DNA from: Defluviitalea saccharophila
Lineage (GTDB): Bacteria > Bacillota > Clostridia > Lachnospirales > Defluviitaleaceae
Assembly: GCF_038396635.1 (NCBI RefSeq)
Contig: NZ_CP121687.1
Location: 1,860,001-1,924,000, forward strand
Length of the DNA: 64,000 bases
Direction: 5' to 3'
The notes below the pieces were generated by a model. That model had not been told where the DNA came from, ran no database searches, and worked only from the letters and a program-made list of their open reading frames with translations. The position numbers and the translations under genes are program-made. Positions 1 through 64,000 of the stretch are shown here, one piece after another; positions within the stretch are counted from its first letter, which is position 1; every line of letters starts with the position of its first letter.

Positions 1-207
1 TCTATGGTTTACAAATAAATCCGCACATTTTTCTGCATCTTCTATAGTTTCTATTGCACCGTAAGGTGTATCTTCCTCCGTTAAAGAAATACATTTATAT
101 CCCATTTCTTTGAGTTTCCCTAAAAGCTCTTTTCTTCCTTCTCTTGCAAGCAGCGGATTAAAAAATCCTCTGGTTGTAACAATAACTCCAAATGTTGATT
201 TTTTCAT
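1..207 (-). CDS. L-fucose/L-arabinose isomerase-family protein, N-terminal part (cut by window edge)
   Basis: The first 69 codons of a minus-strand gene that runs off the left edge. The start ATG at 207-205 has an AAGGAGGAG ribosome site upstream. The N-terminus (MKKSTFGVIVTTRGFF, then a LAREGRK segment and an EDTPYG segment) resembles the first Rossmann-like domain of the COG2407 fucose/arabinose isomerase-like family. It is the last visible gene of the aldolase-kinase-RpiB operon, 17 bases after the RpiB-like gene. Together with the protein at 5884-7299 it makes two such proteins in one locus. The active site lies outside the window, so substrate and activity cannot be judged. Confidence 0.7.
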   Translation of the reverse strand, partial: MKKSTFGVIVTTRGFFNPLLAREGRKELLGKLKEMGYKCISLTEEDTPYGAIETIEDAEKCADLFVNHR

Positions 208-224
208 CAATGACTCCTCCTTCC

Positions 225-692
225 TTAACTAATTAATTTAAAGTTTTCTTTTTCAATATCTTTTATTTTTTCTACTTTTGGGGTGGAGTTTCCCGGAACA
301 AATTCTAAGTCAAGCCAGGTTTCAACCAATTTTAGTGCTAATTGAGGTGCCAATACTCTTGCACCCATGGTCAAAACATTGGTGTCGTTACTTAATCTGG
401 CGCGTTCTGCTGAAAAAATATCATGGCAAACAGCTGCATAAATTCCTGGATATTTATTGGCTGCAATAGCCATACCAATCCCTGTTCCACACACTAAAAT
501 GCCTTCTTTTTTGTAGTCACTTTCAATGATTTTATGAGCTACTTTTCCTGCAACAGCTGGATACATTTCTTCATCAGCAGTACTGTTTACCCCTACATCT
601 TCATAAGGTATTTCTTTTTTTATAAGTAATGCAATAATTTGATTTTTTAATTCAACTGCCGCATTGTCACATCCAATTACAATCGGTTTCAT
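225..692 (-). CDS. RpiB/LacAB-family sugar-phosphate isomerase with altered histidines
   Basis: A 155-residue protein, the usual RpiB length. I chose the ATG at 692 because it has an AAAGGGG ribosome site and begins MKPIVIGCDNA; the open frame runs further upstream without family similarity. The catalytic loop CGTGIGMAIAANK (Cys68, Thr70) and the SNDTNVLTMGARV segment are present. Two histidines typical of ribose-5-phosphate isomerase B are changed: the GCDH motif reads GCDN (Asn10), and the HNDTNVL motif reads SNDTNVL (Ser101). In E. coli RpiB these positions bind phosphate and open the furanose ring, so the substrate may not be ribose 5-phosphate; a tetrulose phosphate or another open-chain ketose phosphate is possible. 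It lies between a broken microcompartment gene and a fucose-isomerase-like gene. Confidence 0.85.
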   Translation of the reverse strand: MKPIVIGCDNAAVELKNQIIALLIKKEIPYEDVGVNSTADEEMYPAVAGKVAHKIIESDYKKEGILVCGTGIGMAIAANKYPGIYAAVCHDIFSAERARLSNDTNVLTMGARVLAPQLALKLVETWLDLEFVPGNSTPKVEKIKDIEKENFKLIS

Positions 693-763
693 AAATAATT
701 CCCCTTTCTTTTCTTTAATTATTGAGTTTACGTATAACAAAGAATGTATTGTATGTTTATTTG

Positions 764-777
764 TAAAATCGGTTTCA
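764..777. promoter_or_regulatory. cre-like / LacI-type operator half-palindrome upstream of the RpiB-like gene
   Basis: TAAAATCGGTTTCA differs from the CcpA cre consensus (TGWAANCGNTNWCA) at one position. The same element, in either orientation, occurs twice around the aldolase promoter at 3211-3292. It lies 71 bases upstream of the RpiB-like start codon. It could be a catabolite-repression site or the operator of the RpiR-type regulator at 3357-4244; sequence alone does not decide. Confidence 0.4.
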
Positions 778-789
778 TATATAACAGCA

Positions 790-915
790 CTATATAAACG
801 CCTTGAGATAATCGATGATTCCAATATCATCTGCTGTTTTTGTCATTACATCTGAGGCTTCAATACACCTTTCTAACCCTTTGGTTTCAATCAATCCCAA
901 AGCTTCTGCTTTCAT
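790..915 (-). pseudogene. Truncated bacterial microcompartment (BMC) shell-protein gene
   Basis: A 41-codon frame with a strong ribosome site (GAGGAGG) and ATG at 915. It begins MKAEALGLIETKGLE and continues with CIEASDVMTKTAD, which closely resembles the first strand and helix of hexameric BMC shell proteins (PduA/EutM type). Similarity stops at about residue 29; the frame ends after GIIDYLKAFI. Neither other frame downstream carries the rest of the BMC fold, so this looks like a gene that lost about two thirds of its length by deletion rather than by a single frameshift. It sits between a kinase gene and an RpiB-like gene; RpiB homologues are reported in sugar-phosphate-utilising microcompartment loci. 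It could still be translated as a short peptide. Confidence 0.65.
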
Positions 916-940
916 ATCTTTTCCTCCTCAATAACTTCGA

Positions 941-2494
941 TTAATTTTGGCTGCTTAAATTTCTTAAATGGGCTAACGCCTTATAATCTTCTTTTATATC
1001 CTCATAGAGTTTTTTATACAGTTTGAAATATTCCATATAGATTTCATGGTTTTTTTGATTGGGTTCAATTAAATCAATATACTCTGTCTTTTCTTTAGCG
1101 ATAGAAAAATCCTTAAATATCCCTACGGCTACCCCTGCTAATATTGCATCTCCAAAGGGAGCACCTACTCTGCTTTTTACTAAGGCAGTAGGAACATTAA
1201 ACACGTCTGTTATGATGCTTCTCCAAAGTTTGCTTTTTGCTCCTCCTTCATTTAAAACAATAGGGCTATTTATTTTTATATTTTTTTCTTTAAGCAATAC
1301 AAATGAGTCATAAAGGGCATATGCCACTGCTTCCATCATGGCACGAACCAGATGACCTTTTGTATGATTTAGGGATAATCCAAAGATAACGCCTTTTGCA
1401 TCCACATCCCATATGGGTGTTCGCTCTCCCATTAAATAAGGAAGAATAATTAATCCATCGCTGCCTATATTAATTTTTTCAGCTTCCATATTGAGATAAT
1501 CATACGCGTCAAAATTCGGAACGAGTTTTTCCATTGCCCTTTCCATATGGGAAAACTGATCTCTTAAATAGCGAAGGGATTGTCCCCCTGTTGTTGTTGT
1601 TGGAACTGTAATATAGGTATTTTCTGAATCTATGGTATAAGCACAGCTAATCATACTGTCTAAGAAATTAGGGTCTTTATGAATAACACCAAAGTTTCCA
1701 CAGGTCCCTAAATTCATTTGGACGTCCCCAACCTGGGTGGCTCCTGCTCCAACCCATCCTGCATTACAATCTACTTGCCCTGCTGCAACCGCAATGCCTT
1801 CTGCCAGTCCTGTTTCTTTAGCCGCTTCATAGGTTACTTCTCCAATGATCTCTTCACAGCGATATACTTCCGGCATTAAATCAATGCTTATGCCTATCTT
1901 ATCCATCAGCTCTTTTTCAAATTGATTAGAAAATACATTGTATGCCACTCCATAAAAGGCCCCTGCTGAGTAACTGGCTGTCGCTTTTCCTGTAAGTTTT
2001 AAACGAATAAATCCATCGATGGTTAAAGCTTTATAAATCCTTTTAAAATCCTCCGGGCGATTATTTTTCTCCCACATTAAGTTCACAATACTTGGATGAT
2101 CTTCTAAGCGATTGCCTGAGATTTTAAATATTTCTTCTTGTCCAATATTCTCCCGTAACCACTGAACTTCTTTTTTCGCTCTTCGATCCATTAAGTTATA
2201 AGCTCTATTGATTGGTTTATAATCTTTATCTACCATCACCATAGAAGGAAGGGCGGATGATGTTCCTATGCCTTTAATATCCTTAGGATTAATATTGGCT
2301 TTTTCTATACATTCCTTTATCATGTCACAGGTATGTTCCCAGTATAGATTGGCATCATGTTCTGACCAATCAGGTTTGTCTGTGTATATTGGATATTCTC
2401 TGAAAGCATAGGATAGAATATTTGCTTCTTCATCAATAATGCAAACTTTAGCTCCACCGGTTCCATAATCCATTCCCATCAAGTAATTTGCCAT
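941..2494 (-). CDS. FGGY-family carbohydrate kinase (xylulokinase-like)
   Basis: A 517-residue FGGY kinase that would phosphorylate a sugar or ketose with ATP in the cytosol. The N-terminal ATPase fold begins with [14 protein letters not shown], the phosphate-binding loop of this superfamily. The C-terminal FGGY domain contains [19 protein letters not shown] and [11 protein letters not shown]. Length is typical. It follows the class II aldolase gene by 54 bases and precedes the BMC remnant and the RpiB-like gene, consistent with a kinase, isomerase and aldolase route. It is clearly paralogous to, but not a close copy of, the kinase at 4285-5790. The substrate cannot be assigned; FGGY kinases act on xylulose, ribulose, fuculose, erythritol, apulose and others. 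Confidence 0.88.
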
Positions 2495-2548
2495 AGCCTC
2501 ATCCCTTTATAAATTAATTTTTATACTCCCCTAAATCATATCTTTCTA

Positions 2549-3187
2549 TTAGCCTTTTAAATCCCATACTCTTTGTACCTGATCACTGGTTAATGCATTT
2601 TCTGTTCCTAATATCTTTGATACTAAGGTCGCTGTTAAAAACATTTCTAAGGTTTCCATTTTATAAAATGCATCCATAAGATCACTGCCAAAGGTCAATG
2701 CTCCATGGTTAGCTAAAATAAGTGCTTCACATCTTAGATCTTCGTTTAACTTTTTTATCACGGATTTAGGAACTTCTTCTGTAGTAGGTGTTGCATATTC
2801 CGTAACCCCTATGCTTCCAATAGAAAAAAGAATTTCAGGTAATGTTACAGAATTAAACTCAACTCCTGCTATGGCAAATCCCGTTGCAATAGGGGGATGT
2901 GCGTGTACTACAGCTTTTGCATTAGGCCTTGCTTTATAAACTGCGAGGTGCATTCTGATGTCTCTTGCAGGTTTTAAACCAGATAGGATATTGCCTTCCA
3001 TATCAACCTTTGTAATCTTATCAGTGGTCAACCTACCTTTACAAAAACCTGAAGAGGTAATAAGCAATTCAGTTTCCGAAAGCCTTACGCTTAAGTTTCC
3101 ATCGGTTGCTATTAGCAATTTTCTGTCATATAACATTTTTCCAACATCTACAATATCACGGCGACATTGTTCTTCATTAAGCCACAA
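2549..3187 (-). CDS. Class II aldolase/adducin-family protein (fuculose-phosphate aldolase-like)
   Basis: A 212-residue FucA/AraD-type protein. The start is probably TTG at 3187, as AAGGAGGGG sits 8 bases upstream and no in-frame ATG precedes the conserved fold. Zinc-ligand histidines are visible in VVHAHPP (His95, His97) and LANHGAL (His161). By alignment with FucA, the catalytic Glu73 position is Asp76 here (PARDIRMHLAVY), a conservative but notable change. The family cleaves phosphorylated ketoses into dihydroxyacetone phosphate plus an aldehyde, or epimerises ribulose 5-phosphate. It is the first gene of the operon that continues to the left edge and is driven by the promoter at 3289-3317. 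FucA-like is the best guess. Confidence 0.85.
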   Translation of the reverse strand: MWLNEEQCRRDIVDVGKMLYDRKLLIATDGNLSVRLSETELLITSSGFCKGRLTTDKITKVDMEGNILSGLKPARDIRMHLAVYKARPNAKAVVHAHPPIATGFAIAGVEFNSVTLPEILFSIGSIGVTEYATPTTEEVPKSVIKKLNEDLRCEALILANHGALTFGSDLMDAFYKMETLEMFLTATLVSKILGTENALTSDQVQRVWDLKG

Positions 3188-3210
3188 TATATTCCCCTCC
3201 TTCTAAAATG

Positions 3211-3292
3211 TAAAACCGATTTCATGTTTTGTTAAAAAAATAAGGTTATTCAAAGGATTTGAGGGATAAAAGTTCTTATGAAATCGGTTTTA
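3211..3292. promoter_or_regulatory. 15-bp inverted repeat of operator-like sites before the aldolase operon
   Basis: TAAAACCGATTTCAT at 3211-3225 is repeated exactly in inverted orientation (ATGAAATCGGTTTTA) at 3278-3292. Each arm is a near-palindrome resembling a cre or LacI-type operator with one mismatch. The upstream arm overlaps the -10 box of the promoter at 3289-3317, and the other lies close to the ribosome site, a layout that suits repression by looping. A third copy lies at 764-777. Candidate binders are CcpA or the RpiR-type protein encoded at 3357-4244. Confidence 0.5.
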
Positions 3293-3317
3293 TACTCTTA
3301 TATTATATTATTGTAAA
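3289..3317 (-). promoter_or_regulatory. Sigma-A-type promoter of the aldolase-kinase-RpiB operon
   Basis: On the minus strand TTTACA (3317-3312) and TATAAA (3294-3289) are separated by 17 bases. The -10 box runs directly into the operator-like sequence described at 3211-3292. Confidence 0.6.
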
Positions 3318-3356
3318 TAAAATTTCAATAGGATTTTATTATTTTTTATGAATTTC

Positions 3357-4244
3357 TTATAATTTATTTTTCTCTAAGGCTATATTGGAGCAGTCTAAGC
3401 TTTCACATAATTTATTCCTGCACTTTAATAAGACATTAATATACAAACTTTCCAGTACGCATAACTCCGTGACTCTTTTTGACATGATTTCTCCTTCCAT
3501 ATGCTCCGTAAACGCAGCAGTAAGTAGGATAATATCTGAATTCTTTGCCAGAGGTGATACGGGATAGTTGGTTATACTAATCACCTTTACATCCTTTGAT
3601 TTTGCATATTTAGCCGCTTCTACAATCGATTTCGTACGCCCTGAATGAGAAACTGCAATGAGCACATCTCCTTTTTTCATGTGAGAGATATAGATCATTT
3701 GTACGTCAGGATCTGGAGATGCCTGCACATTAAGGCCAATCCGGATAAATTTTTGAAATCCGGATTGAATGACAGCAGCTGCATCTCCTATCCCACAAAG
3801 TAATATTTTATTAGAAGAACATAAAGCGCCTACGGCTTCTTTATATTGTTTCTTATCTAAAATCTCTAAGGTATCTTCCAGGGCTTGCATGGTTGCCTTA
3901 AATACTTTTGATGCAATGGTTGCATAATCGTCATTTTCGGAAATACCGCTGTATAAGTGGGTTGGATTATCTTCCACTGCAATTTTTTCAGAAAAATGTT
4001 CTTTTAAATCCACATAGCCCGAATATCCCAGCCTTTGTGCTAATCGTACAAATGTAGCTTCGCTGCACTGTGCTGCTTCACTGGCTTCAACAATAGAGGA
4101 ATTGGCAAAAAACTCAGGCCGACTGAGCAATAAATCGGCTGCTTTTTTTTCTGCCGTTTTTAGGGAATCGTAAACTGCTTGCAATTTTACTAAACAGCTG
4201 TGAGGAATTCTTTTTGTATATTTTTCTATGATTTTTAGGGGCAT
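3357..4244 (-). CDS. RpiR-family transcriptional regulator (HTH plus SIS domain)
   Basis: A 295-residue regulator of the MurR/RpiR family. An N-terminal helix-turn-helix (about residues 20-95, with SSIVEASEAAQCSEATFVRL) is followed by a SIS sugar-phosphate-binding domain (about 130-270, with ILLCGIGDAA and VLIAVSHSGRT). Such proteins sense sugar phosphates and act as repressors or activators of neighbouring sugar genes. The ATG at 4244 has GGGAG upstream. The gene is the last of the catabolic operon (40 bases after the FGGY kinase) and is followed by the promoter region of the aldolase operon, whose repeated operator-like sites are natural candidates for its target. Confidence 0.88.
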   Translation of the reverse strand: MPLKIIEKYTKRIPHSCLVKLQAVYDSLKTAEKKAADLLLSRPEFFANSSIVEASEAAQCSEATFVRLAQRLGYSGYVDLKEHFSEKIAVEDNPTHLYSGISENDDYATIASKVFKATMQALEDTLEILDKKQYKEAVGALCSSNKILLCGIGDAAAVIQSGFQKFIRIGLNVQASPDPDVQMIYISHMKKGDVLIAVSHSGRTKSIVEAAKYAKSKDVKVISITNYPVSPLAKNSDIILLTAAFTEHMEGEIMSKRVTELCVLESLYINVLLKCRNKLCESLDCSNIALEKNKL

Positions 4245-4284
4245 ACTTATCTCCCTTCCTCTATTTTAAAGTGTCTATCATATA

Positions 4285-5790
4285 TTAAAGCTTTTCATTA
4301 ATGGATTTTAATGATGGGTATATTTCTTTATAAATATTGTATTTTTCCTGATACAATTGACTTGTTTTTTCATTGGGCATATAAACATCTTTAATAAAGA
4401 CGGTTTTTTCTACCCCTTCGTCTATGGAAGCATAGCCTCCTACCCCACTGCCTGCTAATATGGCTGCACCAAGGCAAGCTGCTTCTCTCACCTTTAGGGT
4501 AGCTACCTTACAGCCTGTAATATCTGCTTTGATTTGCATCCACTCTGGGGACTTCGCAGCTCCCCCTACACATCTTAGTTCATTAATAGTAATCCCTGCA
4601 TTTCTCATGGTTTCTAAATTAATCTTAAGTTCATAGGATAAACACTCAAGGATCGCTTTTACAAGATCATGTCTTGTAGATGCCATGGTCAATCCAAGAA
4701 TGGCTCCTTTTGAGTTTAAATCGCAATAAGGGGTACCACTGCCGTTAAAATGAGGCAGAATCATAAGAGGCCCTGGACCTTTTGGGGCTTTCTCAATCAT
4801 TCTTGCATAGGCATCTACGCCCATTTCTTCTGCTTCTTTTACTTCAACAGCGCCAAAATTGTCTCTGTACCATTTAAATAAAATACCGCCAATATGGTTT
4901 AAGGAAAAACTAAAATACATATCTTTTTTAGTGTGAATATAGCAAGGATAATATCCATTATACATATAATCGTTGCACATGGGCTTTGAAAATGCCGTTG
5001 ATAATACTTCTGCAGTTCCGTGAGAATCTATAGCTATATTCTCTCTTATAACCCCTGCCCCTAAGGCAGCACAGGTTTGGTCGTGACCTCCTGTTACTAA
5101 AACCATATCTTTCGATATACCAAACTCCTCAGCTAAAGCTTCATGGATTGTACCGACAACTTCTCCTGAAGGTACCGCCTTTGAGAGCTGCTCTTCCGAA
5201 ATCCCAAGTTTATCTAATATTTCTTTAGACCATTTTCTTTCTTTTAAATCAAAGGCCATGGTTCTTGATGCCATGGTATAGTCTATAACCGGTTCTGCCC
5301 CCAGCTTTGAGAGTATAAAATCGGCATAGGTCATAAATTTGTAGGTATTTTTAAAGATATCCGGTGTGTTTTCTTTAAACCATAAAATCTTTGTCAGGGA
5401 ATTCATTGGGTGGGGGCGCATGCCTGTCTGATTAAAAATTTCTCTGTCCCCAAAGATTTCCCCACACAGCTCGGCTTCTTTTACCGTACGATAGTCCATC
5501 CCAAGAAGGGTATTATGAAGCGGGTTTAAACGAATGTCTACCGGAATGACTGCATCGCCCTGTACGGATAAACTTAAGGCTTTTATCTCTTTTATACCGC
5601 TTTCTTTAATTGCTTTTTTAATCACATATTTGGTTAATTCCCATACTCTACTGGCATCCTGTTCTCCATAGCCCGGTTTTTCACAGATAACATCGTACTC
5701 ATGAAAACCATAGCCCTTTATGTTCCCATCTAAATCAAAAACTGCCGCCTTACAGCCGGTCGTTCCTACATCTAATCCAATAAGATACAT
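4285..5790 (-). CDS. FGGY-family carbohydrate kinase
   Basis: A 501-residue FGGY kinase of the COG1070 type. The N-terminal phosphate loop is GLDVGTTGCKAAVFD; the hinge region has VTGGHDQTCAALGAG; the C-terminal domain has CVGGAAKSPEWMQIKADITG and ACLGAAILAG. It would phosphorylate a ketose or polyol using ATP. The ATG at 5790 follows a GAGGTG ribosome site. It lies in the catabolic operon between the fucose-isomerase-like gene, from which it is separated by a strong hairpin at 5809-5868, and the RpiR regulator. Substrate unknown; possibly the ketose made by the isomerase-like protein just upstream. Confidence 0.88.
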   Translation of the reverse strand: MYLIGLDVGTTGCKAAVFDLDGNIKGYGFHEYDVICEKPGYGEQDASRVWELTKYVIKKAIKESGIKEIKALSLSVQGDAVIPVDIRLNPLHNTLLGMDYRTVKEAELCGEIFGDREIFNQTGMRPHPMNSLTKILWFKENTPDIFKNTYKFMTYADFILSKLGAEPVIDYTMASRTMAFDLKERKWSKEILDKLGISEEQLSKAVPSGEVVGTIHEALAEEFGISKDMVLVTGGHDQTCAALGAGVIRENIAIDSHGTAEVLSTAFSKPMCNDYMYNGYYPCYIHTKKDMYFSFSLNHIGGILFKWYRDNFGAVEVKEAEEMGVDAYARMIEKAPKGPGPLMILPHFNGSGTPYCDLNSKGAILGLTMASTRHDLVKAILECLSYELKINLETMRNAGITINELRCVGGAAKSPEWMQIKADITGCKVATLKVREAACLGAAILAGSGVGGYASIDEGVEKTVFIKDVYMPNEKTSQLYQEKYNIYKEIYPSLKSINEKL

Positions 5791-5808
5791 TTTTTCACCT
5801 CTTTTATT

Positions 5809-5868
5809 AAAAAACGAGCAGCAAGCAGTATTATAACTTTCTATAAAACCTACTTACTACCCGTTTTT
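5809..5868 (-). terminator. Long hairpin with T-tract between isomerase-like and kinase genes
   Basis: On the minus strand AAAACGGGTAGTAAGTAG pairs with CTGCTTGCTGCTCGTTTT, with several G-U pairs, and is followed by a run of T. It lies inside the catabolic operon, so it probably acts as a partial terminator or processing site that lowers expression of the kinase and regulator relative to upstream genes. Confidence 0.65.
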
Positions 5869-5883
5869 ATTTATAAGATTCTA

Positions 5884-7299
5884 TTATTCTCCTCTTAACC
5901 AAGCCTTAATTTCTTCTTCTTTGTCATCATAAAAATCTGGTTTTAATCCAGGGATATATTTGCATGCTTCATAAATTACCGGCATAATATTGCCATGGAT
6001 TCCTACACAGTGGTGAACATATGGTCCTGTTACCAGTTTGTCCTCTAATCGGGTCCAGTTTTCTACTTCAATCCAGAGGTATGTTCCGATGGTAAATGGT
6101 CCTTCAATGCCTTTAGCTGTTCCAAGAAGGATGGAATATTCGCCGTTATCTCCATCAAATCTTAAAATTGAAATTTCTCCGCCTTTAATTTCAGCTACAA
6201 CTGCCCCTGGGCAATGTTCTTCGAAGGCAAATGGACGGCTTAATTTTGCTTTTCCTTTTGCAAGAGATATAGGCCATGGACCACAGTGTTGAAGCAACTC
6301 TCCATTTTCATTTTCAGGATGCCTTACGGACCAGTCTGCAAAGAATGTCGGTGTCTTGCCCATTCCTGCTGCCTGTGCCATCACTGCAGTAATCGCTCCG
6401 TGAATATCTGTTTCACAAACCACTGGAATACCTTCATCGGTCATTAAGGAGTTTGCCATACATGGCATTACTTTAAGTTCATCTTGAAGGGAATTCCAGC
6501 ATTGGATTGCTATCGCATTACAGCTGTATTCTTTAGCATAACGGGACATTGTAACTTTAATGGCAGCTAATTTTGCTACTGCATCCTCTGGAACACAGAT
6601 TTCTACGTTATTTTTCAAGTATTCTACGACTTCTTGTACTTCTTCGTCATTTTCACTTATAAGCTTTTTAACACGACTGGTAAATTCAGACATTGTAATA
6701 GGTCTTAATTGAATGCCGAATCTTTCTAAAAGTTCTCCTTCGTTGCACATCATCGTCCAGAAATCTGCCGGACGAGTGGAAATTTGAAGAATACGAATCT
6801 TTCTAAATTCTTTTACCACATTGGCTGCTGCGATGAAATTCTTTAAACCTCTTTCAAAGGCTTCGTCTTCTAATTCGCAGTTTGGAAGATAGGTAAAAGG
6901 AAGTTTAAATCTTCTAAGCACTTTTCCAGTTGCAAAAAGACCGCATTGGGTATCACGAAGTCTGGAACCGTCTGCAAGAGGTGCTTCATCCCTTGGTCCC
7001 CAAAGTAAAATAGGAAGTTTTAATTCATTTGCCACTTTGCATACCAAATCTTCTGTACCGAAGTTACAGTGTGGAAAGAATAATGCGTTTACTTTAGCGT
7101 TTTTAAATTTTTCTACTACCTTTGCTACGTCCTCTTCTGTATGAAGAAGTCCTTCATCATTGACGTCATCTATATCTACAAAATCCACATTAAGCGCTCT
7201 TAATTTTTCTTGAATAAGCTTTTTGTACTTTAGCGCGTCTTCTTTACTGAAAATAAATCTTCTTGTTGGTGCCATTCCAATTAAAATCTTGTGATCCAT
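5884..7299 (-). CDS. L-fucose/L-arabinose isomerase-family protein
   Basis: A 471-residue protein of the COG2407-like fold (two Rossmann-type N domains and a C-terminal isomerase domain). The N-terminal half has LFFPHCNFGTEDLVCKVA and LPILLWGPRD, typical of this family; the middle has CNAIAIQCWNSLQ and VVCETDIHGAI, where metal-binding acidic residues of fucose isomerases lie; the C-terminus has HHCVGIHGNIMPVIYEA. The reaction is probably an aldose-ketose isomerisation, but the family is broad and includes members without known function. It follows the SAF-domain oxidoreductase by 34 bases and would feed the downstream FGGY kinase. The ATG at 7299 has AAGGGGG upstream. Confidence 0.8.
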   Translation of the reverse strand: MDHKILIGMAPTRRFIFSKEDALKYKKLIQEKLRALNVDFVDIDDVNDEGLLHTEEDVAKVVEKFKNAKVNALFFPHCNFGTEDLVCKVANELKLPILLWGPRDEAPLADGSRLRDTQCGLFATGKVLRRFKLPFTYLPNCELEDEAFERGLKNFIAAANVVKEFRKIRILQISTRPADFWTMMCNEGELLERFGIQLRPITMSEFTSRVKKLISENDEEVQEVVEYLKNNVEICVPEDAVAKLAAIKVTMSRYAKEYSCNAIAIQCWNSLQDELKVMPCMANSLMTDEGIPVVCETDIHGAITAVMAQAAGMGKTPTFFADWSVRHPENENGELLQHCGPWPISLAKGKAKLSRPFAFEEHCPGAVVAEIKGGEISILRFDGDNGEYSILLGTAKGIEGPFTIGTYLWIEVENWTRLEDKLVTGPYVHHCVGIHGNIMPVIYEACKYIPGLKPDFYDDKEEEIKAWLRGE

Positions 7300-7333
7300 G
7301 GTAAGTCCCCCTTTTATTTTTAATGGTGAATCA

Positions 7334-8623
7334 TTAACGGTACATTTGGTCTTGGATTCTTCTTAATTGAAGTAAAACGGAATTTTCGTTTAACTCAACC
7401 ATATCGTAAGTGATGATTTCATCTGTTTTTACATCGCATTTTAAAACTGCACCCTTTGCCAGGCCGATTGGAAGCATATTGCCTTCTCTTGCTACTTCTG
7501 CAGTTTCAATGCTTGCTCTGTAGCAGTATTCGCCGATACCGTCCAATACTTCACCAGCTTTTAAATCTTTTTTGGCTACGGTGATACATTCGGAAGTAAG
7601 CTTTTTCATTGGGTGTGCTGTAGATTCTCCGTAAAGTACTGCCTGAGCTGCTGTAATTGGCGTTTCTATGCTGCATAGGTGGTAAGGTCTAAAGAGTAAA
7701 TAGTTTGGTCCTTCTCCCATGTCTCTTTGTACCAAACCTTCAATGAGACGAGGATGATCGGTTGTAACGATAACAAATACCCCAGGATTGATATTGCCTA
7801 TACCAAAGTCTACTACCCCTTCTTTTTCAAGGATTCCGCCCTGGTCTTTTCTGCAAAATACTTTTGTTAAGTCTTCTATATTACAAGTTGGACCATGCAT
7901 ACCTCTAACATCCGGAACTAAGCCTGTTGCATTGGATACTGCCGCCATTTCAATCATTGTCTTAGAGCCGTCTACAAATTCGCAAAGCATTTTGGCACTC
8001 ATATTTCTTGCTTCTGCTTTTTCTTTTAAATCATCAGGATTTGCATAAAGATTTAGTGGATTGTTCTTTCCTTTTCCTGCCGCAACTACCTTAAATCCTA
8101 AGGCTTTAGCAAAACGATACACTTCGATAATGGAGCCTGGCTCGTCCCCAGCCGTTAAAGAGTACACAATGCCTGCATTTTCTGCCATTTGTCTTAAGAT
8201 GGGTCCAACGGTAATGTCACATTCAACGTTCATCATTACGATATGCTTTTTATGATTGATACAGTCAAGGGATACTCTTGCGCCCATTTCAGGGGAACCT
8301 GTTGCATCGATGACAACTTGTATTGGTTTTGCTTCTATAGCAATTTTATAGTTTGTTGTTGCAACCTTTTTGCCTTCTAAAATAGCCTTTTCTGCTTCTA
8401 ATAAATCGTCTGTTGTAATAACTTCGCCCTTATATCCTGCAATACGATAAGCCTCTACCGCTGTTTTGGTGTCCAAATCTACAACAATAGGAATTTCCAT
8501 ACCCACCATACATTCCACCTGGGCTACGATATCCTTACCCATTTGTCCTGCACCGATTAAACTAACGAGTACTGGTTTGCCTTGTTTTTGCAAGTCCTCT
8601 AATTTCTTGTCTATTTCGTACAT
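7334..8623 (-). CDS. NAD(P)-dependent oxidoreductase with C-terminal SAF domain (predicted homoserine dehydrogenase-like)
   Basis: A 429-residue protein resembling COG4091. The N-terminus has a Rossmann loop VSLIGAGQMGKDIVAQ (about residues 20-36), the middle a homoserine-dehydrogenase-like region with AGDEPGSIIEVYRFAKALG, and the C-terminal 100 residues resemble a SAF domain. It is unlikely to be a threonine-pathway enzyme because it lies within sugar genes and lacks amino-acid biosynthetic neighbours. Members of this group are found in sugar and polyol gene clusters, where I infer oxidation or reduction of a sugar or sugar-acid intermediate. The start is supported by AAAGGAGG. It sits 16 bases after the alcohol dehydrogenase gene. 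Confidence 0.75.
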   Translation of the reverse strand: MYEIDKKLEDLQKQGKPVLVSLIGAGQMGKDIVAQVECMVGMEIPIVVDLDTKTAVEAYRIAGYKGEVITTDDLLEAEKAILEGKKVATTNYKIAIEAKPIQVVIDATGSPEMGARVSLDCINHKKHIVMMNVECDITVGPILRQMAENAGIVYSLTAGDEPGSIIEVYRFAKALGFKVVAAGKGKNNPLNLYANPDDLKEKAEARNMSAKMLCEFVDGSKTMIEMAAVSNATGLVPDVRGMHGPTCNIEDLTKVFCRKDQGGILEKEGVVDFGIGNINPGVFVIVTTDHPRLIEGLVQRDMGEGPNYLLFRPYHLCSIETPITAAQAVLYGESTAHPMKKLTSECITVAKKDLKAGEVLDGIGEYCYRASIETAEVAREGNMLPIGLAKGAVLKCDVKTDEIITYDMVELNENSVLLQLRRIQDQMYR

Positions 8624-8638
8624 GATTATCCTCCTTTT

Positions 8639-9688
8639 CTATCTCTCCCATGGTTTTACGATGACTTTTAATGCTTTGCCTTGCTGTGCTAATTTCATGC
8701 CTTCAGGTATATGATCTAAAGTTACTTTTTCTGTAACATATTTCTTTGCACTGATTTTCCCTTCTGCAATATATCTAAGAGCTTCCTCTAAGCCAATGGA
8801 AGGATATGAAAAAGCCCCTACCACAGTAAGTTCATTATAATGAATCATATTGCTGTTTAATTCAGTCATTGGAGCAGTTTTTGGAACACCCCCAAAAAGA
8901 ACTACCCTTCCTCTTTTTCTCACCATTTCTACCGCCTGCTGCTGGGTTTTGGTTACCGGATTCGCACATATAACGATATCCGCTCCTAAACCATTGGTGA
9001 GTTTTAATACTTCTTCTACTGGATTTTGACTTCCGGCATCAATAATATGATCCGGATTAAACTGAGGCACGGAATCCAGTCTTGTTAAGCCGACCATAAT
9101 AATTTTTGAAGCACCTCTTGCCCTTGCAACTTCAATATGAATGCATCCGATAGGGCCGTCACCGATAATTACAACCGTATCTCCTTCGGTTACATTATTG
9201 TATTTTTGGCAAGCGATAACGGAAGATGCCGGTTCTCCTAAGGCTGCTTCATCGAAACTTAGGCCTTCTGGAATAGGCTCCACAAAGCCCCTTGATAATA
9301 CAAACCCGGGAATATAAATATATTCTGCAAATCCTCCAGGCCAGTGGGTTCCTAACATTTTGTGATCCACACAAAGATTAACTAACCCTCGTTTGCAGTA
9401 GTAGCATTCTCCACAACTTACATCGGGAGCAAGGGCCACCCTGTCTCCAACTTTAAAACGAGTTACCTTGCTGCCTGCTTCGTAAACCGTACCCGCAATT
9501 TCATGCCCCATGATTTGGCTTTTTACACCGTGTCTTAAACCAATGTGAAAATTTCTGATGTCTCCTCCACAAATCCCACAGGATTCAACTTTAATTAAAA
9601 TACCATCTTCTTCACATTCAGGAATTGGTACCTCTCTTACTACCATATTTTCGATACTTTCAAATACGGCTGCTCTCATTGTACCCAT
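8639..9688 (-). CDS. Zinc-dependent medium-chain alcohol/sorbitol dehydrogenase
   Basis: A 349-residue MDR-family enzyme expected to oxidise a polyol or sugar with NAD(P). Catalytic zinc ligands are visible as Cys37 in CGICGGD and His62-Glu63 in GHE; the structural zinc cluster is Cys92, Cys95, Cys98 and Cys106. The nucleotide-binding loop VVIIGDGPIG lies near residue 170. The first ATG (9688) follows GGGAGAG at good spacing; a second ATG three codons later is possible. It lies 16 bases after the SIS-domain isomerase gene in the same operon. It may turn a polyol substrate into the ketose or act on an intermediate; which one cannot be told. Confidence 0.88.
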   Translation of the reverse strand: MGTMRAAVFESIENMVVREVPIPECEEDGILIKVESCGICGGDIRNFHIGLRHGVKSQIMGHEIAGTVYEAGSKVTRFKVGDRVALAPDVSCGECYYCKRGLVNLCVDHKMLGTHWPGGFAEYIYIPGFVLSRGFVEPIPEGLSFDEAALGEPASSVIACQKYNNVTEGDTVVIIGDGPIGCIHIEVARARGASKIIMVGLTRLDSVPQFNPDHIIDAGSQNPVEEVLKLTNGLGADIVICANPVTKTQQQAVEMVRKRGRVVLFGGVPKTAPMTELNSNMIHYNELTVVGAFSYPSIGLEEALRYIAEGKISAKKYVTEKVTLDHIPEGMKLAQQGKALKVIVKPWER

Positions 9689-9704
9689 TGCTTTCTCTCC
9701 CTTC

Positions 9705-10307
9705 TTATTTTTTAAGTAATCTCTCGCCTACTGCTCCTCCGGGATGAATAATTAAAAACTGCTCTTTTGTATAATTGGTGTAATGCATGAGCGCAATGCT
9801 TATTGCGTCAAATACTGAAATAACTGCCATGGTACTTGCTGTAGCAAGCATATTAAAAGGACATGGCTCTTTATCTACTTTTACTTTTAGTATGATATCT
9901 GCTTCTTTTCCCAGGAGTGACTCAGGATTTTCTGTTACGCCAATGAGCTTTGCTCCTTTTGCTTTGCAGGCAGGAATTAAATTTGCAATTTCTAATGTAT
10001 TTCCGCCCTTTGAAATTAAAATAAGCACATCGTCTTTTTGCAGCATCCCCAAAGCCCCATGGACTGCATCTGAGGGATTCAGATAACATGCTGGTCTTTC
10101 AACACAGCATAGGGAATGAGCAATCTTTTTTGCTGCAGCAGCGGATGTACCACAACCTGCCACTAATACTCTTCCTTTACAATCTCCTATTGTCTTGACT
10201 ACTTCTAATACTGTACCCTCGTTCATTGTTTGTGTTAGCTTTTGAACAGAAGCTGCTTCTATTTCCCATGTGTTTAAGATCCCTTCCCACAACTGCTTAT
10301 CTTCCAC
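9705..10307 (-). CDS. SIS-domain sugar-phosphate isomerase (arabinose-5-phosphate isomerase-like, no CBS domains)
   Basis: A 200-residue SIS protein. GTG start at 10307 with AGGAGG 8 bases upstream. The fold carries VLVAGCGTSAAAAKKIAHSL, ILISKGGNTLEIANLIPACK and the C-terminal HPGGAVGERL, which matches the HPGGxLGxRL signature of KdsD/KpsF/GutQ arabinose-5-phosphate isomerases. Those enzymes carry two CBS domains that are absent here, so this is the bare catalytic domain. Likely reaction: interconversion of a pentulose (or ketose) phosphate and an aldose phosphate. First gene of the catabolic operon driven by the promoter and 28-base element at 10410-10476. Confidence 0.8.
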   Translation of the reverse strand: MEDKQLWEGILNTWEIEAASVQKLTQTMNEGTVLEVVKTIGDCKGRVLVAGCGTSAAAAKKIAHSLCCVERPACYLNPSDAVHGALGMLQKDDVLILISKGGNTLEIANLIPACKAKGAKLIGVTENPESLLGKEADIILKVKVDKEPCPFNMLATASTMAVISVFDAISIALMHYTNYTKEQFLIIHPGGAVGERLLKK

Positions 10308-10409
10308 TCAAAACACCTCCTATTGTATTTCATTTTCATTTTTTAATTTCAAAAACAAAAATTCGTAGCTAAAAAAATATTTAGATGCTTAACTTTCTTT
10401 TGTGAGTTG

Positions 10410-10438
10410 ATTATAGCACCATACATACGCCATTACAG
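10410..10438 (-). promoter_or_regulatory. Promoter of the SIS-isomerase catabolic operon
   Basis: Minus strand: perfect TATAAT (10415-10410), 17-base spacer, poor -35 CTGTAA (10438-10433). A good -10 with a weak -35 is typical of an activator-dependent promoter; the putative activator site begins 10 bases upstream. Confidence 0.65.
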
Positions 10439-10448
10439 TGAGTAGGAT

Positions 10449-10476
10449 ATTAGGTGTTAAGGTGTACTTTTTTTAG
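10449..10476 (-). promoter_or_regulatory. Candidate response-regulator operator, copy 1
   Basis: Plus-strand reading: ATTAGGTG, two variable bases, then AAGGTGTACTTTTTTTAG. The copy at 17919-17946 is identical in 26 of 28 bases (only the two variable bases differ). Read on the minus strand, it contains two CACCT direct repeats followed by a gap of exactly 10 bases to the -35 box in both promoters. AraC-type regulators usually bind such direct repeats. The best candidate is the regulator encoded at 19102-20736. Confidence 0.7.
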
Positions 10477-10484
10477 GTTAGGCA

Positions 10485-10513
10485 TAAAAAAATAAAACCC
10501 TAAAAAGGGTTTT
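10485..10513 (-). terminator. Intrinsic terminator after the family-1 binding-protein gene
   Basis: AAAACCC and GGGTTTT form a short stem just after the stop codon on the minus strand, followed by ATTTTTTT. It ends the transport operon before the promoter region of the catabolic operon. Confidence 0.75.
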
Positions 10514-11776
10514 TTAATCATCTGGTTTATTGAATTGTTCTAAAAGCTCCTCGGCTGTAATATTGCCCATAAGCAATTCTTTTACTTTACGGTCGATACT
10601 TTTTTGTTTTGCACTATCTAATAAATTGGTCTGAACCGGTATGCGCTTTGCCTTACGCAAGGGTTCCCAAAGCTCATAATATTTCACATTATCCGTATTA
10701 ATTCCTTTTATAGGCGGCACCGTCATAGTAATATCCGTATACACCTGGGCTGCTTCTTTGGAGCTTAGGTACTCAAGAAATAACTTTGCCTGCTCTCTTT
10801 TTTCTGAGCCTGAAAAAATACCGATTAGATTATCGCCATTACTTCCAGGTACTTCTAATACTTCTCCTTCTTTATTATATGGGATGGGAAACACCCCTGG
10901 ATCACAAACTTTTTCTATGTCATACTGTATTAAGTTGGTGGACCAGTCCCCCATAATAATCATGGCGGCCTGTCCATTGACAAATTCTAAAAATGCCTGA
11001 TGATAAGTTAATTCTAAGCTGTTTTCCTTTAAATATCCTTCTTTTATAAAGTTCTCTATATCCTTTAAAACATCCAATAATTCTTCGTCATTCCATGATA
11101 CATTGCCATACTGAAGGTTTTTACTCCAATCGGGATGACTTTTAAGAAAATCAAAAAATCGTATACTTAGAATTAATCTGGCATGATAATCATCTCTCCC
11201 ACCCAGAACAATGGGGGCAACATCTTTAGATTTTAATATCTTGCACACCTCGAGAAATTCTTCATAATTTTTAGGTATATCCAGATTGTATTTTGAAAAT
11301 ATGATTTTGTTGTACCATATGCCATACACCCAGTCCCTATAGACAACGGCATATTCTCTTTTCTGAAGGCTCATACTTTTAATTGCTTCTCTTACTTTAG
11401 GATGATAATTCTCTAAAAAAGGTTGATCGCTTAAATCTACCAATACATTCGTTAATACAAATTCTTCATAATCTGCAGGCATAATGCCCATCACATCGAT
11501 ACGTTCACCGGAGGATATCCTGGACTTTAGTAAATCGGAATAATGTTCTCTATCGATTTGCTCATACTCAATTTCGATATCCGGATATTTGCGGTTAAAC
11601 TGTTCAAATATTTTTTCAGGAAACGGAGTCCAATGAATAAAATGGATCGTTGAAACCTGCTTTTCTTTATTATTAACCTTCATATCAAATTCCGAAAAGA
11701 AAGGATTAAACACACCAATAAATCCCCATACCAATAAACCTATTAAAATCAGATATAATACCATCCATTTTTTCAT
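10514..11776 (-). CDS. Membrane-anchored extracellular solute-binding protein, family 1 (orphan)
   Basis: A 420-residue family-1 (MalE-like) binding protein. An N-terminal hydrophobic segment (about residues 4-26) lacks a lipobox cysteine, so it probably stays as an uncleaved membrane anchor. The body has IHFIHWTPFPEKIFEQFNRK, a QAAMIIMGDWSTNLI segment and a C-terminal NITAEELLEQFNK, usual for this family. No MalF/MalG-type permeases are nearby; the operon instead encodes a ribose-type importer, which normally uses a different class of binding protein. It might deliver a ligand to a sensor, or to permeases elsewhere. It follows the M24-fold gene by 87 bases and ends at a terminator. Confidence 0.82.
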   Translation of the reverse strand: MKKWMVLYLILIGLLVWGFIGVFNPFFSEFDMKVNNKEKQVSTIHFIHWTPFPEKIFEQFNRKYPDIEIEYEQIDREHYSDLLKSRISSGERIDVMGIMPADYEEFVLTNVLVDLSDQPFLENYHPKVREAIKSMSLQKREYAVVYRDWVYGIWYNKIIFSKYNLDIPKNYEEFLEVCKILKSKDVAPIVLGGRDDYHARLILSIRFFDFLKSHPDWSKNLQYGNVSWNDEELLDVLKDIENFIKEGYLKENSLELTYHQAFLEFVNGQAAMIIMGDWSTNLIQYDIEKVCDPGVFPIPYNKEGEVLEVPGSNGDNLIGIFSGSEKREQAKLFLEYLSSKEAAQVYTDITMTVPPIKGINTDNVKYYELWEPLRKAKRIPVQTNLLDSAKQKSIDRKVKELLMGNITAEELLEQFNKPDD

Positions 11777-11863
11777 GAGCTTCGCCCCAGACCAATGAAA
11801 TCATTTAATGTTCTTATTATATCATACTATATCCCCTGCTCCAATTTCCTTTATGGCTCTGTC

Positions 11864-12970
11864 TTATCTTTCCATAATGATTGGAAGTTCATAGGTATGG
11901 TTATTGGCAGTATAGCTTTTTGTCTTCCAATACCCTGCAAGAGACATAAGCTCTATTTGATTATTGATATTTAGGGCAAGCTCTGCACTTTTTGTTCCTG
12001 CAATGGTGATGAACCATTCATAAGACTGGTAGTTTTGTAGTTTTGCACTCTGATCTAAGCATAATGATGCATTGGCAACCATATATCCTGTAATCCCACC
12101 TTGGAAATGGTTACGCCATTCTTCTTCATACCCCAGTTCTTTATATAGTTTTTTCTCTGCTTCCAATATATCTTTAAAATAAGTGCCTTCTTTGCACATA
12201 GAGAGTACATGGGCTTCAATGGTACAAGCTGCCTCATACTTATGTGTAATTTCTAAAGAAGGCTTGCCAAAGGAAATCAAACGGCTAATATTGGCATGGA
12301 GTCCCCACTTTTTAATCGAAGGACTAATGAATACATAGTGATCAATTTTTCTCTCCGTTGGAACAGGGTGGCGATATTTTACGGGCCTTTCATCTGCACC
12401 AATTAAAATAACATCAGGAATAATCCCCTTTTGTCCAAACTTACCCATAAGCATGCCTTCTACTTCCATTTCAGTCATACCCGGTTCTATTTCAAGGGCT
12501 GTACTGGTTAAGATTTCGTCCACTTCTTTGCCAAGGATTTTGTATTTTTCTATCTCTGAAATTGTAAGGGGATAATGCAGGTTATAAATGGCATGAAGAT
12601 TATATTCTGAGCCCTTTAGCGGAAAATCGGATATTACCTTTTTACCCTTGATGAGCTCTTCTAATTTCTCTTCTTTACTTTGTTCATACCATCTAAGAGG
12701 AATATAGTCGTACCCTAAGGGGCTTAGGACTTCATCCATAATTCTTGGACCATCCATCACCTGGGATATGCAAAATTTCTTCTCCTTAGTAATGAATAGG
12801 TAGGAAAAGCCCAGTTCAGTTGACCAGATTACCCGGCTGTTGCCTCCTCCGGTAATCCAGGAGAAATTATCCTGTCTGCCAATAATCATGCCGTCATAGC
12901 CATTCTGATCAAGGAATTTATAAATTCTTTCTTCTTTTTCTTTTACTTCTTTTAATATATCAAACACCAT
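11864..12970 (-). CDS. M24-family (creatinase/aminopeptidase fold) protein, probably non-peptidase
   Basis: A 368-residue protein with the creatinase N-terminal domain (about 1-130, with YDGMIIGRQDNFSWITGGG) and an M24 pita-bread domain (about 140-365, starting near EIEKYKILGKEVDEIL and ALEIEPGMTEMEVEG). M24 peptidases bind two metals through Asp, Asp, His, Glu, Glu; where the two Asp ligands are expected, this protein reads VFISPSIKKWGLHANISRLI, with Ser and Asn. It is therefore likely a metal-free M24 relative, as creatinase is, or an inactive one. Its place after a sugar permease gene suggests a role with the imported compound; the function is unknown. Confidence 0.75.
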   Translation of the reverse strand: MVFDILKEVKEKEERIYKFLDQNGYDGMIIGRQDNFSWITGGGNSRVIWSTELGFSYLFITKEKKFCISQVMDGPRIMDEVLSPLGYDYIPLRWYEQSKEEKLEELIKGKKVISDFPLKGSEYNLHAIYNLHYPLTISEIEKYKILGKEVDEILTSTALEIEPGMTEMEVEGMLMGKFGQKGIIPDVILIGADERPVKYRHPVPTERKIDHYVFISPSIKKWGLHANISRLISFGKPSLEITHKYEAACTIEAHVLSMCKEGTYFKDILEAEKKLYKELGYEEEWRNHFQGGITGYMVANASLCLDQSAKLQNYQSYEWFITIAGTKSAELALNINNQIELMSLAGYWKTKSYTANNHTYELPIIMER

Positions 12971-13009
12971 AACTATCCCATCCTTAGTCTTTTTTATTCC
13001 AAAACATAT

Positions 13010-13045
13010 AAAGCTATAAAACCTTTAATTAAGTTTCATAGCTTT
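13010..13045 (-). other. Short hairpin between permease and M24-fold genes
   Basis: AAAGCTAT (13010-13017) and ATAGCTTT (13038-13045) form an 8-bp stem without a clear T-run. It may be a weak terminator or an RNA processing site within the transport operon. Confidence 0.3.
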
Positions 13046-13062
13046 AATAAAACTCTAAATTC

Positions 13063-14052
13063 TTATAAATTTTCATTTCTGATATTTCTTCTTTGTAATT
13101 TGGTGATTTGTGTTGTTCTTATACTATCCAGGAGAACCGCTATAAAAATAATACCTGCCGAAATCATAGGCTGAATGTATAAATCCACTTTCAAATACAC
13201 CAATCCTGCCTGAATCATTTGTATCAGTACGGTTCCTATAACTGTTCCCGGGAATACAGCCCCAAGGCCTCCAAACATACTGGTTCCGCCAAGGATTGAA
13301 GCTGAGATTGCATCAAATTCACTGCTTTCACCAAAGCCTGCATTGACAATACCCATCTGTGCAACGGAGATAATGCCTCCAATAGCCGCCAACACACCGC
13401 AGATGATATATACGATGGCAAGTACCTTTGTTGTGTTGATGCCTGCCTTTTTAGCTGCTTCAATATCATTCCCTACTGCATAGATTTGCCGTCCAAGGGG
13501 GGTTCGTTTTAACAAAATATGAGAAGCTAAAACAATAATCGCAAAGAAAATGATTGGCAATGGGATTCCTAAAACCCTTGCATATCCTATTTTCATAACG
13601 CTTTCGGGTAACATAATGCTTTGGGATTTGGTCATTAAAAGTGCTACACCCCGTCCTGCAACCATTGTACTTAATGTCGTAATGAATGGCAGGATTTTTA
13701 ATTTGATAATGACAAAGGAATTAATCATTCCCATCACTGCACCAACGCAGACTCCAATAAATAATGCAAGCCAAACAGGAAAATGATAATTTTGAATTAA
13801 TAATCCAGCAACTGCTGCTGAAAGATACATGGTCGCTCCGACAGATAAATCAATTCCAGCCGTTAATAATACAAACGTCATTCCTACTGCTGTAATCCCT
13901 ATATATGAAGCGCTGGTTGCAATGTTCTCCATATTTTTATAACTAAAGAAACTGGGAGAAAGGATGCCAAAGATAATAAAAATGGTGACAAACAGTACAA
14001 TAGGCATGTTCTCCATTAATGTGATAATAAGTTTATTTTTTTGATTTGCCAT
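13063..14052 (-). CDS. Ribose-type ABC transporter permease (second permease)
   Basis: A 329-residue RbsC-like polytopic membrane protein with about 8-10 hydrophobic segments. Family hallmarks include TAGIDLSVGATMYLSAAVAG near residue 65, RTPLGRQIYAVGNDIEAAKKAGI near 200 and AISASILGGTSMFGG near 255. It would form, with the other permease at 15589-16668, a heterodimeric channel energised by the ATPase encoded between them. The ATG at 14052 is preceded by GGGAGG. The product lacks periplasmic domains, as expected for this class. Confidence 0.92.
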   Translation of the reverse strand: MANQKNKLIITLMENMPIVLFVTIFIIFGILSPSFFSYKNMENIATSASYIGITAVGMTFVLLTAGIDLSVGATMYLSAAVAGLLIQNYHFPVWLALFIGVCVGAVMGMINSFVIIKLKILPFITTLSTMVAGRGVALLMTKSQSIMLPESVMKIGYARVLGIPLPIIFFAIIVLASHILLKRTPLGRQIYAVGNDIEAAKKAGINTTKVLAIVYIICGVLAAIGGIISVAQMGIVNAGFGESSEFDAISASILGGTSMFGGLGAVFPGTVIGTVLIQMIQAGLVYLKVDLYIQPMISAGIIFIAVLLDSIRTTQITKLQRRNIRNENL

Positions 14053-14078
14053 TTTTTGTTCCTCCCTTCATGAAGTAT

Positions 14079-15587
14079 TTAAGCGCCTTGTCTAAATGCT
14101 ACCCGTAAAATACTTTGATTATTAAATTCACTGGTTTTAAATTCTCCAACAATCTCCCCTTGACTCATAACAAGAATTCTGTCACAGGTTCCCATTAATT
14201 CTTCTAACTCAGAAGAGATCATTAGAATACCTTTGCCTTCTGCTGCCAATTCATTGATAACAGAGTAAACCTCATATTTTGCACCGACATCTATGCCTCT
14301 TGTAGGTTCGTCCACAATGAGAATCGATGGCTCCGCCATAAGCCATTTTCCAATAACGACTTTTTGTTGGTTTCCTCCACTTAAGCTTTTTGGTGCATAT
14401 TTTTTAATGTCTCCGCTTTTTAATCTTAGGGTTTTTGCTATTTTATCCACTGCGTTAAACATGTCATTCCATTTTAGAAATTTAAAAGGAGGCTTCGTAT
14501 AGGAGGGCATGGCTGCAAGGCTCATATTCTCAAAAATAGAGGTTTCTAATAATAGCCCTTCATTTTTTCTGTCTTCTGTTACAAAAGCTACTCCATTTTT
14601 AATACTGGTCATAGGAGAAGTTTTATCGATCTTATTGCCATTAATCATAATTTCGCCTTTTTCATAGGGATCAAGACCATAAATAATTCTTGCCAGTTCA
14701 CTTCGACCGGAACCCATGAGTCCGAAAATCCCTAAGACTTCTCCTTTTTTAAGTTCAAAGTTTATATCTTTAACAATTCCACTTTGAGAAACTCCTTTAA
14801 CGACTAAAGCGGATTCTTCCTGTGGTTTTGACATTCTCTCTGGATACAATTGATTAATATCCCTTCCTACCATAGAAGAAATCATTCGATCAATTGTGAA
14901 TTCTTCTTTGGCACCGGAATCTGTTACCTGTCCGTCCCTAAGGACTACAATTTCGTCGGAAATATTCATAACATCGTTAAGAATATGGGATATATATATA
15001 ATCGCTTTGCCTTGTTCCCGTAAGTTGTTAATAATTTCAAAAAGTCTTTCGGTTTCTCTGTTGGTAAGAGAAGTAGTAGGTTCATCAAAAATAATGATTT
15101 TAGGATCTGTACTTAAGGCCTTGCAAATTTCTACTAACTGTCTTTCTCCGGGAGATAGTTTTTCAACCAACGTATCAGGGGATATATCTAATTCAATGGA
15201 TTTTAATAATTCTTTTGTTTTTTCTTTGATAACGCTCTTTTTAATTAAAGGTACTTTTGCTGTAGTAGGAAAATTCGTAATAAACATATTGTCTGCAATG
15301 CTTAAATTGGGGAATAAATTCAGTTCCTGATGGATAAATGCAATTCCGGCTTCCATTGCATCCCCCGGTCCTTTAGGGCTATAAGGCTTGTCTTCCATTT
15401 TCATAGTGCCTGCTGTTGGTGGGAAGATGCCTCCGATAATATTCATCAATGTTGATTTCCCTGCACCATTTTCTCCTATTAAACTAAGGACTTTTCCTTT
15501 CTTTACCTTAAAGTTAACTCCCTTTAAGACTTTAACATCAAAGAAGCTTTTATCGATGCCTTGAAGTTCTAAAACCACATCATTCAT
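14079..15587 (-). CDS. Sugar ABC transporter ATP-binding protein (double ATPase, RbsA-type)
   Basis: A 502-residue fused double ATPase. The first half has Walker A GENGAGKST, signature LSPGERQLVEI and Walker B IIIFDEPTTSL; the second half lacks a classical Walker A but has GLMGSGRSELARIIYGLDP, signature LSGGNQQKVVIG and ILIVDEPTRGIDVGAK. The start is ATG at 15587, one base after the stop codon of the upstream permease, with AGGTG before it; this implies translational coupling. A longer frame from 15623 would overlap the permease and adds no family sequence. It powers import by the two permeases. Confidence 0.93.
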   Translation of the reverse strand: MNDVVLELQGIDKSFFDVKVLKGVNFKVKKGKVLSLIGENGAGKSTLMNIIGGIFPPTAGTMKMEDKPYSPKGPGDAMEAGIAFIHQELNLFPNLSIADNMFITNFPTTAKVPLIKKSVIKEKTKELLKSIELDISPDTLVEKLSPGERQLVEICKALSTDPKIIIFDEPTTSLTNRETERLFEIINNLREQGKAIIYISHILNDVMNISDEIVVLRDGQVTDSGAKEEFTIDRMISSMVGRDINQLYPERMSKPQEESALVVKGVSQSGIVKDINFELKKGEVLGIFGLMGSGRSELARIIYGLDPYEKGEIMINGNKIDKTSPMTSIKNGVAFVTEDRKNEGLLLETSIFENMSLAAMPSYTKPPFKFLKWNDMFNAVDKIAKTLRLKSGDIKKYAPKSLSGGNQQKVVIGKWLMAEPSILIVDEPTRGIDVGAKYEVYSVINELAAEGKGILMISSELEELMGTCDRILVMSQGEIVGEFKTSEFNNQSILRVAFRQGA

Positions 15588-15588
15588 C

Positions 15589-16668
15589 TTAAGCACCTGC
15601 CTTTCCGCTTTGCTTTGAAACAATGCGAATTCTTGTTACATCAATGAATGCTGCTATAAGAATCACAATCCCTTTAACGATATTAATGGTGAAGTAGGAA
15701 AGATTAAGTAAGTTTAGAGTATTCGCAAGTAAAGTAAAGAAAAATACTCCAAGGAGCGTCCAAACCACTTTTCCTTTTCCTCCAAACATACTTGTTCCGC
15801 CGATTACTGTTGCACCTATAACATCCATTAAGATTGTATTTCCCATAGTGGGCTGACCAATCCCGAGTCTTGAAGAATACAGTACAGAAGATACTGCTGC
15901 ACAAAAGCCGCTGAACATATAGCCATAAATAATTACTTTATCTGTAGGGATACCAGAAACTGCAGAAGCTTTTTGGTTCGTACCTACAGCATAAAACCAT
16001 CTTCCTAGCATCGAATGACTTAAAAAGAAATGAACAATGATTGCAAGGATGAGCATAATGATTAAAGAATATGGAATAAATCCAAAGCCCTCTGTTCCTA
16101 TAGCTTTATAACCTTGAGGCAAATTCATAATATTTTGGGATTTGGTTAAATAAATTGCAAAGGCCAGGAAAAACAATTGTGATACCAATGTAACCATAAA
16201 GGGTGTCATTTTTAATTTAGAAATAGCTACCCCATTTAAAAATCCAATCAATACGCCCACCAATAACATCACAATAATTGCTGCAGGAACTGCTAAAGGA
16301 CTTCCGGCTAATGGTCCTCCGTTTTCACTTACAAGCGTTCCCCAGATGGGAGCGTTTTTAAATAATTCCGGGTTAAAACCAGTAGACATAATCATTGCAC
16401 CAATAACACTTGTAAGACCTATAATAGATACTTGAGATAAATCAATTAAACCAAGTATTAAAATAACGGTTTGCCCCATGGCTACTGCAAACAGCGGCCA
16501 CATATTTGAGAATACATTGCTTAAATTACGCATGGAACCAAGGCCTGGGACAAAGGGCACTAGAATTAAAAAGTAAACGATGGTTAAGTAAAGTACAAAG
16601 TACTCGGACATCAGCATCTTTTTAAATATAGAGCCTGATTTTTTTGATGAAATTTTAGTAAGATCCAC
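15589..16668 (-). CDS. Ribose-type ABC transporter permease (first permease)
   Basis: A 359-residue RbsC/XylH-like permease with about 9-10 membrane spans. Landmarks include ILGLIDLSQVSIIGLTSVIG near residue 70, SMLGRWFYAVGTNQKASAVSG near 220 and DVIGATVIGGTSMFGG near 285. Compared with the second permease it has a longer loop near residue 100 (FKNAPIWGTLVSENGG). It lies about 90 bases after the lipoprotein gene, from which it is separated by a hairpin at 16708-16730, and is coupled to the ATPase gene downstream. Confidence 0.92.
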   Translation of the reverse strand: MDLTKISSKKSGSIFKKMLMSEYFVLYLTIVYFLILVPFVPGLGSMRNLSNVFSNMWPLFAVAMGQTVILILGLIDLSQVSIIGLTSVIGAMIMSTGFNPELFKNAPIWGTLVSENGGPLAGSPLAVPAAIIVMLLVGVLIGFLNGVAISKLKMTPFMVTLVSQLFFLAFAIYLTKSQNIMNLPQGYKAIGTEGFGFIPYSLIIMLILAIIVHFFLSHSMLGRWFYAVGTNQKASAVSGIPTDKVIIYGYMFSGFCAAVSSVLYSSRLGIGQPTMGNTILMDVIGATVIGGTSMFGGKGKVVWTLLGVFFFTLLANTLNLLNLSYFTINIVKGIVILIAAFIDVTRIRIVSKQSGKAGA

Positions 16669-16707
16669 TTTTTGTCCTCCTTTACTTAGGTTTTATTCTT
16701 AAAATAG

Positions 16708-16730
16708 AGGGGGCAATTTCTTGCCCCTTT
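16708..16730 (-). terminator. Hairpin between binding lipoprotein and permease genes
   Basis: GGGGCAA and TTGCCCC pair around a 4-base loop, followed on the minus strand by CTCTATTTT. Similar hairpins after binding-protein genes often let the binding protein be made in excess over the permease by partial termination or mRNA protection. Confidence 0.6.
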
Positions 16731-16757
16731 ATTGACTTATGATTGTATTCATTTTAA

Positions 16758-17819
16758 TTAGTTTTCACGAATTTGGTTGCCCCACATATCCATTCTTTTC
16801 TCAGTTAAGTTGGCTTGAGTTAAAGCAAATCCTGGGTCTTGAATCCATTCTTTAGGTGTTTTTTCTCCAGCTTCAATTGCTTTTAAGATCGCATTCATTG
16901 CCGCTTCAGATTCAAATTTTAAGTCTTGAACACCTGTTGAATCCACATACCCTTCGTCTATTAAACGTCCTGCTGTTGAGTCTCCATCTAAGCCGCCCAT
17001 GATGACATGGCCTTCTTCTCCAACTTTTTTCCATTTTCCTAAAGGTTCTAATACAGCTTTAATCTGTGGGAACATGAAGTCTGAACATGTGTATAAGAAA
17101 TCTACTTCTGGATTCGCCTGCATTGCACTTTGTAAGTTTGCAAGAGCAGTTGCTCCATCCCATTTTGTTGGTACTTCTATAACGTCATTAAAGATATCAG
17201 GATTCTTTTGAATTGCTTTGTAGAAACCATCTTTTCTGGCAATAGCATTTGGGTCTCCTAAGTCTCCAACCATGATTAATGGAGTTAATTTTTTGCCAGT
17301 TGCTTCAAATTTCTTTTGTGCTTCAGCTACCATATGATCAACAGCTGCTTCAGCGATAACCGCATTATCTGCTACAACTACGATTGCATTGTTGGAATCG
17401 TTGCTTGGTGGTCTATTAAAAATGGCAATTGGCACACCAGCTTTGTTTGCTTCATCAATAATGGTTAAAGCACTTTCTCCATCTTGAGGAATAACGATGA
17501 TTCCGTCAGCCCCTTGAGCAATAGCGTCTTTTACTTGCTCTAATTGTTTATTGGCATCTTCGTTTGCATTTCTTTCAATCACTTCAATACCTTGTGCGGT
17601 TAAAGTTTCAATGATTGTTTTGTGTGCTGCTACCCAAAATTCAGTTTCTAAATCTTGAAAAGCAAAAGCAATTTTTAATTTCTTATCCTTGTTTTCAGTA
17701 CCACTTGTTTCTGTCTCTGCCTGATTGGTGCTGCCAGTTTTTTGCTTTGCTCCACATGCGGTCAATGCGGAAATCATTAAAATTGAAACTAAGAATAATG
17801 CGAAAAACTTTTTCATCAT
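16758..17819 (-). CDS. Sugar ABC transporter substrate-binding lipoprotein (Peripla_BP_4 type)
   Basis: A 353-residue ribose/xylose-type binding protein. The signal peptide ends in a lipobox, ISALTACG, so the mature protein is lipid-anchored at Cys22. The body has LKIAFAFQDLETEFWVAA, GADGIIVIPQDGESALTIID and VPIAIFNRPP, standard for this fold. It is the first gene of the transport operon, expressed from the promoter at 17880-17908 under the 28-base element. The start uses the first of two adjacent ATG codons, with GGGGAGG upstream. It would deliver the sugar to the two permeases. Ligand unknown. Confidence 0.92.
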   Translation of the reverse strand: MMKKFFALFLVSILMISALTACGAKQKTGSTNQAETETSGTENKDKKLKIAFAFQDLETEFWVAAHKTIIETLTAQGIEVIERNANEDANKQLEQVKDAIAQGADGIIVIPQDGESALTIIDEANKAGVPIAIFNRPPSNDSNNAIVVVADNAVIAEAAVDHMVAEAQKKFEATGKKLTPLIMVGDLGDPNAIARKDGFYKAIQKNPDIFNDVIEVPTKWDGATALANLQSAMQANPEVDFLYTCSDFMFPQIKAVLEPLGKWKKVGEEGHVIMGGLDGDSTAGRLIDEGYVDSTGVQDLKFESEAAMNAILKAIEAGEKTPKEWIQDPGFALTQANLTEKRMDMWGNQIREN

Positions 17820-17879
17820 AAAACCTCCCCTTTAAATTTGTTTTTTGAATGATGAATCATTGCCTTGCTTTGTGTACTC

Positions 17880-17908
17880 ATTCTATTATGAAAGGGGGTC
17901 TTATTCAA
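17880..17908 (-). promoter_or_regulatory. Promoter of the sugar transport operon
   Basis: Minus strand: TTGAAT (17908-17903), 17-base spacer, TAGAAT (17885-17880). It lies 10 bases from the 28-base element, the same geometry as the catabolic operon promoter at 10410-10438. Confidence 0.65.
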
Positions 17909-17918
17909 TGTGACAATA

Positions 17919-17946
17919 ATTAGGTGCGAAGGTGTACTTTTTTTAG
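17919..17946 (-). promoter_or_regulatory. Candidate response-regulator operator, copy 2
   Basis: Same 28-base element as at 10449-10476, with CG instead of TT at the two variable bases. The identity over 26 bases and the identical spacing to the promoter contrast with the unrelated sequence around both sites. Confidence 0.7.
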
Positions 17947-17961
17947 TAGATTTATATAGAC

Positions 17962-18005
17962 AAAAAAAGAAGCTATAGGACTACATATCCCATATGCTTC
18001 TTTTA
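17962..18005 (-). terminator. Terminator after the sensor operon
   Basis: AAGAAGC and GCTTCTT flank an imperfect inner stem on the minus strand, followed by a run of seven T. It ends the kinase, regulator and anchored binding-protein operon just before the transport-operon control region. Confidence 0.75.
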
Positions 18006-18011
18006 AACGGA

Positions 18012-19061
18012 TTAATCTGTACTTTCAAATATTTTATCTACATTGCTTTTATCGATTTCAACTAAGCCTGTATAAATCATCTCAGGTATGGAGGTGATAT
18101 TATTCATTTCATCCTGAGGTGTAATATTAATGTTACTATGATTGATATCATATAGCAATTGTGCACCATAATAGGTGAATAGTTCTCTTTTTTGTCCTAT
18201 AAGCTTGTGTATAACCCCTTCTTTTAAGAGTTGTACATGTTGAGGCTGCATATCCACTGAAGTCACTTTAACTTTTCCTACCATGTCCATTTCTTTAATC
18301 GCTTTACCAATTCCGGGACCGCTATTGGAGTCAAAACCGGCGATTCCCGCAATATCCAGGTGCTGGGTTAATAATTCCTTTGTGATTCTGTAGGCTTCAT
18401 CCACATCGGACATGTCATCAAACTCACCAAGAACAATAATGTCCGAATAATTGCTAAGAACACTTTTAAATCCTTTAAAGCCCTCCTGCATATTATCTGC
18501 GCCACCAATCCCAAGCATCGCCACTTTACCTTTTCCACCGATTAATTTTGCCATGGCTTCTCCTTGTTTAACCCCAATATCAAACCAATTGGAACCTACA
18601 TGGGCAAGCCGCTTGCTTTCCGGAAGGTCCGCATCCACCGTAATGGTTGGAATCCCTGCTTCAACGGCCTTATTCACGGCAGGAATTAGGCTTTTTTCCA
18701 TTCCAAGCACCATGATTCCTGCCGGTTTTCTTTTAATGGCTTGTTCAATGGCAAGAATTTGTCCTGGAATATCATACTGTTTGGGGCCTTCTATGGTAAC
18801 TTTGATTCCTTTTTCTTTTCCAAACTGCTTAAGGGCTTTTTGGTCGTGTTCAACATACATCTCATGGGATGTCATGGTTGCAATCCATACATATTCTTCA
18901 ATGGCGTTTACATCCAATTTATCCTCTTTGGATTGCAATTCGTCCAATTTTAAAAGTTCTACTTTTTGAAGGATTAAAAAAATATTAAGAACAAGGGAAA
19001 GAATCAATATGACATTGAATAGTATCTTTAAAGATAAATGAACTTTTTTCATAGAATCCAC
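18012..19061 (-). CDS. Membrane-anchored periplasmic-type sugar-binding protein, likely sensor partner
   Basis: A 349-residue Peripla_BP_4 protein. The N-terminal hydrophobic segment (about residues 9-32, LSLKILFNVILILSLVLNIF) has no lipobox cysteine, so the protein probably remains anchored by an uncleaved helix, unlike the lipoprotein at 16758-17819. The body has KPAGIMVLGMEKSLIPAVNK, VEAGIPTITVDADLPESK and GIAGFDSNSGPGIGKA. It is the third gene of an operon with the sensor kinase and response regulator. Membrane-anchored sugar-binding proteins that activate a neighbouring kinase are known, for example XylFII with LytS in Clostridium beijerinckii; I infer a similar role. Confidence 0.85.
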   Translation of the reverse strand: MDSMKKVHLSLKILFNVILILSLVLNIFLILQKVELLKLDELQSKEDKLDVNAIEEYVWIATMTSHEMYVEHDQKALKQFGKEKGIKVTIEGPKQYDIPGQILAIEQAIKRKPAGIMVLGMEKSLIPAVNKAVEAGIPTITVDADLPESKRLAHVGSNWFDIGVKQGEAMAKLIGGKGKVAMLGIGGADNMQEGFKGFKSVLSNYSDIIVLGEFDDMSDVDEAYRITKELLTQHLDIAGIAGFDSNSGPGIGKAIKEMDMVGKVKVTSVDMQPQHVQLLKEGVIHKLIGQKRELFTYYGAQLLYDINHSNINITPQDEMNNITSIPEMIYTGLVEIDKSNVDKIFESTD

Positions 19062-19101
19062 CTACTATTTTCACAATTTTCTTGTATATTTGTTTTATCC
19101 T

Positions 19102-20736
19102 TTATTGTTCTTTTTCTTGTAAATACTTTTCTCTAAACTGTGAAGGTGTATAATTATAATGTTTTGTGAATACTTTTCCAAAATATCTGGAATCCGTATA
19201 ACCGACCATTTGAGAAATTTCATAGGTTTTTAACTTGGTGTTAAGAAGTAAGTCCTCTGCTTTTTTAAGGCGAACCTGAGTAATATATTCTGAAAATCCT
19301 ATACCTGTTTCCTGCTTAAATAATTGGCTTAAATAATTGGCATTCATATAATATTTATTGGATAGCTGCACCAGAGTGATATCTGTATAATAATACCTGT
19401 CGATATACTCCTTGATATCATCAATCACACATTTTCCATCACTTCTTCGTATGTCGCAAATACAATTAGAGATAGTCTTGATCTTATCCGTAATGTAATT
19501 TTCTATTTCTTGAATGGAAGTACATTGGTTAAAATCATCTTCTAACAAATAATCTTCTTTAAAAATATTCTTCCAGCAAATGCCTAACTCTCCCATGACT
19601 TTGCTTAGTGTAATGATGATATCCATCCATACTGTTCTGACATTATCATAATTGATGTTCTTTTCTTTGATTTCTTTAAAAATCATCCCCACGATCTCCA
19701 GGGCCTTCTTCTCATCATTGGAATTCAAAGCAGAAAAAAGGCTTACCTTATCTTGTTCAGAGATAAAATAGGTAATTCTGTTATTGGGATCAAATTCTTC
19801 AAACCAAGTAATAGTAGGCTTCTCTAATATAAGATTTTGCATCACTGCCATATGGGCTTCTAAATAAGCACTGTTTAATTGCTCAAGGGTATTGTAATTT
19901 TTACTGATACCAATGCGAACATCGACCTTTAGAAGATTTATAAGCTGAGCATTAAGCTTTTCACAGGCAGATTTAATATGGTTCTCAATACTGCTTTTTT
20001 CTCTCGTATTTAAAATAATGCAGATTTCATTTTGGTTTTTATAGTTTTCAAAAACTACTATATGTCCTAAGGTGGATAATATTTCTTCTGCGATATTCAT
20101 TATGGTAAACTTAATAAGTTCATAATCTCTTAAAGGTTCAAATTCTGGAACTTCATGTACAGCTTTAATATAAAGAGTAAGCATTCTAAAGTTGGAATAC
20201 TTGAACTGAACATTAACGGTTTGAAGCATAGAAATTAGATAAGAAAGATCTTCATCCCCTGTGTATGTGACAAAGTCTGTTAAATATTTATTTCTGATAT
20301 AATTGATATAGCTTTTTTTATACTTTTTTAATTGAATCTCATATTGGTGTTTACTTTTTTTTTCTTCAACTTTTTTTTGAATTTTTTCAATGATATTTTT
20401 TAAATTTTCATTTTCTATAGGCTTTAGTAAATATTCTTCCACATGGAGTTCTATTGCTTTTCTTGCATATTCAAATTCTTGATATCCGCTGACAATGACA
20501 AATTCTATGTCTCCATGGATTGCTTTCACTTTTTCTATAAACTCAAGCCCGTCCATCTCCGGCATACGAATATCTGTAATGATCAGGTCCGGTTGATTTG
20601 CCGCAACCATATCCAATGCTTCTATGGCATCTGATGCCTTTCCTACCACTTCAACATCAGAAAACATCCTATTTAATTTAGCAGCAATACCATTACGTAT
20701 AATTTCTTCATCATCAACGATCATGACTCTTAACAT
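19102..20736 (-). CDS. Response regulator with C-terminal AraC-type DNA-binding domain (YesN-like)
   Basis: A 544-residue regulator. The N-terminal receiver domain (1-120) has acidic pocket VDDEE, phospho-acceptor Asp55 in LIITDIRMPEMDG and Lys in YLLKPIE. A middle region (about 150-430) is of the poorly defined type seen in YesN-like proteins and may dimerise. The C-terminal 100 residues form an AraC/XylS domain with VQLSNKYYMNANYLSQLFK and ISQMVGYTDSRYFGKVFTKH. The start codon lies inside the end of the kinase gene (23-base overlap) with GGGGG upstream, so translation is coupled. Probable activator of both sugar operons through the 28-base elements. Confidence 0.93.
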   Translation of the reverse strand: MLRVMIVDDEEIIRNGIAAKLNRMFSDVEVVGKASDAIEALDMVAANQPDLIITDIRMPEMDGLEFIEKVKAIHGDIEFVIVSGYQEFEYARKAIELHVEEYLLKPIENENLKNIIEKIQKKVEEKKSKHQYEIQLKKYKKSYINYIRNKYLTDFVTYTGDEDLSYLISMLQTVNVQFKYSNFRMLTLYIKAVHEVPEFEPLRDYELIKFTIMNIAEEILSTLGHIVVFENYKNQNEICIILNTREKSSIENHIKSACEKLNAQLINLLKVDVRIGISKNYNTLEQLNSAYLEAHMAVMQNLILEKPTITWFEEFDPNNRITYFISEQDKVSLFSALNSNDEKKALEIVGMIFKEIKEKNINYDNVRTVWMDIIITLSKVMGELGICWKNIFKEDYLLEDDFNQCTSIQEIENYITDKIKTISNCICDIRRSDGKCVIDDIKEYIDRYYYTDITLVQLSNKYYMNANYLSQLFKQETGIGFSEYITQVRLKKAEDLLLNTKLKTYEISQMVGYTDSRYFGKVFTKHYNYTPSQFREKYLQEKEQ

Positions 20737-22570
20737 TCATATCGTCCCCCTTGTATATAATAGCTGGCAGTACTACTGTCATGGTGGTTCCTTTATACTC
20801 TTGGCTATCAATATACAAACCATACTCTTCTCCAAAGTATAGTTTCACTCTTGCATTGACATTTCGAATACCTATACCTCTTTTTGAAAGTCCCATAATT
20901 TCATTATGAAGAATCTCACCTTTTAGAGAGTCTCTAAGCAGTTTTAACTGTTCTTCCCCTATACCAATGCCATCATCCTTTACTGTAATAATAAGATTGT
21001 CTTCTTCTTTTTTAACGGCTACTTCTATGGTGCACTGCCCTCTTTTGCGTTCAACCCCATGGAATAAGGCATTTTCCACTAAAGGCTGAATAATGAGTTT
21101 TATTACCTGATATTTCTCTAAATCAGGATGAATGTCATAAACAATATCGAATTTATCTTTAAATCTTGTTTTCTGTATAAAAACATAATTTTTCACATGT
21201 TCGATTTCCATACTAAGAGGAACGATTTCTTTTCCCTGGCTAATACTGTATCTAAAGATTTTTGAAAGGGATTGGCATATATTGCTTATGGTTTCTACCC
21301 CTTCCGCTTCAGCAATTAAATCCATGATCTGAAGGGTATTATACAAAAAATGCGGATTAATTTGTGCCTGCAGGGCATTTAATTCTGCTTCTGTTTTTAA
21401 AAGCTCTGTTGTATATACCTTTTTGATTAAATCATGAATTTTTGTAAGCATGTTATTAAAACTATGACTTAACTTCCCAATCTCATCATCGCTTTCAACT
21501 GGAATAGTGTCTTCAAACTGTCCTTCTTCTGCAAGTTTCATAAACTTTTGAAGCTTATGCAGGGGTCTGGTTATACTTTTGCTGATGCCTGTACCAATTA
21601 GCGATACAAAAAGCATGCAGATAACAACCATAAAGATTATCGTATAATACTGCAATTTCTTAATTTCACTGTATAATTCTATAATGGGAATACTGTTGAT
21701 AATCGTCCAATTGGTGAGCTGTGAAGTATTATAGGTAATTAAAACTTCCTGATCTCCTTCGTTTCGTACGATACTTCCAGTTTTATTTTGCAAGACTTCA
21801 CTTATATATGAGCTTCTGAATTGAGTTGAAATATACTGTTCATCTGTATGATAAAGAATGGTTTTATTATTGTCCAGAATAATAAAATTCTCATATTCTT
21901 CTACATCCGCTTTTTCTATGACATCCTTAAATACTGCCATATCAAGGTACATGACTATATATCCAATAGGCTTTCCGGTTTCTAAATCATCGATTTCATG
22001 GACATACATAAAAACTTTCTTAGGAACCCCGGTGCCAATAACTTCATCTGCTTGGAAGGTAGGTAAAAGTAGGGTTTTAAGATTTAAGCTTTTCATCATG
22101 GAAAACCATCTTGAGCTGGTAAATACATAATCCGAGCGAATACTATTGTCTAGACTTTTGCTGCTATAGATCTCTCCGTTATAACTAAAAATAAAAAACC
22201 CTTCGATATCCTTTCTAAGCCTAATGACATCATAGATTTTCTCACTCATAAAATCATCGTCTGAAACAAATTCTTCAATAGGACGTTCCTTATCTTTTTT
22301 TAAGATCGTTTGGACATCCCTGTCCGCACTGATAATCAATGCGGTTTTTTGAATATCATTTAATGTATAATCAATATTTTTATTGATTTGCCGCAGTACT
22401 TCCGACATATAATCAGAAACCTCTGACTTTATAAATGTTGTCGTAATACTATACAGGATTGTTCCAACAATTACCAATACAAAAAACATGAAGAAGGTGT
22501 AGGATAAAATGATTTTACGATGTAAACTGATGCTCTTTATTCTTCGAGTAATTTGCGAAATCGATTTCAT
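20714..22570 (-). CDS. Sensor histidine kinase (YesM/LytS-like, HAMP domain)
   Basis: A 618-residue membrane kinase. Two transmembrane segments (about residues 20-45 and 308-330) enclose an extracellular sensor region of about 260 residues, probably a Cache-like fold. A HAMP linker follows (ITRPLHKLQKFMKLAEEGQF), then the His_kinase domain with QINPHFLYNTLQIMD, where the His is the phosphorylation site, and a C-terminal ATPase domain with LIIQPLVENALFHG and GIGIRNVNARVKLYFG. It is the first gene of the sensor operon and should phosphorylate the overlapping AraC-type regulator. The anchored binding protein encoded downstream may present the sugar to its extracellular domain. Confidence 0.93.
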   Translation of the reverse strand: MKSISQITRRIKSISLHRKIILSYTFFMFFVLVIVGTILYSITTTFIKSEVSDYMSEVLRQINKNIDYTLNDIQKTALIISADRDVQTILKKDKERPIEEFVSDDDFMSEKIYDVIRLRKDIEGFFIFSYNGEIYSSKSLDNSIRSDYVFTSSRWFSMMKSLNLKTLLLPTFQADEVIGTGVPKKVFMYVHEIDDLETGKPIGYIVMYLDMAVFKDVIEKADVEEYENFIILDNNKTILYHTDEQYISTQFRSSYISEVLQNKTGSIVRNEGDQEVLITYNTSQLTNWTIINSIPIIELYSEIKKLQYYTIIFMVVICMLFVSLIGTGISKSITRPLHKLQKFMKLAEEGQFEDTIPVESDDEIGKLSHSFNNMLTKIHDLIKKVYTTELLKTEAELNALQAQINPHFLYNTLQIMDLIAEAEGVETISNICQSLSKIFRYSISQGKEIVPLSMEIEHVKNYVFIQKTRFKDKFDIVYDIHPDLEKYQVIKLIIQPLVENALFHGVERKRGQCTIEVAVKKEEDNLIITVKDDGIGIGEEQLKLLRDSLKGEILHNEIMGLSKRGIGIRNVNARVKLYFGEEYGLYIDSQEYKGTTMTVVLPAIIYKGDDMNVKSHDR

Positions 22571-22659
22571 ATCCTATCCTACTTTCTTCACCATCATAAT
22601 CCACGACTACACCAATAAATCCTTTTTAAATAATGCCTACTCAAAAGCAATATGATTAT

Positions 22660-22688
22660 ATTTTATCATTATTATACAATAAAGTAAA
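22660..22688 (-). promoter_or_regulatory. Probable promoter of the sensor operon
   Basis: Minus strand: TTTACT (22688-22683), 17-base spacer, TAAAAT (22665-22660), about 90 bases upstream of the kinase start. No copy of the 28-base element is present here, so autoregulation by the same site is not evident. Confidence 0.5.
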
Positions 22689-22744
22689 ACAACTTAACTA
22701 TCTTTTTGTATAAATTTTTGCCAACGAAGTTTATCTTTTTAGAA

Positions 22745-22775
22745 ACAAAGAAAGCCTTGCATTAAATTGCAAGAC
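22745..22775 (-). terminator. Probable terminator after the TetR-family gene
   Basis: Minus strand GTCTTGCA and TGCAAGGC form an 8-bp stem with one G-U pair and a 6-base loop, followed by TTTCTTTGTTT. Moderate strength. Confidence 0.5.
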
Positions 22776-22822
22776 CTTGATAACCCTTATCTTTTCTTCT
22801 TAAAAGCAAGGGTAACTTGATA

Positions 22823-23500
22823 TTAAGCTTTAAGGGTTTTAAATATATTGTTAAGACTGTATTCATAATAATCATCTAAATCACTGGCCTCAGATATATA
22901 GTGATCGGCAACGACAGCACTGAAAACGACGGAAATCAAAAGTAGTAACGTATAGTTTAGATGGATGTCTTTATTAAATTCTTCTTTTTGAATACCCTCT
23001 TGTAAAAGTTCTTCTAACGTTTTTCCTAGAGAAAAATCATTTAATTGTTGTACTTTTGAAGGTTCATGATTTATATTAGGAAAGCGATAGGCAAGCTCGG
23101 CACCCGTCAATTTAATCTCATCGTTGGATTCTAGAGCCTCTTTTAGATAGCTATTAAAAAGGTTAGGATATTTTTTGTTTTCTTCAACAATCTTATGATA
23201 TAAAAACTTAATTTTATCTTTTACTGTTTTATTAGAAAAAGATTTATCTTCCATTTCAAGCCTTACTTGAACGCCCCACAATTTAATATAATATTTGAAG
23301 ATATGATTTTTTGTAGCAAAATGATTAAAAAAAGTTCCTCTGGATATCTCTGCATATCGACAAATTTCATCGACCGTAATCTCATGGAAATCTTTTTCTA
23401 ATATCCTGTTCATTACCACTTGTAAAATGTTTAATCTCGTTTTTGCATAATTGATTTCTCGTAGGGAAAAGCTGTCTACAAGTGATCTCATTTTTTCCAT
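22823..23500 (-). CDS. TetR/AcrR-family transcriptional regulator
   Basis: A 225-residue regulator. The N-terminal TetR helix-turn-helix is clear (about residues 20-65: RLNILQVVMNRILEKDFHEI, then VDEICRYAEISRGTFFNHF). The C-terminal ligand domain is divergent, so the effector cannot be guessed. It is a single-gene unit; no efflux or enzyme gene lies beside it, so its target may be elsewhere or itself. The minus-strand flank upstream, at 23501-23590, is AT-rich with no clear palindrome. Confidence 0.88.
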   Translation of the reverse strand: MEKMRSLVDSFSLREINYAKTRLNILQVVMNRILEKDFHEITVDEICRYAEISRGTFFNHFATKNHIFKYYIKLWGVQVRLEMEDKSFSNKTVKDKIKFLYHKIVEENKKYPNLFNSYLKEALESNDEIKLTGAELAYRFPNINHEPSKVQQLNDFSLGKTLEELLQEGIQKEEFNKDIHLNYTLLLLISVVFSAVVADHYISEASDLDDYYEYSLNNIFKTLKA

Positions 23501-23593
23501 CCTCTCCTAATATTCTTCTGTTATTTTATCCTCTAGGAATAATTTTAATTCTATAATTTAAAATACAATCTGTCAAATTATTTAATAATAAGA

Positions 23594-23634
23594 AATAGAG
23601 AAGGTAAAGCCTTTAAAGCTTTACCTTCTCTATT
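23594..23634. terminator. Perfect 17-bp hairpin terminator
   Basis: AATAGAGAAGGTAAAGC (23594-23610) is exactly repeated inverted at 23618-23634 with a 7-base loop. It starts just after the stop codon of the small gene at 23639-23812. T-rich sequence is found on both sides, so it can act in both directions. Confidence 0.8.
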
Positions 23635-23638
23635 CTTT

Positions 23639-23812
23639 TTATTCAAAATCATCCGGATTAAAGTTCTCAGCAAAATTCACTTCTGTATTAGATTGTTGAA
23701 CTTGATCGACTTTATTTTTTGTACTATTAGTAACTCCTGAATTTTTCTTATTACCAACCTCGTTATCCCATTTCTTAGATACTTGATTGTCTTTATATTT
23801 TTTAGATGTCAT
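23639..23812 (-). CDS. Small hydrophilic protein of unknown function
   Basis: A 57-residue protein rich in Asn, Lys, Ser and Gln, beginning MTSKKYKDNQVSKKWDNEVG and ending NFAENFNPDDFE. I chose ATG at 23812 because GGAGGTGG lies at good distance; the longer frame from 23830 would start inside that ribosome site. No signal peptide, membrane segment or cysteine. Composition suggests an intrinsically disordered protein, possibly spore- or stress-related, but I do not recognise a family. Its ribosome site is sequestered by a hairpin (23811-23851), and it has its own strong terminator, both of which argue it is a real gene. Confidence 0.6.
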   Translation of the reverse strand: MTSKKYKDNQVSKKWDNEVGNKKNSGVTNSTKNKVDQVQQSNTEVNFAENFNPDDFE

Positions 23813-23851
23813 AAAACCACCTCCATTCAAGTTTAGTTTGGGTGGTTTTAT
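23811..23851 (-). promoter_or_regulatory. Hairpin that sequesters the ribosome site of the small protein gene
   Basis: ATAAAACCACC (minus strand 23851-23841) pairs perfectly with GGTGGTTTTAT (23821-23811), which contains part of the ribosome site and the first two bases of the start codon. The loop is 19 bases. No T-run follows, so translational control or mRNA stabilisation is more likely than termination. Confidence 0.55.
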
Positions 23852-23886
23852 AATGTTATATGCATGATTTAAAAATATTCTATTTC

Positions 23887-24315
23887 CTACTCTACCATTT
23901 TTAATACCTTATGAAATTCTTCGGCCATAATTTTTTTAGTAGAATCATTCATATCTTCTACCCATTTATATAAAACAGCGTATTTACTTCTATTATATTC
24001 TTTATAAATTTTTTGTCCTTCTTCGGTTAATTCTATATGTAGAACTCTTCTGTCAAAATCATTTTGCTTCCTTCTAACGATTCCTTTTTTCTCTAATTTA
24101 TCAATTAAAAAAGTCATTCCGCCCTTAGTCATGGACATAATTTCCGCAATATCTTTCATCATTTTAGGTTTATTGCTGGAGCCTACAATCTCTATAATTC
24201 TTATTTCATTTGGGGATAATCTGCAATCTAATTGTCTTTCCCTCAGAATAGCACTTTGATTCTCAGAAATATTACTAATAATCTGAGTCAAATACTCCAT
24301 CAATACATCATCCAT
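23887..24315 (-). CDS. MarR-family transcriptional regulator
   Basis: A 142-residue winged-helix regulator. The HTH region has LSPNEIRIIEIVGSSNK and MMKDIAEIMSMTKGGMTFLI, the wing DFDRRVLHIELTEEGQKIY, all in the usual order. The dimerisation helices flank it. The ATG at 24315 has GGAGGGAAG upstream. The minus-strand region before it carries a TATAAT-like box inside repeated TATACTATACTATA sequence, a plausible self-binding site. Targets are unknown; the small gene downstream is the nearest candidate. Confidence 0.9.
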   Translation of the reverse strand: MDDVLMEYLTQIISNISENQSAILRERQLDCRLSPNEIRIIEIVGSSNKPKMMKDIAEIMSMTKGGMTFLIDKLEKKGIVRRKQNDFDRRVLHIELTEEGQKIYKEYNRSKYAVLYKWVEDMNDSTKKIMAEEFHKVLKMVE

Positions 24316-24453
24316 CTTCTTCCCTCCATCTTTATACCTTAGTTTACTTAAAAAGGTTCATTTTAATATTATAGTATAGTATAACAATTAACCTTCAATT
24401 TTTCAACTATTTTCATTTAAAAATCAAAAAATTTTAAATTAAAACTAAAAGGG

Positions 24454-24490
24454 AAAAAAATAAACTCTACATAGAATAAATGTAGAGTTT
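24454..24490 (-). terminator. Terminator of the tRNA-Ser gene
   Basis: AAACTCTACAT and ATGTAGAGTTT form an 11-bp stem with a 7-base loop immediately after the tRNA, followed on the minus strand by ATTTTTTT. Confidence 0.85.
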
Positions 24491-24493
24491 GGA

Positions 24494-24581
24494 CGGAGAA
24501 GGAGGGATTTGAACCCTCGCGCCGATTGCTCGACCTATACCCTTAGCAGGGGCACCTCTTCAGCCACTTGAGTACTTCTCC
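24494..24581 (-). tRNA. tRNA-Ser (anticodon GCU)
   Basis: An 88-base class II tRNA. Acceptor stem GGAGAAG/CTTCTCC with discriminator G; anticodon loop CTGCTAA gives GCU (reads AGC and AGU); a long variable arm and T-arm GAGGG TTCAAAT CCCTC. No CCA is encoded. It is a single-gene transcript ending at the terminator at 24454-24490. Confidence 0.95.
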
Positions 24582-24663
24582 AAGATTTCTATTGCAAAGT
24601 ATATCATAGAATTTCCCCTCTTGTCAACGACTTCCACCAATCCCCTAAAAATTAATGTATATA

Positions 24664-24692
24664 TTGACTTATATATGTTATCATAATATTAT
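24664..24692 (+). promoter_or_regulatory. Promoter of the ArsR-family gene
   Basis: TTGACT (24664-24669), 17-base spacer, TATTAT (24687-24692). The -35 box is flanked by TATATA on both sides, a possible ArsR-type palindromic operator for self-repression. Confidence 0.55.
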
Positions 24693-24721
24693 AATATTGA
24701 AACAAATATTGGGGTGAATTT

Positions 24722-24995
24722 ATGGACATAAAATCCTTGGAAAAAACGGCAGAAATCCTAAAGGCTCTCGGTCATCCGGCGAGACTTTGTATTGTAAAGG
24801 GTCTTCTAGAGCACGGTGGATGTAACGTATCTTATATGCAAAACTGTATTGGTCTGCCTCAATCCACTGTATCTCAGCATATATCAAAATTAAAAGCGGC
24901 AGGGATCATAGAAGGCGTAAGAAGCGGACTAGAAATTACTTATAAGGTTGTTGATGAGGACGTCATTAAAATCATAAATGCTTTATTTCCTTCAG

Positions 24996-25006
<11 letters not shown>
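24722..25006 (+). CDS. ArsR/SmtB-family transcriptional regulator
   Basis: A 94-residue winged-helix protein. The HTH reads VSYMQNCIGLPQSTVSQHIS, then KLKAAGIIEGVRSGLEITYKV, a standard ArsR layout. Three cysteines (about residues 23, 34 and 42) lie around the first HTH helices; they could bind a soft metal or react with thiol or persulfide species, but the CxC metal motif of ArsR/CadC is absent. The ATG at 24722 follows GGGGTG. It is a single gene converging on serS. No transporter lies nearby to suggest its inducer. Confidence 0.88.
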
Positions 25007-26577
<1,571 letters not shown>

Positions 26578-26583
26578 TACTTT

Positions 26584-26611
26584 ATTATAGCATATAAAAA
26601 AATTTTTTCAA
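26584..26611 (-). promoter_or_regulatory. Promoter of serS
   Basis: Minus strand TTGAAA (26611-26606), 16-base spacer, perfect TATAAT (26589-26584), just upstream of the T-box leader. Confidence 0.75.
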
Positions 26612-26633
26612 CGGATAAATTTTTAGGTATAAA
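26605..26633 (+). promoter_or_regulatory. Possible promoter of the candidate small RNA, divergent from serS
   Basis: TTTTCA (26605-26610), 17-base spacer, TATAAA (26628-26633). Its -35 box overlaps that of serS on the other strand, so the two could compete. Confidence 0.4.
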
Positions 26634-26639
26634 ACTTGA

Positions 26640-26737
26640 TGCAAGTGGTTATCCTGTAAGTGTACCCAATATAAGGTACATCGCTAAATCCCCCCTCAAC
26701 CTGGAGCTTCTCCCCCCTGAAGCCCAGGTCTTTTTTT
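26640..26737 (+). ncRNA. Candidate small regulatory RNA with two C-rich loops
   Basis: About 98 bases between a possible promoter and an intrinsic terminator. A small 5' stem (TGTACC 26661-26666 with GGTACA 26675-26680) is followed by a single-stranded TCCCCCCT, then a terminator hairpin (ACCTGG-GCTTC with GAAGC-CCAGGT, 26699-26729) whose loop is again TCCCCCCT, then seven T. No open frame of note. C-rich unpaired motifs are the seed regions of several Firmicutes small RNAs that pair with G-rich ribosome sites (for example RsaE/RoxS). It could instead be an attenuated leader of the HD-GYP gene, whose ribosome site is a run of seven G. Confidence 0.5.
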
Positions 26738-26751
26738 ATTTTTGATTTTTC

Positions 26752-26780
26752 TTTACTTTCAGTCAGGGATTTTATACAAT
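26752..26780 (+). promoter_or_regulatory. Promoter of the HD-GYP gene
   Basis: TTTACT (26752-26757), 17-base spacer, TACAAT (26775-26780), directly after the terminator of the candidate small RNA and about 30 bases before the start codon. Confidence 0.6.
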
Positions 26781-26812
26781 ATTATTAGGGTTATTGCACT
26801 GGGGGGGTTTTC

Positions 26813-27895
26813 ATGGAACGTATTAGAAGAGTACTTGTAGATATGTTGGAGCCCGGGATGATTCTTGGAAAAGATATAGACAGCTCTCTTGGAAATATGC
26901 TTCTTAAAAAAGGCTATGTTCTGGATCAGAATTTAATTGATAAATTATCCGAATTTCATGTTGAATATGTATATATACTGGAAACCATCGAAGAAGAGCA
27001 AAAAGAAAGTTTTTCATTTTCAAAAAATGTGACCTTTGATGAAGTGACATATGTTGACCACTACGAAGAAGCCGTTAAAATAATGACCCAAATCTCTCAT
27101 GATGTAAGAATTGGAAAGACATTAAAAATCAGTACCGTTCGAGATGTTATTAACGGGCTTTTAGAACAGGTTTTTGCCAAAAATAATATTCTATACTGCT
27201 TAAATCTTATTAAGAATTTTGATGACTATACCTATACCCATTGTATTAACGTATGCCTTCTCGCAACGACTTTGGGTAAATGGCTGGGTCTTAACGACAG
27301 GGATTTAAAACAATTAGCCTATAGTACGATCTTTCATGATCTTGGAAAATATAAAATTCCTGCTGAAATCTTAAATAAGCCTAGTAGATTAACCGATGAA
27401 GAGTTTGCAATAATGAAACAGCATCCGGTCTATGGCTATGAAATTGTAAAAAACATCATAGGCATCAGTCCAGATGTAGCTTATGGGGTTTTGATGCATC
27501 ATGAGAAAATTAATGGAACAGGTTATCCCTTGGGGATTAAAGGAAATCAGATTCATTTATTCGCCAAGATTATTTGTGTTGCCGATATTTATGATGCCCT
27601 GACTTCTGACAGAGTGTATCATAAAAAGATTTCTCCTTTTCAAGCTGCTGATATGATTTCCAGGGAAAGCTTTACGAATATTGATCCGGATATTACTGCA
27701 ACATTTTTAAATAATATCTCCACGTTTTATGTAGGATGTACAGTTGTTTTAAATACCCATGAAAAAGGGAAAATCATCTATCTCTATCCTAATAAACCGA
27801 CTCGTCCTTTAATAGAATTAGAAAATGGACAGTACATAGATTTAACAAAGGATGAAAATCTGGATATCATGATTGAGGATTTATTATCTTCTTAA
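26813..27895 (+). CDS. HD-GYP domain protein (probable cyclic-di-GMP phosphodiesterase)
   Basis: A 360-residue protein with an N-terminal region of about 120 residues (MERIRRVLVDMLEPGMILGK, common before HD-GYP domains) and an HD-GYP domain (about 130-310). Metal-binding motifs are visible: THCINV, IFHDLGKYKIP, KQHPVYG and HHEKINGTGYP (canonical HHExxDGxGYP with Asp replaced by Asn). Likely hydrolyses c-di-GMP. The C-terminal 50 residues form a small extra domain. The start has an unusual ribosome site, GGGGGGG, 5 bases before ATG, complementary to the C-rich loops of the RNA encoded just upstream. It ends at a perfect terminator. Confidence 0.88.
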   Translation: MERIRRVLVDMLEPGMILGKDIDSSLGNMLLKKGYVLDQNLIDKLSEFHVEYVYILETIEEEQKESFSFSKNVTFDEVTYVDHYEEAVKIMTQISHDVRIGKTLKISTVRDVINGLLEQVFAKNNILYCLNLIKNFDDYTYTHCINVCLLATTLGKWLGLNDRDLKQLAYSTIFHDLGKYKIPAEILNKPSRLTDEEFAIMKQHPVYGYEIVKNIIGISPDVAYGVLMHHEKINGTGYPLGIKGNQIHLFAKIICVADIYDALTSDRVYHKKISPFQAADMISRESFTNIDPDITATFLNNISTFYVGCTVVLNTHEKGKIIYLYPNKPTRPLIELENGQYIDLTKDENLDIMIEDLLSS

Positions 27896-27918
27896 GAAGA
27901 TAATAAATCCTTTTTTTT
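27877..27918 (+). terminator. Perfect 17-bp palindromic terminator after the HD-GYP gene
   Basis: GGATTTATTATCTTCTT and its exact inverse AAGAAGATAATAAATCC (27877-27910) followed by eight T. The left arm overlaps the end of the coding sequence including the stop codon. Confidence 0.85.
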
Positions 27919-27972
27919 GGGAAGTATTGTTAAGTTTTTGTCATTCTCTTATCCCTTATTTGTTGTTAGAAC

Positions 27973-28011
27973 TATACAATTTGCACATTGTATACATGTA
28001 CAATTCGCACA
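27973..28011. repeat. Inverted and direct repeat upstream of the adhE promoter
   Basis: TATACAAT and ATTGTATA (27973-27994) form an 8-bp inverted repeat around TTGCAC. In addition TACAATTTGCACA (27975-27987) recurs as TACAATTCGCACA (27999-28011), 24 bases apart. The location about 55-90 bases upstream of the adhE -35 box suggests binding sites for an unknown regulator. Confidence 0.4.
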
Positions 28012-28064
28012 ATTTCCCTGCTCAATGCCCTATTTTTATGTAATTTATTTTTGTCCGATTTTAA

Positions 28065-28094
28065 TTGACAATATACCGATTTCTGTGCTATCAT
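28065..28094 (+). promoter_or_regulatory. Promoter of adhE
   Basis: TTGACA (28065-28070), 18-base spacer, TATCAT (28089-28094). A hairpin GAAAGTT/AACTTTC (28100-28134) lies in the leader between this promoter and the Rex-like site. Confidence 0.6.
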
Positions 28095-28151
28095 GATGTC
28101 GAAAGTTAAAAGTTAAATAAATAACGAACTTTCCTTTTTATTTTGATCACA

Positions 28152-28169
28152 TTGTTAATATTTTAACAT
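28152..28169. promoter_or_regulatory. Rex-type redox operator before adhE
   Basis: TTGTTAATATTTTAACAT matches the Clostridial Rex consensus TTGTTAANNNNTTAACAA except for the last base. Rex represses fermentation genes when NADH is low. It lies 20 bases before the adhE start codon, downstream of the promoter, suitable for a roadblock. Confidence 0.7.
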
Positions 28170-28188
28170 AATATAAGGAGGCCATGGT

Positions 28189-30795
28189 ATGGAAGAAAAG
28201 AAAGTTAAAAATAATGTTGAAGTAAACGTGACAGCTATGATTGATACTCTCGTTAAGAATGCACAAAAAGCTTTGGACGAATATATGAAACTAGATCAAA
28301 AAACCGTTGACAACATAGTTAAAGTAATGGCATTGGCCGGTCTTGATAAACATATGTACCTTGCAAAAATGGCCGTTGAAGAAACCGGAAGAGGTATTTA
28401 TGAAGACAAGATTACCAAAAATATTTTCGCAACAGAATATATTTATCACAGCATTAAGTATGAAAAAACCGTTGGCATTATTGAAGAAAATGAAGAAGAA
28501 GATTATATGGAAGTTGCTGAACCTGTAGGAATTGTTGCAGGGGTAACTCCAGTAACCAATCCTACTTCTACTACCCTTTTTAAATCCATTATCGCTGCAA
28601 AAACAAGAAACCCAATTATATTTGCATTCCACCCCTCTGCACAAAAATGTTCCGCTGAAGCTGCACGAATTGTTCGTGAAGCAGCAATTAAAGCAGGCGC
28701 TCCAGAGTATTGTATCCAATGGATTGAATATCCATCCGTTGAAGCAACCCAATATTTAATGAATCATCCAAATGTTTCTTTAATCCTTGCAACTGGTGGT
28801 TCTGGAATGGTTAAATCCGCATATTCAACTGGTAAACCAGCTCTTGGGGTTGGACCTGGAAACGTTCCATGCTTTATTGAAAAAACTGCAAATGTTGAAC
28901 GCGCCGCAACAGATTTAATTCTTTCAAAATCCTTTGATAATGGTATGATTTGTGCTTCTGAACAAGCTGCTATTATTGAAGCCCCAATCTACAAACAAGT
29001 AACCGACTTTATGAAAGCGCATAACTGCTATTTTGCATCCAAAGAAGAAATTAAGAAATTAGAACCCGTTGTAATTAATTTAGAAAAAATGGCTGTAAAT
29101 CCTAATATCGTTGGTATGCCTCCCTATAAAATTGCAGAATTAGCTGGTATCTCTATTCCAAAGGATACGAAGGTACTTTGCTGTGAAATAGACGGTGTAG
29201 GTGAAAAATATCCTTTATCCAGAGAAAAACTTTCTCCAGTTTTAGCTGTAGTTAAAGCAAAAGACGTAGAAGAAGGCATCAAGATGTCAGAAATCATGGT
29301 TGAACTTGGAGGATTAGGCCATAGCTCTGTTATTCATTCCAATAACGATGAAGTGATTCAAGAGTTCTCTAACCGTTTAAAAACAGGACGTATTATTGTT
29401 AATGCGCCTTCTACCCACGGAGCAATCGGAGACATCTATAATACCAATATGCCTTCTCTTACTCTTGGCTGCGGTTCTTACGGAAAGAACTCCACAACTG
29501 CCAATGTAACTGCTGTAAACTTAATTAATAAGAAAAGGGTGGCAAAAAGAAGAGTGAATATGCAATGGTTTAAAATTCCGGAAAAAATCTATTTCGAAGC
29601 AGGCTCTGTTCAATATTTAAGCAAAATGCCAAATATCAGCCGTGCTTTCATTGTAACAGACCCTTCCATGGTTAAATTAGGATATGTAGACAAGGTATTA
29701 TACCACTTAAGAAAAAGAATAGATTATGTACACTGTGAAATCTTTAGTGAAGTTGAACCCGATCCTTCTTTGGAGACCATTCAAAGAGGCGTAGAGTCCA
29801 TGAATAATTTTAAACCTGATGTGATTATTGCTTTAGGTGGTGGTTCAGCTCTAGACGCTGCTAAAGGAATGTGGCTCTTCTACGAACATCCAGAAGCAGA
29901 CTTTACAGGTATGGCACTTAAATTCATGGATATTAGAAAAAGAGTTTACAAATTCCCTAAAATGGGTAAAAAATCAAAGATGGTGGCTATTCCAACTACA
30001 TCCGGTACTGGTTCTGAGGTGACTTCATTTGCGGTTATCACAGACAAGACTAAAAATATCAAGTATCCTTTAGCGGACTATGAATTAACTCCTGATGTAG
30101 CAATCGTTGATCCAGAGTTTGTTATGACTGTTCCACCTTCAATTACTGCTGATACCGGACTTGACGTATTAACCCATGCAATCGAAGCATTCGTTTCCAT
30201 ATTAGCTTCTGATTATACGGATGCACTGGCTATGAAAGCAATCGAATTGGTATTTGAATATCTTCCAAGGGCTTATAAAGACGGAAGTGATGCGGTAGCA
30301 AGAGAAAAAATGCATAATGCTTCCTGTATTGCAGGTATGGCATTCACCAATGCTTTCTTAGGAATCAATCACTCCCTGGCGCATAAATTAGGAGGAGAAT
30401 TCCATATTCCTCACGGCCGTGCCAATGCAATCCTTCTGCCATTTGTTATTGAATACAATGGAGCAACTACTCCAACCAAATTTGTTTCCTGGCCAAAATA
30501 TGAAAAATTCATTGCGCCAGAAAAATATGCCCTCATTGCAAAACGTTTAGGACTTCCTGCTTCAACTCCTGAAGAAGGTGTAAAATCCTTAGCAAATGCA
30601 GTTAGAAACTTAATCAAAGAACTCAATATGCCAGCAACCATTAAAGATTGTGGCGTAGAAGAAAGTGCTTTCCTTCAAAAAGTTGAATACTTAGCAGATC
30701 GTGCTTTCGAAGACCAATGTACAACTGCTAATCCAAGACTCCCATTAATAAGCGAATTAGTAGACATCTACAAAAAAGCATATTACGGAAACTAA
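28189..30795 (+). CDS. adhE: Bifunctional acetaldehyde-CoA/alcohol dehydrogenase AdhE
   Basis: An 868-residue fusion that reduces acetyl-CoA to ethanol with 2 NADH, forming spirosomes in other bacteria. N-terminal aldehyde dehydrogenase half (about 1-440) with GVTPVTNPTSTT, GVGPGNVP and catalytic Cys255 in NGMICASEQAA. C-terminal iron alcohol dehydrogenase half (about 460-868) with IALGGGSALDAAKGMW, AIPTTSGTGSEVTSFAV, HAIEAFVS and iron ligands in NHSLAHKLGGEFHIPHGRAN. Normal length. GGAGG sits 7 bases before the ATG. Regulated probably by Rex. The gene indicates mixed-acid or ethanol fermentation. Confidence 0.97.
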   Translation: MEEKKVKNNVEVNVTAMIDTLVKNAQKALDEYMKLDQKTVDNIVKVMALAGLDKHMYLAKMAVEETGRGIYEDKITKNIFATEYIYHSIKYEKTVGIIEENEEEDYMEVAEPVGIVAGVTPVTNPTSTTLFKSIIAAKTRNPIIFAFHPSAQKCSAEAARIVREAAIKAGAPEYCIQWIEYPSVEATQYLMNHPNVSLILATGGSGMVKSAYSTGKPALGVGPGNVPCFIEKTANVERAATDLILSKSFDNGMICASEQAAIIEAPIYKQVTDFMKAHNCYFASKEEIKKLEPVVINLEKMAVNPNIVGMPPYKIAELAGISIPKDTKVLCCEIDGVGEKYPLSREKLSPVLAVVKAKDVEEGIKMSEIMVELGGLGHSSVIHSNNDEVIQEFSNRLKTGRIIVNAPSTHGAIGDIYNTNMPSLTLGCGSYGKNSTTANVTAVNLINKKRVAKRRVNMQWFKIPEKIYFEAGSVQYLSKMPNISRAFIVTDPSMVKLGYVDKVLYHLRKRIDYVHCEIFSEVEPDPSLETIQRGVESMNNFKPDVIIALGGGSALDAAKGMWLFYEHPEADFTGMALKFMDIRKRVYKFPKMGKKSKMVAIPTTSGTGSEVTSFAVITDKTKNIKYPLADYELTPDVAIVDPEFVMTVPPSITADTGLDVLTHAIEAFVSILASDYTDALAMKAIELVFEYLPRAYKDGSDAVAREKMHNASCIAGMAFTNAFLGINHSLAHKLGGEFHIPHGRANAILLPFVIEYNGATTPTKFVSWPKYEKFIAPEKYALIAKRLGLPASTPEEGVKSLANAVRNLIKELNMPATIKDCGVEESAFLQKVEYLADRAFEDQCTTANPRLPLISELVDIYKKAYYGN

Positions 30796-30801
30796 AATAA
30801 C

Positions 30802-30837
30802 AAAATCAGCCCCAGTTTAAAACTAGGGCTGATTTTT
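30802..30837. terminator. Bidirectional terminator shared by adhE and the convergent gene
   Basis: AAATCAGCCC and GGGCTGATTT form a 10-bp stem followed by T on the plus strand. The right arm is also the last codons of the minus-strand gene at 30823-31149. Confidence 0.8.
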
Positions 30838-31149
30838 TATTTCTATATCATAACTTCCATCAGGTCTTTTTTTTATTTTTACCGGTTGTTTTGTATCCTT
30901 CGTTTTTAATTCCCCATTTTCAAAAATTAAATCAATGGAGGAATAACTCGTCTCTCCATTGATATACAGGGGCATTCCTTTTGGTGCGGTAATGCGTATA
31001 GTACCTTCTCCATTTTTACTAATCTGCCTTGAAATACTTCTAATCGGAACATATATACCCACGAATATAAATAAGACAATGATGAGTAGCAACACTTGTT
31101 CCAGGAGCTGATATAAAAGCCTCTTGTAAATTTCCCTATGCTCGATCAT
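30823..31149 (-). CDS. Small single-pass membrane protein of unknown function
   Basis: 108 residues. ATG at 31149 is chosen because AAGGGG lies 7 bases upstream; a GTG 18 bases earlier is inside that site. One transmembrane segment (about residues 12-35, QLLEQVLLLIIVLFIFVGIY) follows a short basic N-terminus, then an outside domain with beta-strand character (TIRITAPKGMPLYINGE). No recognised family. It is transcribed with no obvious partner; the HAD gene behind it (minus strand upstream) is 64 bases away and may share its transcript. Confidence 0.7.
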   Translation of the reverse strand: MIEHREIYKRLLYQLLEQVLLLIIVLFIFVGIYVPIRSISRQISKNGEGTIRITAPKGMPLYINGETSYSSIDLIFENGELKTKDTKQPVKIKKRPDGSYDIEIKNQP

Positions 31150-31213
31150 AGAAAAACCCCTTATCACTGCTTACTATATTCTATTGTATTCTTCATAACT
31201 TGTATAACATACT

Positions 31214-32020
31214 TTATAATATAAACTTTTCAATGACTTCTTTTATAGCATGATGGTTATTGTCATTCTCTGTTATATACTGTGCAGCTTTTTTAATATC
31301 CGGATGGGCATTAGCCATGGCAATGCCAAGGCCTGCTTCCTTAATCATATATAAGTCATTAAAGCTGTCTCCGACACATATGATTTCTTCTTTTTTAAAG
31401 CCTAATTTCTGTCCTAATTTTCTTACGGCCAATCCTTTATTGGCGTTAATACTGGTAAATTCCAAATAATAAGGTTTAGAAAAAAACATATGGAGTTTTC
31501 CTTCCGTCCAGGGTCTTATTTTTTCTGCCACCCTGACCAATTTCTCATGGTCGTCTTGAAAAAGAACTTTTATAACATCCTCTTTAATACCAGTAGAGAA
31601 ATCTCCTATTTCTATTGCCTGAATACCGGCCATAGCGGTATATCTTTTTGTATATTCATTGCTTTTTTCTACTAATAAATCATTGCCTTGGTAGGTTTGA
31701 ACATATACATTTTCTTTTTTTGCAAAAACAAATAAATACTGTGCATATTCCAGGGATACATCCTCCTGGTTAATGATTTCTAAATCTTTGGTTTTAAAAA
31801 TCACTGCACCATTATAGGAAATGCCGTATTCATCCTCTTTTTTTAGTCCTAATTCTTCTAAATAAGAATTGATGGAAAGACTGGTTCTGCCTGAACAAAG
31901 CACAATCTTTACGCCCTTTTTGGATGCTTTTTTAATGGCTTCTTGATTTTCTTTAGAGATTCTTAGCTCGTCATTTAAAAGCGTATCATCCATATCTATT
32001 GCTACCATTTTGTATGTCAT
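31214..32020 (-). CDS. Cof-type HAD-family sugar-phosphate phosphatase
   Basis: A 268-residue haloacid dehalogenase-type hydrolase with a C2 cap. Motif I MVAIDMDDTLLNDE carries the catalytic Asp pair, motif II LCSGRTSL, motif III and IV ANKGLAVRKLG and CVGDSFNDLYMIKEAG. It probably dephosphorylates sugar phosphates or a similar small metabolite. It is divergent from thiT, separated by the thiT promoter and TPP riboswitch. The start ATG at 32020 has AAAGGA upstream. Confidence 0.9.
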   Translation of the reverse strand: MTYKMVAIDMDDTLLNDELRISKENQEAIKKASKKGVKIVLCSGRTSLSINSYLEELGLKKEDEYGISYNGAVIFKTKDLEIINQEDVSLEYAQYLFVFAKKENVYVQTYQGNDLLVEKSNEYTKRYTAMAGIQAIEIGDFSTGIKEDVIKVLFQDDHEKLVRVAEKIRPWTEGKLHMFFSKPYYLEFTSINANKGLAVRKLGQKLGFKKEEIICVGDSFNDLYMIKEAGLGIAMANAHPDIKKAAQYITENDNNHHAIKEVIEKFIL

Positions 32021-32042
32021 TTTTCTTTTCCTTTCTTTTAAT

Positions 32043-32071
32043 TTGACATTTTGTCTGTATTATTATATAGT
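32043..32071 (+). promoter_or_regulatory. Promoter of the TPP-controlled thiT transcript
   Basis: Perfect TTGACA (32043-32048), 17-base spacer, TATAGT (32066-32071), about 30 bases before the TPP aptamer. Confidence 0.75.
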
Positions 32072-32105
32072 ATGTGTTAAAGAACATGTTCTTTTAACTT
32101 CATAT

Positions 32106-32232
32106 GCGTCCGCTAGGGGAGCCTTTTGGCTGAGAGTGTGCATCTGCACTAACCCTTTGTACCTGATCCAGATAATGCTGGCGAAGGGAAGCGTAATTTT
32201 GGTAAACCTCCTGCGGACAAAAGAAAAGGAGG
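32106..32232 (+). promoter_or_regulatory. TPP riboswitch with ribosome-site-sequestering platform
   Basis: The aptamer (32108-32193) has the conserved thi-box elements CTAGGGGAGCC, GGCTGAGAG, ACCCTTTGTACCTGATC and GATAATGCTGGCGAAGGGA. The platform is readable: CCTCCT (32207-32212) can pair with the AGGAGG ribosome site (32227-32232), while GTCCGC (32108-32113) can pair with GCGGAC (32213-32218) to prevent this. TPP binding should favour sequestration and shut off thiT translation. Confidence 0.95.
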
Positions 32233-32240
32233 ATTTTTTT

Positions 32241-32900
32241 ATGTTTACAGAAGAAGTTCTACAGAGTTTTGTCGACTCATCTTTAGGTAAGACCCTCATT
32301 GTTTTCGTAGCTTTGGTGCTTGTTGCCTTATTTGCAGGAAATCTTTATAAAAAGAAGAATCTTTCCGTTAAGGCATTAGCGTATTCAGGTCTGGCTATTG
32401 CTCTGGCTACGATCCTTTCTAACTTTACTTTGTTCCAGCTCCCTCAAGGAGGTTCTGTGACGCCATTTACCATGATGTTTATTGTACTCATTGGCTATTG
32501 GTTTGGTCCTTTAGAAGGAATCCTGGCAGGGGTGACTTATGGGCTTTTACAGCTTGCCCTGGGAGGATATGTAGTACATCCTGCACAGCTATTACTAGAT
32601 TATCCCTTAGCTTTTGGTGCTTTGGGACTTTCCGGATTCTTTAAAAAAGGTTCCTATTCTCTTATTTACGGTTATGCCGTAGGGGTAACAGGGCGATTTA
32701 TTTGCAGTTTCTTATCCGGATGGATTTTCTTTGGCGCCTATGCATGGGAAGGGTTTGATCCTATTACCTATTCCATACTTTATAATCTATCCTATATAGG
32801 AATAGAAATGGTATTAACCATTCTTTTATTTATGATTCCTTCTTTTAGATTCGCCCTTAATCATATCAAGAAAACAGTAAATGTCAGCGAATATGCTTAA
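32241..32900 (+). CDS. thiT: Energy-coupled thiamine transporter ThiT
   Basis: A 219-residue substrate-binding S-component for thiamine of ECF importers, with six membrane segments. It contains TPFTMMFIVLIGYWFGPLEG, GVTYGLLQLALGGYVVHPAQ and LDYPLAFGALGLSGFF, typical of ThiT. The start is ATG at 32241 behind AAAGGAGG; a longer open frame upstream is the riboswitch and is not coding. It needs EcfA, EcfA' and EcfT, which are not in the window. Control by the TPP riboswitch confirms the assignment. Confidence 0.95.
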   Translation: MFTEEVLQSFVDSSLGKTLIVFVALVLVALFAGNLYKKKNLSVKALAYSGLAIALATILSNFTLFQLPQGGSVTPFTMMFIVLIGYWFGPLEGILAGVTYGLLQLALGGYVVHPAQLLLDYPLAFGALGLSGFFKKGSYSLIYGYAVGVTGRFICSFLSGWIFFGAYAWEGFDPITYSILYNLSYIGIEMVLTILLFMIPSFRFALNHIKKTVNVSEYA

Positions 32901-32911
32901 GAACTTTAAGA

Positions 32912-32954
32912 AAATCCGTTGTTATTGCCTTTTGGCTATAACAACGGATTTTTT
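32912..32954 (+). terminator. Terminator after thiT
   Basis: AAATCCGTTGTTAT and ATAACAACGGATTT form a 14-bp stem with an 11-base loop followed by TTTT. Confidence 0.85.
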
Positions 32955-32972
32955 AAATGCATCCATATCAAT

Positions 32973-34304
32973 CTAAACTGCCGGTAAGCACATACCCATT
33001 TTTAAAATCGTTTCCAATTCTTTTACCATAATCGGTCTGCTATATAAATAGCCCTGTCCAAACTTACAGTTCATTTCTCTAAGACAGTTCAGTTGTTCTT
33101 TGTTTTCTATGCCTTCTGCCACTAAATTTAGCTTTAGGTCATTGGATAAGTTCACAACGCTTTTTACGATTTGGCTGGAAATGAGATTTGTGCTTAAATC
33201 CTTTATAAATTCCCTATCTATTTTAAGGATATCGCTTTTAAAATACTTTAAATAATATAAAGAGGAATATCCCATTCCAAAATCATCTATGGCCACTTTA
33301 ACCCCCATAGCTTTTAGCAGCTCAAAATCCTTCACTACTTTTTCAGTGTTTTGCAGGAGGACGTTTTCTGTAGCCTCTAAAATTAAAAAGTTCGGATTCA
33401 ATCCATACTCATCTAAAATGGCCTTTATAGAGTCAACCAGATCCATCTGCTGCAATTGTATACCTGAAAAATTCACTGCAATTTTTATTTCAGAAAAACC
33501 TAATTGCATCCATCTTGTATAATCCTTACAAACAGCCCTTAAGATCCATTCTCCCAAAGGAATAATGAGCTTTGAATCTTCGGCTATAGAAATAAATTCT
33601 GAGGGAAATACCATGCCAAATCTAGGATGATTCCATCGTATAAGGGCTTCTACGGATATGATTTTATTGGTATCAATATCTACTAAAGGCTGATAGTATA
33701 CAATAAATTGATCCTCTTTAATCGCTTTTTCTAAGTCATTTCTTAGTATAAATCGCTTATATCCCTCGGCATTCATATCCTCAGAATAAAATGTATAGTG
33801 ATTTCCACCTAGTCTTTTAACTGTTGTGAGGGCTATATCTAAATTTTTTAATAACGTATGAATATCTTCTCCATCATCGGGATAAACAGCAGCGCCAACA
33901 CTGACTTTTATGTATAATTCATGGGAATTAATGATTAAAGGCGCATTCAGCAAATCCATTATATCATTAATTTTTTTCTGGCATTCCTCTATAGTATGAA
34001 TAGTCGTTAGGAGAATAGCAAATTCATCTCCTTGAATACGAAAAAGACTTCTTTTATCCTCTAAATACTCTAAAAGCCTATCTTTTATTTTAAGGAGTAG
34101 CTGGTCTCCCCATTGTATCCCTAGATTATGATTGATGTCTTTAAAACGATCCAGATTAAAAGAGATGATATAAAATTTTGTTTTTTTATTTTTTGCAATA
34201 TCTATTTCTTTATCGAGCTTTCTAACAAATGCTCTTCGATTAGGTAATTTGGTCAAATGGTCAATAGTTGAATCCTTCACGATATATCTAATAGGTGCGC
34301 TCAT
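32973..34304 (-). CDS. GGDEF-EAL protein, degenerate cyclase and likely active c-di-GMP phosphodiesterase
   Basis: 443 residues. The GGDEF domain (about 10-170) reads QGDEF at the active site, so cyclase activity is doubtful. The EAL domain (about 185-435) has the catalytic set: EALIRW, NFSGIQL, LEATENVL, IDDFGMGYSSL, LKIDREFI, VAEGIE and GQGYLYSRP. It should therefore cleave c-di-GMP, possibly regulated by GTP at the GGDEF domain. No membrane segment or sensor is visible. A c-di-GMP-I riboswitch precedes the gene at 34409-34486, which suggests feedback. Confidence 0.92.
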   Translation of the reverse strand: MSAPIRYIVKDSTIDHLTKLPNRRAFVRKLDKEIDIAKNKKTKFYIISFNLDRFKDINHNLGIQWGDQLLLKIKDRLLEYLEDKRSLFRIQGDEFAILLTTIHTIEECQKKINDIMDLLNAPLIINSHELYIKVSVGAAVYPDDGEDIHTLLKNLDIALTTVKRLGGNHYTFYSEDMNAEGYKRFILRNDLEKAIKEDQFIVYYQPLVDIDTNKIISVEALIRWNHPRFGMVFPSEFISIAEDSKLIIPLGEWILRAVCKDYTRWMQLGFSEIKIAVNFSGIQLQQMDLVDSIKAILDEYGLNPNFLILEATENVLLQNTEKVVKDFELLKAMGVKVAIDDFGMGYSSLYYLKYFKSDILKIDREFIKDLSTNLISSQIVKSVVNLSNDLKLNLVAEGIENKEQLNCLREMNCKFGQGYLYSRPIMVKELETILKMGMCLPAV

Positions 34305-34342
34305 TGTTTTGCCTCCATATTAAACCAAGAAATTGATAAAGA

Positions 34343-34376
34343 TAAAAAAAAGGTGCTTATCTTTATAACAGTACCT
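34343..34376 (-). terminator. Riboswitch expression-platform terminator
   Basis: Minus strand: GAGGTAC and GCACCT close an imperfect hairpin followed by seven T, located between the c-di-GMP aptamer and the GGDEF-EAL gene. This fits transcriptional control, but the partner anti-terminator is not obvious. Confidence 0.6.
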
Positions 34377-34408
34377 CTTCTTATCAATTTAGTTGTTGAT
34401 TTCATATA

Positions 34409-34486
34409 GGCAACCTGGCAATCTTTGAAATAATTTTCTTTAGACCCACGGCTTTGCGACCTTACCTTTCGGTAAGTGTGCCATTT
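34409..34486 (-). promoter_or_regulatory. Cyclic di-GMP-I riboswitch (GEMM motif) aptamer
   Basis: Minus strand shows AAATGGCAC, then a CTTACC stem closed by GAAA and GGTAAG, the strongly conserved GTCGCAAAGCC, a TCTAAAG segment and a terminal CCAGGTTGCC that closes the second arm. GAAA tetraloop, GCAAAGCC and closing strands match the GEMM consensus. It controls a c-di-GMP-turnover protein. Confidence 0.88.
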
Positions 34487-34600
34487 GACTATAATTTAAT
34501 GATACTTAAGTAGTTTTCATATTAAATAATACAACATTTTTATGCATATTTCAACAAAATTCTATTTTAAAAATGTGATAGTATGAATTTTTAACATAAA

Positions 34601-34655
34601 AACACTCCCTTTATTTAGGAACCCTCAGTTATTTTGCCTAAATGAAGGGAGTATT
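34601..34655 (-). terminator. Terminator after the YkuS-like gene
   Basis: Minus strand ACTCCCTT-ATTTAGG and CCTAAAT-AAGGGAGT, followed by GTTTTTAT, about 15 bases after the stop codon of the gene at 34671-34961. Confidence 0.75.
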
Positions 34656-34670
34656 TCTATTGATGTTTTG

Positions 34671-34961
34671 TTAAAATAGCGGGGAGTATACCCTATTGTT
34701 TAAAATTTGCTCTATTTCATCTATACTTTTATTTTGTGCGTTTATAATAAGTACGCCATGATGTTTATGGTTAGATCTTTTTTCTACGGAAGATGTGAGT
34801 TCCGGTCTTATCTCATCACTCAGTTCCATCCAATTAGGATGATTGATGTATATGTAGGCGTCTACCGGATAGGGGTACTCATCTTCATAAACCACTTGAT
34901 ACCCTCTTTGTTCTAACTTTTCTTTAAAACCCTCTAAACCTCTCTCAATACCTACAACCAT
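34671..34961 (-). CDS. YkuS-like (UPF0180) small protein
   Basis: 96 residues. MVVGIERGLEGFKEKLEQRG is followed by YQVVYEDEYPYPVDAYIYI and a C-terminal GVLIINAQNKSIDEIEQILN, which resembles the UPF0180/YkuS layout but has an insertion of about 15 residues (HPNWMELSDEIRPELTSSV) in the middle. Function is unknown. It is probably co-transcribed downstream of the DUF4446 gene or alone, and ends at the terminator at 34601-34655. Confidence 0.6.
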   Translation of the reverse strand: MVVGIERGLEGFKEKLEQRGYQVVYEDEYPYPVDAYIYINHPNWMELSDEIRPELTSSVEKRSNHKHHGVLIINAQNKSIDEIEQILNNRVYSPLF

Positions 34962-35012
34962 AAAAACACCTCCATGTATAGTCTTTCCATAGAGGTGTTT
35001 GTTATTCTTTAT

Positions 35013-35525
35013 TTAGCTTCTTTTTCTTTGATTTTTAAGCACCGCCATTTGTAATGCCTGGGTTTCCTCTGCTGATAATACATAGGAACTTTTTCCGTTC
35101 TCTATTGGTTTTGCATAGGTGTAGGAACCTTCCCTGTTATGAATGCCGTTAAGTACCACGCCATCATCATAATCATCTAATAGTGCTATAGCATAGCATA
35201 AGTCCCCGCCCATATCTCCAAAGGCATTGTAGCGGACAATTCCAGCTTTTTGAATACAGCTTTTCATATTCTTTTTAATGAGATTACATTCTTCTATGAT
35301 TTTTTCATTGTCTTTCTCAACTTGCATGACCTTCTCAATATAATCCATAAGCAATGTCTCTATGGGTTTTTCTTTCTTTCCGCCCATAAAGTAGTCATAC
35401 TTTTTACTAAGTTTATTCAGTTTTACTGATAAGATGATGACAATAATCAATAAAATAATTGAAAAAGCGCTTACGCCTATTAATATAAAACTAGTATACT
35501 CTGAAATCATACTCATAATGTCCAC
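35013..35525 (-). CDS. DUF4446-family membrane protein
   Basis: 170 residues. One membrane segment (about 12-34) is followed by a coiled-coil linker and a conserved C-terminal domain with NAFGDMGGDLCYAIALLDD and GVVLNGIHNREGSYTYAKPI, the hallmark of this family. The start is GTG at 35525 (GAGGTG upstream), adjacent to the parB stop codon, so it belongs to the soj-parB operon as it does in many Firmicutes. Function unknown; linkage suggests a role in chromosome segregation or envelope. Confidence 0.88.
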   Translation of the reverse strand: MDIMSMISEYTSFILIGVSAFSIILLIIVIILSVKLNKLSKKYDYFMGGKKEKPIETLLMDYIEKVMQVEKDNEKIIEECNLIKKNMKSCIQKAGIVRYNAFGDMGGDLCYAIALLDDYDDGVVLNGIHNREGSYTYAKPIENGKSSYVLSAEETQALQMAVLKNQRKRS

Positions 35526-36395
35526 TTAATTCACCTCTAAATCCCTATTTTCGATAGATTGTATTAAAGATATGATTCTTTCTAGATCGTCGTTTGAATA
35601 ATATTCTATTTCTATTTTTCCTTTTTTTCTCCCTTTGGTAATTTGAACTTTCGTCCCTAATATTTGTTTCATTTTATTTTCAATGTCTTTAAATATAGGA
35701 GACAAAGCCTCCTTTTTTTTCTTTTTCTTTGGCTTTTCCAGTATTTCTTTTACAAGTTTTTCTGTTTCTCTTACACTGATGTTATCCTTTAGTATTTTGT
35801 CAACGACTACAATTTGATCTGCTTTATTGGATAGAGCAAGAAGGGCTCTGGCATGGCCTTCACTGATACTCTGATGGATTAATAATTCCTGAATGCTTTC
35901 ATCTAATTGAAGAAGTCTTAAGGTATTGGCAATGGCTGAACGGCTTTTGCCTACTCTTTTTGCCACTTCCTCCTGCTTAAGAGAAAAGGAGTTTATTAGG
36001 GTTTCAAATGCCTTTGCTTCTTCTATAGGATTTAAATCCTCTCTTTGAAGGTTTTCTATTAAGGAAATCTCCATCACTTCATTATTGCTATAATCCTGAA
36101 TGATAACAGGTACTTCACTAAGCCCTGCCATTCTTGCAGCTCTCCAACGTCTTTCCCCTGCAACAATAACATAGAAATTTCCTTGCTTTTTTACAATTAA
36201 AGGCTGAATGATTCCATGTTCCTTGATCGATTGCGATAACTCTTCCATTTTATCTTCGTCAAAATTTTTTCTGGGTTGTTCTTTATTGGGCTCTATCTCA
36301 TTAATAGGAACAATTTTAACTTGTCCGGCGGTACTTTCTTCCGGTAAATCGGATATAAGCGCAGAGAGTCCTTTTCCTAATCCTCTTTTAGCCAC
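35526..36395 (-). CDS. parB: Chromosome partition protein ParB/Spo0J
   Basis: A 289-residue ParB. N-terminal CTPase domain with GERRWRAARMAGLSEVPVII; central HTH with KQEEVAKRVGKSRSAIANTL; C-terminal dimerisation part after a KKKKKKEA linker. GTG start at 36395 overlaps the soj TAG stop by one base (TAGTG). It spreads from parS and loads condensin. The parS site at 37247-37262 is upstream of soj. Confidence 0.95.
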   Translation of the reverse strand: MAKRGLGKGLSALISDLPEESTAGQVKIVPINEIEPNKEQPRKNFDEDKMEELSQSIKEHGIIQPLIVKKQGNFYVIVAGERRWRAARMAGLSEVPVIIQDYSNNEVMEISLIENLQREDLNPIEEAKAFETLINSFSLKQEEVAKRVGKSRSAIANTLRLLQLDESIQELLIHQSISEGHARALLALSNKADQIVVVDKILKDNISVRETEKLVKEILEKPKKKKKKEALSPIFKDIENKMKQILGTKVQITKGRKKGKIEIEYYSNDDLERIISLIQSIENRDLEVN

Positions 36396-37162
36396 TATGC
36401 TTCCTTCCTTTCTAATATTTCTTCAACTAGTAATCTGTAGCTTTCTGAGCCTTTTGATTTTTCATCGTACATCATAATGGGTAGTCCATGACTAGGCGCT
36501 TCCCCTAACCTTACATTCCGTGGGATAAGGGTCGTATATATTTCCTTTGAAAAGTATTTTTTGACTTCTTCTACGACCTGCAAAGATAGATTGGTCCTTG
36601 CATCATACATTGTAAAAATAATGCCTTCTATATGGAGATTCGGATTTAATTTTTTCTGAACCAATTTTATTGTACTGATTAAATGGGTTAACCCTTCCAG
36701 GGCATAATATTCACATTGAATGGGAACCATCACGCTGTCTGCTGCTGTTAAGGCATTTAGGGTTAATATATTGACTGCCGGAGGACAGTCAATAAAGATA
36801 TAATCATAGTCATCTTTTATTTTATCAAGGGCATTATTTAATAAATACTCTCTTTTTTCTATATCTAGTAATTCTATTTCTGCTCCTGCTAGATTCATAT
36901 TAGAGGGAATTAATTCTAAATTCTTCATTGGAGTCTTCATTTTAATGTCTTTCATACTGATTTCTCCAATAAGTACATCATAGATCGTTTTATCCAGTTC
37001 ATTTTTTTGAACCCCTAATCCACTCGTAGTATTCCCCTGGGGATCTATATCAATGGTAAGAACCTTATATCCTTGTTCTGCTAAGCCTGCAGATACATTA
37101 ACATTGGTAGTAGTTTTCCCTACACCGCCTTTTTGATTGAAAATTGCAATTACCTTTCCCAA
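36395..37162 (-). CDS. soj: Chromosome partition ATPase ParA/Soj
   Basis: A 255-residue ParA. Walker A deviant IFNQKGGVGKTTTNVN, then DIDPQGNTTSGLG and DYIFIDCPPAVNILTLNAL. The start is probably TTG at 37162, because GGGAGG lies 8 bases upstream and it gives the usual N-terminus (GKVIAIFNQKGG); a longer frame begins at 37225. It acts with ParB on chromosome segregation and DnaA control. First gene of the operon with parB and the DUF4446 gene. Confidence 0.94.
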   Translation of the reverse strand: MGKVIAIFNQKGGVGKTTTNVNVSAGLAEQGYKVLTIDIDPQGNTTSGLGVQKNELDKTIYDVLIGEISMKDIKMKTPMKNLELIPSNMNLAGAEIELLDIEKREYLLNNALDKIKDDYDYIFIDCPPAVNILTLNALTAADSVMVPIQCEYYALEGLTHLISTIKLVQKKLNPNLHIEGIIFTMYDARTNLSLQVVEEVKKYFSKEIYTTLIPRNVRLGEAPSHGLPIMMYDEKSKGSESYRLLVEEILERKEA

Positions 37163-37246
37163 GTCATTTCCCTCCCGTGGCTTCTTTTGATTCATTATAC
37201 CACGATTTTTATGTAAATGAATCATGTATCTGCTAAAATTTAAAAA

Positions 37247-37262
37247 TGTTTCACGTGAAACA
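37247..37262. other. parS centromere site
   Basis: TGTTTCACGTGAAACA is a perfect 16-bp palindrome and matches the parS consensus exactly. It lies 85 bases upstream of the soj start codon, inside the control region. Confidence 0.95.
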
Positions 37263-37272
37263 TTAAGAAAGC

Positions 37273-37453
37273 GTTTCGTTTACGAAACTCTCGCGCCGAG
37301 CGCGGTCGGCAAAGCCGACAAAATACAATATGCGCGAGTGTACATTCGCCCTGATGGCTTTTATTGCATAGGAAATCCGGTGAAATTTCCTATGCAATAA
37401 AATAAACTGACGCCCATAGACTAATAAATTTAAAGTCTACAAACGGCAGTTTA
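37273..37453. repeat. Cluster of four stable palindromes next to parS
   Basis: Consecutive hairpins: GTTTCGT/ACGAAAC (37273-37288); CTCGCGC/GCGCGAG (37290-37338) enclosing GTCGGC/GCCGAC (37305-37319); an 18-bp perfect stem TTTTATTGCATAGGAAAT (37359-37402); TAAACTG/CAGTTTA enclosing TAGACT/AGTCTA (37403-37453). The second is GC-rich against an AT-rich background. No frame is coding. It may be a mobile palindromic element, a stacked terminator or a structured RNA. No second copy in the window. Confidence 0.6.
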
Positions 37454-37468
37454 AATAGGAAATATATT

Positions 37469-38365
37469 TTACATATTGGTAAACACCTGCAGCTTCTTAT
37501 GACAAACCTCAATTTCAAGGGGTAAATCTGGTCCTTTTTCACCATCCACATCTGACTCAAAAAAACGCTTTTCAGTTTCTAAGCAGGAGATTTTAAATTC
37601 ATTCTTTCTTAAAAACAAGATATTAGGGTCGTCTAAATGTTCTCCTTTTAATATTTTTACAAAAAGAATGGCAAGTTCATGAAAAGGTCTTGCTTTAATT
37701 CCCACGAAATCAAAAAATCCGTCATCCACAGAAGCACCTTTTGCTAAGCGTTCAAAACCACCGGCACTATTGCCGTTTAAGACCAAAAACAAATAAAACA
37801 AATCTTCTATAACCATGTCCCCTGTTTCTATCCTAAGGGCAAAGGGTTTAAATTTAGGTAATTGTTCAATTCCTTTTATGTAATAAGCAAGTTTTCCTAA
37901 GGTATTTTTAAAATGAAGATCAATTGTTTGAGATACGTTGGTAAAAAGACCGCCGCTGCAAACATTGATAAAATAATTCCCGTTCACCTTTCCAATATCG
38001 ACTTTTCTAATATTATTCCGAAGAATAATATCACAACATGCCCCGACATCTCTTGGTAAATTAAGATGTCCTGCAAAATCGTTGGCAGTACCAAAAGGAA
38101 AGATGCCAAGAGGTATGGTTAAATCTTTCTTTACCATTGCATTGATGATTTCATTCACTGTTCCATCTCCACCGGCAACAGCTAAAATAGAATAATCCTC
38201 ATTGCTAATCTTCTCTATGGCATCCGTAATATCTCCTCTTTTACTGCTTCTAAAAATACTTACATCATATCCTGCGGTTTGAAACTTATGAATAAATGTA
38301 TCTAGCTGTAGATGAAAACTTTTATCTCCTGATGCCGGATTATAAAACAGCTTTACTCGCTTCAA
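37469..38365 (-). CDS. Diacylglycerol kinase-like lipid kinase (YegS/DgkB family)
   Basis: 298 residues. Contains LFYNPASG at the N-terminus, the nucleotide loop AVAGGDGTVNEIINAM and FPFGTANDFAGHL, standard for the DAGK catalytic family. Probably phosphorylates diacylglycerol in the membrane to recycle it into phospholipid; a sphingosine-type or other lipid substrate cannot be ruled out. The start is TTG at 38365 with GGAGG at the right distance. It follows argS by 14 bases in the same direction and is probably transcribed with it. Confidence 0.88.
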   Translation of the reverse strand: MKRVKLFYNPASGDKSFHLQLDTFIHKFQTAGYDVSIFRSSKRGDITDAIEKISNEDYSILAVAGGDGTVNEIINAMVKKDLTIPLGIFPFGTANDFAGHLNLPRDVGACCDIILRNNIRKVDIGKVNGNYFINVCSGGLFTNVSQTIDLHFKNTLGKLAYYIKGIEQLPKFKPFALRIETGDMVIEDLFYLFLVLNGNSAGGFERLAKGASVDDGFFDFVGIKARPFHELAILFVKILKGEHLDDPNILFLRKNEFKISCLETEKRFFESDVDGEKGPDLPLEIEVCHKKLQVFTNM

Positions 38366-38379
38366 ACCCTTCCCTCCTT

Positions 38380-40077
38380 TTACATCTTTTCAGGACTTTT
38401 GATACCTAAAAGGTAAAGACCAGAGGACAATACCGTTTTCACACTATAAACAAGGGATAGTCTTGCTTTCTTAACTGCTTCATCTTCTACTAAAATTGGA
38501 TTGTCATGATAAAATTTATTGAAAGCCTGAGCAAGATCCACGATATAACGGGCAATAAATGAAGGTTCAAGCTTTTCTGCTGCTTCTTTAATTCTTTCTG
38601 GAAACTGACCGATCAAACGAATCACTTCAATAGAAGAAGGATCGGTTAACACATTATAATCTATATTTTCTTCTATATCCACATTCGCTTTTCTTAAAAC
38701 ACTGCATGCTCTGGCATGGGTGTATTGAACATAAGGTCCTGTTTCTCCATCAAAATTAAGTACCTTATCCCAGGAGAACACCACATCTTTTATTCTATTA
38801 TTGCTTAAGTCATTAAAGACAACGGCACCAATACCTACTTGTTCTGCTACAGTTTCCTTATCTTCTAAATCAGGATTTTTCTCGTTAATAATCTGGTTTG
38901 TTTTATCAATAGCTTCTTTTAAGAGTTCTTCCAGTAAAACTACATTTCCTTTTCTTGTAGAAAGTTTTCCGGTCTCCATACTAACAAGACCAAAAGGCAC
39001 ATGAACCAATTTATCATGCCAATCATAGCCCATCTTTTTGATTACTTCAAACCATTGAGCAAAGTGTAAATTTTGTGCCAGAGCGGTTACATAAATACAT
39101 TTTTCAAAATCATATGTATTCTTTCTGTAGATGGCAGCAGTAATATCACGCGTAGCATACAATGTGCTTCCATCTCTTTTGGTGATTAAACATGGAGGCA
39201 TATTGACATCTTCTAAATCAACGATCTTAGCTCCATCACTTTCTTTTAGAAGTCCTTTACTGTCTAATTCTTCTATGATAGCGTCCATCTTATCATTGTA
39301 AAAACTTTCTCCCGCATAGGAATCAAATTCAACCCCAAGTAATTTATAAACCTTTTTAAACTCCTCCAAACTAATATCCTTAAACCAATTCCATAGAGCA
39401 AGCGCTTCTTCGTCCCCTCTTTCCATTTTGGTAAACCAGCTTCTTGCTTCATCTTCTAAGGAAGGATCTTTTTCTGCTTCTTCATGGAATAATACATAAA
39501 TACGCATTAATTCTTTTATGCCGCCTTGTTCTACGGCTTCTTTGCTGCCCCATTTTTTATACGCAACAATTAACTTACCAAACTGGGTTCCCCAGTCCCC
39601 TAGATGGTTTACACCGATACAGTTGTATCCAAGGTGCTTATAGATACGATAAATACTTCCTCCTATTACGGTGGATCTTAAATGTCCTACATGGAAAGGC
39701 TTTGCAATATTAGGCGCCGAATAATCAATAACAATATTTTTTCCTTCCCCTTCATTGGAAGTTCCGTATTTTTCTTTAGACTTTAATACATTGGAAATAA
39801 TAGAAGAAGCAAATTTTGTTTTATCAATATAAAAATTAATATATCCTGAAACACTTTTTATTTCTTTAAGAAAATCCGGTCTTTCAATAACTGCAACAGC
39901 TTCTTCCGCTATTTTTGGTGGAGCTTTTCTTAAGAGTTTTGCCAGGCGAAAACATGGAAAAGCATAATCTCCCATATCGGGACTTGGAGGAATTTCTATC
40001 ATAGAGATAATTTCCTCTCTTGATAAATCATTAAACTGCTTGTATAAGATATCTGCAATTTGTACTTTAAAATCCAT
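38380..40077 (-). CDS. argS: Arginyl-tRNA synthetase
   Basis: A 565-residue class I synthetase. HIGH motif as FHVGHLRSTVIGG, KMSKS-like loop as STRKGNVVLLEELL, an N-terminal Add-1 domain and a C-terminal anticodon-binding DALR domain (VKTVLSSGLYLLGIK). Start ATG at 40077 (MDFKVQIADILYKQ) with GGAAG upstream; a 14-codon extension is not conserved. A strong hairpin lies in its leader at 40104-40130, just after its promoter. No T-box sequence is present. Confidence 0.96.
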   Translation of the reverse strand: MDFKVQIADILYKQFNDLSREEIISMIEIPPSPDMGDYAFPCFRLAKLLRKAPPKIAEEAVAVIERPDFLKEIKSVSGYINFYIDKTKFASSIISNVLKSKEKYGTSNEGEGKNIVIDYSAPNIAKPFHVGHLRSTVIGGSIYRIYKHLGYNCIGVNHLGDWGTQFGKLIVAYKKWGSKEAVEQGGIKELMRIYVLFHEEAEKDPSLEDEARSWFTKMERGDEEALALWNWFKDISLEEFKKVYKLLGVEFDSYAGESFYNDKMDAIIEELDSKGLLKESDGAKIVDLEDVNMPPCLITKRDGSTLYATRDITAAIYRKNTYDFEKCIYVTALAQNLHFAQWFEVIKKMGYDWHDKLVHVPFGLVSMETGKLSTRKGNVVLLEELLKEAIDKTNQIINEKNPDLEDKETVAEQVGIGAVVFNDLSNNRIKDVVFSWDKVLNFDGETGPYVQYTHARACSVLRKANVDIEENIDYNVLTDPSSIEVIRLIGQFPERIKEAAEKLEPSFIARYIVDLAQAFNKFYHDNPILVEDEAVKKARLSLVYSVKTVLSSGLYLLGIKSPEKM

Positions 40078-40103
40078 TATATTCTTCCTTTCTATACATA
40101 TGT

Positions 40104-40130
40104 CAAAAACTCTCGTCAAAAGACGAGAGT
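40104..40130 (-). terminator. Intrinsic terminator in the argS leader
   Basis: ACTCTCGTC/GACGAGAGT with a 4-base loop, followed on the minus strand by five T. It lies 27 bases before the argS ATG. It could end the DegU-like transcript, or attenuate argS because a promoter lies between the two. Confidence 0.7.
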
Positions 40131-40149
40131 GCTAAAATTCCCTTATATG

Positions 40150-40178
40150 ATTGTATCTTTATACCCAAAAAAAATCAA
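40150..40178 (-). promoter_or_regulatory. Probable argS promoter
   Basis: Minus strand TTGATT (40178-40173), 17-base spacer, TACAAT (40155-40150). Transcripts would meet the hairpin at 40104-40130 after about 15-20 bases. Confidence 0.5.
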
Positions 40179-40256
40179 GGCGTATATAATAATATATTTT
40201 CTTAATACAGCCTTAAGTTAAACTCAAAAAATATTAACTAATCCATAAGTATATCT

Positions 40257-40919
40257 CTAATGGATATCTACAATATGTTCTTTAATGGCATAGACCGCTG
40301 CCTGAGTCCGATCACAAACATTTATTTTTCTAAATATATTGGATACATGGTTTTTAACGGTTTTTTCACTGATACAGAGCTTCTGGGCAATTTCTTTATT
40401 TAATAACCCTTCAGTAATAAGCTGAAGCACTTCGATTTCTCTATTGGTCAGTTTGTTTTTTAACTCTGACTTCTCGTCTGATGGGGTTTGAACTCTATTC
40501 ATTTTTTTAACCAATTGTGCTGCCATATTAGGCTGAATATAGGATTCACCCTCGTATACCGTATGAATTGCAGTAATTAAAGCCTCTGAATCCGAATCTT
40601 TTAATATATACCCATCAATACCTATTTCAATGGTCTCAAATAGATATTCTACTTCGTTATGAATGGTTAACATGATAATTTTTGAAGGGCATTTCTGTTC
40701 TCTTAATCTTTTTACTGCTTCAATTCCATTTAAAACCGGCATATTAATATCCATTAAAATAACGTCCGGCTTTTTTTCCATAGCTTTTTTAATGGCTTCC
40801 TCTCCATTGCCAGCTTGATCAATCACTTCAATATCATCTTCTAATTCTATGAGTTGTTTAAGACCTTCTCTTACCATTGAATGGTCATCTGCTATAATAA
40901 TTCTAATATTCTTTTTCAT
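40257..40919 (-). CDS. NarL/LuxR-family response regulator (DegU-like)
   Basis: 220 residues. Receiver domain with ADDHSMVREGL, phospho-acceptor Asp57 (VILMDINMPVLNG) and Lys in YILKDSD; C-terminal LuxR HTH with LTNREIEVLQLITEGLLNKE and LCISEKTVKNHVSNIFRK. The start is ATG at 40919, with GAGGTG at the end of the kinase gene, hence translational coupling. The pair with the kinase at 40924-42081 matches DegS-DegU in layout and architecture. Targets unknown. Confidence 0.92.
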   Translation of the reverse strand: MKKNIRIIIADDHSMVREGLKQLIELEDDIEVIDQAGNGEEAIKKAMEKKPDVILMDINMPVLNGIEAVKRLREQKCPSKIIMLTIHNEVEYLFETIEIGIDGYILKDSDSEALITAIHTVYEGESYIQPNMAAQLVKKMNRVQTPSDEKSELKNKLTNREIEVLQLITEGLLNKEIAQKLCISEKTVKNHVSNIFRKINVCDRTQAAVYAIKEHIVDIH

Positions 40920-40923
40920 TTTA

Positions 40924-42081
40924 TTACACCTCATTTTCTTTTAGTGGAATTCTAATATAATATCTTGTTCCTTGATTAAGTTCTGAGCGAATTGAAAATT
41001 CCCCGTCTAATAACTCTGTTCTTTCTTTCATACTGGAAAGACCAAAACCACTTCCGTCATCTCTTATTTTCTTATGAACTTCTTCCACATCAAAGCCTCT
41101 TCCATTATCACTGATAAAAAGTTCTATATATTCTTCTAAAAATGAAAGTTTAACTGTGGCTTCTGTTGCATGGGCATGTTTTAAAATATTGTTTAATGCC
41201 TCTTGCGCTAATCTAAATAAGGTTAGAGATATAATAGAAGGAAGAAAACAAGGAGTTCCTTTTGTAATAAATTTAATCATTATATCGTGCTCTTCATTAA
41301 TTTTTGAAATATATCTCTCCAGGGTTGGAATAATACCTAAATCATCTAAGGACATAGGTCTTAAATCATAAATAATTCTTCTAACATCTTGGATACTGAT
41401 CCTAACCATTTCTTTAAGATTGATGAGTTCTTGTCTCGCCTTATCTAAATCTCTATCTAAGAGCTTTATACATAATTCCGATTTTAAAACGACATTAGAC
41501 ATGGATTGGGCAGGGCCATCATGAATTTCTCTTGCGACCCTTTGACGTTCATTTTCCTGAGCCCTTAAAATCTTTATACCCAGGCTCTTCTTTTCTTGTA
41601 AATCCTCAATCTGATTAGAAATATCCTTTAAATCTCCTGTTAAAAAGTTCATAGCAATGGCTACATGATTAATTAAATTTTCAGCTTTCTCTACAGTCTT
41701 TGCAGAACGTTTCAGACGAACTTCTAGTTCATTTCTTTTTTGAATGAGCATCTGCTCTCTTTCTTTTTCAACTGCTAAACTAATCCGCAATTGATCGGCC
41801 TTAGCATAAATTTCTTTCATTTCCTCTTGAGAATACTTTTCAAAATTTTTATTCACTTGCATCAGTTCGAGTCTGCTTTTCTTTAGGGCTTTCTCAAAGG
41901 ATTCTACCAAATCAATAGTATTTGAAATTTGAGTTTTTAACTCATTTAATTCTTGCTGCAATTGTTGATATTCCTGTTGGGCATGTTCTGCAATATCGTA
42001 AATTTCATTTTTACTTTGCTCAATACTATCAATTGTCCGTTTTAAAATTTTATCTAGTTGATCCATATTCACGTGGGACAT
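40924..42081 (-). CDS. Cytoplasmic sensor histidine kinase (DegS-like)
   Basis: 385 residues, no membrane segment. A long N-terminal coiled-coil sensor region (about 10-170) precedes a HisKA_3 dimerisation domain with ERQRVAREIHDGPAQSMSNV, where the His is phosphorylated, and an ATPase domain with LFRLAQEALNNILKHAHA and GFGLSSMKERTELLDG. This matches DegS. The ATG at 42081 follows AAGGAG. The gene is transcribed with the response regulator downstream. Confidence 0.92.
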   Translation of the reverse strand: MSHVNMDQLDKILKRTIDSIEQSKNEIYDIAEHAQQEYQQLQQELNELKTQISNTIDLVESFEKALKKSRLELMQVNKNFEKYSQEEMKEIYAKADQLRISLAVEKEREQMLIQKRNELEVRLKRSAKTVEKAENLINHVAIAMNFLTGDLKDISNQIEDLQEKKSLGIKILRAQENERQRVAREIHDGPAQSMSNVVLKSELCIKLLDRDLDKARQELINLKEMVRISIQDVRRIIYDLRPMSLDDLGIIPTLERYISKINEEHDIMIKFITKGTPCFLPSIISLTLFRLAQEALNNILKHAHATEATVKLSFLEEYIELFISDNGRGFDVEEVHKKIRDDGSGFGLSSMKERTELLDGEFSIRSELNQGTRYYIRIPLKENEV

Positions 42082-42243
42082 TTTAAAACTCCTTCATGGA
42101 AAACATTTTCTATTCCTATTCTTATTCTATGAAATTACGACAATATCCTCTTTTTTATTCAAAAAAATTACTTCTGGATAGAAATTTAAAAACTTCATAT
42201 CCTATTATAATAAAGTACCATAATAATAGATATGGAGAAAATT

Positions 42244-42417
42244 ATGTTTCTGATTGTCTCAAGCTTTATTTTATTTGGTCTGGCATTTTATATTTATAAG
42301 AAAGAACCTAAAAATCTTATTTCATTGTCCTTTTCCTTTTTCTTTATATTAATAGGAATACTGTATATTCTTAGTTTTACATTTATAAAGTATATTAAAC
42401 CTCTTTTAAATCTTTAA
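42244..42417 (+). CDS. Small two-span membrane protein, unknown
   Basis: 57 residues, two hydrophobic helices (FLIVSSFILFGLAFYIY and FSFFFILIGILYILSFTF) joined by a short polar loop. ATG at 42244 with GGAG 6 bases upstream; an earlier ATG at 42232 is possible. It ends 17 bases before the large membrane protein gene and is probably its partner. No family recognised. Confidence 0.55.
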   Translation: MFLIVSSFILFGLAFYIYKKEPKNLISLSFSFFFILIGILYILSFTFIKYIKPLLNL

Positions 42418-42434
42418 TTGAGATGAGGGATCTT

Positions 42435-44012
42435 TTGAAAAAGACGGCAGCTTTCATAATCCTTTTTACATGGACTTTGATCCTATGCCCTTTAAAATTA
42501 TCGGCACAAAATAACATACCTTCATTAAAAAATCAATTACTTGTTATTTTAGTTTCCGATCTTTCAATAAAAGATAAAATATTTGACCCTAAGGGACTCT
42601 ATTCCCTGGTACATATCATTCCGAGAAAAAATGACAACGATTTAATATCCGACTTACAAAAAGCCAATATTTCCTTTGTAGCTCTTACAGAAGATGAATA
42701 TACCTCTTGGGGATACAAATCCAAAAGTCCTATTATATTAATAAAAGATAGCCAAATAAAGACTTTAAATACAGTATTGTCTTATAATACTTCAGAAAGA
42801 GATGTGATGATTACCTCATTATCAAAAACAATTAATCCCCTTTGGATACAAAAAAACGCCACTGGGCTGCTTTACAGCAGCTCGACTAAAAAAGAAGGTT
42901 TTATAAAATACGCAGATCTCTTATTTTTATTAAGTTATAACAATACTTTATCACAAAATACGATTTATTTTAAAGAAAATACAAATTCAATTCAATATTT
43001 AAGAAATCTATACGGTCAAAATACTTCTTTTTTCTACGGAAGATATCTCTTAATAGCCTATATTTTGGGAGCTTTTTTATTGTTTCTTTACTTTAAAAAA
43101 TATCGCTTGCTTTTTGGGTATTCCATATTCTTCTGTATGTTACTCTCTACAATATTTGGCTTTCATATTTTTGCTCCTCTCAATGGAATAATAAAAAGCA
43201 GTATGATTATTTTTCTATCCTGGGTTCTTGGAATCTTTATGGAGTATTTAAAGCTTGATTTCAAAAAAACTTTACTCTTTATTTGGAGTTCTAACTTGCT
43301 CCTTTTATTATATTTTACCTTCTCTCGGATTTTTTTATATAAAAGTCCCATCGGCTTTAATAATATCTTTCAAGGTACAAGATTCTATGGATGGAATAAT
43401 GATTTAATTGGAATATTCTTAGGTTCCTTATTAGGTATTTTTTTTCTTATTTCCAATATAAAAAAGACAAATTTTCTATTTATGCTTATCCTCTTATTAT
43501 TTACTTGTATACTATGCTTTTCTCCATTATACGGTGCCAATGTAGGCGGTATGTTGTGCTGCTTTGCTGCAATACTGGCAAGTATTTATTTTTTTGAAGA
43601 GATTAAAACTAAGAAAATCATTTATATTGGAATGAGTATCTTAACTTTTTTACTTCTTCAGAATTACTTTGTTCATTGGGATTTAAGTCAAACCTCTTCA
43701 ACCCATTGGGGAATATGGATTCAATCTATGAGCAAAAAGGAATTCTCTTTTTCTTTTGGAATCATTTATGATAAACTGAAACAAATACTTTTATTTCTCC
43801 TCATTCCTCCTTTAAATATCTTCATATTTCTTAGTTGGATTTTATTAAATAAACTTAGAAATTTGAAGATATATGATGAAAAATGGAAAAAAATCTTTTT
43901 TATTATATCAGCTGCAATCATTTTTCTAAATGATTCTGGGGTACTATCTTCGGTGTATATGCTTTTTTATTTTTTAATTCCAATTTATTGCTTTTCTTTT
44001 TCTAATGGATAG
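42435..44012 (+). CDS. Polytopic membrane protein of unknown function with N-terminal exported domain
   Basis: 525 residues from TTG at 42435, preceded by GAGGG (ATG at 42423 gives four more residues but lacks a ribosome site). A signal-type segment (KTAAFIILFTWTLILCP) is followed by an external domain of about 170 residues with LLVILVSDLSIKDKIF and then about ten membrane helices with short loops (including GTRFYGWNNDLIGIFLGSLL and LYGANVGGMLCCFAAILA). No transporter signature is clear. It is followed 37 bases later by the alpha/beta hydrolase. I cannot assign a function. Confidence 0.7.
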   Translation: MKKTAAFIILFTWTLILCPLKLSAQNNIPSLKNQLLVILVSDLSIKDKIFDPKGLYSLVHIIPRKNDNDLISDLQKANISFVALTEDEYTSWGYKSKSPIILIKDSQIKTLNTVLSYNTSERDVMITSLSKTINPLWIQKNATGLLYSSSTKKEGFIKYADLLFLLSYNNTLSQNTIYFKENTNSIQYLRNLYGQNTSFFYGRYLLIAYILGAFLLFLYFKKYRLLFGYSIFFCMLLSTIFGFHIFAPLNGIIKSSMIIFLSWVLGIFMEYLKLDFKKTLLFIWSSNLLLLLYFTFSRIFLYKSPIGFNNIFQGTRFYGWNNDLIGIFLGSLLGIFFLISNIKKTNFLFMLILLLFTCILCFSPLYGANVGGMLCCFAAILASIYFFEEIKTKKIIYIGMSILTFLLLQNYFVHWDLSQTSSTHWGIWIQSMSKKEFSFSFGIIYDKLKQILLFLLIPPLNIFIFLSWILLNKLRNLKIYDEKWKKIFFIISAAIIFLNDSGVLSSVYMLFYFLIPIYCFSFSNG

Positions 44013-44049
44013 GAGATAATAAGAGAATAAACCCTAGGGAGGTGTTTTT

Positions 44050-44997
44050 ATGAAGAAAAAAAATTTCTGGATTAAACTTATACTTGCAGGATCTGCACTT
44101 GGTATAATGAATCGTATGTTCTTTAAACTTGCTTCGTATAAATATAAAAGAATTCAAAAGAAATATAAAACTTATTCATGGAAATTAGGAAATATTCATT
44201 ATAGAGTGGAAGGAAAAGGACAGCCAATACTACTCATTCATGGGATAGGCAATGGGGCTTCTTCTTATGAGTGGAGAAAAAATATTCCGCTTTTATCCAA
44301 AAACTTTCGGGTATATAGCGTAGATTTATTAGGTTTTGGATATTCTTCAAGACCAAAGATCACCTATACCGCTTATCTATATGTTCAGCTGATACAAGAC
44401 TTTATAAAGAATGTCATTAAAGAGCCAGCTTTTGTTATTGCTAATTCTCAGTCGGCTTCATTTGCAGTCATGTCCTGCGCGATGTCACCAGGTTTATTTA
44501 AAAAATTAATTTTAATTTCACCTACAGGTATTGAAAAACAATCCACATATCCGGATCAAAAAACTAAGATGCTAAAAAGAATCATTGAAACTCCTATTAT
44601 AGGAACAGCTTTCTATCAGATTCTTGCATCTAAACCCTACACCTATTATTTTCTTAAAAATAAATTATATAAATCCGGTCATTCTATAAATGCTTCTTTA
44701 ATTGATGCATACTATGGTTCAGCCCATTTAGGAGGACCATCTTCAAGATATCTCTTGGCATCATTCTTAGGGGAATATCTTAACGTAAATGTTAGAGAAG
44801 CTCTTAATAAAATAACTTGTCCTATTTGCATTGTGTGGGGAAGGGAGAATGAACTGGTTCCTGTAACATTATTAAATGAATGGACTTTAATGAAACCTTC
44901 AATCACTTCCTATGTATTTAATAAATCAAAGGCAATGCCCCATGAAGAAGAGCCTCTTTACTTTAATGAAGTGTGTAAAAACTTCTTAATGAAATAA
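44050..44997 (+). CDS. Alpha/beta hydrolase
   Basis: 315 residues. An N-terminal membrane anchor or signal helix (about 8-25) is followed by the hydrolase fold: oxyanion HGIGNGASSYEW, nucleophile region VIANSQSASFAV (the usual GxSxG reads ANSQS, so the Ser is kept but both Gly are lost), acidic residue in WGRENELVP and His in AMPHEEEP. Likely esterase or lipase-like at the membrane. Start ATG at 44050 after GGGAGGTG. Transcribed behind the unknown polytopic protein. Substrate unknown. Confidence 0.85.
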   Translation: MKKKNFWIKLILAGSALGIMNRMFFKLASYKYKRIQKKYKTYSWKLGNIHYRVEGKGQPILLIHGIGNGASSYEWRKNIPLLSKNFRVYSVDLLGFGYSSRPKITYTAYLYVQLIQDFIKNVIKEPAFVIANSQSASFAVMSCAMSPGLFKKLILISPTGIEKQSTYPDQKTKMLKRIIETPIIGTAFYQILASKPYTYYFLKNKLYKSGHSINASLIDAYYGSAHLGGPSSRYLLASFLGEYLNVNVREALNKITCPICIVWGRENELVPVTLLNEWTLMKPSITSYVFNKSKAMPHEEEPLYFNEVCKNFLMK

Positions 44998-45035
44998 TTA
45001 AAGGATTCACCTTTCACGGTGAATCCTTAATTATT
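44994..45035. terminator. Bidirectional terminator between the hydrolase gene and noc
   Basis: GGATTCACC and GGTGAATCC extended by AATTAA/TTAATT on the outside form a long stem between two convergent genes; its edges overlap both stop codons. Confidence 0.85.
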
Positions 45036-45837
45036 TCATAGGTATTTTTATTTTTATTTCATAAAAATCTTCTTTTTCTTCCATAGTATATTGAGCTTCT
45101 ACACCGGATTGTTGAATTAAATCTACTGCCTGTTGAATCGTATTGGTAAATAACCTGATATCCCTTAGATATCTTTTCATCTTCTGTTCTTTTTTCTCTT
45201 CCGATTGATGCATAATCTTTTCAATCGTTTGATCCACTAATTCTTCGGTTTTTTTCACATTTAAACCTTGTATAATGACTTTCTTTAAAACCTCCATCTG
45301 AATATCTTCATCTGGAAGCTTAATAAGTGCTCTTGCATGTCTTTCTGATAAATTATGCTCCAATAAAAGCTTCTTAACAGCAGGGGATAATTTTAATAGT
45401 CTAAGTTTATTCGCAATCGTGGACTGGCTCTTTCCCACACTTCTTGCCAATTCCTCCTGAGTAAAACCATAATCCTTCATTAAATTAAAGTATGCATCCG
45501 CTTCTTCTAAAAAATTAAGCTCTTCTCTTTGAAGATTTTCTATAAGGGACAGTACCGCACTATCCTTATCGCTCACTTCTATGAGTACTGCAGGAATCAC
45601 ATCCATTCCTGCATTCTTACATGCCCTTAATCTTCTTTCTCCGGCTACCAATTCATAATTTGAATTTCCAATCATGCGGACGCTGATTGGCTGCATCACG
45701 CCATATTCTTTAATAGAATTGGTTAATTCATCAAGAGCTATTTTATCAAAGCTTTTTCTTGGCTGATATGGATTAGGACGTATTTTATCAACAGGAATCC
45801 ATTGTATCTTTAATTCTTTTGTTTGATCTATTTGCAT
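45031..45837 (-). CDS. noc: Nucleoid occlusion protein Noc (ParB family)
   Basis: 268 residues, ParB-like. Contains IRPNPYQPRKSF, GERRLRACKNAGMDVIPAVL, and an HTH FTQEELARSVGKSQSTIANK. The position next to rsmG (gidB) is typical of Noc, while the parB at 35526 lies in the soj operon. Start ATG at 45837; GGGGGGAG is about 10 bases upstream. A longer frame to 45876 has no conserved sequence. No Noc-binding site was seen in the window. Confidence 0.85.
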   Translation of the reverse strand: MQIDQTKELKIQWIPVDKIRPNPYQPRKSFDKIALDELTNSIKEYGVMQPISVRMIGNSNYELVAGERRLRACKNAGMDVIPAVLIEVSDKDSAVLSLIENLQREELNFLEEADAYFNLMKDYGFTQEELARSVGKSQSTIANKLRLLKLSPAVKKLLLEHNLSERHARALIKLPDEDIQMEVLKKVIIQGLNVKKTEELVDQTIEKIMHQSEEKKEQKMKRYLRDIRLFTNTIQQAVDLIQQSGVEAQYTMEEKEDFYEIKIKIPMK

Positions 45838-45957
45838 AAACCGTTTTCTCCCCCCATAATTCAATCCGAAAACCAAATACTTCCTTTATTATAACATAAT
45901 ATTCTGTTAAATATATACTTTTTTTCTTGTTTTAATTTTATTCTGTAAAAATTACTG

Positions 45958-46677
45958 TTATTGTATAGGATTTTTACTTGGTTTTCCAGGTTTTCTTGGA
46001 TATTTTGATGGAGTTTCTTTTTCCTTTTTGATAAAGATAATCCTATGGCTTATATCACTGAAGGGAATATGGACATCTTTTTGGTCAACAATCTTTCCGC
46101 CAAGGACTGTAATGGCTTTTTTTGAAGCCTCTATTTCTTCATCACAATTAATACTTTTCATACAAAGGAATATCCCGCCAACTTTAATAAATGGAAGGGT
46201 ATATTCTGCCAGCACAGATAAATGGGCTACTGCACGAGATACAGAAACATCGTAGGCTTCCCTATGAAGTTTGTCTTGACCTAACTCTTCAGCCCTTCCA
46301 TGAACAGGCTTCGCCCCATTAAGGGATAACTTAGAGACAACTTCTCTTAAAAATTCAATCCTTTTATTTAAGGAGTCCATTAAGGTAATCTTAATATTAG
46401 GGTATGCAATTTTAAGAGGAATACCTGGAAAACCGGCTCCAGTACCTATATCGATCACAGTTTCTGTAGATGAAAAATCAAAAAACTTACCAATGGATAT
46501 AGAATCTAAAAAATGTTTTATAATAATATCCTTATCTTCGGTAATAGCAGTTAAATTCATCTTTTCATTCCACTCAAGGAGTAAGTCTTTATATTGAAGA
46601 AACTGATCAATCTGTATGGGATTTAAATGTATTCCAAGTTCCTTACTTCCATCCTCTAAATAGTTTTTAAGTTCCAT
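45958..46677 (-). CDS. rsmG: 16S rRNA (guanine527-N7)-methyltransferase
   Basis: 239 residues with VIDIGTGAGFPGIPLKI (SAM-binding motif I), NLTAITEDKDIIIKHFLDS and VSRAVAHLSVLAEYTLPF, all typical of RsmG/GidB. It methylates 16S rRNA. The C-terminus has a small Pro/Lys tail (PSKYPRKPGKPSKNP). It follows mnmG by 10 bases. Confidence 0.96.
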   Translation of the reverse strand: MELKNYLEDGSKELGIHLNPIQIDQFLQYKDLLLEWNEKMNLTAITEDKDIIIKHFLDSISIGKFFDFSSTETVIDIGTGAGFPGIPLKIAYPNIKITLMDSLNKRIEFLREVVSKLSLNGAKPVHGRAEELGQDKLHREAYDVSVSRAVAHLSVLAEYTLPFIKVGGIFLCMKSINCDEEIEASKKAITVLGGKIVDQKDVHIPFSDISHRIIFIKKEKETPSKYPRKPGKPSKNPIQ

Positions 46678-46687
46678 ATCAATACTC

Positions 46688-48583
46688 CTACTTATTAAAA
46701 TTTTTACTTCTATTGATCTGCTCTAAATACACTAACAAAACAGATATATCAGCAGGAGACACCCCGGATATTCTGGAGGCTTGTCCAATGGATCTGGGTT
46801 TAATTGCTTGAAGTTTTTGGGCTGCTTCTATTCTAAGACCTTTAATATTATAATAGTCCATATCTTCCCTAAGAAGCTTATTCTCAAGCTTCTTAAATTG
46901 CTCTACCTGGATCATTTGACGCTTAATGTACCCTCCATATTTAAGCTGAATGTTAACTTGTTCTTGAACATCCTCAGGTAGCTCTATACGACCTGGATCA
47001 ATTTCTTTAATCTTATAATAATCCAACTCCGGCCTTTTAATGAGTTCTGAAAGAGGCATACCTGATCTAAGAGGTGTACTATTATGGGCTTCAAGAAAAG
47101 CTTGAACAGAAGGTACAACCCCGACAATAGTCTCCTTCATTCTTTTTATCTCTTCTTCAATGAGCCTTTTCTTTTCTTGGAGTTTTTCATATCTCTCTTT
47201 AGAAATAAGTCCTGCATAATACCCTTTTTCAGTTAAACGAAGATCTGCATTATCCTGTCTTAAGAGCAATCTATATTCTGCCCTTGATGTCATCATTCTG
47301 TAGGGTTCTTTCGTTCCTTTAGTCACCAAATCATCAATCAGTACACCTATGTATCCTTCAGAACGGTCAATAATCATCGGTTCCTTACCTAGTATCTTTA
47401 AGGCAGCATTAATACCTGCCACGATTCCTTGTGCTGCTGCTTCTTCGTAGCCTGAGCTTCCATTAAACTGTCCTGCACTAAATAACCCGTCAATTTCTTT
47501 AAATTCGAGGGTATGCCTAAGCTGAGTTGGATTAATACAGTCATATTCAATAGCATATGCAGTTCTCATCATTTCACAGTTTTCAAGTCCCGGTAAAGAA
47601 CGAAGCATAGCGATTTGAACATCTTCAGGAAGAGAAGAAGACATACCTTGAACATACATTTCATTGGTATCTTCTCCTTCAGGTTCAAGAAAAACCTGAT
47701 GTCTTTCTTTATCTGCAAAACGAACTACTTTATCTTCAATAGAAGGACAATATCTAGGACCTATCCCTTCAATTTTTCCTCCATATAAAGCAGAACGATG
47801 AAGATTGTCTCGAATGATTTGATGGGTATTCTCATTGGTATAAGTAAGCCAACAAGAAATTTGTTCTCTCTCTATAGATTTTGGATCCGTTTCAAAGGAA
47901 AATGGAATAATTTTTTCATCCCCGGGCTGTTCTTCCATTTTAGAAAAATCAATGGTTCTTCGGTCCACTCTGGCAGGAGTACCTGTTTTAAATCTAAATA
48001 GCTCAATACCTAATTCCTTTAAACAATCCGTTAATCTATTGGCTGGTTTTAATCCATTGGGACCGGTATACTCTATGGTATCTCCAATAAAGCAGCATGC
48101 CCTTAAATAGGTTCCCGTAGCAATAATAATTGCCTTGCAATGATAAATGGCTCCATTAGCTGTTTCTACAGCTTTTACCTTCTTATCTTCCACATGAATT
48201 TTTACAATCTCTGCCTGCTTAATGATTAGATTTTCCGTATTTTCTAAGGTTTTCTTCATTTCCTTTGAATAGCGGTATTTATCTGCTTGGGCCCTAAGAG
48301 AATGAACTGCAGGCCCCTTTCCCATATTCAACATTCTGGATTGAATAAAGGTTTTATCTATGTTTTTTCCCATTTCTCCTCCTAAAGCATCAATTTCTCT
48401 AACCAAATGACCTTTAGAAGTACCTCCTATATTAGGATTACATGGCATCATAGCAATACTGTCTAAACTAATTGCAAATAAAACTGTGCTAAGTCCTAAT
48501 CTAGCGGTTGCAAGGGCAGCTTCACACCCTGCATGCCCTCCGCCAATTACAGCAACGTCTATATTAGAAGCATTGTAACTCAT
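46688..48583 (-). CDS. mnmG: tRNA uridine-5-carboxymethylaminomethyl modification enzyme MnmG
   Basis: 631 residues. FAD-binding Rossmann [21 protein letters not shown], GidA signature region [19 protein letters not shown] and [11 protein letters not shown]. With MnmE it modifies U34 of tRNA. Length is standard. Transcribed with mnmE (18 bases upstream) and rsmG. Confidence 0.97.
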
Positions 48584-48601
48584 GTTTTCTCCTCTTTCTT
48601 T

Positions 48602-49984
48602 TTATTTGCCTAAGCAAAATTGGCTGAAAATCTTTTTAATTAAATCGTCTTGAACAGATTCACCGGTAATTTCTCCTAAATACTTATAGGCATTGGTTAA
48701 ATCAATGGATAAGCAATCCTCAGGCATGCCCATATCAATGGTGGATAAAGCATCCTTTAAACTATCATCGGCTTTTATAAGGGCATCCTTATGCCTTAAG
48801 TTTGTGATCATTACGGAGTCTTCCATATTAATTTTACCACTCATAAACATTTCTTTTAAGGTTTCTTCTAATTTTTCTACATCTTTTTTATTTTTTGCAG
48901 AGATTTCTAAAATCTCACTTTGAGAAAATCTATTATAGATTTCTTCTTTGTCCAGTTTAGCTGGCAAATCAGTTTTATTAAGCAAAACTAATTTCTTTTT
49001 ATCTTCAATTAAATCCATAATATACTTATCTTCTTCTGTCAAAGTAGTAGATAAATCCAGTATCATGATAATTAAATCGGCGGATTCTATGATATCTTTA
49101 GAACGACTCACACCTATTTGCTCAACAACATCTTCTGTTTCTCTAATGCCTGCCGTATCTATGAGTTTAAAGGGAATCCCCGAAATATTGATATATTCTT
49201 CTAAAACATCTCTTGTGGTACCGGGAATATTGGTTACAATCGCCCTCTGTTCTCTAAGCAAAGCATTTAATAGAGAGGATTTTCCAACATTAGGCTTTCC
49301 GACAATAGCCGTTTTTACCCCTTCCCTTAATATTTTCCCCGAATCCGCAGTATCCAATAAACGATGAATTTTTGCTCTGATATCTTCTATACGTTTTCTT
49401 ACCCTGTCATAACCTAATTCTTCTATATCATACTCCGGATAATCAATGGCCGCTTCTATATGGGCCATCATTTCTATAAGTTCTTCTCTTAATTCTCCGA
49501 TTCTATGGGATAAACTGCCTTCCAATTGATCCATAGCAGTGCTTAAAGACATATCTGTTTTGGCCTCAATAATATCAATGACTGCCTCTGCCTGAGATAA
49601 ATCAATTCGACCATTTAAAAACGCTCTTTTTGTAAATTCACCGGGCTCAGCGAGTCTTGCACCCATTCTTAATACTTGCTCCAATACCTTTCTTACAGAA
49701 ACAATGCCTCCATGGCAATTGATTTCTATAATATCTTCTTTCGTATAGGTATTGGGTGCTTTCATCACCATAACCAATACTTCATCTATAGCTTTATTCA
49801 TGTCTTTATCAATAATATGGCCATAATGAATAGAATGAGATTTTACTGTTGATAAATCTTGATTTTTCTTGCCTTTAAAGATTGGATTTACAATAGAAAA
49901 AACATCTTTTCCACTTAATCTGATAATTCCAATGCCACCGGTACCCGGAGGCGTTGAAATAGCGGCAATTGTATCTTCTATCAT
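48602..49984 (-). CDS. mnmE: tRNA modification GTPase MnmE
   Basis: 460 residues. N-terminal formyl-THF-binding domain (DTIAAISTPPGTGGIGIIRL), a G domain with P-loop AIVGKPNVGKSSLLN, G3 KLIDTAGI and G4 LLNKTDLP, and the C-terminal FCLGK motif with the conserved Cys. Partner of MnmG. First gene of a group of four with a hairpin upstream at 50012-50037. Confidence 0.97.
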   Translation of the reverse strand: MIEDTIAAISTPPGTGGIGIIRLSGKDVFSIVNPIFKGKKNQDLSTVKSHSIHYGHIIDKDMNKAIDEVLVMVMKAPNTYTKEDIIEINCHGGIVSVRKVLEQVLRMGARLAEPGEFTKRAFLNGRIDLSQAEAVIDIIEAKTDMSLSTAMDQLEGSLSHRIGELREELIEMMAHIEAAIDYPEYDIEELGYDRVRKRIEDIRAKIHRLLDTADSGKILREGVKTAIVGKPNVGKSSLLNALLREQRAIVTNIPGTTRDVLEEYINISGIPFKLIDTAGIRETEDVVEQIGVSRSKDIIESADLIIMILDLSTTLTEEDKYIMDLIEDKKKLVLLNKTDLPAKLDKEEIYNRFSQSEILEISAKNKKDVEKLEETLKEMFMSGKINMEDSVMITNLRHKDALIKADDSLKDALSTIDMGMPEDCLSIDLTNAYKYLGEITGESVQDDLIKKIFSQFCLGK

Positions 49985-50011
49985 AGTATTACTCCTTTAT
50001 TTTTAAATTTT

Positions 50012-50037
50012 AAAAACCCAGTATAAACTGGGTTTTT
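50012..50037 (-). terminator. Terminator between jag and mnmE
   Basis: AAAAACCCAG and CTGGGTTTTT with a 6-base loop, just after the jag stop codon. The T-run lies in the stem itself. Confidence 0.8.
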
Positions 50038-50662
50038 ATCCGTGATTTATTGGGCTAATGACCACTTTACGATAGGGTTCTTCACCTTCACTGTGGGTTT
50101 TAACAAATCGGTCATTTTGAAGTGCAAAATGAATAATTCTTCTTTCATAAGGATTCATTGGTTCTAATACAACACTTCTCTTAGTCGTTTTTACTTTTTT
50201 AGCTAGGTTTCTTGCCAGTGCTTCAAGGGTATCTTTTCTTTTTTCTCTGTAATTTTCTGTATCCAAGGTAATACGAACATAATTCTCTTTTTCTTTATTC
50301 GCAACCAAATTAACTAAGTATTGAAGAGAATCCAGGGTTTGGCCTCTTTTTCCAATTAAGATCCCCATATCTTCTCCTCTTAAATTAAAATAATAGTTTC
50401 CGTTTTCTTTTTCTTCTACATCAATAACTGCTTGTATCTTCATTTTTTCAAAAAGATCTTCTAAAAATTTTGTAGCGCTATCAATCGGATTAAATTTTTT
50501 TCTCATGCGAACCTTGGCCATTTTAGTTCCAAGACCTAAAAATCCTTTAGAACCTTTATCGAGTATTTCAATATCTACATTATCTCTTGTAACACCTAAT
50601 TCAATTAACCCTTCCGTTATTGCCTCTTCAACCGTCTTTCCTATTTTCTCAATAAAATCCAT
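50036..50662 (-). CDS. jag: RNA-binding protein Jag/KhpB (Jag-N, KH and R3H domains)
   Basis: 208 residues. Jag-N (about 1-50) with GLIELGVTRDNVDIEILDKG, a KH domain with IGKRGQTLDSLQYLVNLVAN and a C-terminal R3H domain with ALQNDRFVKTHSEGEEP. Binds RNA and affects cell division and shape in other Firmicutes. It is 3 bases from yidC. Confidence 0.93.
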   Translation of the reverse strand: MDFIEKIGKTVEEAITEGLIELGVTRDNVDIEILDKGSKGFLGLGTKMAKVRMRKKFNPIDSATKFLEDLFEKMKIQAVIDVEEKENGNYYFNLRGEDMGILIGKRGQTLDSLQYLVNLVANKEKENYVRITLDTENYREKRKDTLEALARNLAKKVKTTKRSVVLEPMNPYERRIIHFALQNDRFVKTHSEGEEPYRKVVISPINHG

Positions 50663-50665
50663 ATT

Positions 50666-51613
50666 CTATTCACCTTCCCCCGCTTTATCCATACTCTTAT
50701 TAATGGCTAATTGCTGAACGATTTGGAAAATATTGCTTGTTATCCAGTATATTCCTAATCCTGCCGGTAAAGTATATGTCATCCACGCTGTTAAAAAAGG
50801 AAACATTATATTCATAGTTTTTTGTGTTTGTGCCGCTTGATCATTTTGTTGCTGCGTACCTGAAGCCATTACTTTTGATGAAAGGTAAGTAGTGAATCCT
50901 GCAATAAAAGTAAGCAAAATAACAGCTATGATTACTCCCTGTCCCATTAAATCATTTGGAGTATCTACCAAGCTGATACCTAAAAATATTTCTATATTAT
51001 CTTTTTGTTGTAAAAGGGTTTGAGGAATATCTTTAAAAGCCTGAGTTAATTGACTCCATTCACTGGTTGTTAAGTGAGACAAAATAGATTGCAATCCTTC
51101 TACTGTTCCTAGAGTCGTTTCATTGAATTGAACATTTGCTCTTTCTTTAACAATTCCCTGCAATGTACTTTGATATCCCTGAACATTCATAATCTGAACG
51201 GCTAATTGATTATAAATATCATGAAGTTTAGTAATGTATGTACTTGCTCTTTGTAATACCCTAAACAATGCAAAGAAAATAGGCATTTGAATAAGTAGAG
51301 GCAAACATCCGCCTAAGGGACTGATTTTATGCTCTTTATAGAGTTCACCTAATTCTTGGCTCATTTGTTTTTGAGATTCAGGATCTTTTTTATCTTTATA
51401 TTTATTTTGTATTTTTTGAATTTCCGGTTGAACTTTTTGCATATTTTTCATAGAACGCTGTTGATTAATCATAAGGGGAAGTATCAGTACTCGAACAAAA
51501 ATCGTAAATAAAATAATGGTAACCCCTAAAGCCCCTGCAGGACTTATCGAATATACAGCATCAAAGATCTGATTCAATACAACACCTAATATTTGTGCTA
51601 AAAAATCTATCAA
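50666..51613 (-). CDS. yidC: Membrane protein insertase YidC (Oxa1 family)
   Basis: 315 residues with about five membrane helices. Contains GVTIILFTIFVRVLILPLMI, SPLGGCLPLLIQMPIFFALF and a C-terminal TLPAGLGIYWITSNIFQIVQ. The cysteine lipobox of some Firmicutes YidC proteins is absent. A loop of about 100 residues after the second helix (YQSTLQGIVKERANVQFNET and on) is long. Position between yidD and jag is classic. Confidence 0.94.
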   Translation of the reverse strand: MIDFLAQILGVVLNQIFDAVYSISPAGALGVTIILFTIFVRVLILPLMINQQRSMKNMQKVQPEIQKIQNKYKDKKDPESQKQMSQELGELYKEHKISPLGGCLPLLIQMPIFFALFRVLQRASTYITKLHDIYNQLAVQIMNVQGYQSTLQGIVKERANVQFNETTLGTVEGLQSILSHLTTSEWSQLTQAFKDIPQTLLQQKDNIEIFLGISLVDTPNDLMGQGVIIAVILLTFIAGFTTYLSSKVMASGTQQQNDQAAQTQKTMNIMFPFLTAWMTYTLPAGLGIYWITSNIFQIVQQLAINKSMDKAGEGE

Positions 51614-51634
51614 CTTATTTCCTCCTTATAATAA

Positions 51635-51844
51635 TTATGGAACAGGATCATATCCCCCCGGATGAAATGGATGACATTTTAAAATCCTCTTCACTCCTAA
51701 GTATATTCCTTTTATTACCCCGTATTTTTCTACTGCCTGATAAGTATATTGTGAACAACTGGGATAAAATCTACACACAGGAGGTTTGTAAGGAGAAATG
51801 AATCGGCGATAAAACGAAATGCAACCTAAAAAAAACTTTTTCAA
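51635..51844 (-). CDS. yidD: Membrane protein insertion efficiency factor YidD
   Basis: 69 residues when starting at TTG 51844 ([19 protein letters not shown]); a GTG at 51853 is too close to the AAGGA ribosome site. The family core is present: [19 protein letters not shown], then [20 protein letters not shown]. Likely helps YidC. It lies 23 bases after rnpA. Confidence 0.92.
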
Positions 51845-51867
51845 ATCAACCACATTCCTTCCTTATA

Positions 51868-52203
51868 TTAAAGGAATAATCCCGCCTTTTTTAACAAATG
51901 GACAAGTGCTTTAGATATTTCATTATAATCTGATTCCTTTGACGGAATTCTTGCAATGATTACAATATCCCATCCTAATTTAATATTGTCTTCCTGATGT
52001 CTATAGCTTTCCTTAATCAAACGCGTAATCCGATTCCTAACAACACTGTTTCCAACTTTTCTGCTTACTGAAATACCTAATCTATTTATATCTTTTCCAT
52101 TTTTTAAACGATACATAACCAATAAACGATTAGCTATAGAATTTCCTTTAGTATATACGATCTTAAATTGAAAATTCTTCTTTAATGATTCCGTATATTT
52201 CAT
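51868..52203 (-). CDS. rnpA: Ribonuclease P protein component
   Basis: 111 residues. The RNR signature reads SVSRKVGNSVVRNRITRLIK, followed by ESYRHQEDNIKLGWDIVIIA. Forms RNase P with its RNA to mature tRNA 5' ends. ATG at 52203 has AGGAGGAG upstream. It follows rpmH with a hairpin in between. Confidence 0.95.
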   Translation of the reverse strand: MKYTESLKKNFQFKIVYTKGNSIANRLLVMYRLKNGKDINRLGISVSRKVGNSVVRNRITRLIKESYRHQEDNIKLGWDIVIIARIPSKESDYNEISKALVHLLKKAGLFL

Positions 52204-52292
52204 AATACTCCTCCTAAAAAATACTTACTCACCACTTATATAGCTTTACGAGTAATAAAGATCAAAATCGGAGGAAAAAAAGCTTATAGTAC

Positions 52293-52320
52293 AACAAGGC
52301 CACAATGATGCGGCCTTGTT
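52293..52320 (-). other. Hairpin between rpmH and rnpA
   Basis: AACAAGGCC and GGCCTTGTT form a 9-bp stem around a 10-base loop right after the rpmH stop codon. No strong T-run, so it may be a partial terminator or a stability element that sets the ratio of the two products. Confidence 0.55.
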
Positions 52321-52455
52321 TTATGCTGACAATTTTTTTCTACCTTTTGCTCTTCTTCTTGCTAATACGGCTCTTCCAGTGGAAGTTTTCATTCTTTTAC
52401 GAAAACCATGTTCTTTTTGTCTTTGTCTCTTTTTTGGCTGAAATGTCATTTTCAT
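52321..52455 (-). CDS. rpmH: 50S ribosomal protein L34
   Basis: 44 residues: [20 protein letters not shown], then [24 protein letters not shown], matching L34 throughout. GGAGGTG lies upstream of the ATG at 52455. It marks the left border of the origin region; the gene is too short for standard ORF thresholds. Confidence 0.97.
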
Positions 52456-52612
52456 TCTCAGCACCTCCTTTGCAGTCTATACAAATCAACATTCGTCGAC
52501 ATAGGCCCACATTTCGTGTTTTTGTAAGCACTATTACAATTATATTAAATATCCTATTTCTCGTCAAGAACCTATTTCTTCATAAAATCTCAATCTATGT
52601 GGATTATTTTCT

Positions 52613-52912
52613 TGTGGATAATTTTTTTTATTATTGATTATCCACAAGAATTTTGATATTATGAAAAAGAAGTTGTGTATAACTTATTTTATTTTTTAAA
52701 TTATTCACATTCTGTGGATAAACCTGTGTATAAGCTTTAATTTTTAAGTTTATATTTCTTTTTTTTGCCTTATTTTATTGTTTATAAAGTTTTTCCACAG
52801 GTTGTTTAAAAAAATTTTTTTATATATTTATATAAAAATTATTTAACCCTTATTCACAGACTGTTAATTTATTGTTTAAAATTATACACAATTGTGGATA
52901 ATTTGTGTATAA
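52613..52912. other. Chromosome origin oriC, part upstream of dnaA (DnaA-box cluster)
   Basis: At least nine 9-mers of the TTATNCACA type: 52613-52621(-), 52638-52646(+), 52674-52682(-), 52701-52709(+), 52713-52721(-), 52725-52733(-), 52850-52858(+), 52882-52890(+), 52893-52901(-) and 52904-52912(-). Between them lies an AT-rich stretch (about 52740-52850) suitable for unwinding. The region also contains the dnaA promoter. No gene is present from 52456 to 52956. Confidence 0.92.
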
Positions 52913-52956
52913 GATAAAAATGTAAATTTTTTCATTTATAATAGGAGGATATCTAA

Positions 52957-54300
52957 ATGGAAAATAAGTTACTTAGTCATTGGCCAAACATACTAAAAAT
53001 ATTAGAAACGGAAACTTCTCCTGTTAGCTTCCAAACTTGGTTTAAAAACTTAAAACCCATTTCTTTAAAGGACAATGTCTTAACCATTGAAACGCTAGAT
53101 GACTTTTCTAGAGATATTTTAAAAACTCGGTATATTCGCCTGATCCAAAACGCAATCACTCAAGTAACTCACTATGAATATGAAATAAAAATCGTTACCC
53201 CTAATGAAGCCAGTCAAATACAAAAGTCAAAAAATGTAACAACAAAAGACGATTCTTCAGATCCTCTTGATACTCAAAGCAACTTAATTCCAAGATATAC
53301 CTTTGATACATTTGTAGTCGGCAACAGCAATAGAATGGCCCATGCAGCAGCCCTTGCCGTTGCAGAAGCTCCTGCAAAAGCATATAATCCGCTTTTTCTC
53401 TACGGAGGTGTGGGACTTGGAAAAACCCATCTCATGCACTCGATTGGCCACTACATTTTAGCTCAAAATCCCAGCGCAAAAGTACTCTATGCATCATCTG
53501 AAAAATTTACGAACGAATTAATTAATTCCATTAAAGATGATAAAAACCAAGCTTTCAGAAACAAATACAGAAATATCGATGTCCTTTTAATCGACGATAT
53601 TCAATTTATTGCCGGGAAAGAGAGAACTGAAGAAGAATTTTTCCATACTTTTAATACATTACATGAAGACAGCAAACAAATCATTATTTCCAGTGATAGG
53701 CCTCCAAAAGAAATTAAAACATTAGAAGCGAGACTACTTTCAAGATTCGAGTGGGGTCTTATTGCAGACATACAACCCCCAGATTTAGAAACAAGAATTG
53801 CTATTTTAAGAAAAAAAGCTGAATTAGAAAGACTAAGCGTCCCTAATGATGTCATTTTGTTCGTAGCCAAGTCCATCGTTTCCAATATTCGAGAACTAGA
53901 GGGTGCTCTCAATCGAATCATTGCTTATTCAACTTTGGCCAATAAAGAAATTAATATTGAATTAGCCAGCGAAGCTCTAAAAGATTTAATGAGTTCGGAC
54001 AAGCCCAAAACCATCACAACAGAACTCATCCAGGAAGTTGTAGCTTCTTATTATAATTTAAAACCGGAAGAGCTAAGGTCTAAGAAAAGAACTCGAAATG
54101 TAGCTTTTCCAAGACAAATTGCTATGTACCTTTGCAGACGTTTGACGGATCTTTCTCTTCCTAAAATAGGAGAAAAATTTGGTGGAAGGGACCATACAAC
54201 CATTATCCATGGATTTGAAAAAGTTGCCCAAGATATGGAAAAAGACAGGGAACTTCAACAAACAATCCTTGAATTAGAAAAGAAGATTACAGGAAAATAA
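52957..54300 (+). CDS. dnaA: Chromosomal replication initiator protein DnaA
   Basis: 447 residues. Domain I (1-85), a short linker, AAA+ domain III with Walker [16 protein letters not shown] and Walker [13 protein letters not shown], and domain IV with the DnaA-box-binding signature [14 protein letters not shown] at 52957 has AGGAGG upstream. It opens oriC; its own promoter lies among DnaA boxes, so self-repression is expected. Confidence 0.98.
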
Positions 54301-54301
54301 T

Positions 54302-54547
54302 TTATTCACATAGGCTTGTGAGAATATAGTGGACAAGGTGTGAATAATTATTTCCTTAAATTTTTTTTGTTAACAATGTGGATAACCTATTTGTTTTTAT
54401 TTTTTTGTCCACAGGGTTATTCTATTATCGTTTTACTTGGATTTTTAGCATTTTTATGCTTTATCTACATTTCCACAGGTACTATTACTATAGCTACTCA
54501 AACCTTTTTATTTATTAATATTGAATAGAGGAAAGGAGTTATCCACA
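54302..54547. other. oriC, part between dnaA and dnaN
   Basis: Four TTATNCACA boxes: 54302-54310(+), 54339-54347(-), 54377-54385(-) and 54539-54547(+). The last one overlaps the interval between ribosome site and dnaN start codon. With the cluster upstream of dnaA this gives a bipartite origin as in B. subtilis. The spacer includes AT-rich stretches. Confidence 0.85.
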
Positions 54548-54548
54548 C

Positions 54549-55655
54549 ATGAATGTATCATGTACAAGAAACGATCTATTAAATAGTGTCAACATTGTTT
54601 TAAAAGCTGTTTCTAGTAGAACAACGCTTCCTATTCTAGAATGTATTTTATTAGAAACAGATGATAATACACTTAAATTAACAGGTAATGATTTAGAACT
54701 TGGAATAGAAAGTACCATACCTGCACATGTTGAAAAATCAGGATGTATCGCACTGGAAGCTAAGATTTTTTCTGAAATCGTAAGAAAGCTTCCTGAAGAA
54801 GAAGTAAAAATCACTGTAGATTCTAATCTTATGGCTACTATTAAATGTGCAAATTCCGAATTTAAAATCGCTGCTCAATCCGGAACGGATTTTCCGGAGC
54901 TTCCTAAAATTGAAAGGGATAAATCCATTACATTAAAACAATCCACATTAAAAGATATGATTAGACAAACCATTTTTTCTGTGGCTACAGAAGAAACGAG
55001 ACCCATTTTAACCGGTGAGCTGATCCAAATAAAAAGTGGGGCATTACATATGGTATCTGTGGATGGATACAGAGTATCTTACAGAAGAACACCTCTATCA
55101 ATTGAGAATGAAGAAAACGAGGTTGTCGTTCCAGGAAAGACATTAGGCGAAATCAGTAAAATTCTTTCTTCTGAAGAGGAAGATAATGTATCTATTTATT
55201 TTACGGACAAACATATTCTTTTTGATTTAGGAGACAGCACAGTGGTTTCTCGTTTGCTTGAAGGAGAATTCTTAAAATATGAAAACAGCTTCTCTGAAGA
55301 TTACGAAACGAGAATTACCGTGGATCGAAAAGCATTGCTTATGAGTATTGAAAGAGCTGCTTTGATTTCAAGAGAAGGTAAAAAGAATCCGATCAAAATG
55401 GAAATGGATTCCGATCGATTAATTATTACATCAAATACAGAATTAGGAACAGCCCATGAAGAGCTTCCCATTAACTTAGAGGGGAAAGATTTAATTATTG
55501 CATTCAATCCAAAATATTTAATAGATGCTCTAAAATCCATAGATGATGATGAAGTGGCGATTCAATTTATGTCTTCTTTAAATCCCTGCATTATTCAACC
55601 TGTTAGCGGCAATGACTATAAATACCTTATACTTCCTATTCGATTAAATGTATAG
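54549..55655 (+). CDS. dnaN: DNA polymerase III beta sliding clamp
   Basis: 368 residues. Begins MNVSCTRNDLLNSVNIVLKA, with three clamp repeats and ending YLILPIRLNV, as in beta clamps (PxR near the end). The AAGGAG ribosome site and a DnaA box overlap at 54535-54547. Forms the processivity ring of the replicase. Confidence 0.97.
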   Translation: MNVSCTRNDLLNSVNIVLKAVSSRTTLPILECILLETDDNTLKLTGNDLELGIESTIPAHVEKSGCIALEAKIFSEIVRKLPEEEVKITVDSNLMATIKCANSEFKIAAQSGTDFPELPKIERDKSITLKQSTLKDMIRQTIFSVATEETRPILTGELIQIKSGALHMVSVDGYRVSYRRTPLSIENEENEVVVPGKTLGEISKILSSEEEDNVSIYFTDKHILFDLGDSTVVSRLLEGEFLKYENSFSEDYETRITVDRKALLMSIERAALISREGKKNPIKMEMDSDRLIITSNTELGTAHEELPINLEGKDLIIAFNPKYLIDALKSIDDDEVAIQFMSSLNPCIIQPVSGNDYKYLILPIRLNV

Positions 55656-55709
55656 TTTGTCATAAAGTTTAATTTTTTAATCCGTAAGTAATTTAATTTT
55701 TAATATGTT

Positions 55710-55748
55710 ATAATAAAAAGTGCGATGTATCTTCGCACTTTTTATTAT
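55710..55748 (+). terminator. Terminator after dnaN
   Basis: ATAATAAAAAGTGCG and CGCACTTTTTATTAT pair with a 9-base loop; the second arm supplies the T-run. It lies 16 bases before the yaaA start. Confidence 0.8.
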
Positions 55749-55763
55749 AAAAAAGAAAAGGTG

Positions 55764-55979
55764 ATGAAATTGGAAAAGGTTAAAATAAATACAGAATACA
55801 TTAAGTTGGATCAGTTTCTAAAGTACGCAGACATTGTTCAGTCCGGTGCAGAAGCAAAATACTTTATTACAGAAAATGAGATAAAAGTCAATGGAGAAAT
55901 TGTTTCTCAAAGAGGCAAAAAGCTAAGAAGTGGAGACAAAGTGGATATTAATGGTAAATTATATATTATAATTAATTGA
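55764..55979 (+). CDS. yaaA: S4-domain RNA-binding protein YaaA
   Basis: 71 residues with an S4 fold: YIKLDQFLKYADIVQSGAEA, then KYFITENEIKVNGE and RGKKLRSGDKVDI. The position between dnaN and recF is standard. ATG at 55764 is very near its AAGGTG ribosome site; a TTG at 55770 is better spaced and may be the true start. Confidence 0.92.
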   Translation: MKLEKVKINTEYIKLDQFLKYADIVQSGAEAKYFITENEIKVNGEIVSQRGKKLRSGDKVDINGKLYIIIN

Positions 55980-55992
55980 TGGAGTGGGCATA

Positions 55993-57084
55993 ATGTATGT
56001 AAAAGAGGTAAATTTATACCAATTTAGAAATTACGGGCAGCTCAATTTATCTCTGCACCCCCAGTTAAATATTTTTTACGGAAAAAATGCACAGGGAAAA
56101 ACCAATATACTGGAATCCTTGTATTTATGTGCTACGGGAAGATCCCATCGAACGACTCATGAAAAAGAAGCCATTCATTGGCATAAAGATGAAGCCCATA
56201 TCCGATTATTTATTCAGAAACAAAACAGAGTAGAGAAAATAGACTTTCATTTGGATAAAAGCGGAAAAAAGTCTGCTGCTCATAATGGAATCCCTATTCA
56301 AAAATTAGGAGAACTTTTAGGGATTATGAATGTTGTTATTTTCTCCCCAGAAGATTTACAGCTTATTAAAAGTGGGCCTAAGGAAAGAAGACGCTTTTTA
56401 GATATTGAATTATGCCAATTAGATCGGATATATTATTACAATCTTCAGCAGTATCATAAAGTATTAAAGCAAAGAAATCATTTTTTAAAACAAATCAATA
56501 AAAATCCAAAAGATATGATAGATATATGGGATGAACAATTGGTATATTTTGGAGAGAAAGTAATAGAAGCAAGAAAAACATTTATTGAGAAGATTAACGA
56601 TTTGGCTTTTTTGATTCATGAAAACATTACAGCTCAAAAAGAAAAATTATCAATAGAGTATGCACCTAGTGTGAGTAGTTACTATTTTAAAGAAAAATTA
56701 AGGGATAATTTAATGCGAGATATTCAAACTGGGACGACTTCTATAGGTCCTCATAGGGACGATATTATTTTTAAAGTGAATGATATGGATCTTCGCACTT
56801 ATGGTTCCCAGGGTCAGCAAAGAAGTGCGGCGCTTTCTTTAAAGCTTGCCGAAATTGATTTAATGAAACAAGAAACAGGGGAATCCCCCATACTTCTCTT
56901 AGATGATGTTCTTTCTGAACTGGATGAAAACAGGCAGAAAGATTTGATTGATCATATTGATGATATACAAACCATACTAACTTGTACGGGAATTGAAGAT
57001 TTAATCTTAAAGCAAATTCATAAGGGTTTTGTTTATTACGTAGAAGATGGTCATATATACCCTAAAGACAGCAAAATGTTGTAA
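55993..57084 (+). CDS. recF: DNA replication and repair protein RecF
   Basis: 363 residues from ATG 55993 (GGAG 8 bases upstream; a GTG nine bases earlier is less likely). Walker A FYGKNAQGKTNILES, signature YGSQGQQRSAALSLKLAE and Walker B LLLDDVLSELD. Assists RecA loading at gaps. It overlaps no gene and is followed by remB. Confidence 0.96.
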   Translation: MYVKEVNLYQFRNYGQLNLSLHPQLNIFYGKNAQGKTNILESLYLCATGRSHRTTHEKEAIHWHKDEAHIRLFIQKQNRVEKIDFHLDKSGKKSAAHNGIPIQKLGELLGIMNVVIFSPEDLQLIKSGPKERRRFLDIELCQLDRIYYYNLQQYHKVLKQRNHFLKQINKNPKDMIDIWDEQLVYFGEKVIEARKTFIEKINDLAFLIHENITAQKEKLSIEYAPSVSSYYFKEKLRDNLMRDIQTGTTSIGPHRDDIIFKVNDMDLRTYGSQGQQRSAALSLKLAEIDLMKQETGESPILLLDDVLSELDENRQKDLIDHIDDIQTILTCTGIEDLILKQIHKGFVYYVEDGHIYPKDSKML

Positions 57085-57148
57085 CAGGAGTTTAAATAAG
57101 ATACAATATACAATAGACTTATATTTTGTATTGTAGGGAGGAAATCAT

Positions 57149-57424
57149 GTGTTTGTACATATCGGCGCAGATGTTGAAATTATGATTAGAGATTTAATTG
57201 GAATTTTTGATATGAAATCAGTTGAAGAATCTAAAATTACAATGGAATTTCTAAAAGTAGCTCAGGAAGAAGGCTTTGTTTCTATCGTCTCCAAAGATGA
57301 TATAAAAACGATGATCATTACAGAAGAAAAAGGAAGAAGCGTCGTTTATTTATCCCCCATTTCCTCAGCTACATTACAAAAAAGAATCAATCTGATCAGT
57401 GATTTGTCCATTATTAATAAATAA
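57149..57424 (+). CDS. remB: Extracellular matrix regulator RemB (YaaB, DUF370)
   Basis: 91 residues, MFVHIGADVEIMIRDLIGIF and VSIVSKDDIKTMIITEEKG, typical of RemB/YaaB. The start is GTG at 57149 with GGGAGG 7 bases upstream; an overlapping ATG at 57147 is out of frame. DNA-binding partner of RemA in biofilm control in Bacillus; the role in this organism is unknown. Position between recF and gyrB fits. Confidence 0.9.
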   Translation: MFVHIGADVEIMIRDLIGIFDMKSVEESKITMEFLKVAQEEGFVSIVSKDDIKTMIITEEKGRSVVYLSPISSATLQKRINLISDLSIINK

Positions 57425-57440
57425 GTACATTGATATATAA

Positions 57441-59375
<1,935 letters not shown>

Positions 59376-59401
59376 TATTGCATTGATAAAGGAAGGTTAA
59401 A

Positions 59402-61852
<2,451 letters not shown>

Positions 61853-61869
61853 TAAAAGGAACAAGCAAT

Positions 61870-62904
61870 ATGAAAAAGAAGGGGACCATCATATTTTGGA
61901 TATTTATTATAGTGCTAGCCATAGGGTGTATTTGGTTTATTAAGAATTTTAAGGAAACTATTGAAGTATTTGAAAACATCAATATTAATAGAACCAATAC
62001 CCAAGATCCAATCATCTTTGAAGTTTACCATAAAAATGCCTTCATCAAATCCTTTAAGACAAAGGAAGATGCAATTAATTTTGGTAAGAAGCATAAAGAT
62101 GTTTATGTGAAGCATAAAAATAATGATGAATGGATTTGGAATAGCTTTGACCCGTATATTTTATTTGAAAATGATAAATATATTAATGATTATGATTCTT
62201 TTTCCGATGCAGTCTTTTTTGCTAAAGAAAAAGAAGGGCGAAAAATATTCTACCTATCCAATCAAAATGTGATTTGGTCTGATTCCGAAACAATTAAAGA
62301 AAAGGTTTTATTAGATGCTCCTGTAATCTTACAAAAACCAGAACTTCCAAGAGGTTGTGAGGTTACGAGTCTTGCCATGCTCTTAAATTATGCCGGTATC
62401 AAAGTGGATAAGATGGAGCTTGCTAAAAAGATTGATAAAGATACAACCCATTTATCTAAAAAAGGAAGTAGAATTTATTACGGAAATCCTAATGATGGAT
62501 TTGTAGGAGATATGTATTCTTTAAAAAATCCGGGCTATGGTGTATATAATGGTCCTATTGAAAGACTCATGAAAGAATATATGCCTAATCAAACAGTCAA
62601 TTTAACGGGCTGCGAATTTGAAGATTTATTTCATTTTCTTTCAAAAGGTCAGCCTGTCTGGGCTATAACTAATACAACCTATAAAAAATTAGATAACAGT
62701 CAATTTGAGATATGGCTTACCCCCACAGGACCGGTTGAAATCACTTATAAATTACATGCTGTTTTGATCACCGGTTATGATGAAAAGTATGTTTATTTTA
62801 ACGATCCTTTTTACTCTAAAAAGAATATAAGAGCAAAGAAAGAAGATTTTAAAGCGGCATGGAATCAAATGGGGAGACAAGCAATTTCCTATGTGAAACA
62901 GTAA
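61870..62904 (+). CDS. C39-like (C39_2) cysteine peptidase-fold protein, membrane-anchored
   Basis: 344 residues. N-terminal membrane segment (about 6-25), a linker region (residues 50-140), and a papain-like C39_2 domain: catalytic Cys in ELPRGCEVTSLAMLLNYAG, His in YKLHAVLITGYDE and Asp in YVYFNDPFYS. Probably an exported protease or amidase acting outside the cell; the target is unknown. It is possibly read through from gyrA, 17 bases upstream. Confidence 0.86.
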   Translation: MKKKGTIIFWIFIIVLAIGCIWFIKNFKETIEVFENININRTNTQDPIIFEVYHKNAFIKSFKTKEDAINFGKKHKDVYVKHKNNDEWIWNSFDPYILFENDKYINDYDSFSDAVFFAKEKEGRKIFYLSNQNVIWSDSETIKEKVLLDAPVILQKPELPRGCEVTSLAMLLNYAGIKVDKMELAKKIDKDTTHLSKKGSRIYYGNPNDGFVGDMYSLKNPGYGVYNGPIERLMKEYMPNQTVNLTGCEFEDLFHFLSKGQPVWAITNTTYKKLDNSQFEIWLTPTGPVEITYKLHAVLITGYDEKYVYFNDPFYSKKNIRAKKEDFKAAWNQMGRQAISYVKQ

Positions 62905-63017
62905 TTGACTGAAAAATCATTCTATATAAAAAAAGGTGAAAATCCTAATGACAAGAAAGGTAGAATATGTTAATATATCGTTGGTTATTCATTTAAAAAA
63001 TAAAAGGAGGAAATTCT

Positions 63018-64000
63018 ATGATTAAAAAGGTAATGAGCTTATTATTAGTGTTAAGTTTAGTGCTTTCTGTTGCATTGACTGGATGTGGTAAGCAAAATCA
63101 AAACACTACCCCTGAGCAGACTACAGAAGAAACAGGAGAGAAAACAGAAGGTAGTACAGACCAAAAACCAGCAGAAGCAGTTAAAGTGGGTATGGTAACA
63201 GACTCAGGTACTATTGATGACAAGTCCTTTAACCAAGGAACATGGGAAGGCATTGTAAAATATGCTCAAGACAATGCTGGAGTTATTGAAGAAAAATATC
63301 TTCAACCTTCAGGAGAACAACATACAGACTACTTAAATGCTATGAATGACTTAATTGATACAGGACATACCATTATTGTTACTCCTGGATTCAAATTTGA
63401 AACTGCAGTAAATGAAGCTGCTGGAAATAATCCAGACGTATCCTTTATTTTAATTGACGGACAAACTCATAATGGAGACGGAAACTTTGTAAAACATGAT
63501 AATACAGTTTGCGTTTTCTTTAACGAACATGAAGCTGGATTCTTAGCAGGGGTTGCTGCTGCATTATCTACTAAAACCAACAAATTAGGATTTATCGGTG
63601 GAATGGAAATTCCTCCTGTACAAAAGTTTGGTTGGGGTTATCAAGCAGGTGTTGCTTATGCAAACAAAACCTATGGAACCAAAGCTGAAATTGTAGAATC
63701 TATTTTCCAAGGAACATTTAATGATGTTGCTGCAGGACAGACATTAGCTGCCGGAATGTATGATAAAGGAGTAGATATTATATTCCATGCAGCTGGTGGA
63801 GTAGGTGTTGGGGTATTTAATGAAGCAAAAGAAAGAGCTGAAAAAGGCGGAGAAGTATTTGTAATCGGTGTTGACGTAGACCAATATGAAGCTGGTAAGA
63901 TCTCCAGCGGAAAATCTGTTACTTTAACTTCTGCAGTAAAAGGTGTTGATACTGCTGCATACAACTATATCGATGCAAAGATTAAAGGATCTTTCCCAGG
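63018..64000 (+). CDS. BMP-family (PnrA-like) ABC transporter substrate-binding lipoprotein, 3' part missing
   Basis: 327 codons to the window edge. Signal peptide with lipobox VALTGCG (mature Cys near 23), then a low-complexity Thr/Glu linker and the BMP domain: VGMVTDSGTIDDKSFNQGTW, FILIDGQTHNGDGNFVKHDN and AGFLAGVAAALSTKTNKLGF. Family members bind purine nucleosides or related ligands. ATG at 63018 has AAAGGAGG upstream. Downstream ABC genes would lie beyond the edge. Confidence 0.92.
   Translation, partial: MIKKVMSLLLVLSLVLSVALTGCGKQNQNTTPEQTTEETGEKTEGSTDQKPAEAVKVGMVTDSGTIDDKSFNQGTWEGIVKYAQDNAGVIEEKYLQPSGEQHTDYLNAMNDLIDTGHTIIVTPGFKFETAVNEAAGNNPDVSFILIDGQTHNGDGNFVKHDNTVCVFFNEHEAGFLAGVAAALSTKTNKLGFIGGMEIPPVQKFGWGYQAGVAYANKTYGTKAEIVESIFQGTFNDVAAGQTLAAGMYDKGVDIIFHAAGGVGVGVFNEAKERAEKGGEVFVIGVDVDQYEAGKISSGKSVTLTSAVKGVDTAAYNYIDAKIKGSFP

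Follow-up and report, generated by a model that had tools for sequence, protein, structure and literature searches.

In Clostridium beijerinckii, a xylose-type binding protein, a kinase, and a YesN regulator (XylFII-LytS-YesN) reportedly control a sugar ABC operon, and this system is of the same three-component type as the one analyzed here. To our knowledge, few binding sites have been defined for this class of sugar-sensing regulators. In the CuaDSR system of Ruminiclostridium cellulolyticum, the regulator induces the neighboring ABC transporter and catabolic gene, according to the available text of two reports (PMC10384115, PMC5663094); that text gives no operator sequence for it, and neither "direct repeat" nor "binding site" occurs in the available text of PMC10384115. 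For pneumococcal TCS07/RR07, a YesMN-type glycan-use system, the available section of PMC11034029 gives a candidate box, CTWWWWWWAG, 39–60 bases before the start site; this is a predicted, low-complexity single box, with no 23-bp tandem in that section, and the earlier RR07 paper, in its available part, reports having found no consensus (PMC7075642). In Caldicellulosiruptor bescii, three of five AraC-type two-component systems have widely spaced tandem repeats ahead of their promoter elements, according to the available part of PMC8579813, the main text of which does not contain the word "chemotaxis." The sites described below resemble those, as far as that part describes them, in arrangement, with tandem repeats upstream of promoters and regulators inferred to be activators.

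We analyzed a window of 64,000 nucleotides from Defluviitalea saccharophila (the whole stretch of DNA under study, to which unprefixed coordinates refer). On its minus strand lie a sensor histidine kinase (20714–22570; dCache_1, HAMP, His_kinase [PF06580], and HATPase_c by domain search), a YesN-type response regulator of 544 aa (19102–20736; receiver at residues 4–116, a long linker, and a C-terminal AraC-type HTH at 451–536), and, adjoining the regulator gene, a second solute-binding protein with a hydrophobic N-terminus (18012–19061; Peripla_BP_4), which we propose to be the ligand-sensing partner of the kinase. The locus accordingly combines an extracellular-domain kinase, a linker-type regulator, and a second binding protein distinct from the transporter's own. 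CuaDSR, in the text available, has a second solute-binding protein, a kinase, and a YesN/AraC-type regulator of 538 aa; its own operon is constitutive, and the sensor operon here lacks the element described below, but CuaDSR is a cellobiose system.

Also on the minus strand, the transporter operon opens with its solute-binding protein (16758–17819) and includes a sugar ABC permease (BPD_transp_2; 15589–16668), an AraG/RbsA-like sugar ABC ATPase (14079–15623), and a second sugar ABC permease (13063–14052). A catabolic operon begins with a SIS-domain sugar-phosphate isomerase (KpsF/GutQ-like; 9705–10307), and the same strand carries a zinc alcohol/polyol dehydrogenase (8639–9688), a DRL (DXR-II-like) oxidoreductase with a SAF domain (7334–8623), an isomerase-like protein (5884–7299), an FGGY sugar kinase (4285–5790), and an RpiR-type regulator (3357–4244). 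The isomerase-like protein hits a sulfoquinovose isomerase model far under its cut-off (126 of 700 bits) and has a Fucose_iso_C paralog at L010:8792-10210. No published description of this cluster was found in the literature searched.

An earlier note on this DNA had pointed to a 28-base element at 10449–10476 and 17919–17946, identical in 26 of 28 bases, and reading out the sequence confirmed it: on the minus strand, 10476–10449 and 17946–17919 read CTAAAAAAAGTACACCTT(AA/CG)CACCTAAT, with AA/CG as the variable dinucleotide. Alignment and pattern searches place copy 1 before the catabolic operon and copy 2 before the transporter operon, both on the minus strand. The spacing that the note had given for both promoters was also found, with 10 bases from the last base of each element to the −35 hexamer and then 17 to the −10. 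All hexamers being on the minus strand, copy 1 precedes CTGTAA (10433–10438; 3/6 vs. TTGACA) and TATAAT (10410–10415; 6/6), and copy 2 precedes TTGAAT (17903–17908; 4/6 vs. TTGACA) and TAGAAT (17880–17885; 5/6). Since both −35 boxes are poor, what stands firm is the constant distance between element and −10. On the same strand, the upstream half-site is CTAAAAAAAG in both copies (10467–10476 and 17937–17946), starting in copy 2 61 bp before the −10, a register kept in relatives, while the downstream half-site is CTAATATCCT in copy 1 (10444–10453) and CTAATTATTG in copy 2 (17914–17923), the latter 23 bp from the first half. Compared with the RR07 box as the available text gives it, CTAAAAAAAG matches CTWWWWWWAG in 10/10 positions, and over three sites in this genome, the third described below, the upstream halves match in 10, 10, and 8 of 10 and the downstream halves in 9, 7, and 7.

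Within the window, the full pattern with up to three mismatches occurs at these two places only (0.00 expected from 100 shuffles). In a seed search of both strands, leaving out 8-mers that occur more than 400 times, 28-mers agreeing in 26 or more bases formed 23 pairs; of these, 21 were registers of three local inverted repeats and two were the operator pair, counted once per strand. The operator pair is the sole dispersed pair of such similarity in the window. A loose 15-base core was not clearly enriched there, with 17 matches at up to three mismatches vs. 11.65 expected and 17 reached in 4 of 100 shuffles.

The whole-genome motif search proposed in the note was run and revealed a third copy 6.4 kb outside the window (G000:C1:1853494-1853549), with identical spacing, before a chemotaxis-receptor gene. 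Across the 3.01-Mb genome, the core followed by 34 bases and TANAAT has three perfect matches, vs. 4.4e-5 expected; they span 24.5 kb, and each precedes a gene or operon of the same neighborhood. The genome yielded no fourth close copy. Looser genome-wide searches yielded no extra targets: an 18-mer at up to three mismatches gave 33 matches vs. 50 in the reversed control, only three of them with 0 or 1 mismatch, and CTAAAAAAA/CTAA/−10 at up to two mismatches gave 9 vs. 8 in the control, with copies 1 and 2 perfect and the other seven, the third copy included, carrying two mismatches. Under the A-rich consensus, the chemoreceptor site scores 18, as do six other hits that look like chance, the aldolase promoter of the window among them (shuffles average 2.9 hits at 18). 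Since this consensus alone fails to single it out, the chemoreceptor site rests on its near-identity to copies 1 and 2.

The element had earlier been described as containing two CACCT direct repeats. Both words are present, but their 8-bp period is lost in relatives: CACCTnnnCACCT (CACCT at 8 bp) matches in 10/10 letters here and in at most 7/10 over eleven promoters of relatives. Because promoters of genomes with an orthologous regulator instead keep CTAAA pairs 22–23 bp apart, CACCT at 8 bp was rejected as the recognition unit, which, from the sequence comparison, probably consists of a pair of CTAA(A) half-sites at a 23-bp spacing, with the second one adjoining the −35.

An ortholog of the AraC-type response regulator occurs together with the cluster, complete or partial, in seven other genomes. 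All six with a readable transporter promoter (G753, G579, G764, G766, G835, and G1076) have paired CTAAA-like halves at a 23-bp spacing there, and the first half lies 61 bp ahead of the −10, as in the window. The rule (CTAAAAAAA, 23 bp, CTAAAAAAA, first half 61 bp before the −10) was fixed from the window sites and G753, and upstream regions (transporter or SIS) of G579, G764, G766, G899, G835, and G1076 were displayed afterward; all five further readable transporter promoters (G579, G764, G766, G835, and G1076) fit it, scoring 21–23 of 24. Over 842,026 positions of ten stretches, not mutually independent (one genus includes G753/G764/G766 and another G835/G1076), there were 13 hits at a score of at least 19, vs. 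a mean of 0.47 and a maximum of 5 in 30 dinucleotide shuffles, and 6 hits at 21 or more, vs. 0 in the same number of shuffles. All 13 lie just upstream of cluster genes (7 transporter, 2 SIS, 3 aldolase, and 1 chemoreceptor). The half-sites are 23 bp apart, or 22 bp at the three aldolase promoters, and the second starts 38 bp before the −10. Head-to-tail halves about two helical turns apart, with the downstream half adjoining the −35, form the arrangement of an AraC-type direct-repeat activator site.

These counts weigh against a reading in which the three copies are recently copied, functionless sequence and the A-rich pairs of relatives reflect AT bias. In favor of that reading, GC content in the region is only 35% and the consensus is rich in A, and when 392 genomes of the order were scanned for the core and −10 at up to two mismatches, perfect sites with this spacing were found in this species only (G000 and G519); the other 11 of the 13 genomes with matches had a single one, each with two mismatches, taken as chance. 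One-mismatch core matches occurred in 24 other relatives among 146. However, the 13 rule hits all share one register and all sit at promoters of the cluster, and the identity among the three copies stops at the element edge, yet the −10 spacing is kept in flanks that are unrelated, as the note had stated. We consider functionless copying extremely improbable. As for sequence divergence, G579 (regulator 40% identical) has 19–20/28 bases in common with copies 2 and 1, and G835 and G1076 (regulators 32–33% identical) have 18–19/28; this is no clear trend, and the idea that operator likeness rises with regulator likeness was dropped. The genus has two other genomes, G001 and G002 (78% complete); neither gave a regulator ortholog at E 1e-80 or 1e-68, so there is no footprint at short distance.

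Regulon membership is not uniform, since the element is missing from the SIS promoter of G579 (score 13), where a long inverted repeat is present; SIS promoters of G753, G764, and G766 score only 17–18. G579 also has a site before a chemoreceptor gene, but that of a different receptor. In the window, motif searches and promoter inspection agree with the earlier statement that no site precedes the aldolase or sensor operon. The aldolase-operon promoter region (3213–3290) has two inverted AAACCGATTT LacI-type sites and no element; as a candidate target, it reaches 18, but neither half contains CTAA, and the score is therefore taken as chance. In three relatives, the aldolase promoter carries the element, and, judged by sequence, this operon is outside the regulon here and inside it there. 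Autoregulation of the sensor operon was also rejected, as the best scores before the kinase (13–16 in eight genomes) are background.

We then asked which regulator reads the element. The kinase–regulator pair is present in eight of the ten stretches, and in each of the eight the element precedes one or more cluster operons; a second binding-protein gene lies near the pair also in G579, G753, G764, G766, G835, and G1076, but not on the G899 contig. G916 and G937 hold part of the pathway and no pair; the element is absent before their shared SIS operon (scores 12 and 10), and no regulator ortholog was found genome-wide, only paralog-level matches (25–28% identity, 143–166 bits, vs. 292–414 bits for orthologs). 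All eight orthologs keep YLSQLFK in the first HTH and RYFxx(V/I)FxK in the second, stretches that we take to be the recognition helices. That the element tracks the regulator (8/8 vs. 0/2 at the shared SIS operon) gives good support to the earlier proposal that the adjacent AraC-type regulator controls a single regulon. Sugar operons are often under RpiR and LacI regulators, and genes for RpiR, LacI (L010:5458-6522, outside the window), and TetR (22823–23500) proteins are all nearby. Any of these could read the element instead, but the stretches analyzed from G753, G764, and G766, all with the element, yielded no RpiR gene, and those from G916 and G937, both without it, do carry one (LacI was mapped in the window's genome and G579 only, and TetR in the window's genome only). 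Moreover, these families bind inverted repeats, whereas the element is a direct repeat, and LacI-type sites lie at the aldolase promoter instead. RpiR was rejected as the reader, and a reader from among these three is quite improbable. Together, these results suggest that the element is very probably the operator of the adjacent YesN/AraC-type regulator, this regulator being the output of a binding protein/kinase/regulator sugar-sensing system.

Activator-dependent promoters typically combine a weak −35, a good −10, and a fixed upstream site. The element lies upstream of weak −35 boxes, a position that suits an activator, and we propose that an extracellular ligand would activate the kinase through the second binding protein and/or the dCache domain, that the regulator would then be phosphorylated, and that it would bind head-to-tail to the two CTAA(A)-rich halves 23 bp apart. 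Since the downstream half abuts the −35, the bound regulator would compensate for the poor −35 boxes and recruit RNA polymerase at three promoters, those of the ABC transporter, the first catabolic operon, and the methyl-accepting chemotaxis receptor gene, so that uptake, catabolism, and probably movement to the same substrate would be switched on together. A protein bound there could also block polymerase, and the regulator might repress, or its unphosphorylated form might do so until phosphorylation relieves it. The weak −35, good −10, and fixed upstream position speak against repression, as do the activator role inferred for AraC-type two-component regulators whose sites lie ahead of promoters (available part of PMC8579813) and the up-regulation by CuaR of its own system's transporter operon (available text of PMC10384115). 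We see only a slim chance of repression, and activation by the regulator is what we predict.

The element, most likely read by the neighboring sensor–regulator pair, is a well-supported further example of an already known type of control, and it offers, for this class of sugar-sensing regulators, a predicted and testable operator with its half-site geometry and promoter register. More tentatively, the cluster may encode an undescribed route that breaks down an unusual sugar or polyol, perhaps a branched-chain one, via the DRL (DXR-II-like) oxidoreductase, two FucI/SftI-like isomerases, two FGGY kinases, and a class II aldolase, with one regulator and a single operator for chemotaxis, uptake, and breakdown, and a CT(A/T)6AG half-site code might be common to YesN-type regulators from pneumococcus to this order; we hold this fuller picture to be possible but doubtful. 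In two genomes, each from a different family, this switch is tied to a chemoreceptor gene as well, and the attractant of the receptor is therefore predicted to be the substrate of the transporter. Identifying the inducer would put a name to the transporter, the pathway, and the receptor in one step.

The genes considered here lie on the minus strand of the window, which covers bases 1860001-1924000 of a genome that is a single contig of 3,014,560 bases. In transcription order they form the sensor operon (kinase, 22570-20714; YesN/AraC-type response regulator, 20736-19102; solute-binding protein, 19061-18012), the transporter operon (17819 to 10514), the catabolic operon (10307 to 3357) and the aldolase gene set, which starts at 3187 and runs on past the window's end; we inferred the operon boundaries from intergenic distances. 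The last genes of the transporter operon encode an M24-peptidase-like protein (11864-12970) and a second binding protein, SBP_bac_1 (10514-11776), with relatives in 7/9 and 6/9 related stretches, respectively; their role is not obvious. Upstream of the catabolic operon (10449-10476, copy 1) and the transporter operon (17919-17946, copy 2), the minus strand reads CTAAAAAAAGTACACCTTnnCACCTAAT, with mismatches confined to the nn positions. In both copies, 10 bases separate the element from a -35-like hexamer and 33 from the -10, which bears out the earlier note's claim of two near-identical elements at equal promoter spacing. Among the window's 28-mers, this was the sole dispersed pair found to share 26 or more bases; the other pairs at that level are registers of three local inverted repeats. 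Strong inverted repeats at 24997-25030, 27874-27913, and 50011-50038, which surfaced in the same search, are likely terminators.

When the whole genome was searched with TACACCTTnnCACCTAAT at up to 3 mismatches, 33 matches were obtained, compared to 50 for the reversed pattern. At 0 or 1 mismatch there were three: copies 1 and 2 and a third site, which lies 6.4 kb beyond the window at C1:1853533-1853550. From this site it is 10 bases to TTTACT and 33 to TACAAT, which ends 43 bases upstream of the ATG of a 571-residue chemoreceptor (domains 4HB_MCP_1, HAMP, and MCPsignal). A combined search for core, spacing, and -10 gave 3 perfect matches, against 4.4e-5 expected when 81 kb of this region are modelled as a third-order Markov chain, and 1 more at 3 mismatches (control, 4 at ≤3). 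Among 392 genomes of the order, perfect matches occurred in this species only (the window's genome and G519, three sites apiece). The predicted regulon is larger than the two operons first proposed, with a chemoreceptor gene as a third target.

We then turned to related genomes. The regulator is 100% identical to that of a MAG labelled Candidatus Epulonipiscium sp. across the 157 residues present there, and no ortholog was found in the two other genomes examined from its genus. Orthologs were found in G579 (40% identity, from another family), G753 (32%, from a third family), and G764 and G766, two of the three other genomes in G753's genus. Querying 397 genomes of G753's family with the DRL oxidoreductase of the catabolic operon yielded 7 matches, five of them new (G899, G835, G916, G1076, and G937). 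With the window's proteins mapped onto fetched stretches of these relatives, kinase, regulator, binding proteins, transporter, and enzymes were co-located in G579, G753, G764, G766, G835, and G1076, while the short contig of G899 held kinase, regulator, and catabolic genes. In G916 and G937, genes for a sugar-phosphate isomerase (SIS), ADH, DRL, FGGY, and RpiR adjoin a different transporter, without such a kinase–regulator pair; whole-genome regulator searches of these two gave at best 25-28% identity and 143-166 bits, compared to 292-414 bits for the orthologs. YLSQLFK and RYFxx(V/I)FxK were kept in the two HTH motifs of 8/8 orthologs.

At the G753 transporter promoter, CTAAAAAAATC occurs two times, 23 bases apart, the first copy lying 61 bases upstream of the -10 TATACT; at the window's sites, CTAA is repeated after 23 bases, with the first CTAA 61 bases upstream of the -10. 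This geometry had been noted in the window and G753 before the sequences upstream of the transporter and SIS genes were inspected in other genomes. The pair was found in the same register in all six readable transporter promoters of relatives (G579, G753, G764, G766, G835, and G1076), the G579 halves departing from CTAAAAAAA at one and two positions. Scoring 842,026 positions out of 24 points (9 for each half and 6 for the -10) gave 13 matches at ≥19, all upstream of cluster genes: 7 transporter (the window's included), 2 SIS (window and G835), 3 aldolase (G899, G835, and G1076, with halves 22 apart), and 1 chemoreceptor (G579). In 30 dinucleotide shuffles, the mean at score 19 was 0.47 and the maximum 5; at ≥21, 6 matches were observed versus none in the shuffles, although these counts are not independent, with G753, G764, and G766 in one genus, G835 and G1076 in another, and the rule derived from the window and G753. 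In the G579 receptor, HAMP and MCPsignal domains were matched but 4HB was not, and identity to the window genome's receptor reaches only 29% across the signalling part, so the site there belongs to a different receptor gene. The window genome's chemoreceptor site scored 18 on the A-rich consensus alone, level with six chance-looking matches, and is counted as a member because of the core it shares with copies 1 and 2, not that score. Copies 1 and 2 matched the relatives' transporter sites at 19-20 (G579), 18-19 (G835 and G1076), and 14-16 (G753 group) of 28 bases; thus, operator likeness tracks regulator likeness only loosely.

SIS promoters scored 20 in the window, 19 in G899 and G835, 18 in G1076 and G766, and 17 in G753 and G764, against a background of 3,000 random 270-base windows (true sites among them) of which 1.7% reached ≥17 and 0.8% ≥18; those of the regulator-less G916 and G937 scored 12 and 10. 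The CTAAA pair was not found in the G579 SIS promoter (score 13). A long inverted repeat there (G579:C19:48911-48961; 21-base arms at 48911 and 48941), ~110 bases upstream of the SIS gene, overlaps the probable promoter and is perhaps an RpiR-type operator. Sensor-side promoters stayed at background (kinase, 13-16; sensor binding protein, 12-14), in agreement with the earlier view that the sensor operon lacks the element.

The kinase–regulator pair was present in 8/8 stretches with the element and 0/2 without, a co-occurrence that supports the adjacent AraC-type response regulator as its probable reader. RpiR was not found in three element-bearing stretches and was present in both element-less ones. 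LacI, another candidate, was mapped in the window's genome and G579 only. In these two genomes, the aldolase promoters carry LacI-type AAACCG(A/G)TTT sites, and the reported lack of the element at the aldolase operon holds for the window. In G899, G835, and G1076, where no LacI gene was mapped, the aldolase promoters carry the CTAAA pair. Two inverted AAACCGATTT words (3213-3222 and 3281-3290) flank the window's aldolase promoter, and another (766-775) falls within the 5' part of ORF 225-830, upstream of the likely RpiB start; the LacI regulator encoded outside the window (L010:5458-6522) is the probable owner of all three. A further copy at 26492-26501, near 26.5 kb, has no evident context.

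The half-sites start 61 and 38 bases upstream of the -10, and the second adjoins the -35, as does the promoter-proximal half-site of AraC-type activators such as AraC. In eleven tabulated promoters, a subset of those found, -35 boxes matched TTGACA at 1-4/6 positions and -10 boxes TATAAT at 4-6/6. Because the second half abuts the -35, and the -35 boxes are poor and the -10 boxes better, we infer from sequence that the phosphorylated regulator would activate at the half-sites, with the second half at the -35. Systems of this kind are already known. For three of five AraC-type systems, PMC8579813 gives tandem repeats ahead of the promoters. The nearest described arrangement to the window's binding protein, kinase, and regulator is CuaDSR, which combines a second binding protein with a kinase and a 538-residue regulator; this regulator up-regulates a transporter operon, and its own operon is constitutive (PMC10384115). 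For pneumococcal RR07, a box CTWWWWWWAG is predicted (PMC11034029); an earlier paper had reported none (PMC7075642). In copies 1 and 2, the upstream half-site matches this box at 10/10 positions, which suggests that the half-site type may be shared, though the box is simple. As far as the literature searches show, the operator definition for this cluster family, its fixed geometry over several genera, and the inclusion of a chemoreceptor gene among the targets in two genomes are new.

In G579, the aldolase set (L137:2821-3466, 3471-5552, 7177-7446, and 9227-10378) encodes microcompartment shell proteins (two BMC and one EutN/CcmL) together with an aldehyde dehydrogenase, PTAC phosphotransacylase, and an iron alcohol dehydrogenase, and the pathway is therefore probably encapsulated there. 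The DRL (DXR-II-like) oxidoreductase with a SAF domain (7334-8623), is encoded in the sugar-catabolic operon; nine other stretches carry relatives of it at 72-85% identity, with SIS, ADH, and FGGY genes adjacent in every one. Methylerythritol phosphate is a branched product. It is made by DXR-II in place of deoxyxylulose phosphate reductoisomerase, and the related DLO families are uncharacterized (PMC3847144). As the best-known relatives of the DRL-type enzyme are DXR-II, this putative DXR-II-like oxidoreductase hints at an unusual substrate, and its gene context suggests an undescribed, perhaps branched-sugar, pathway.
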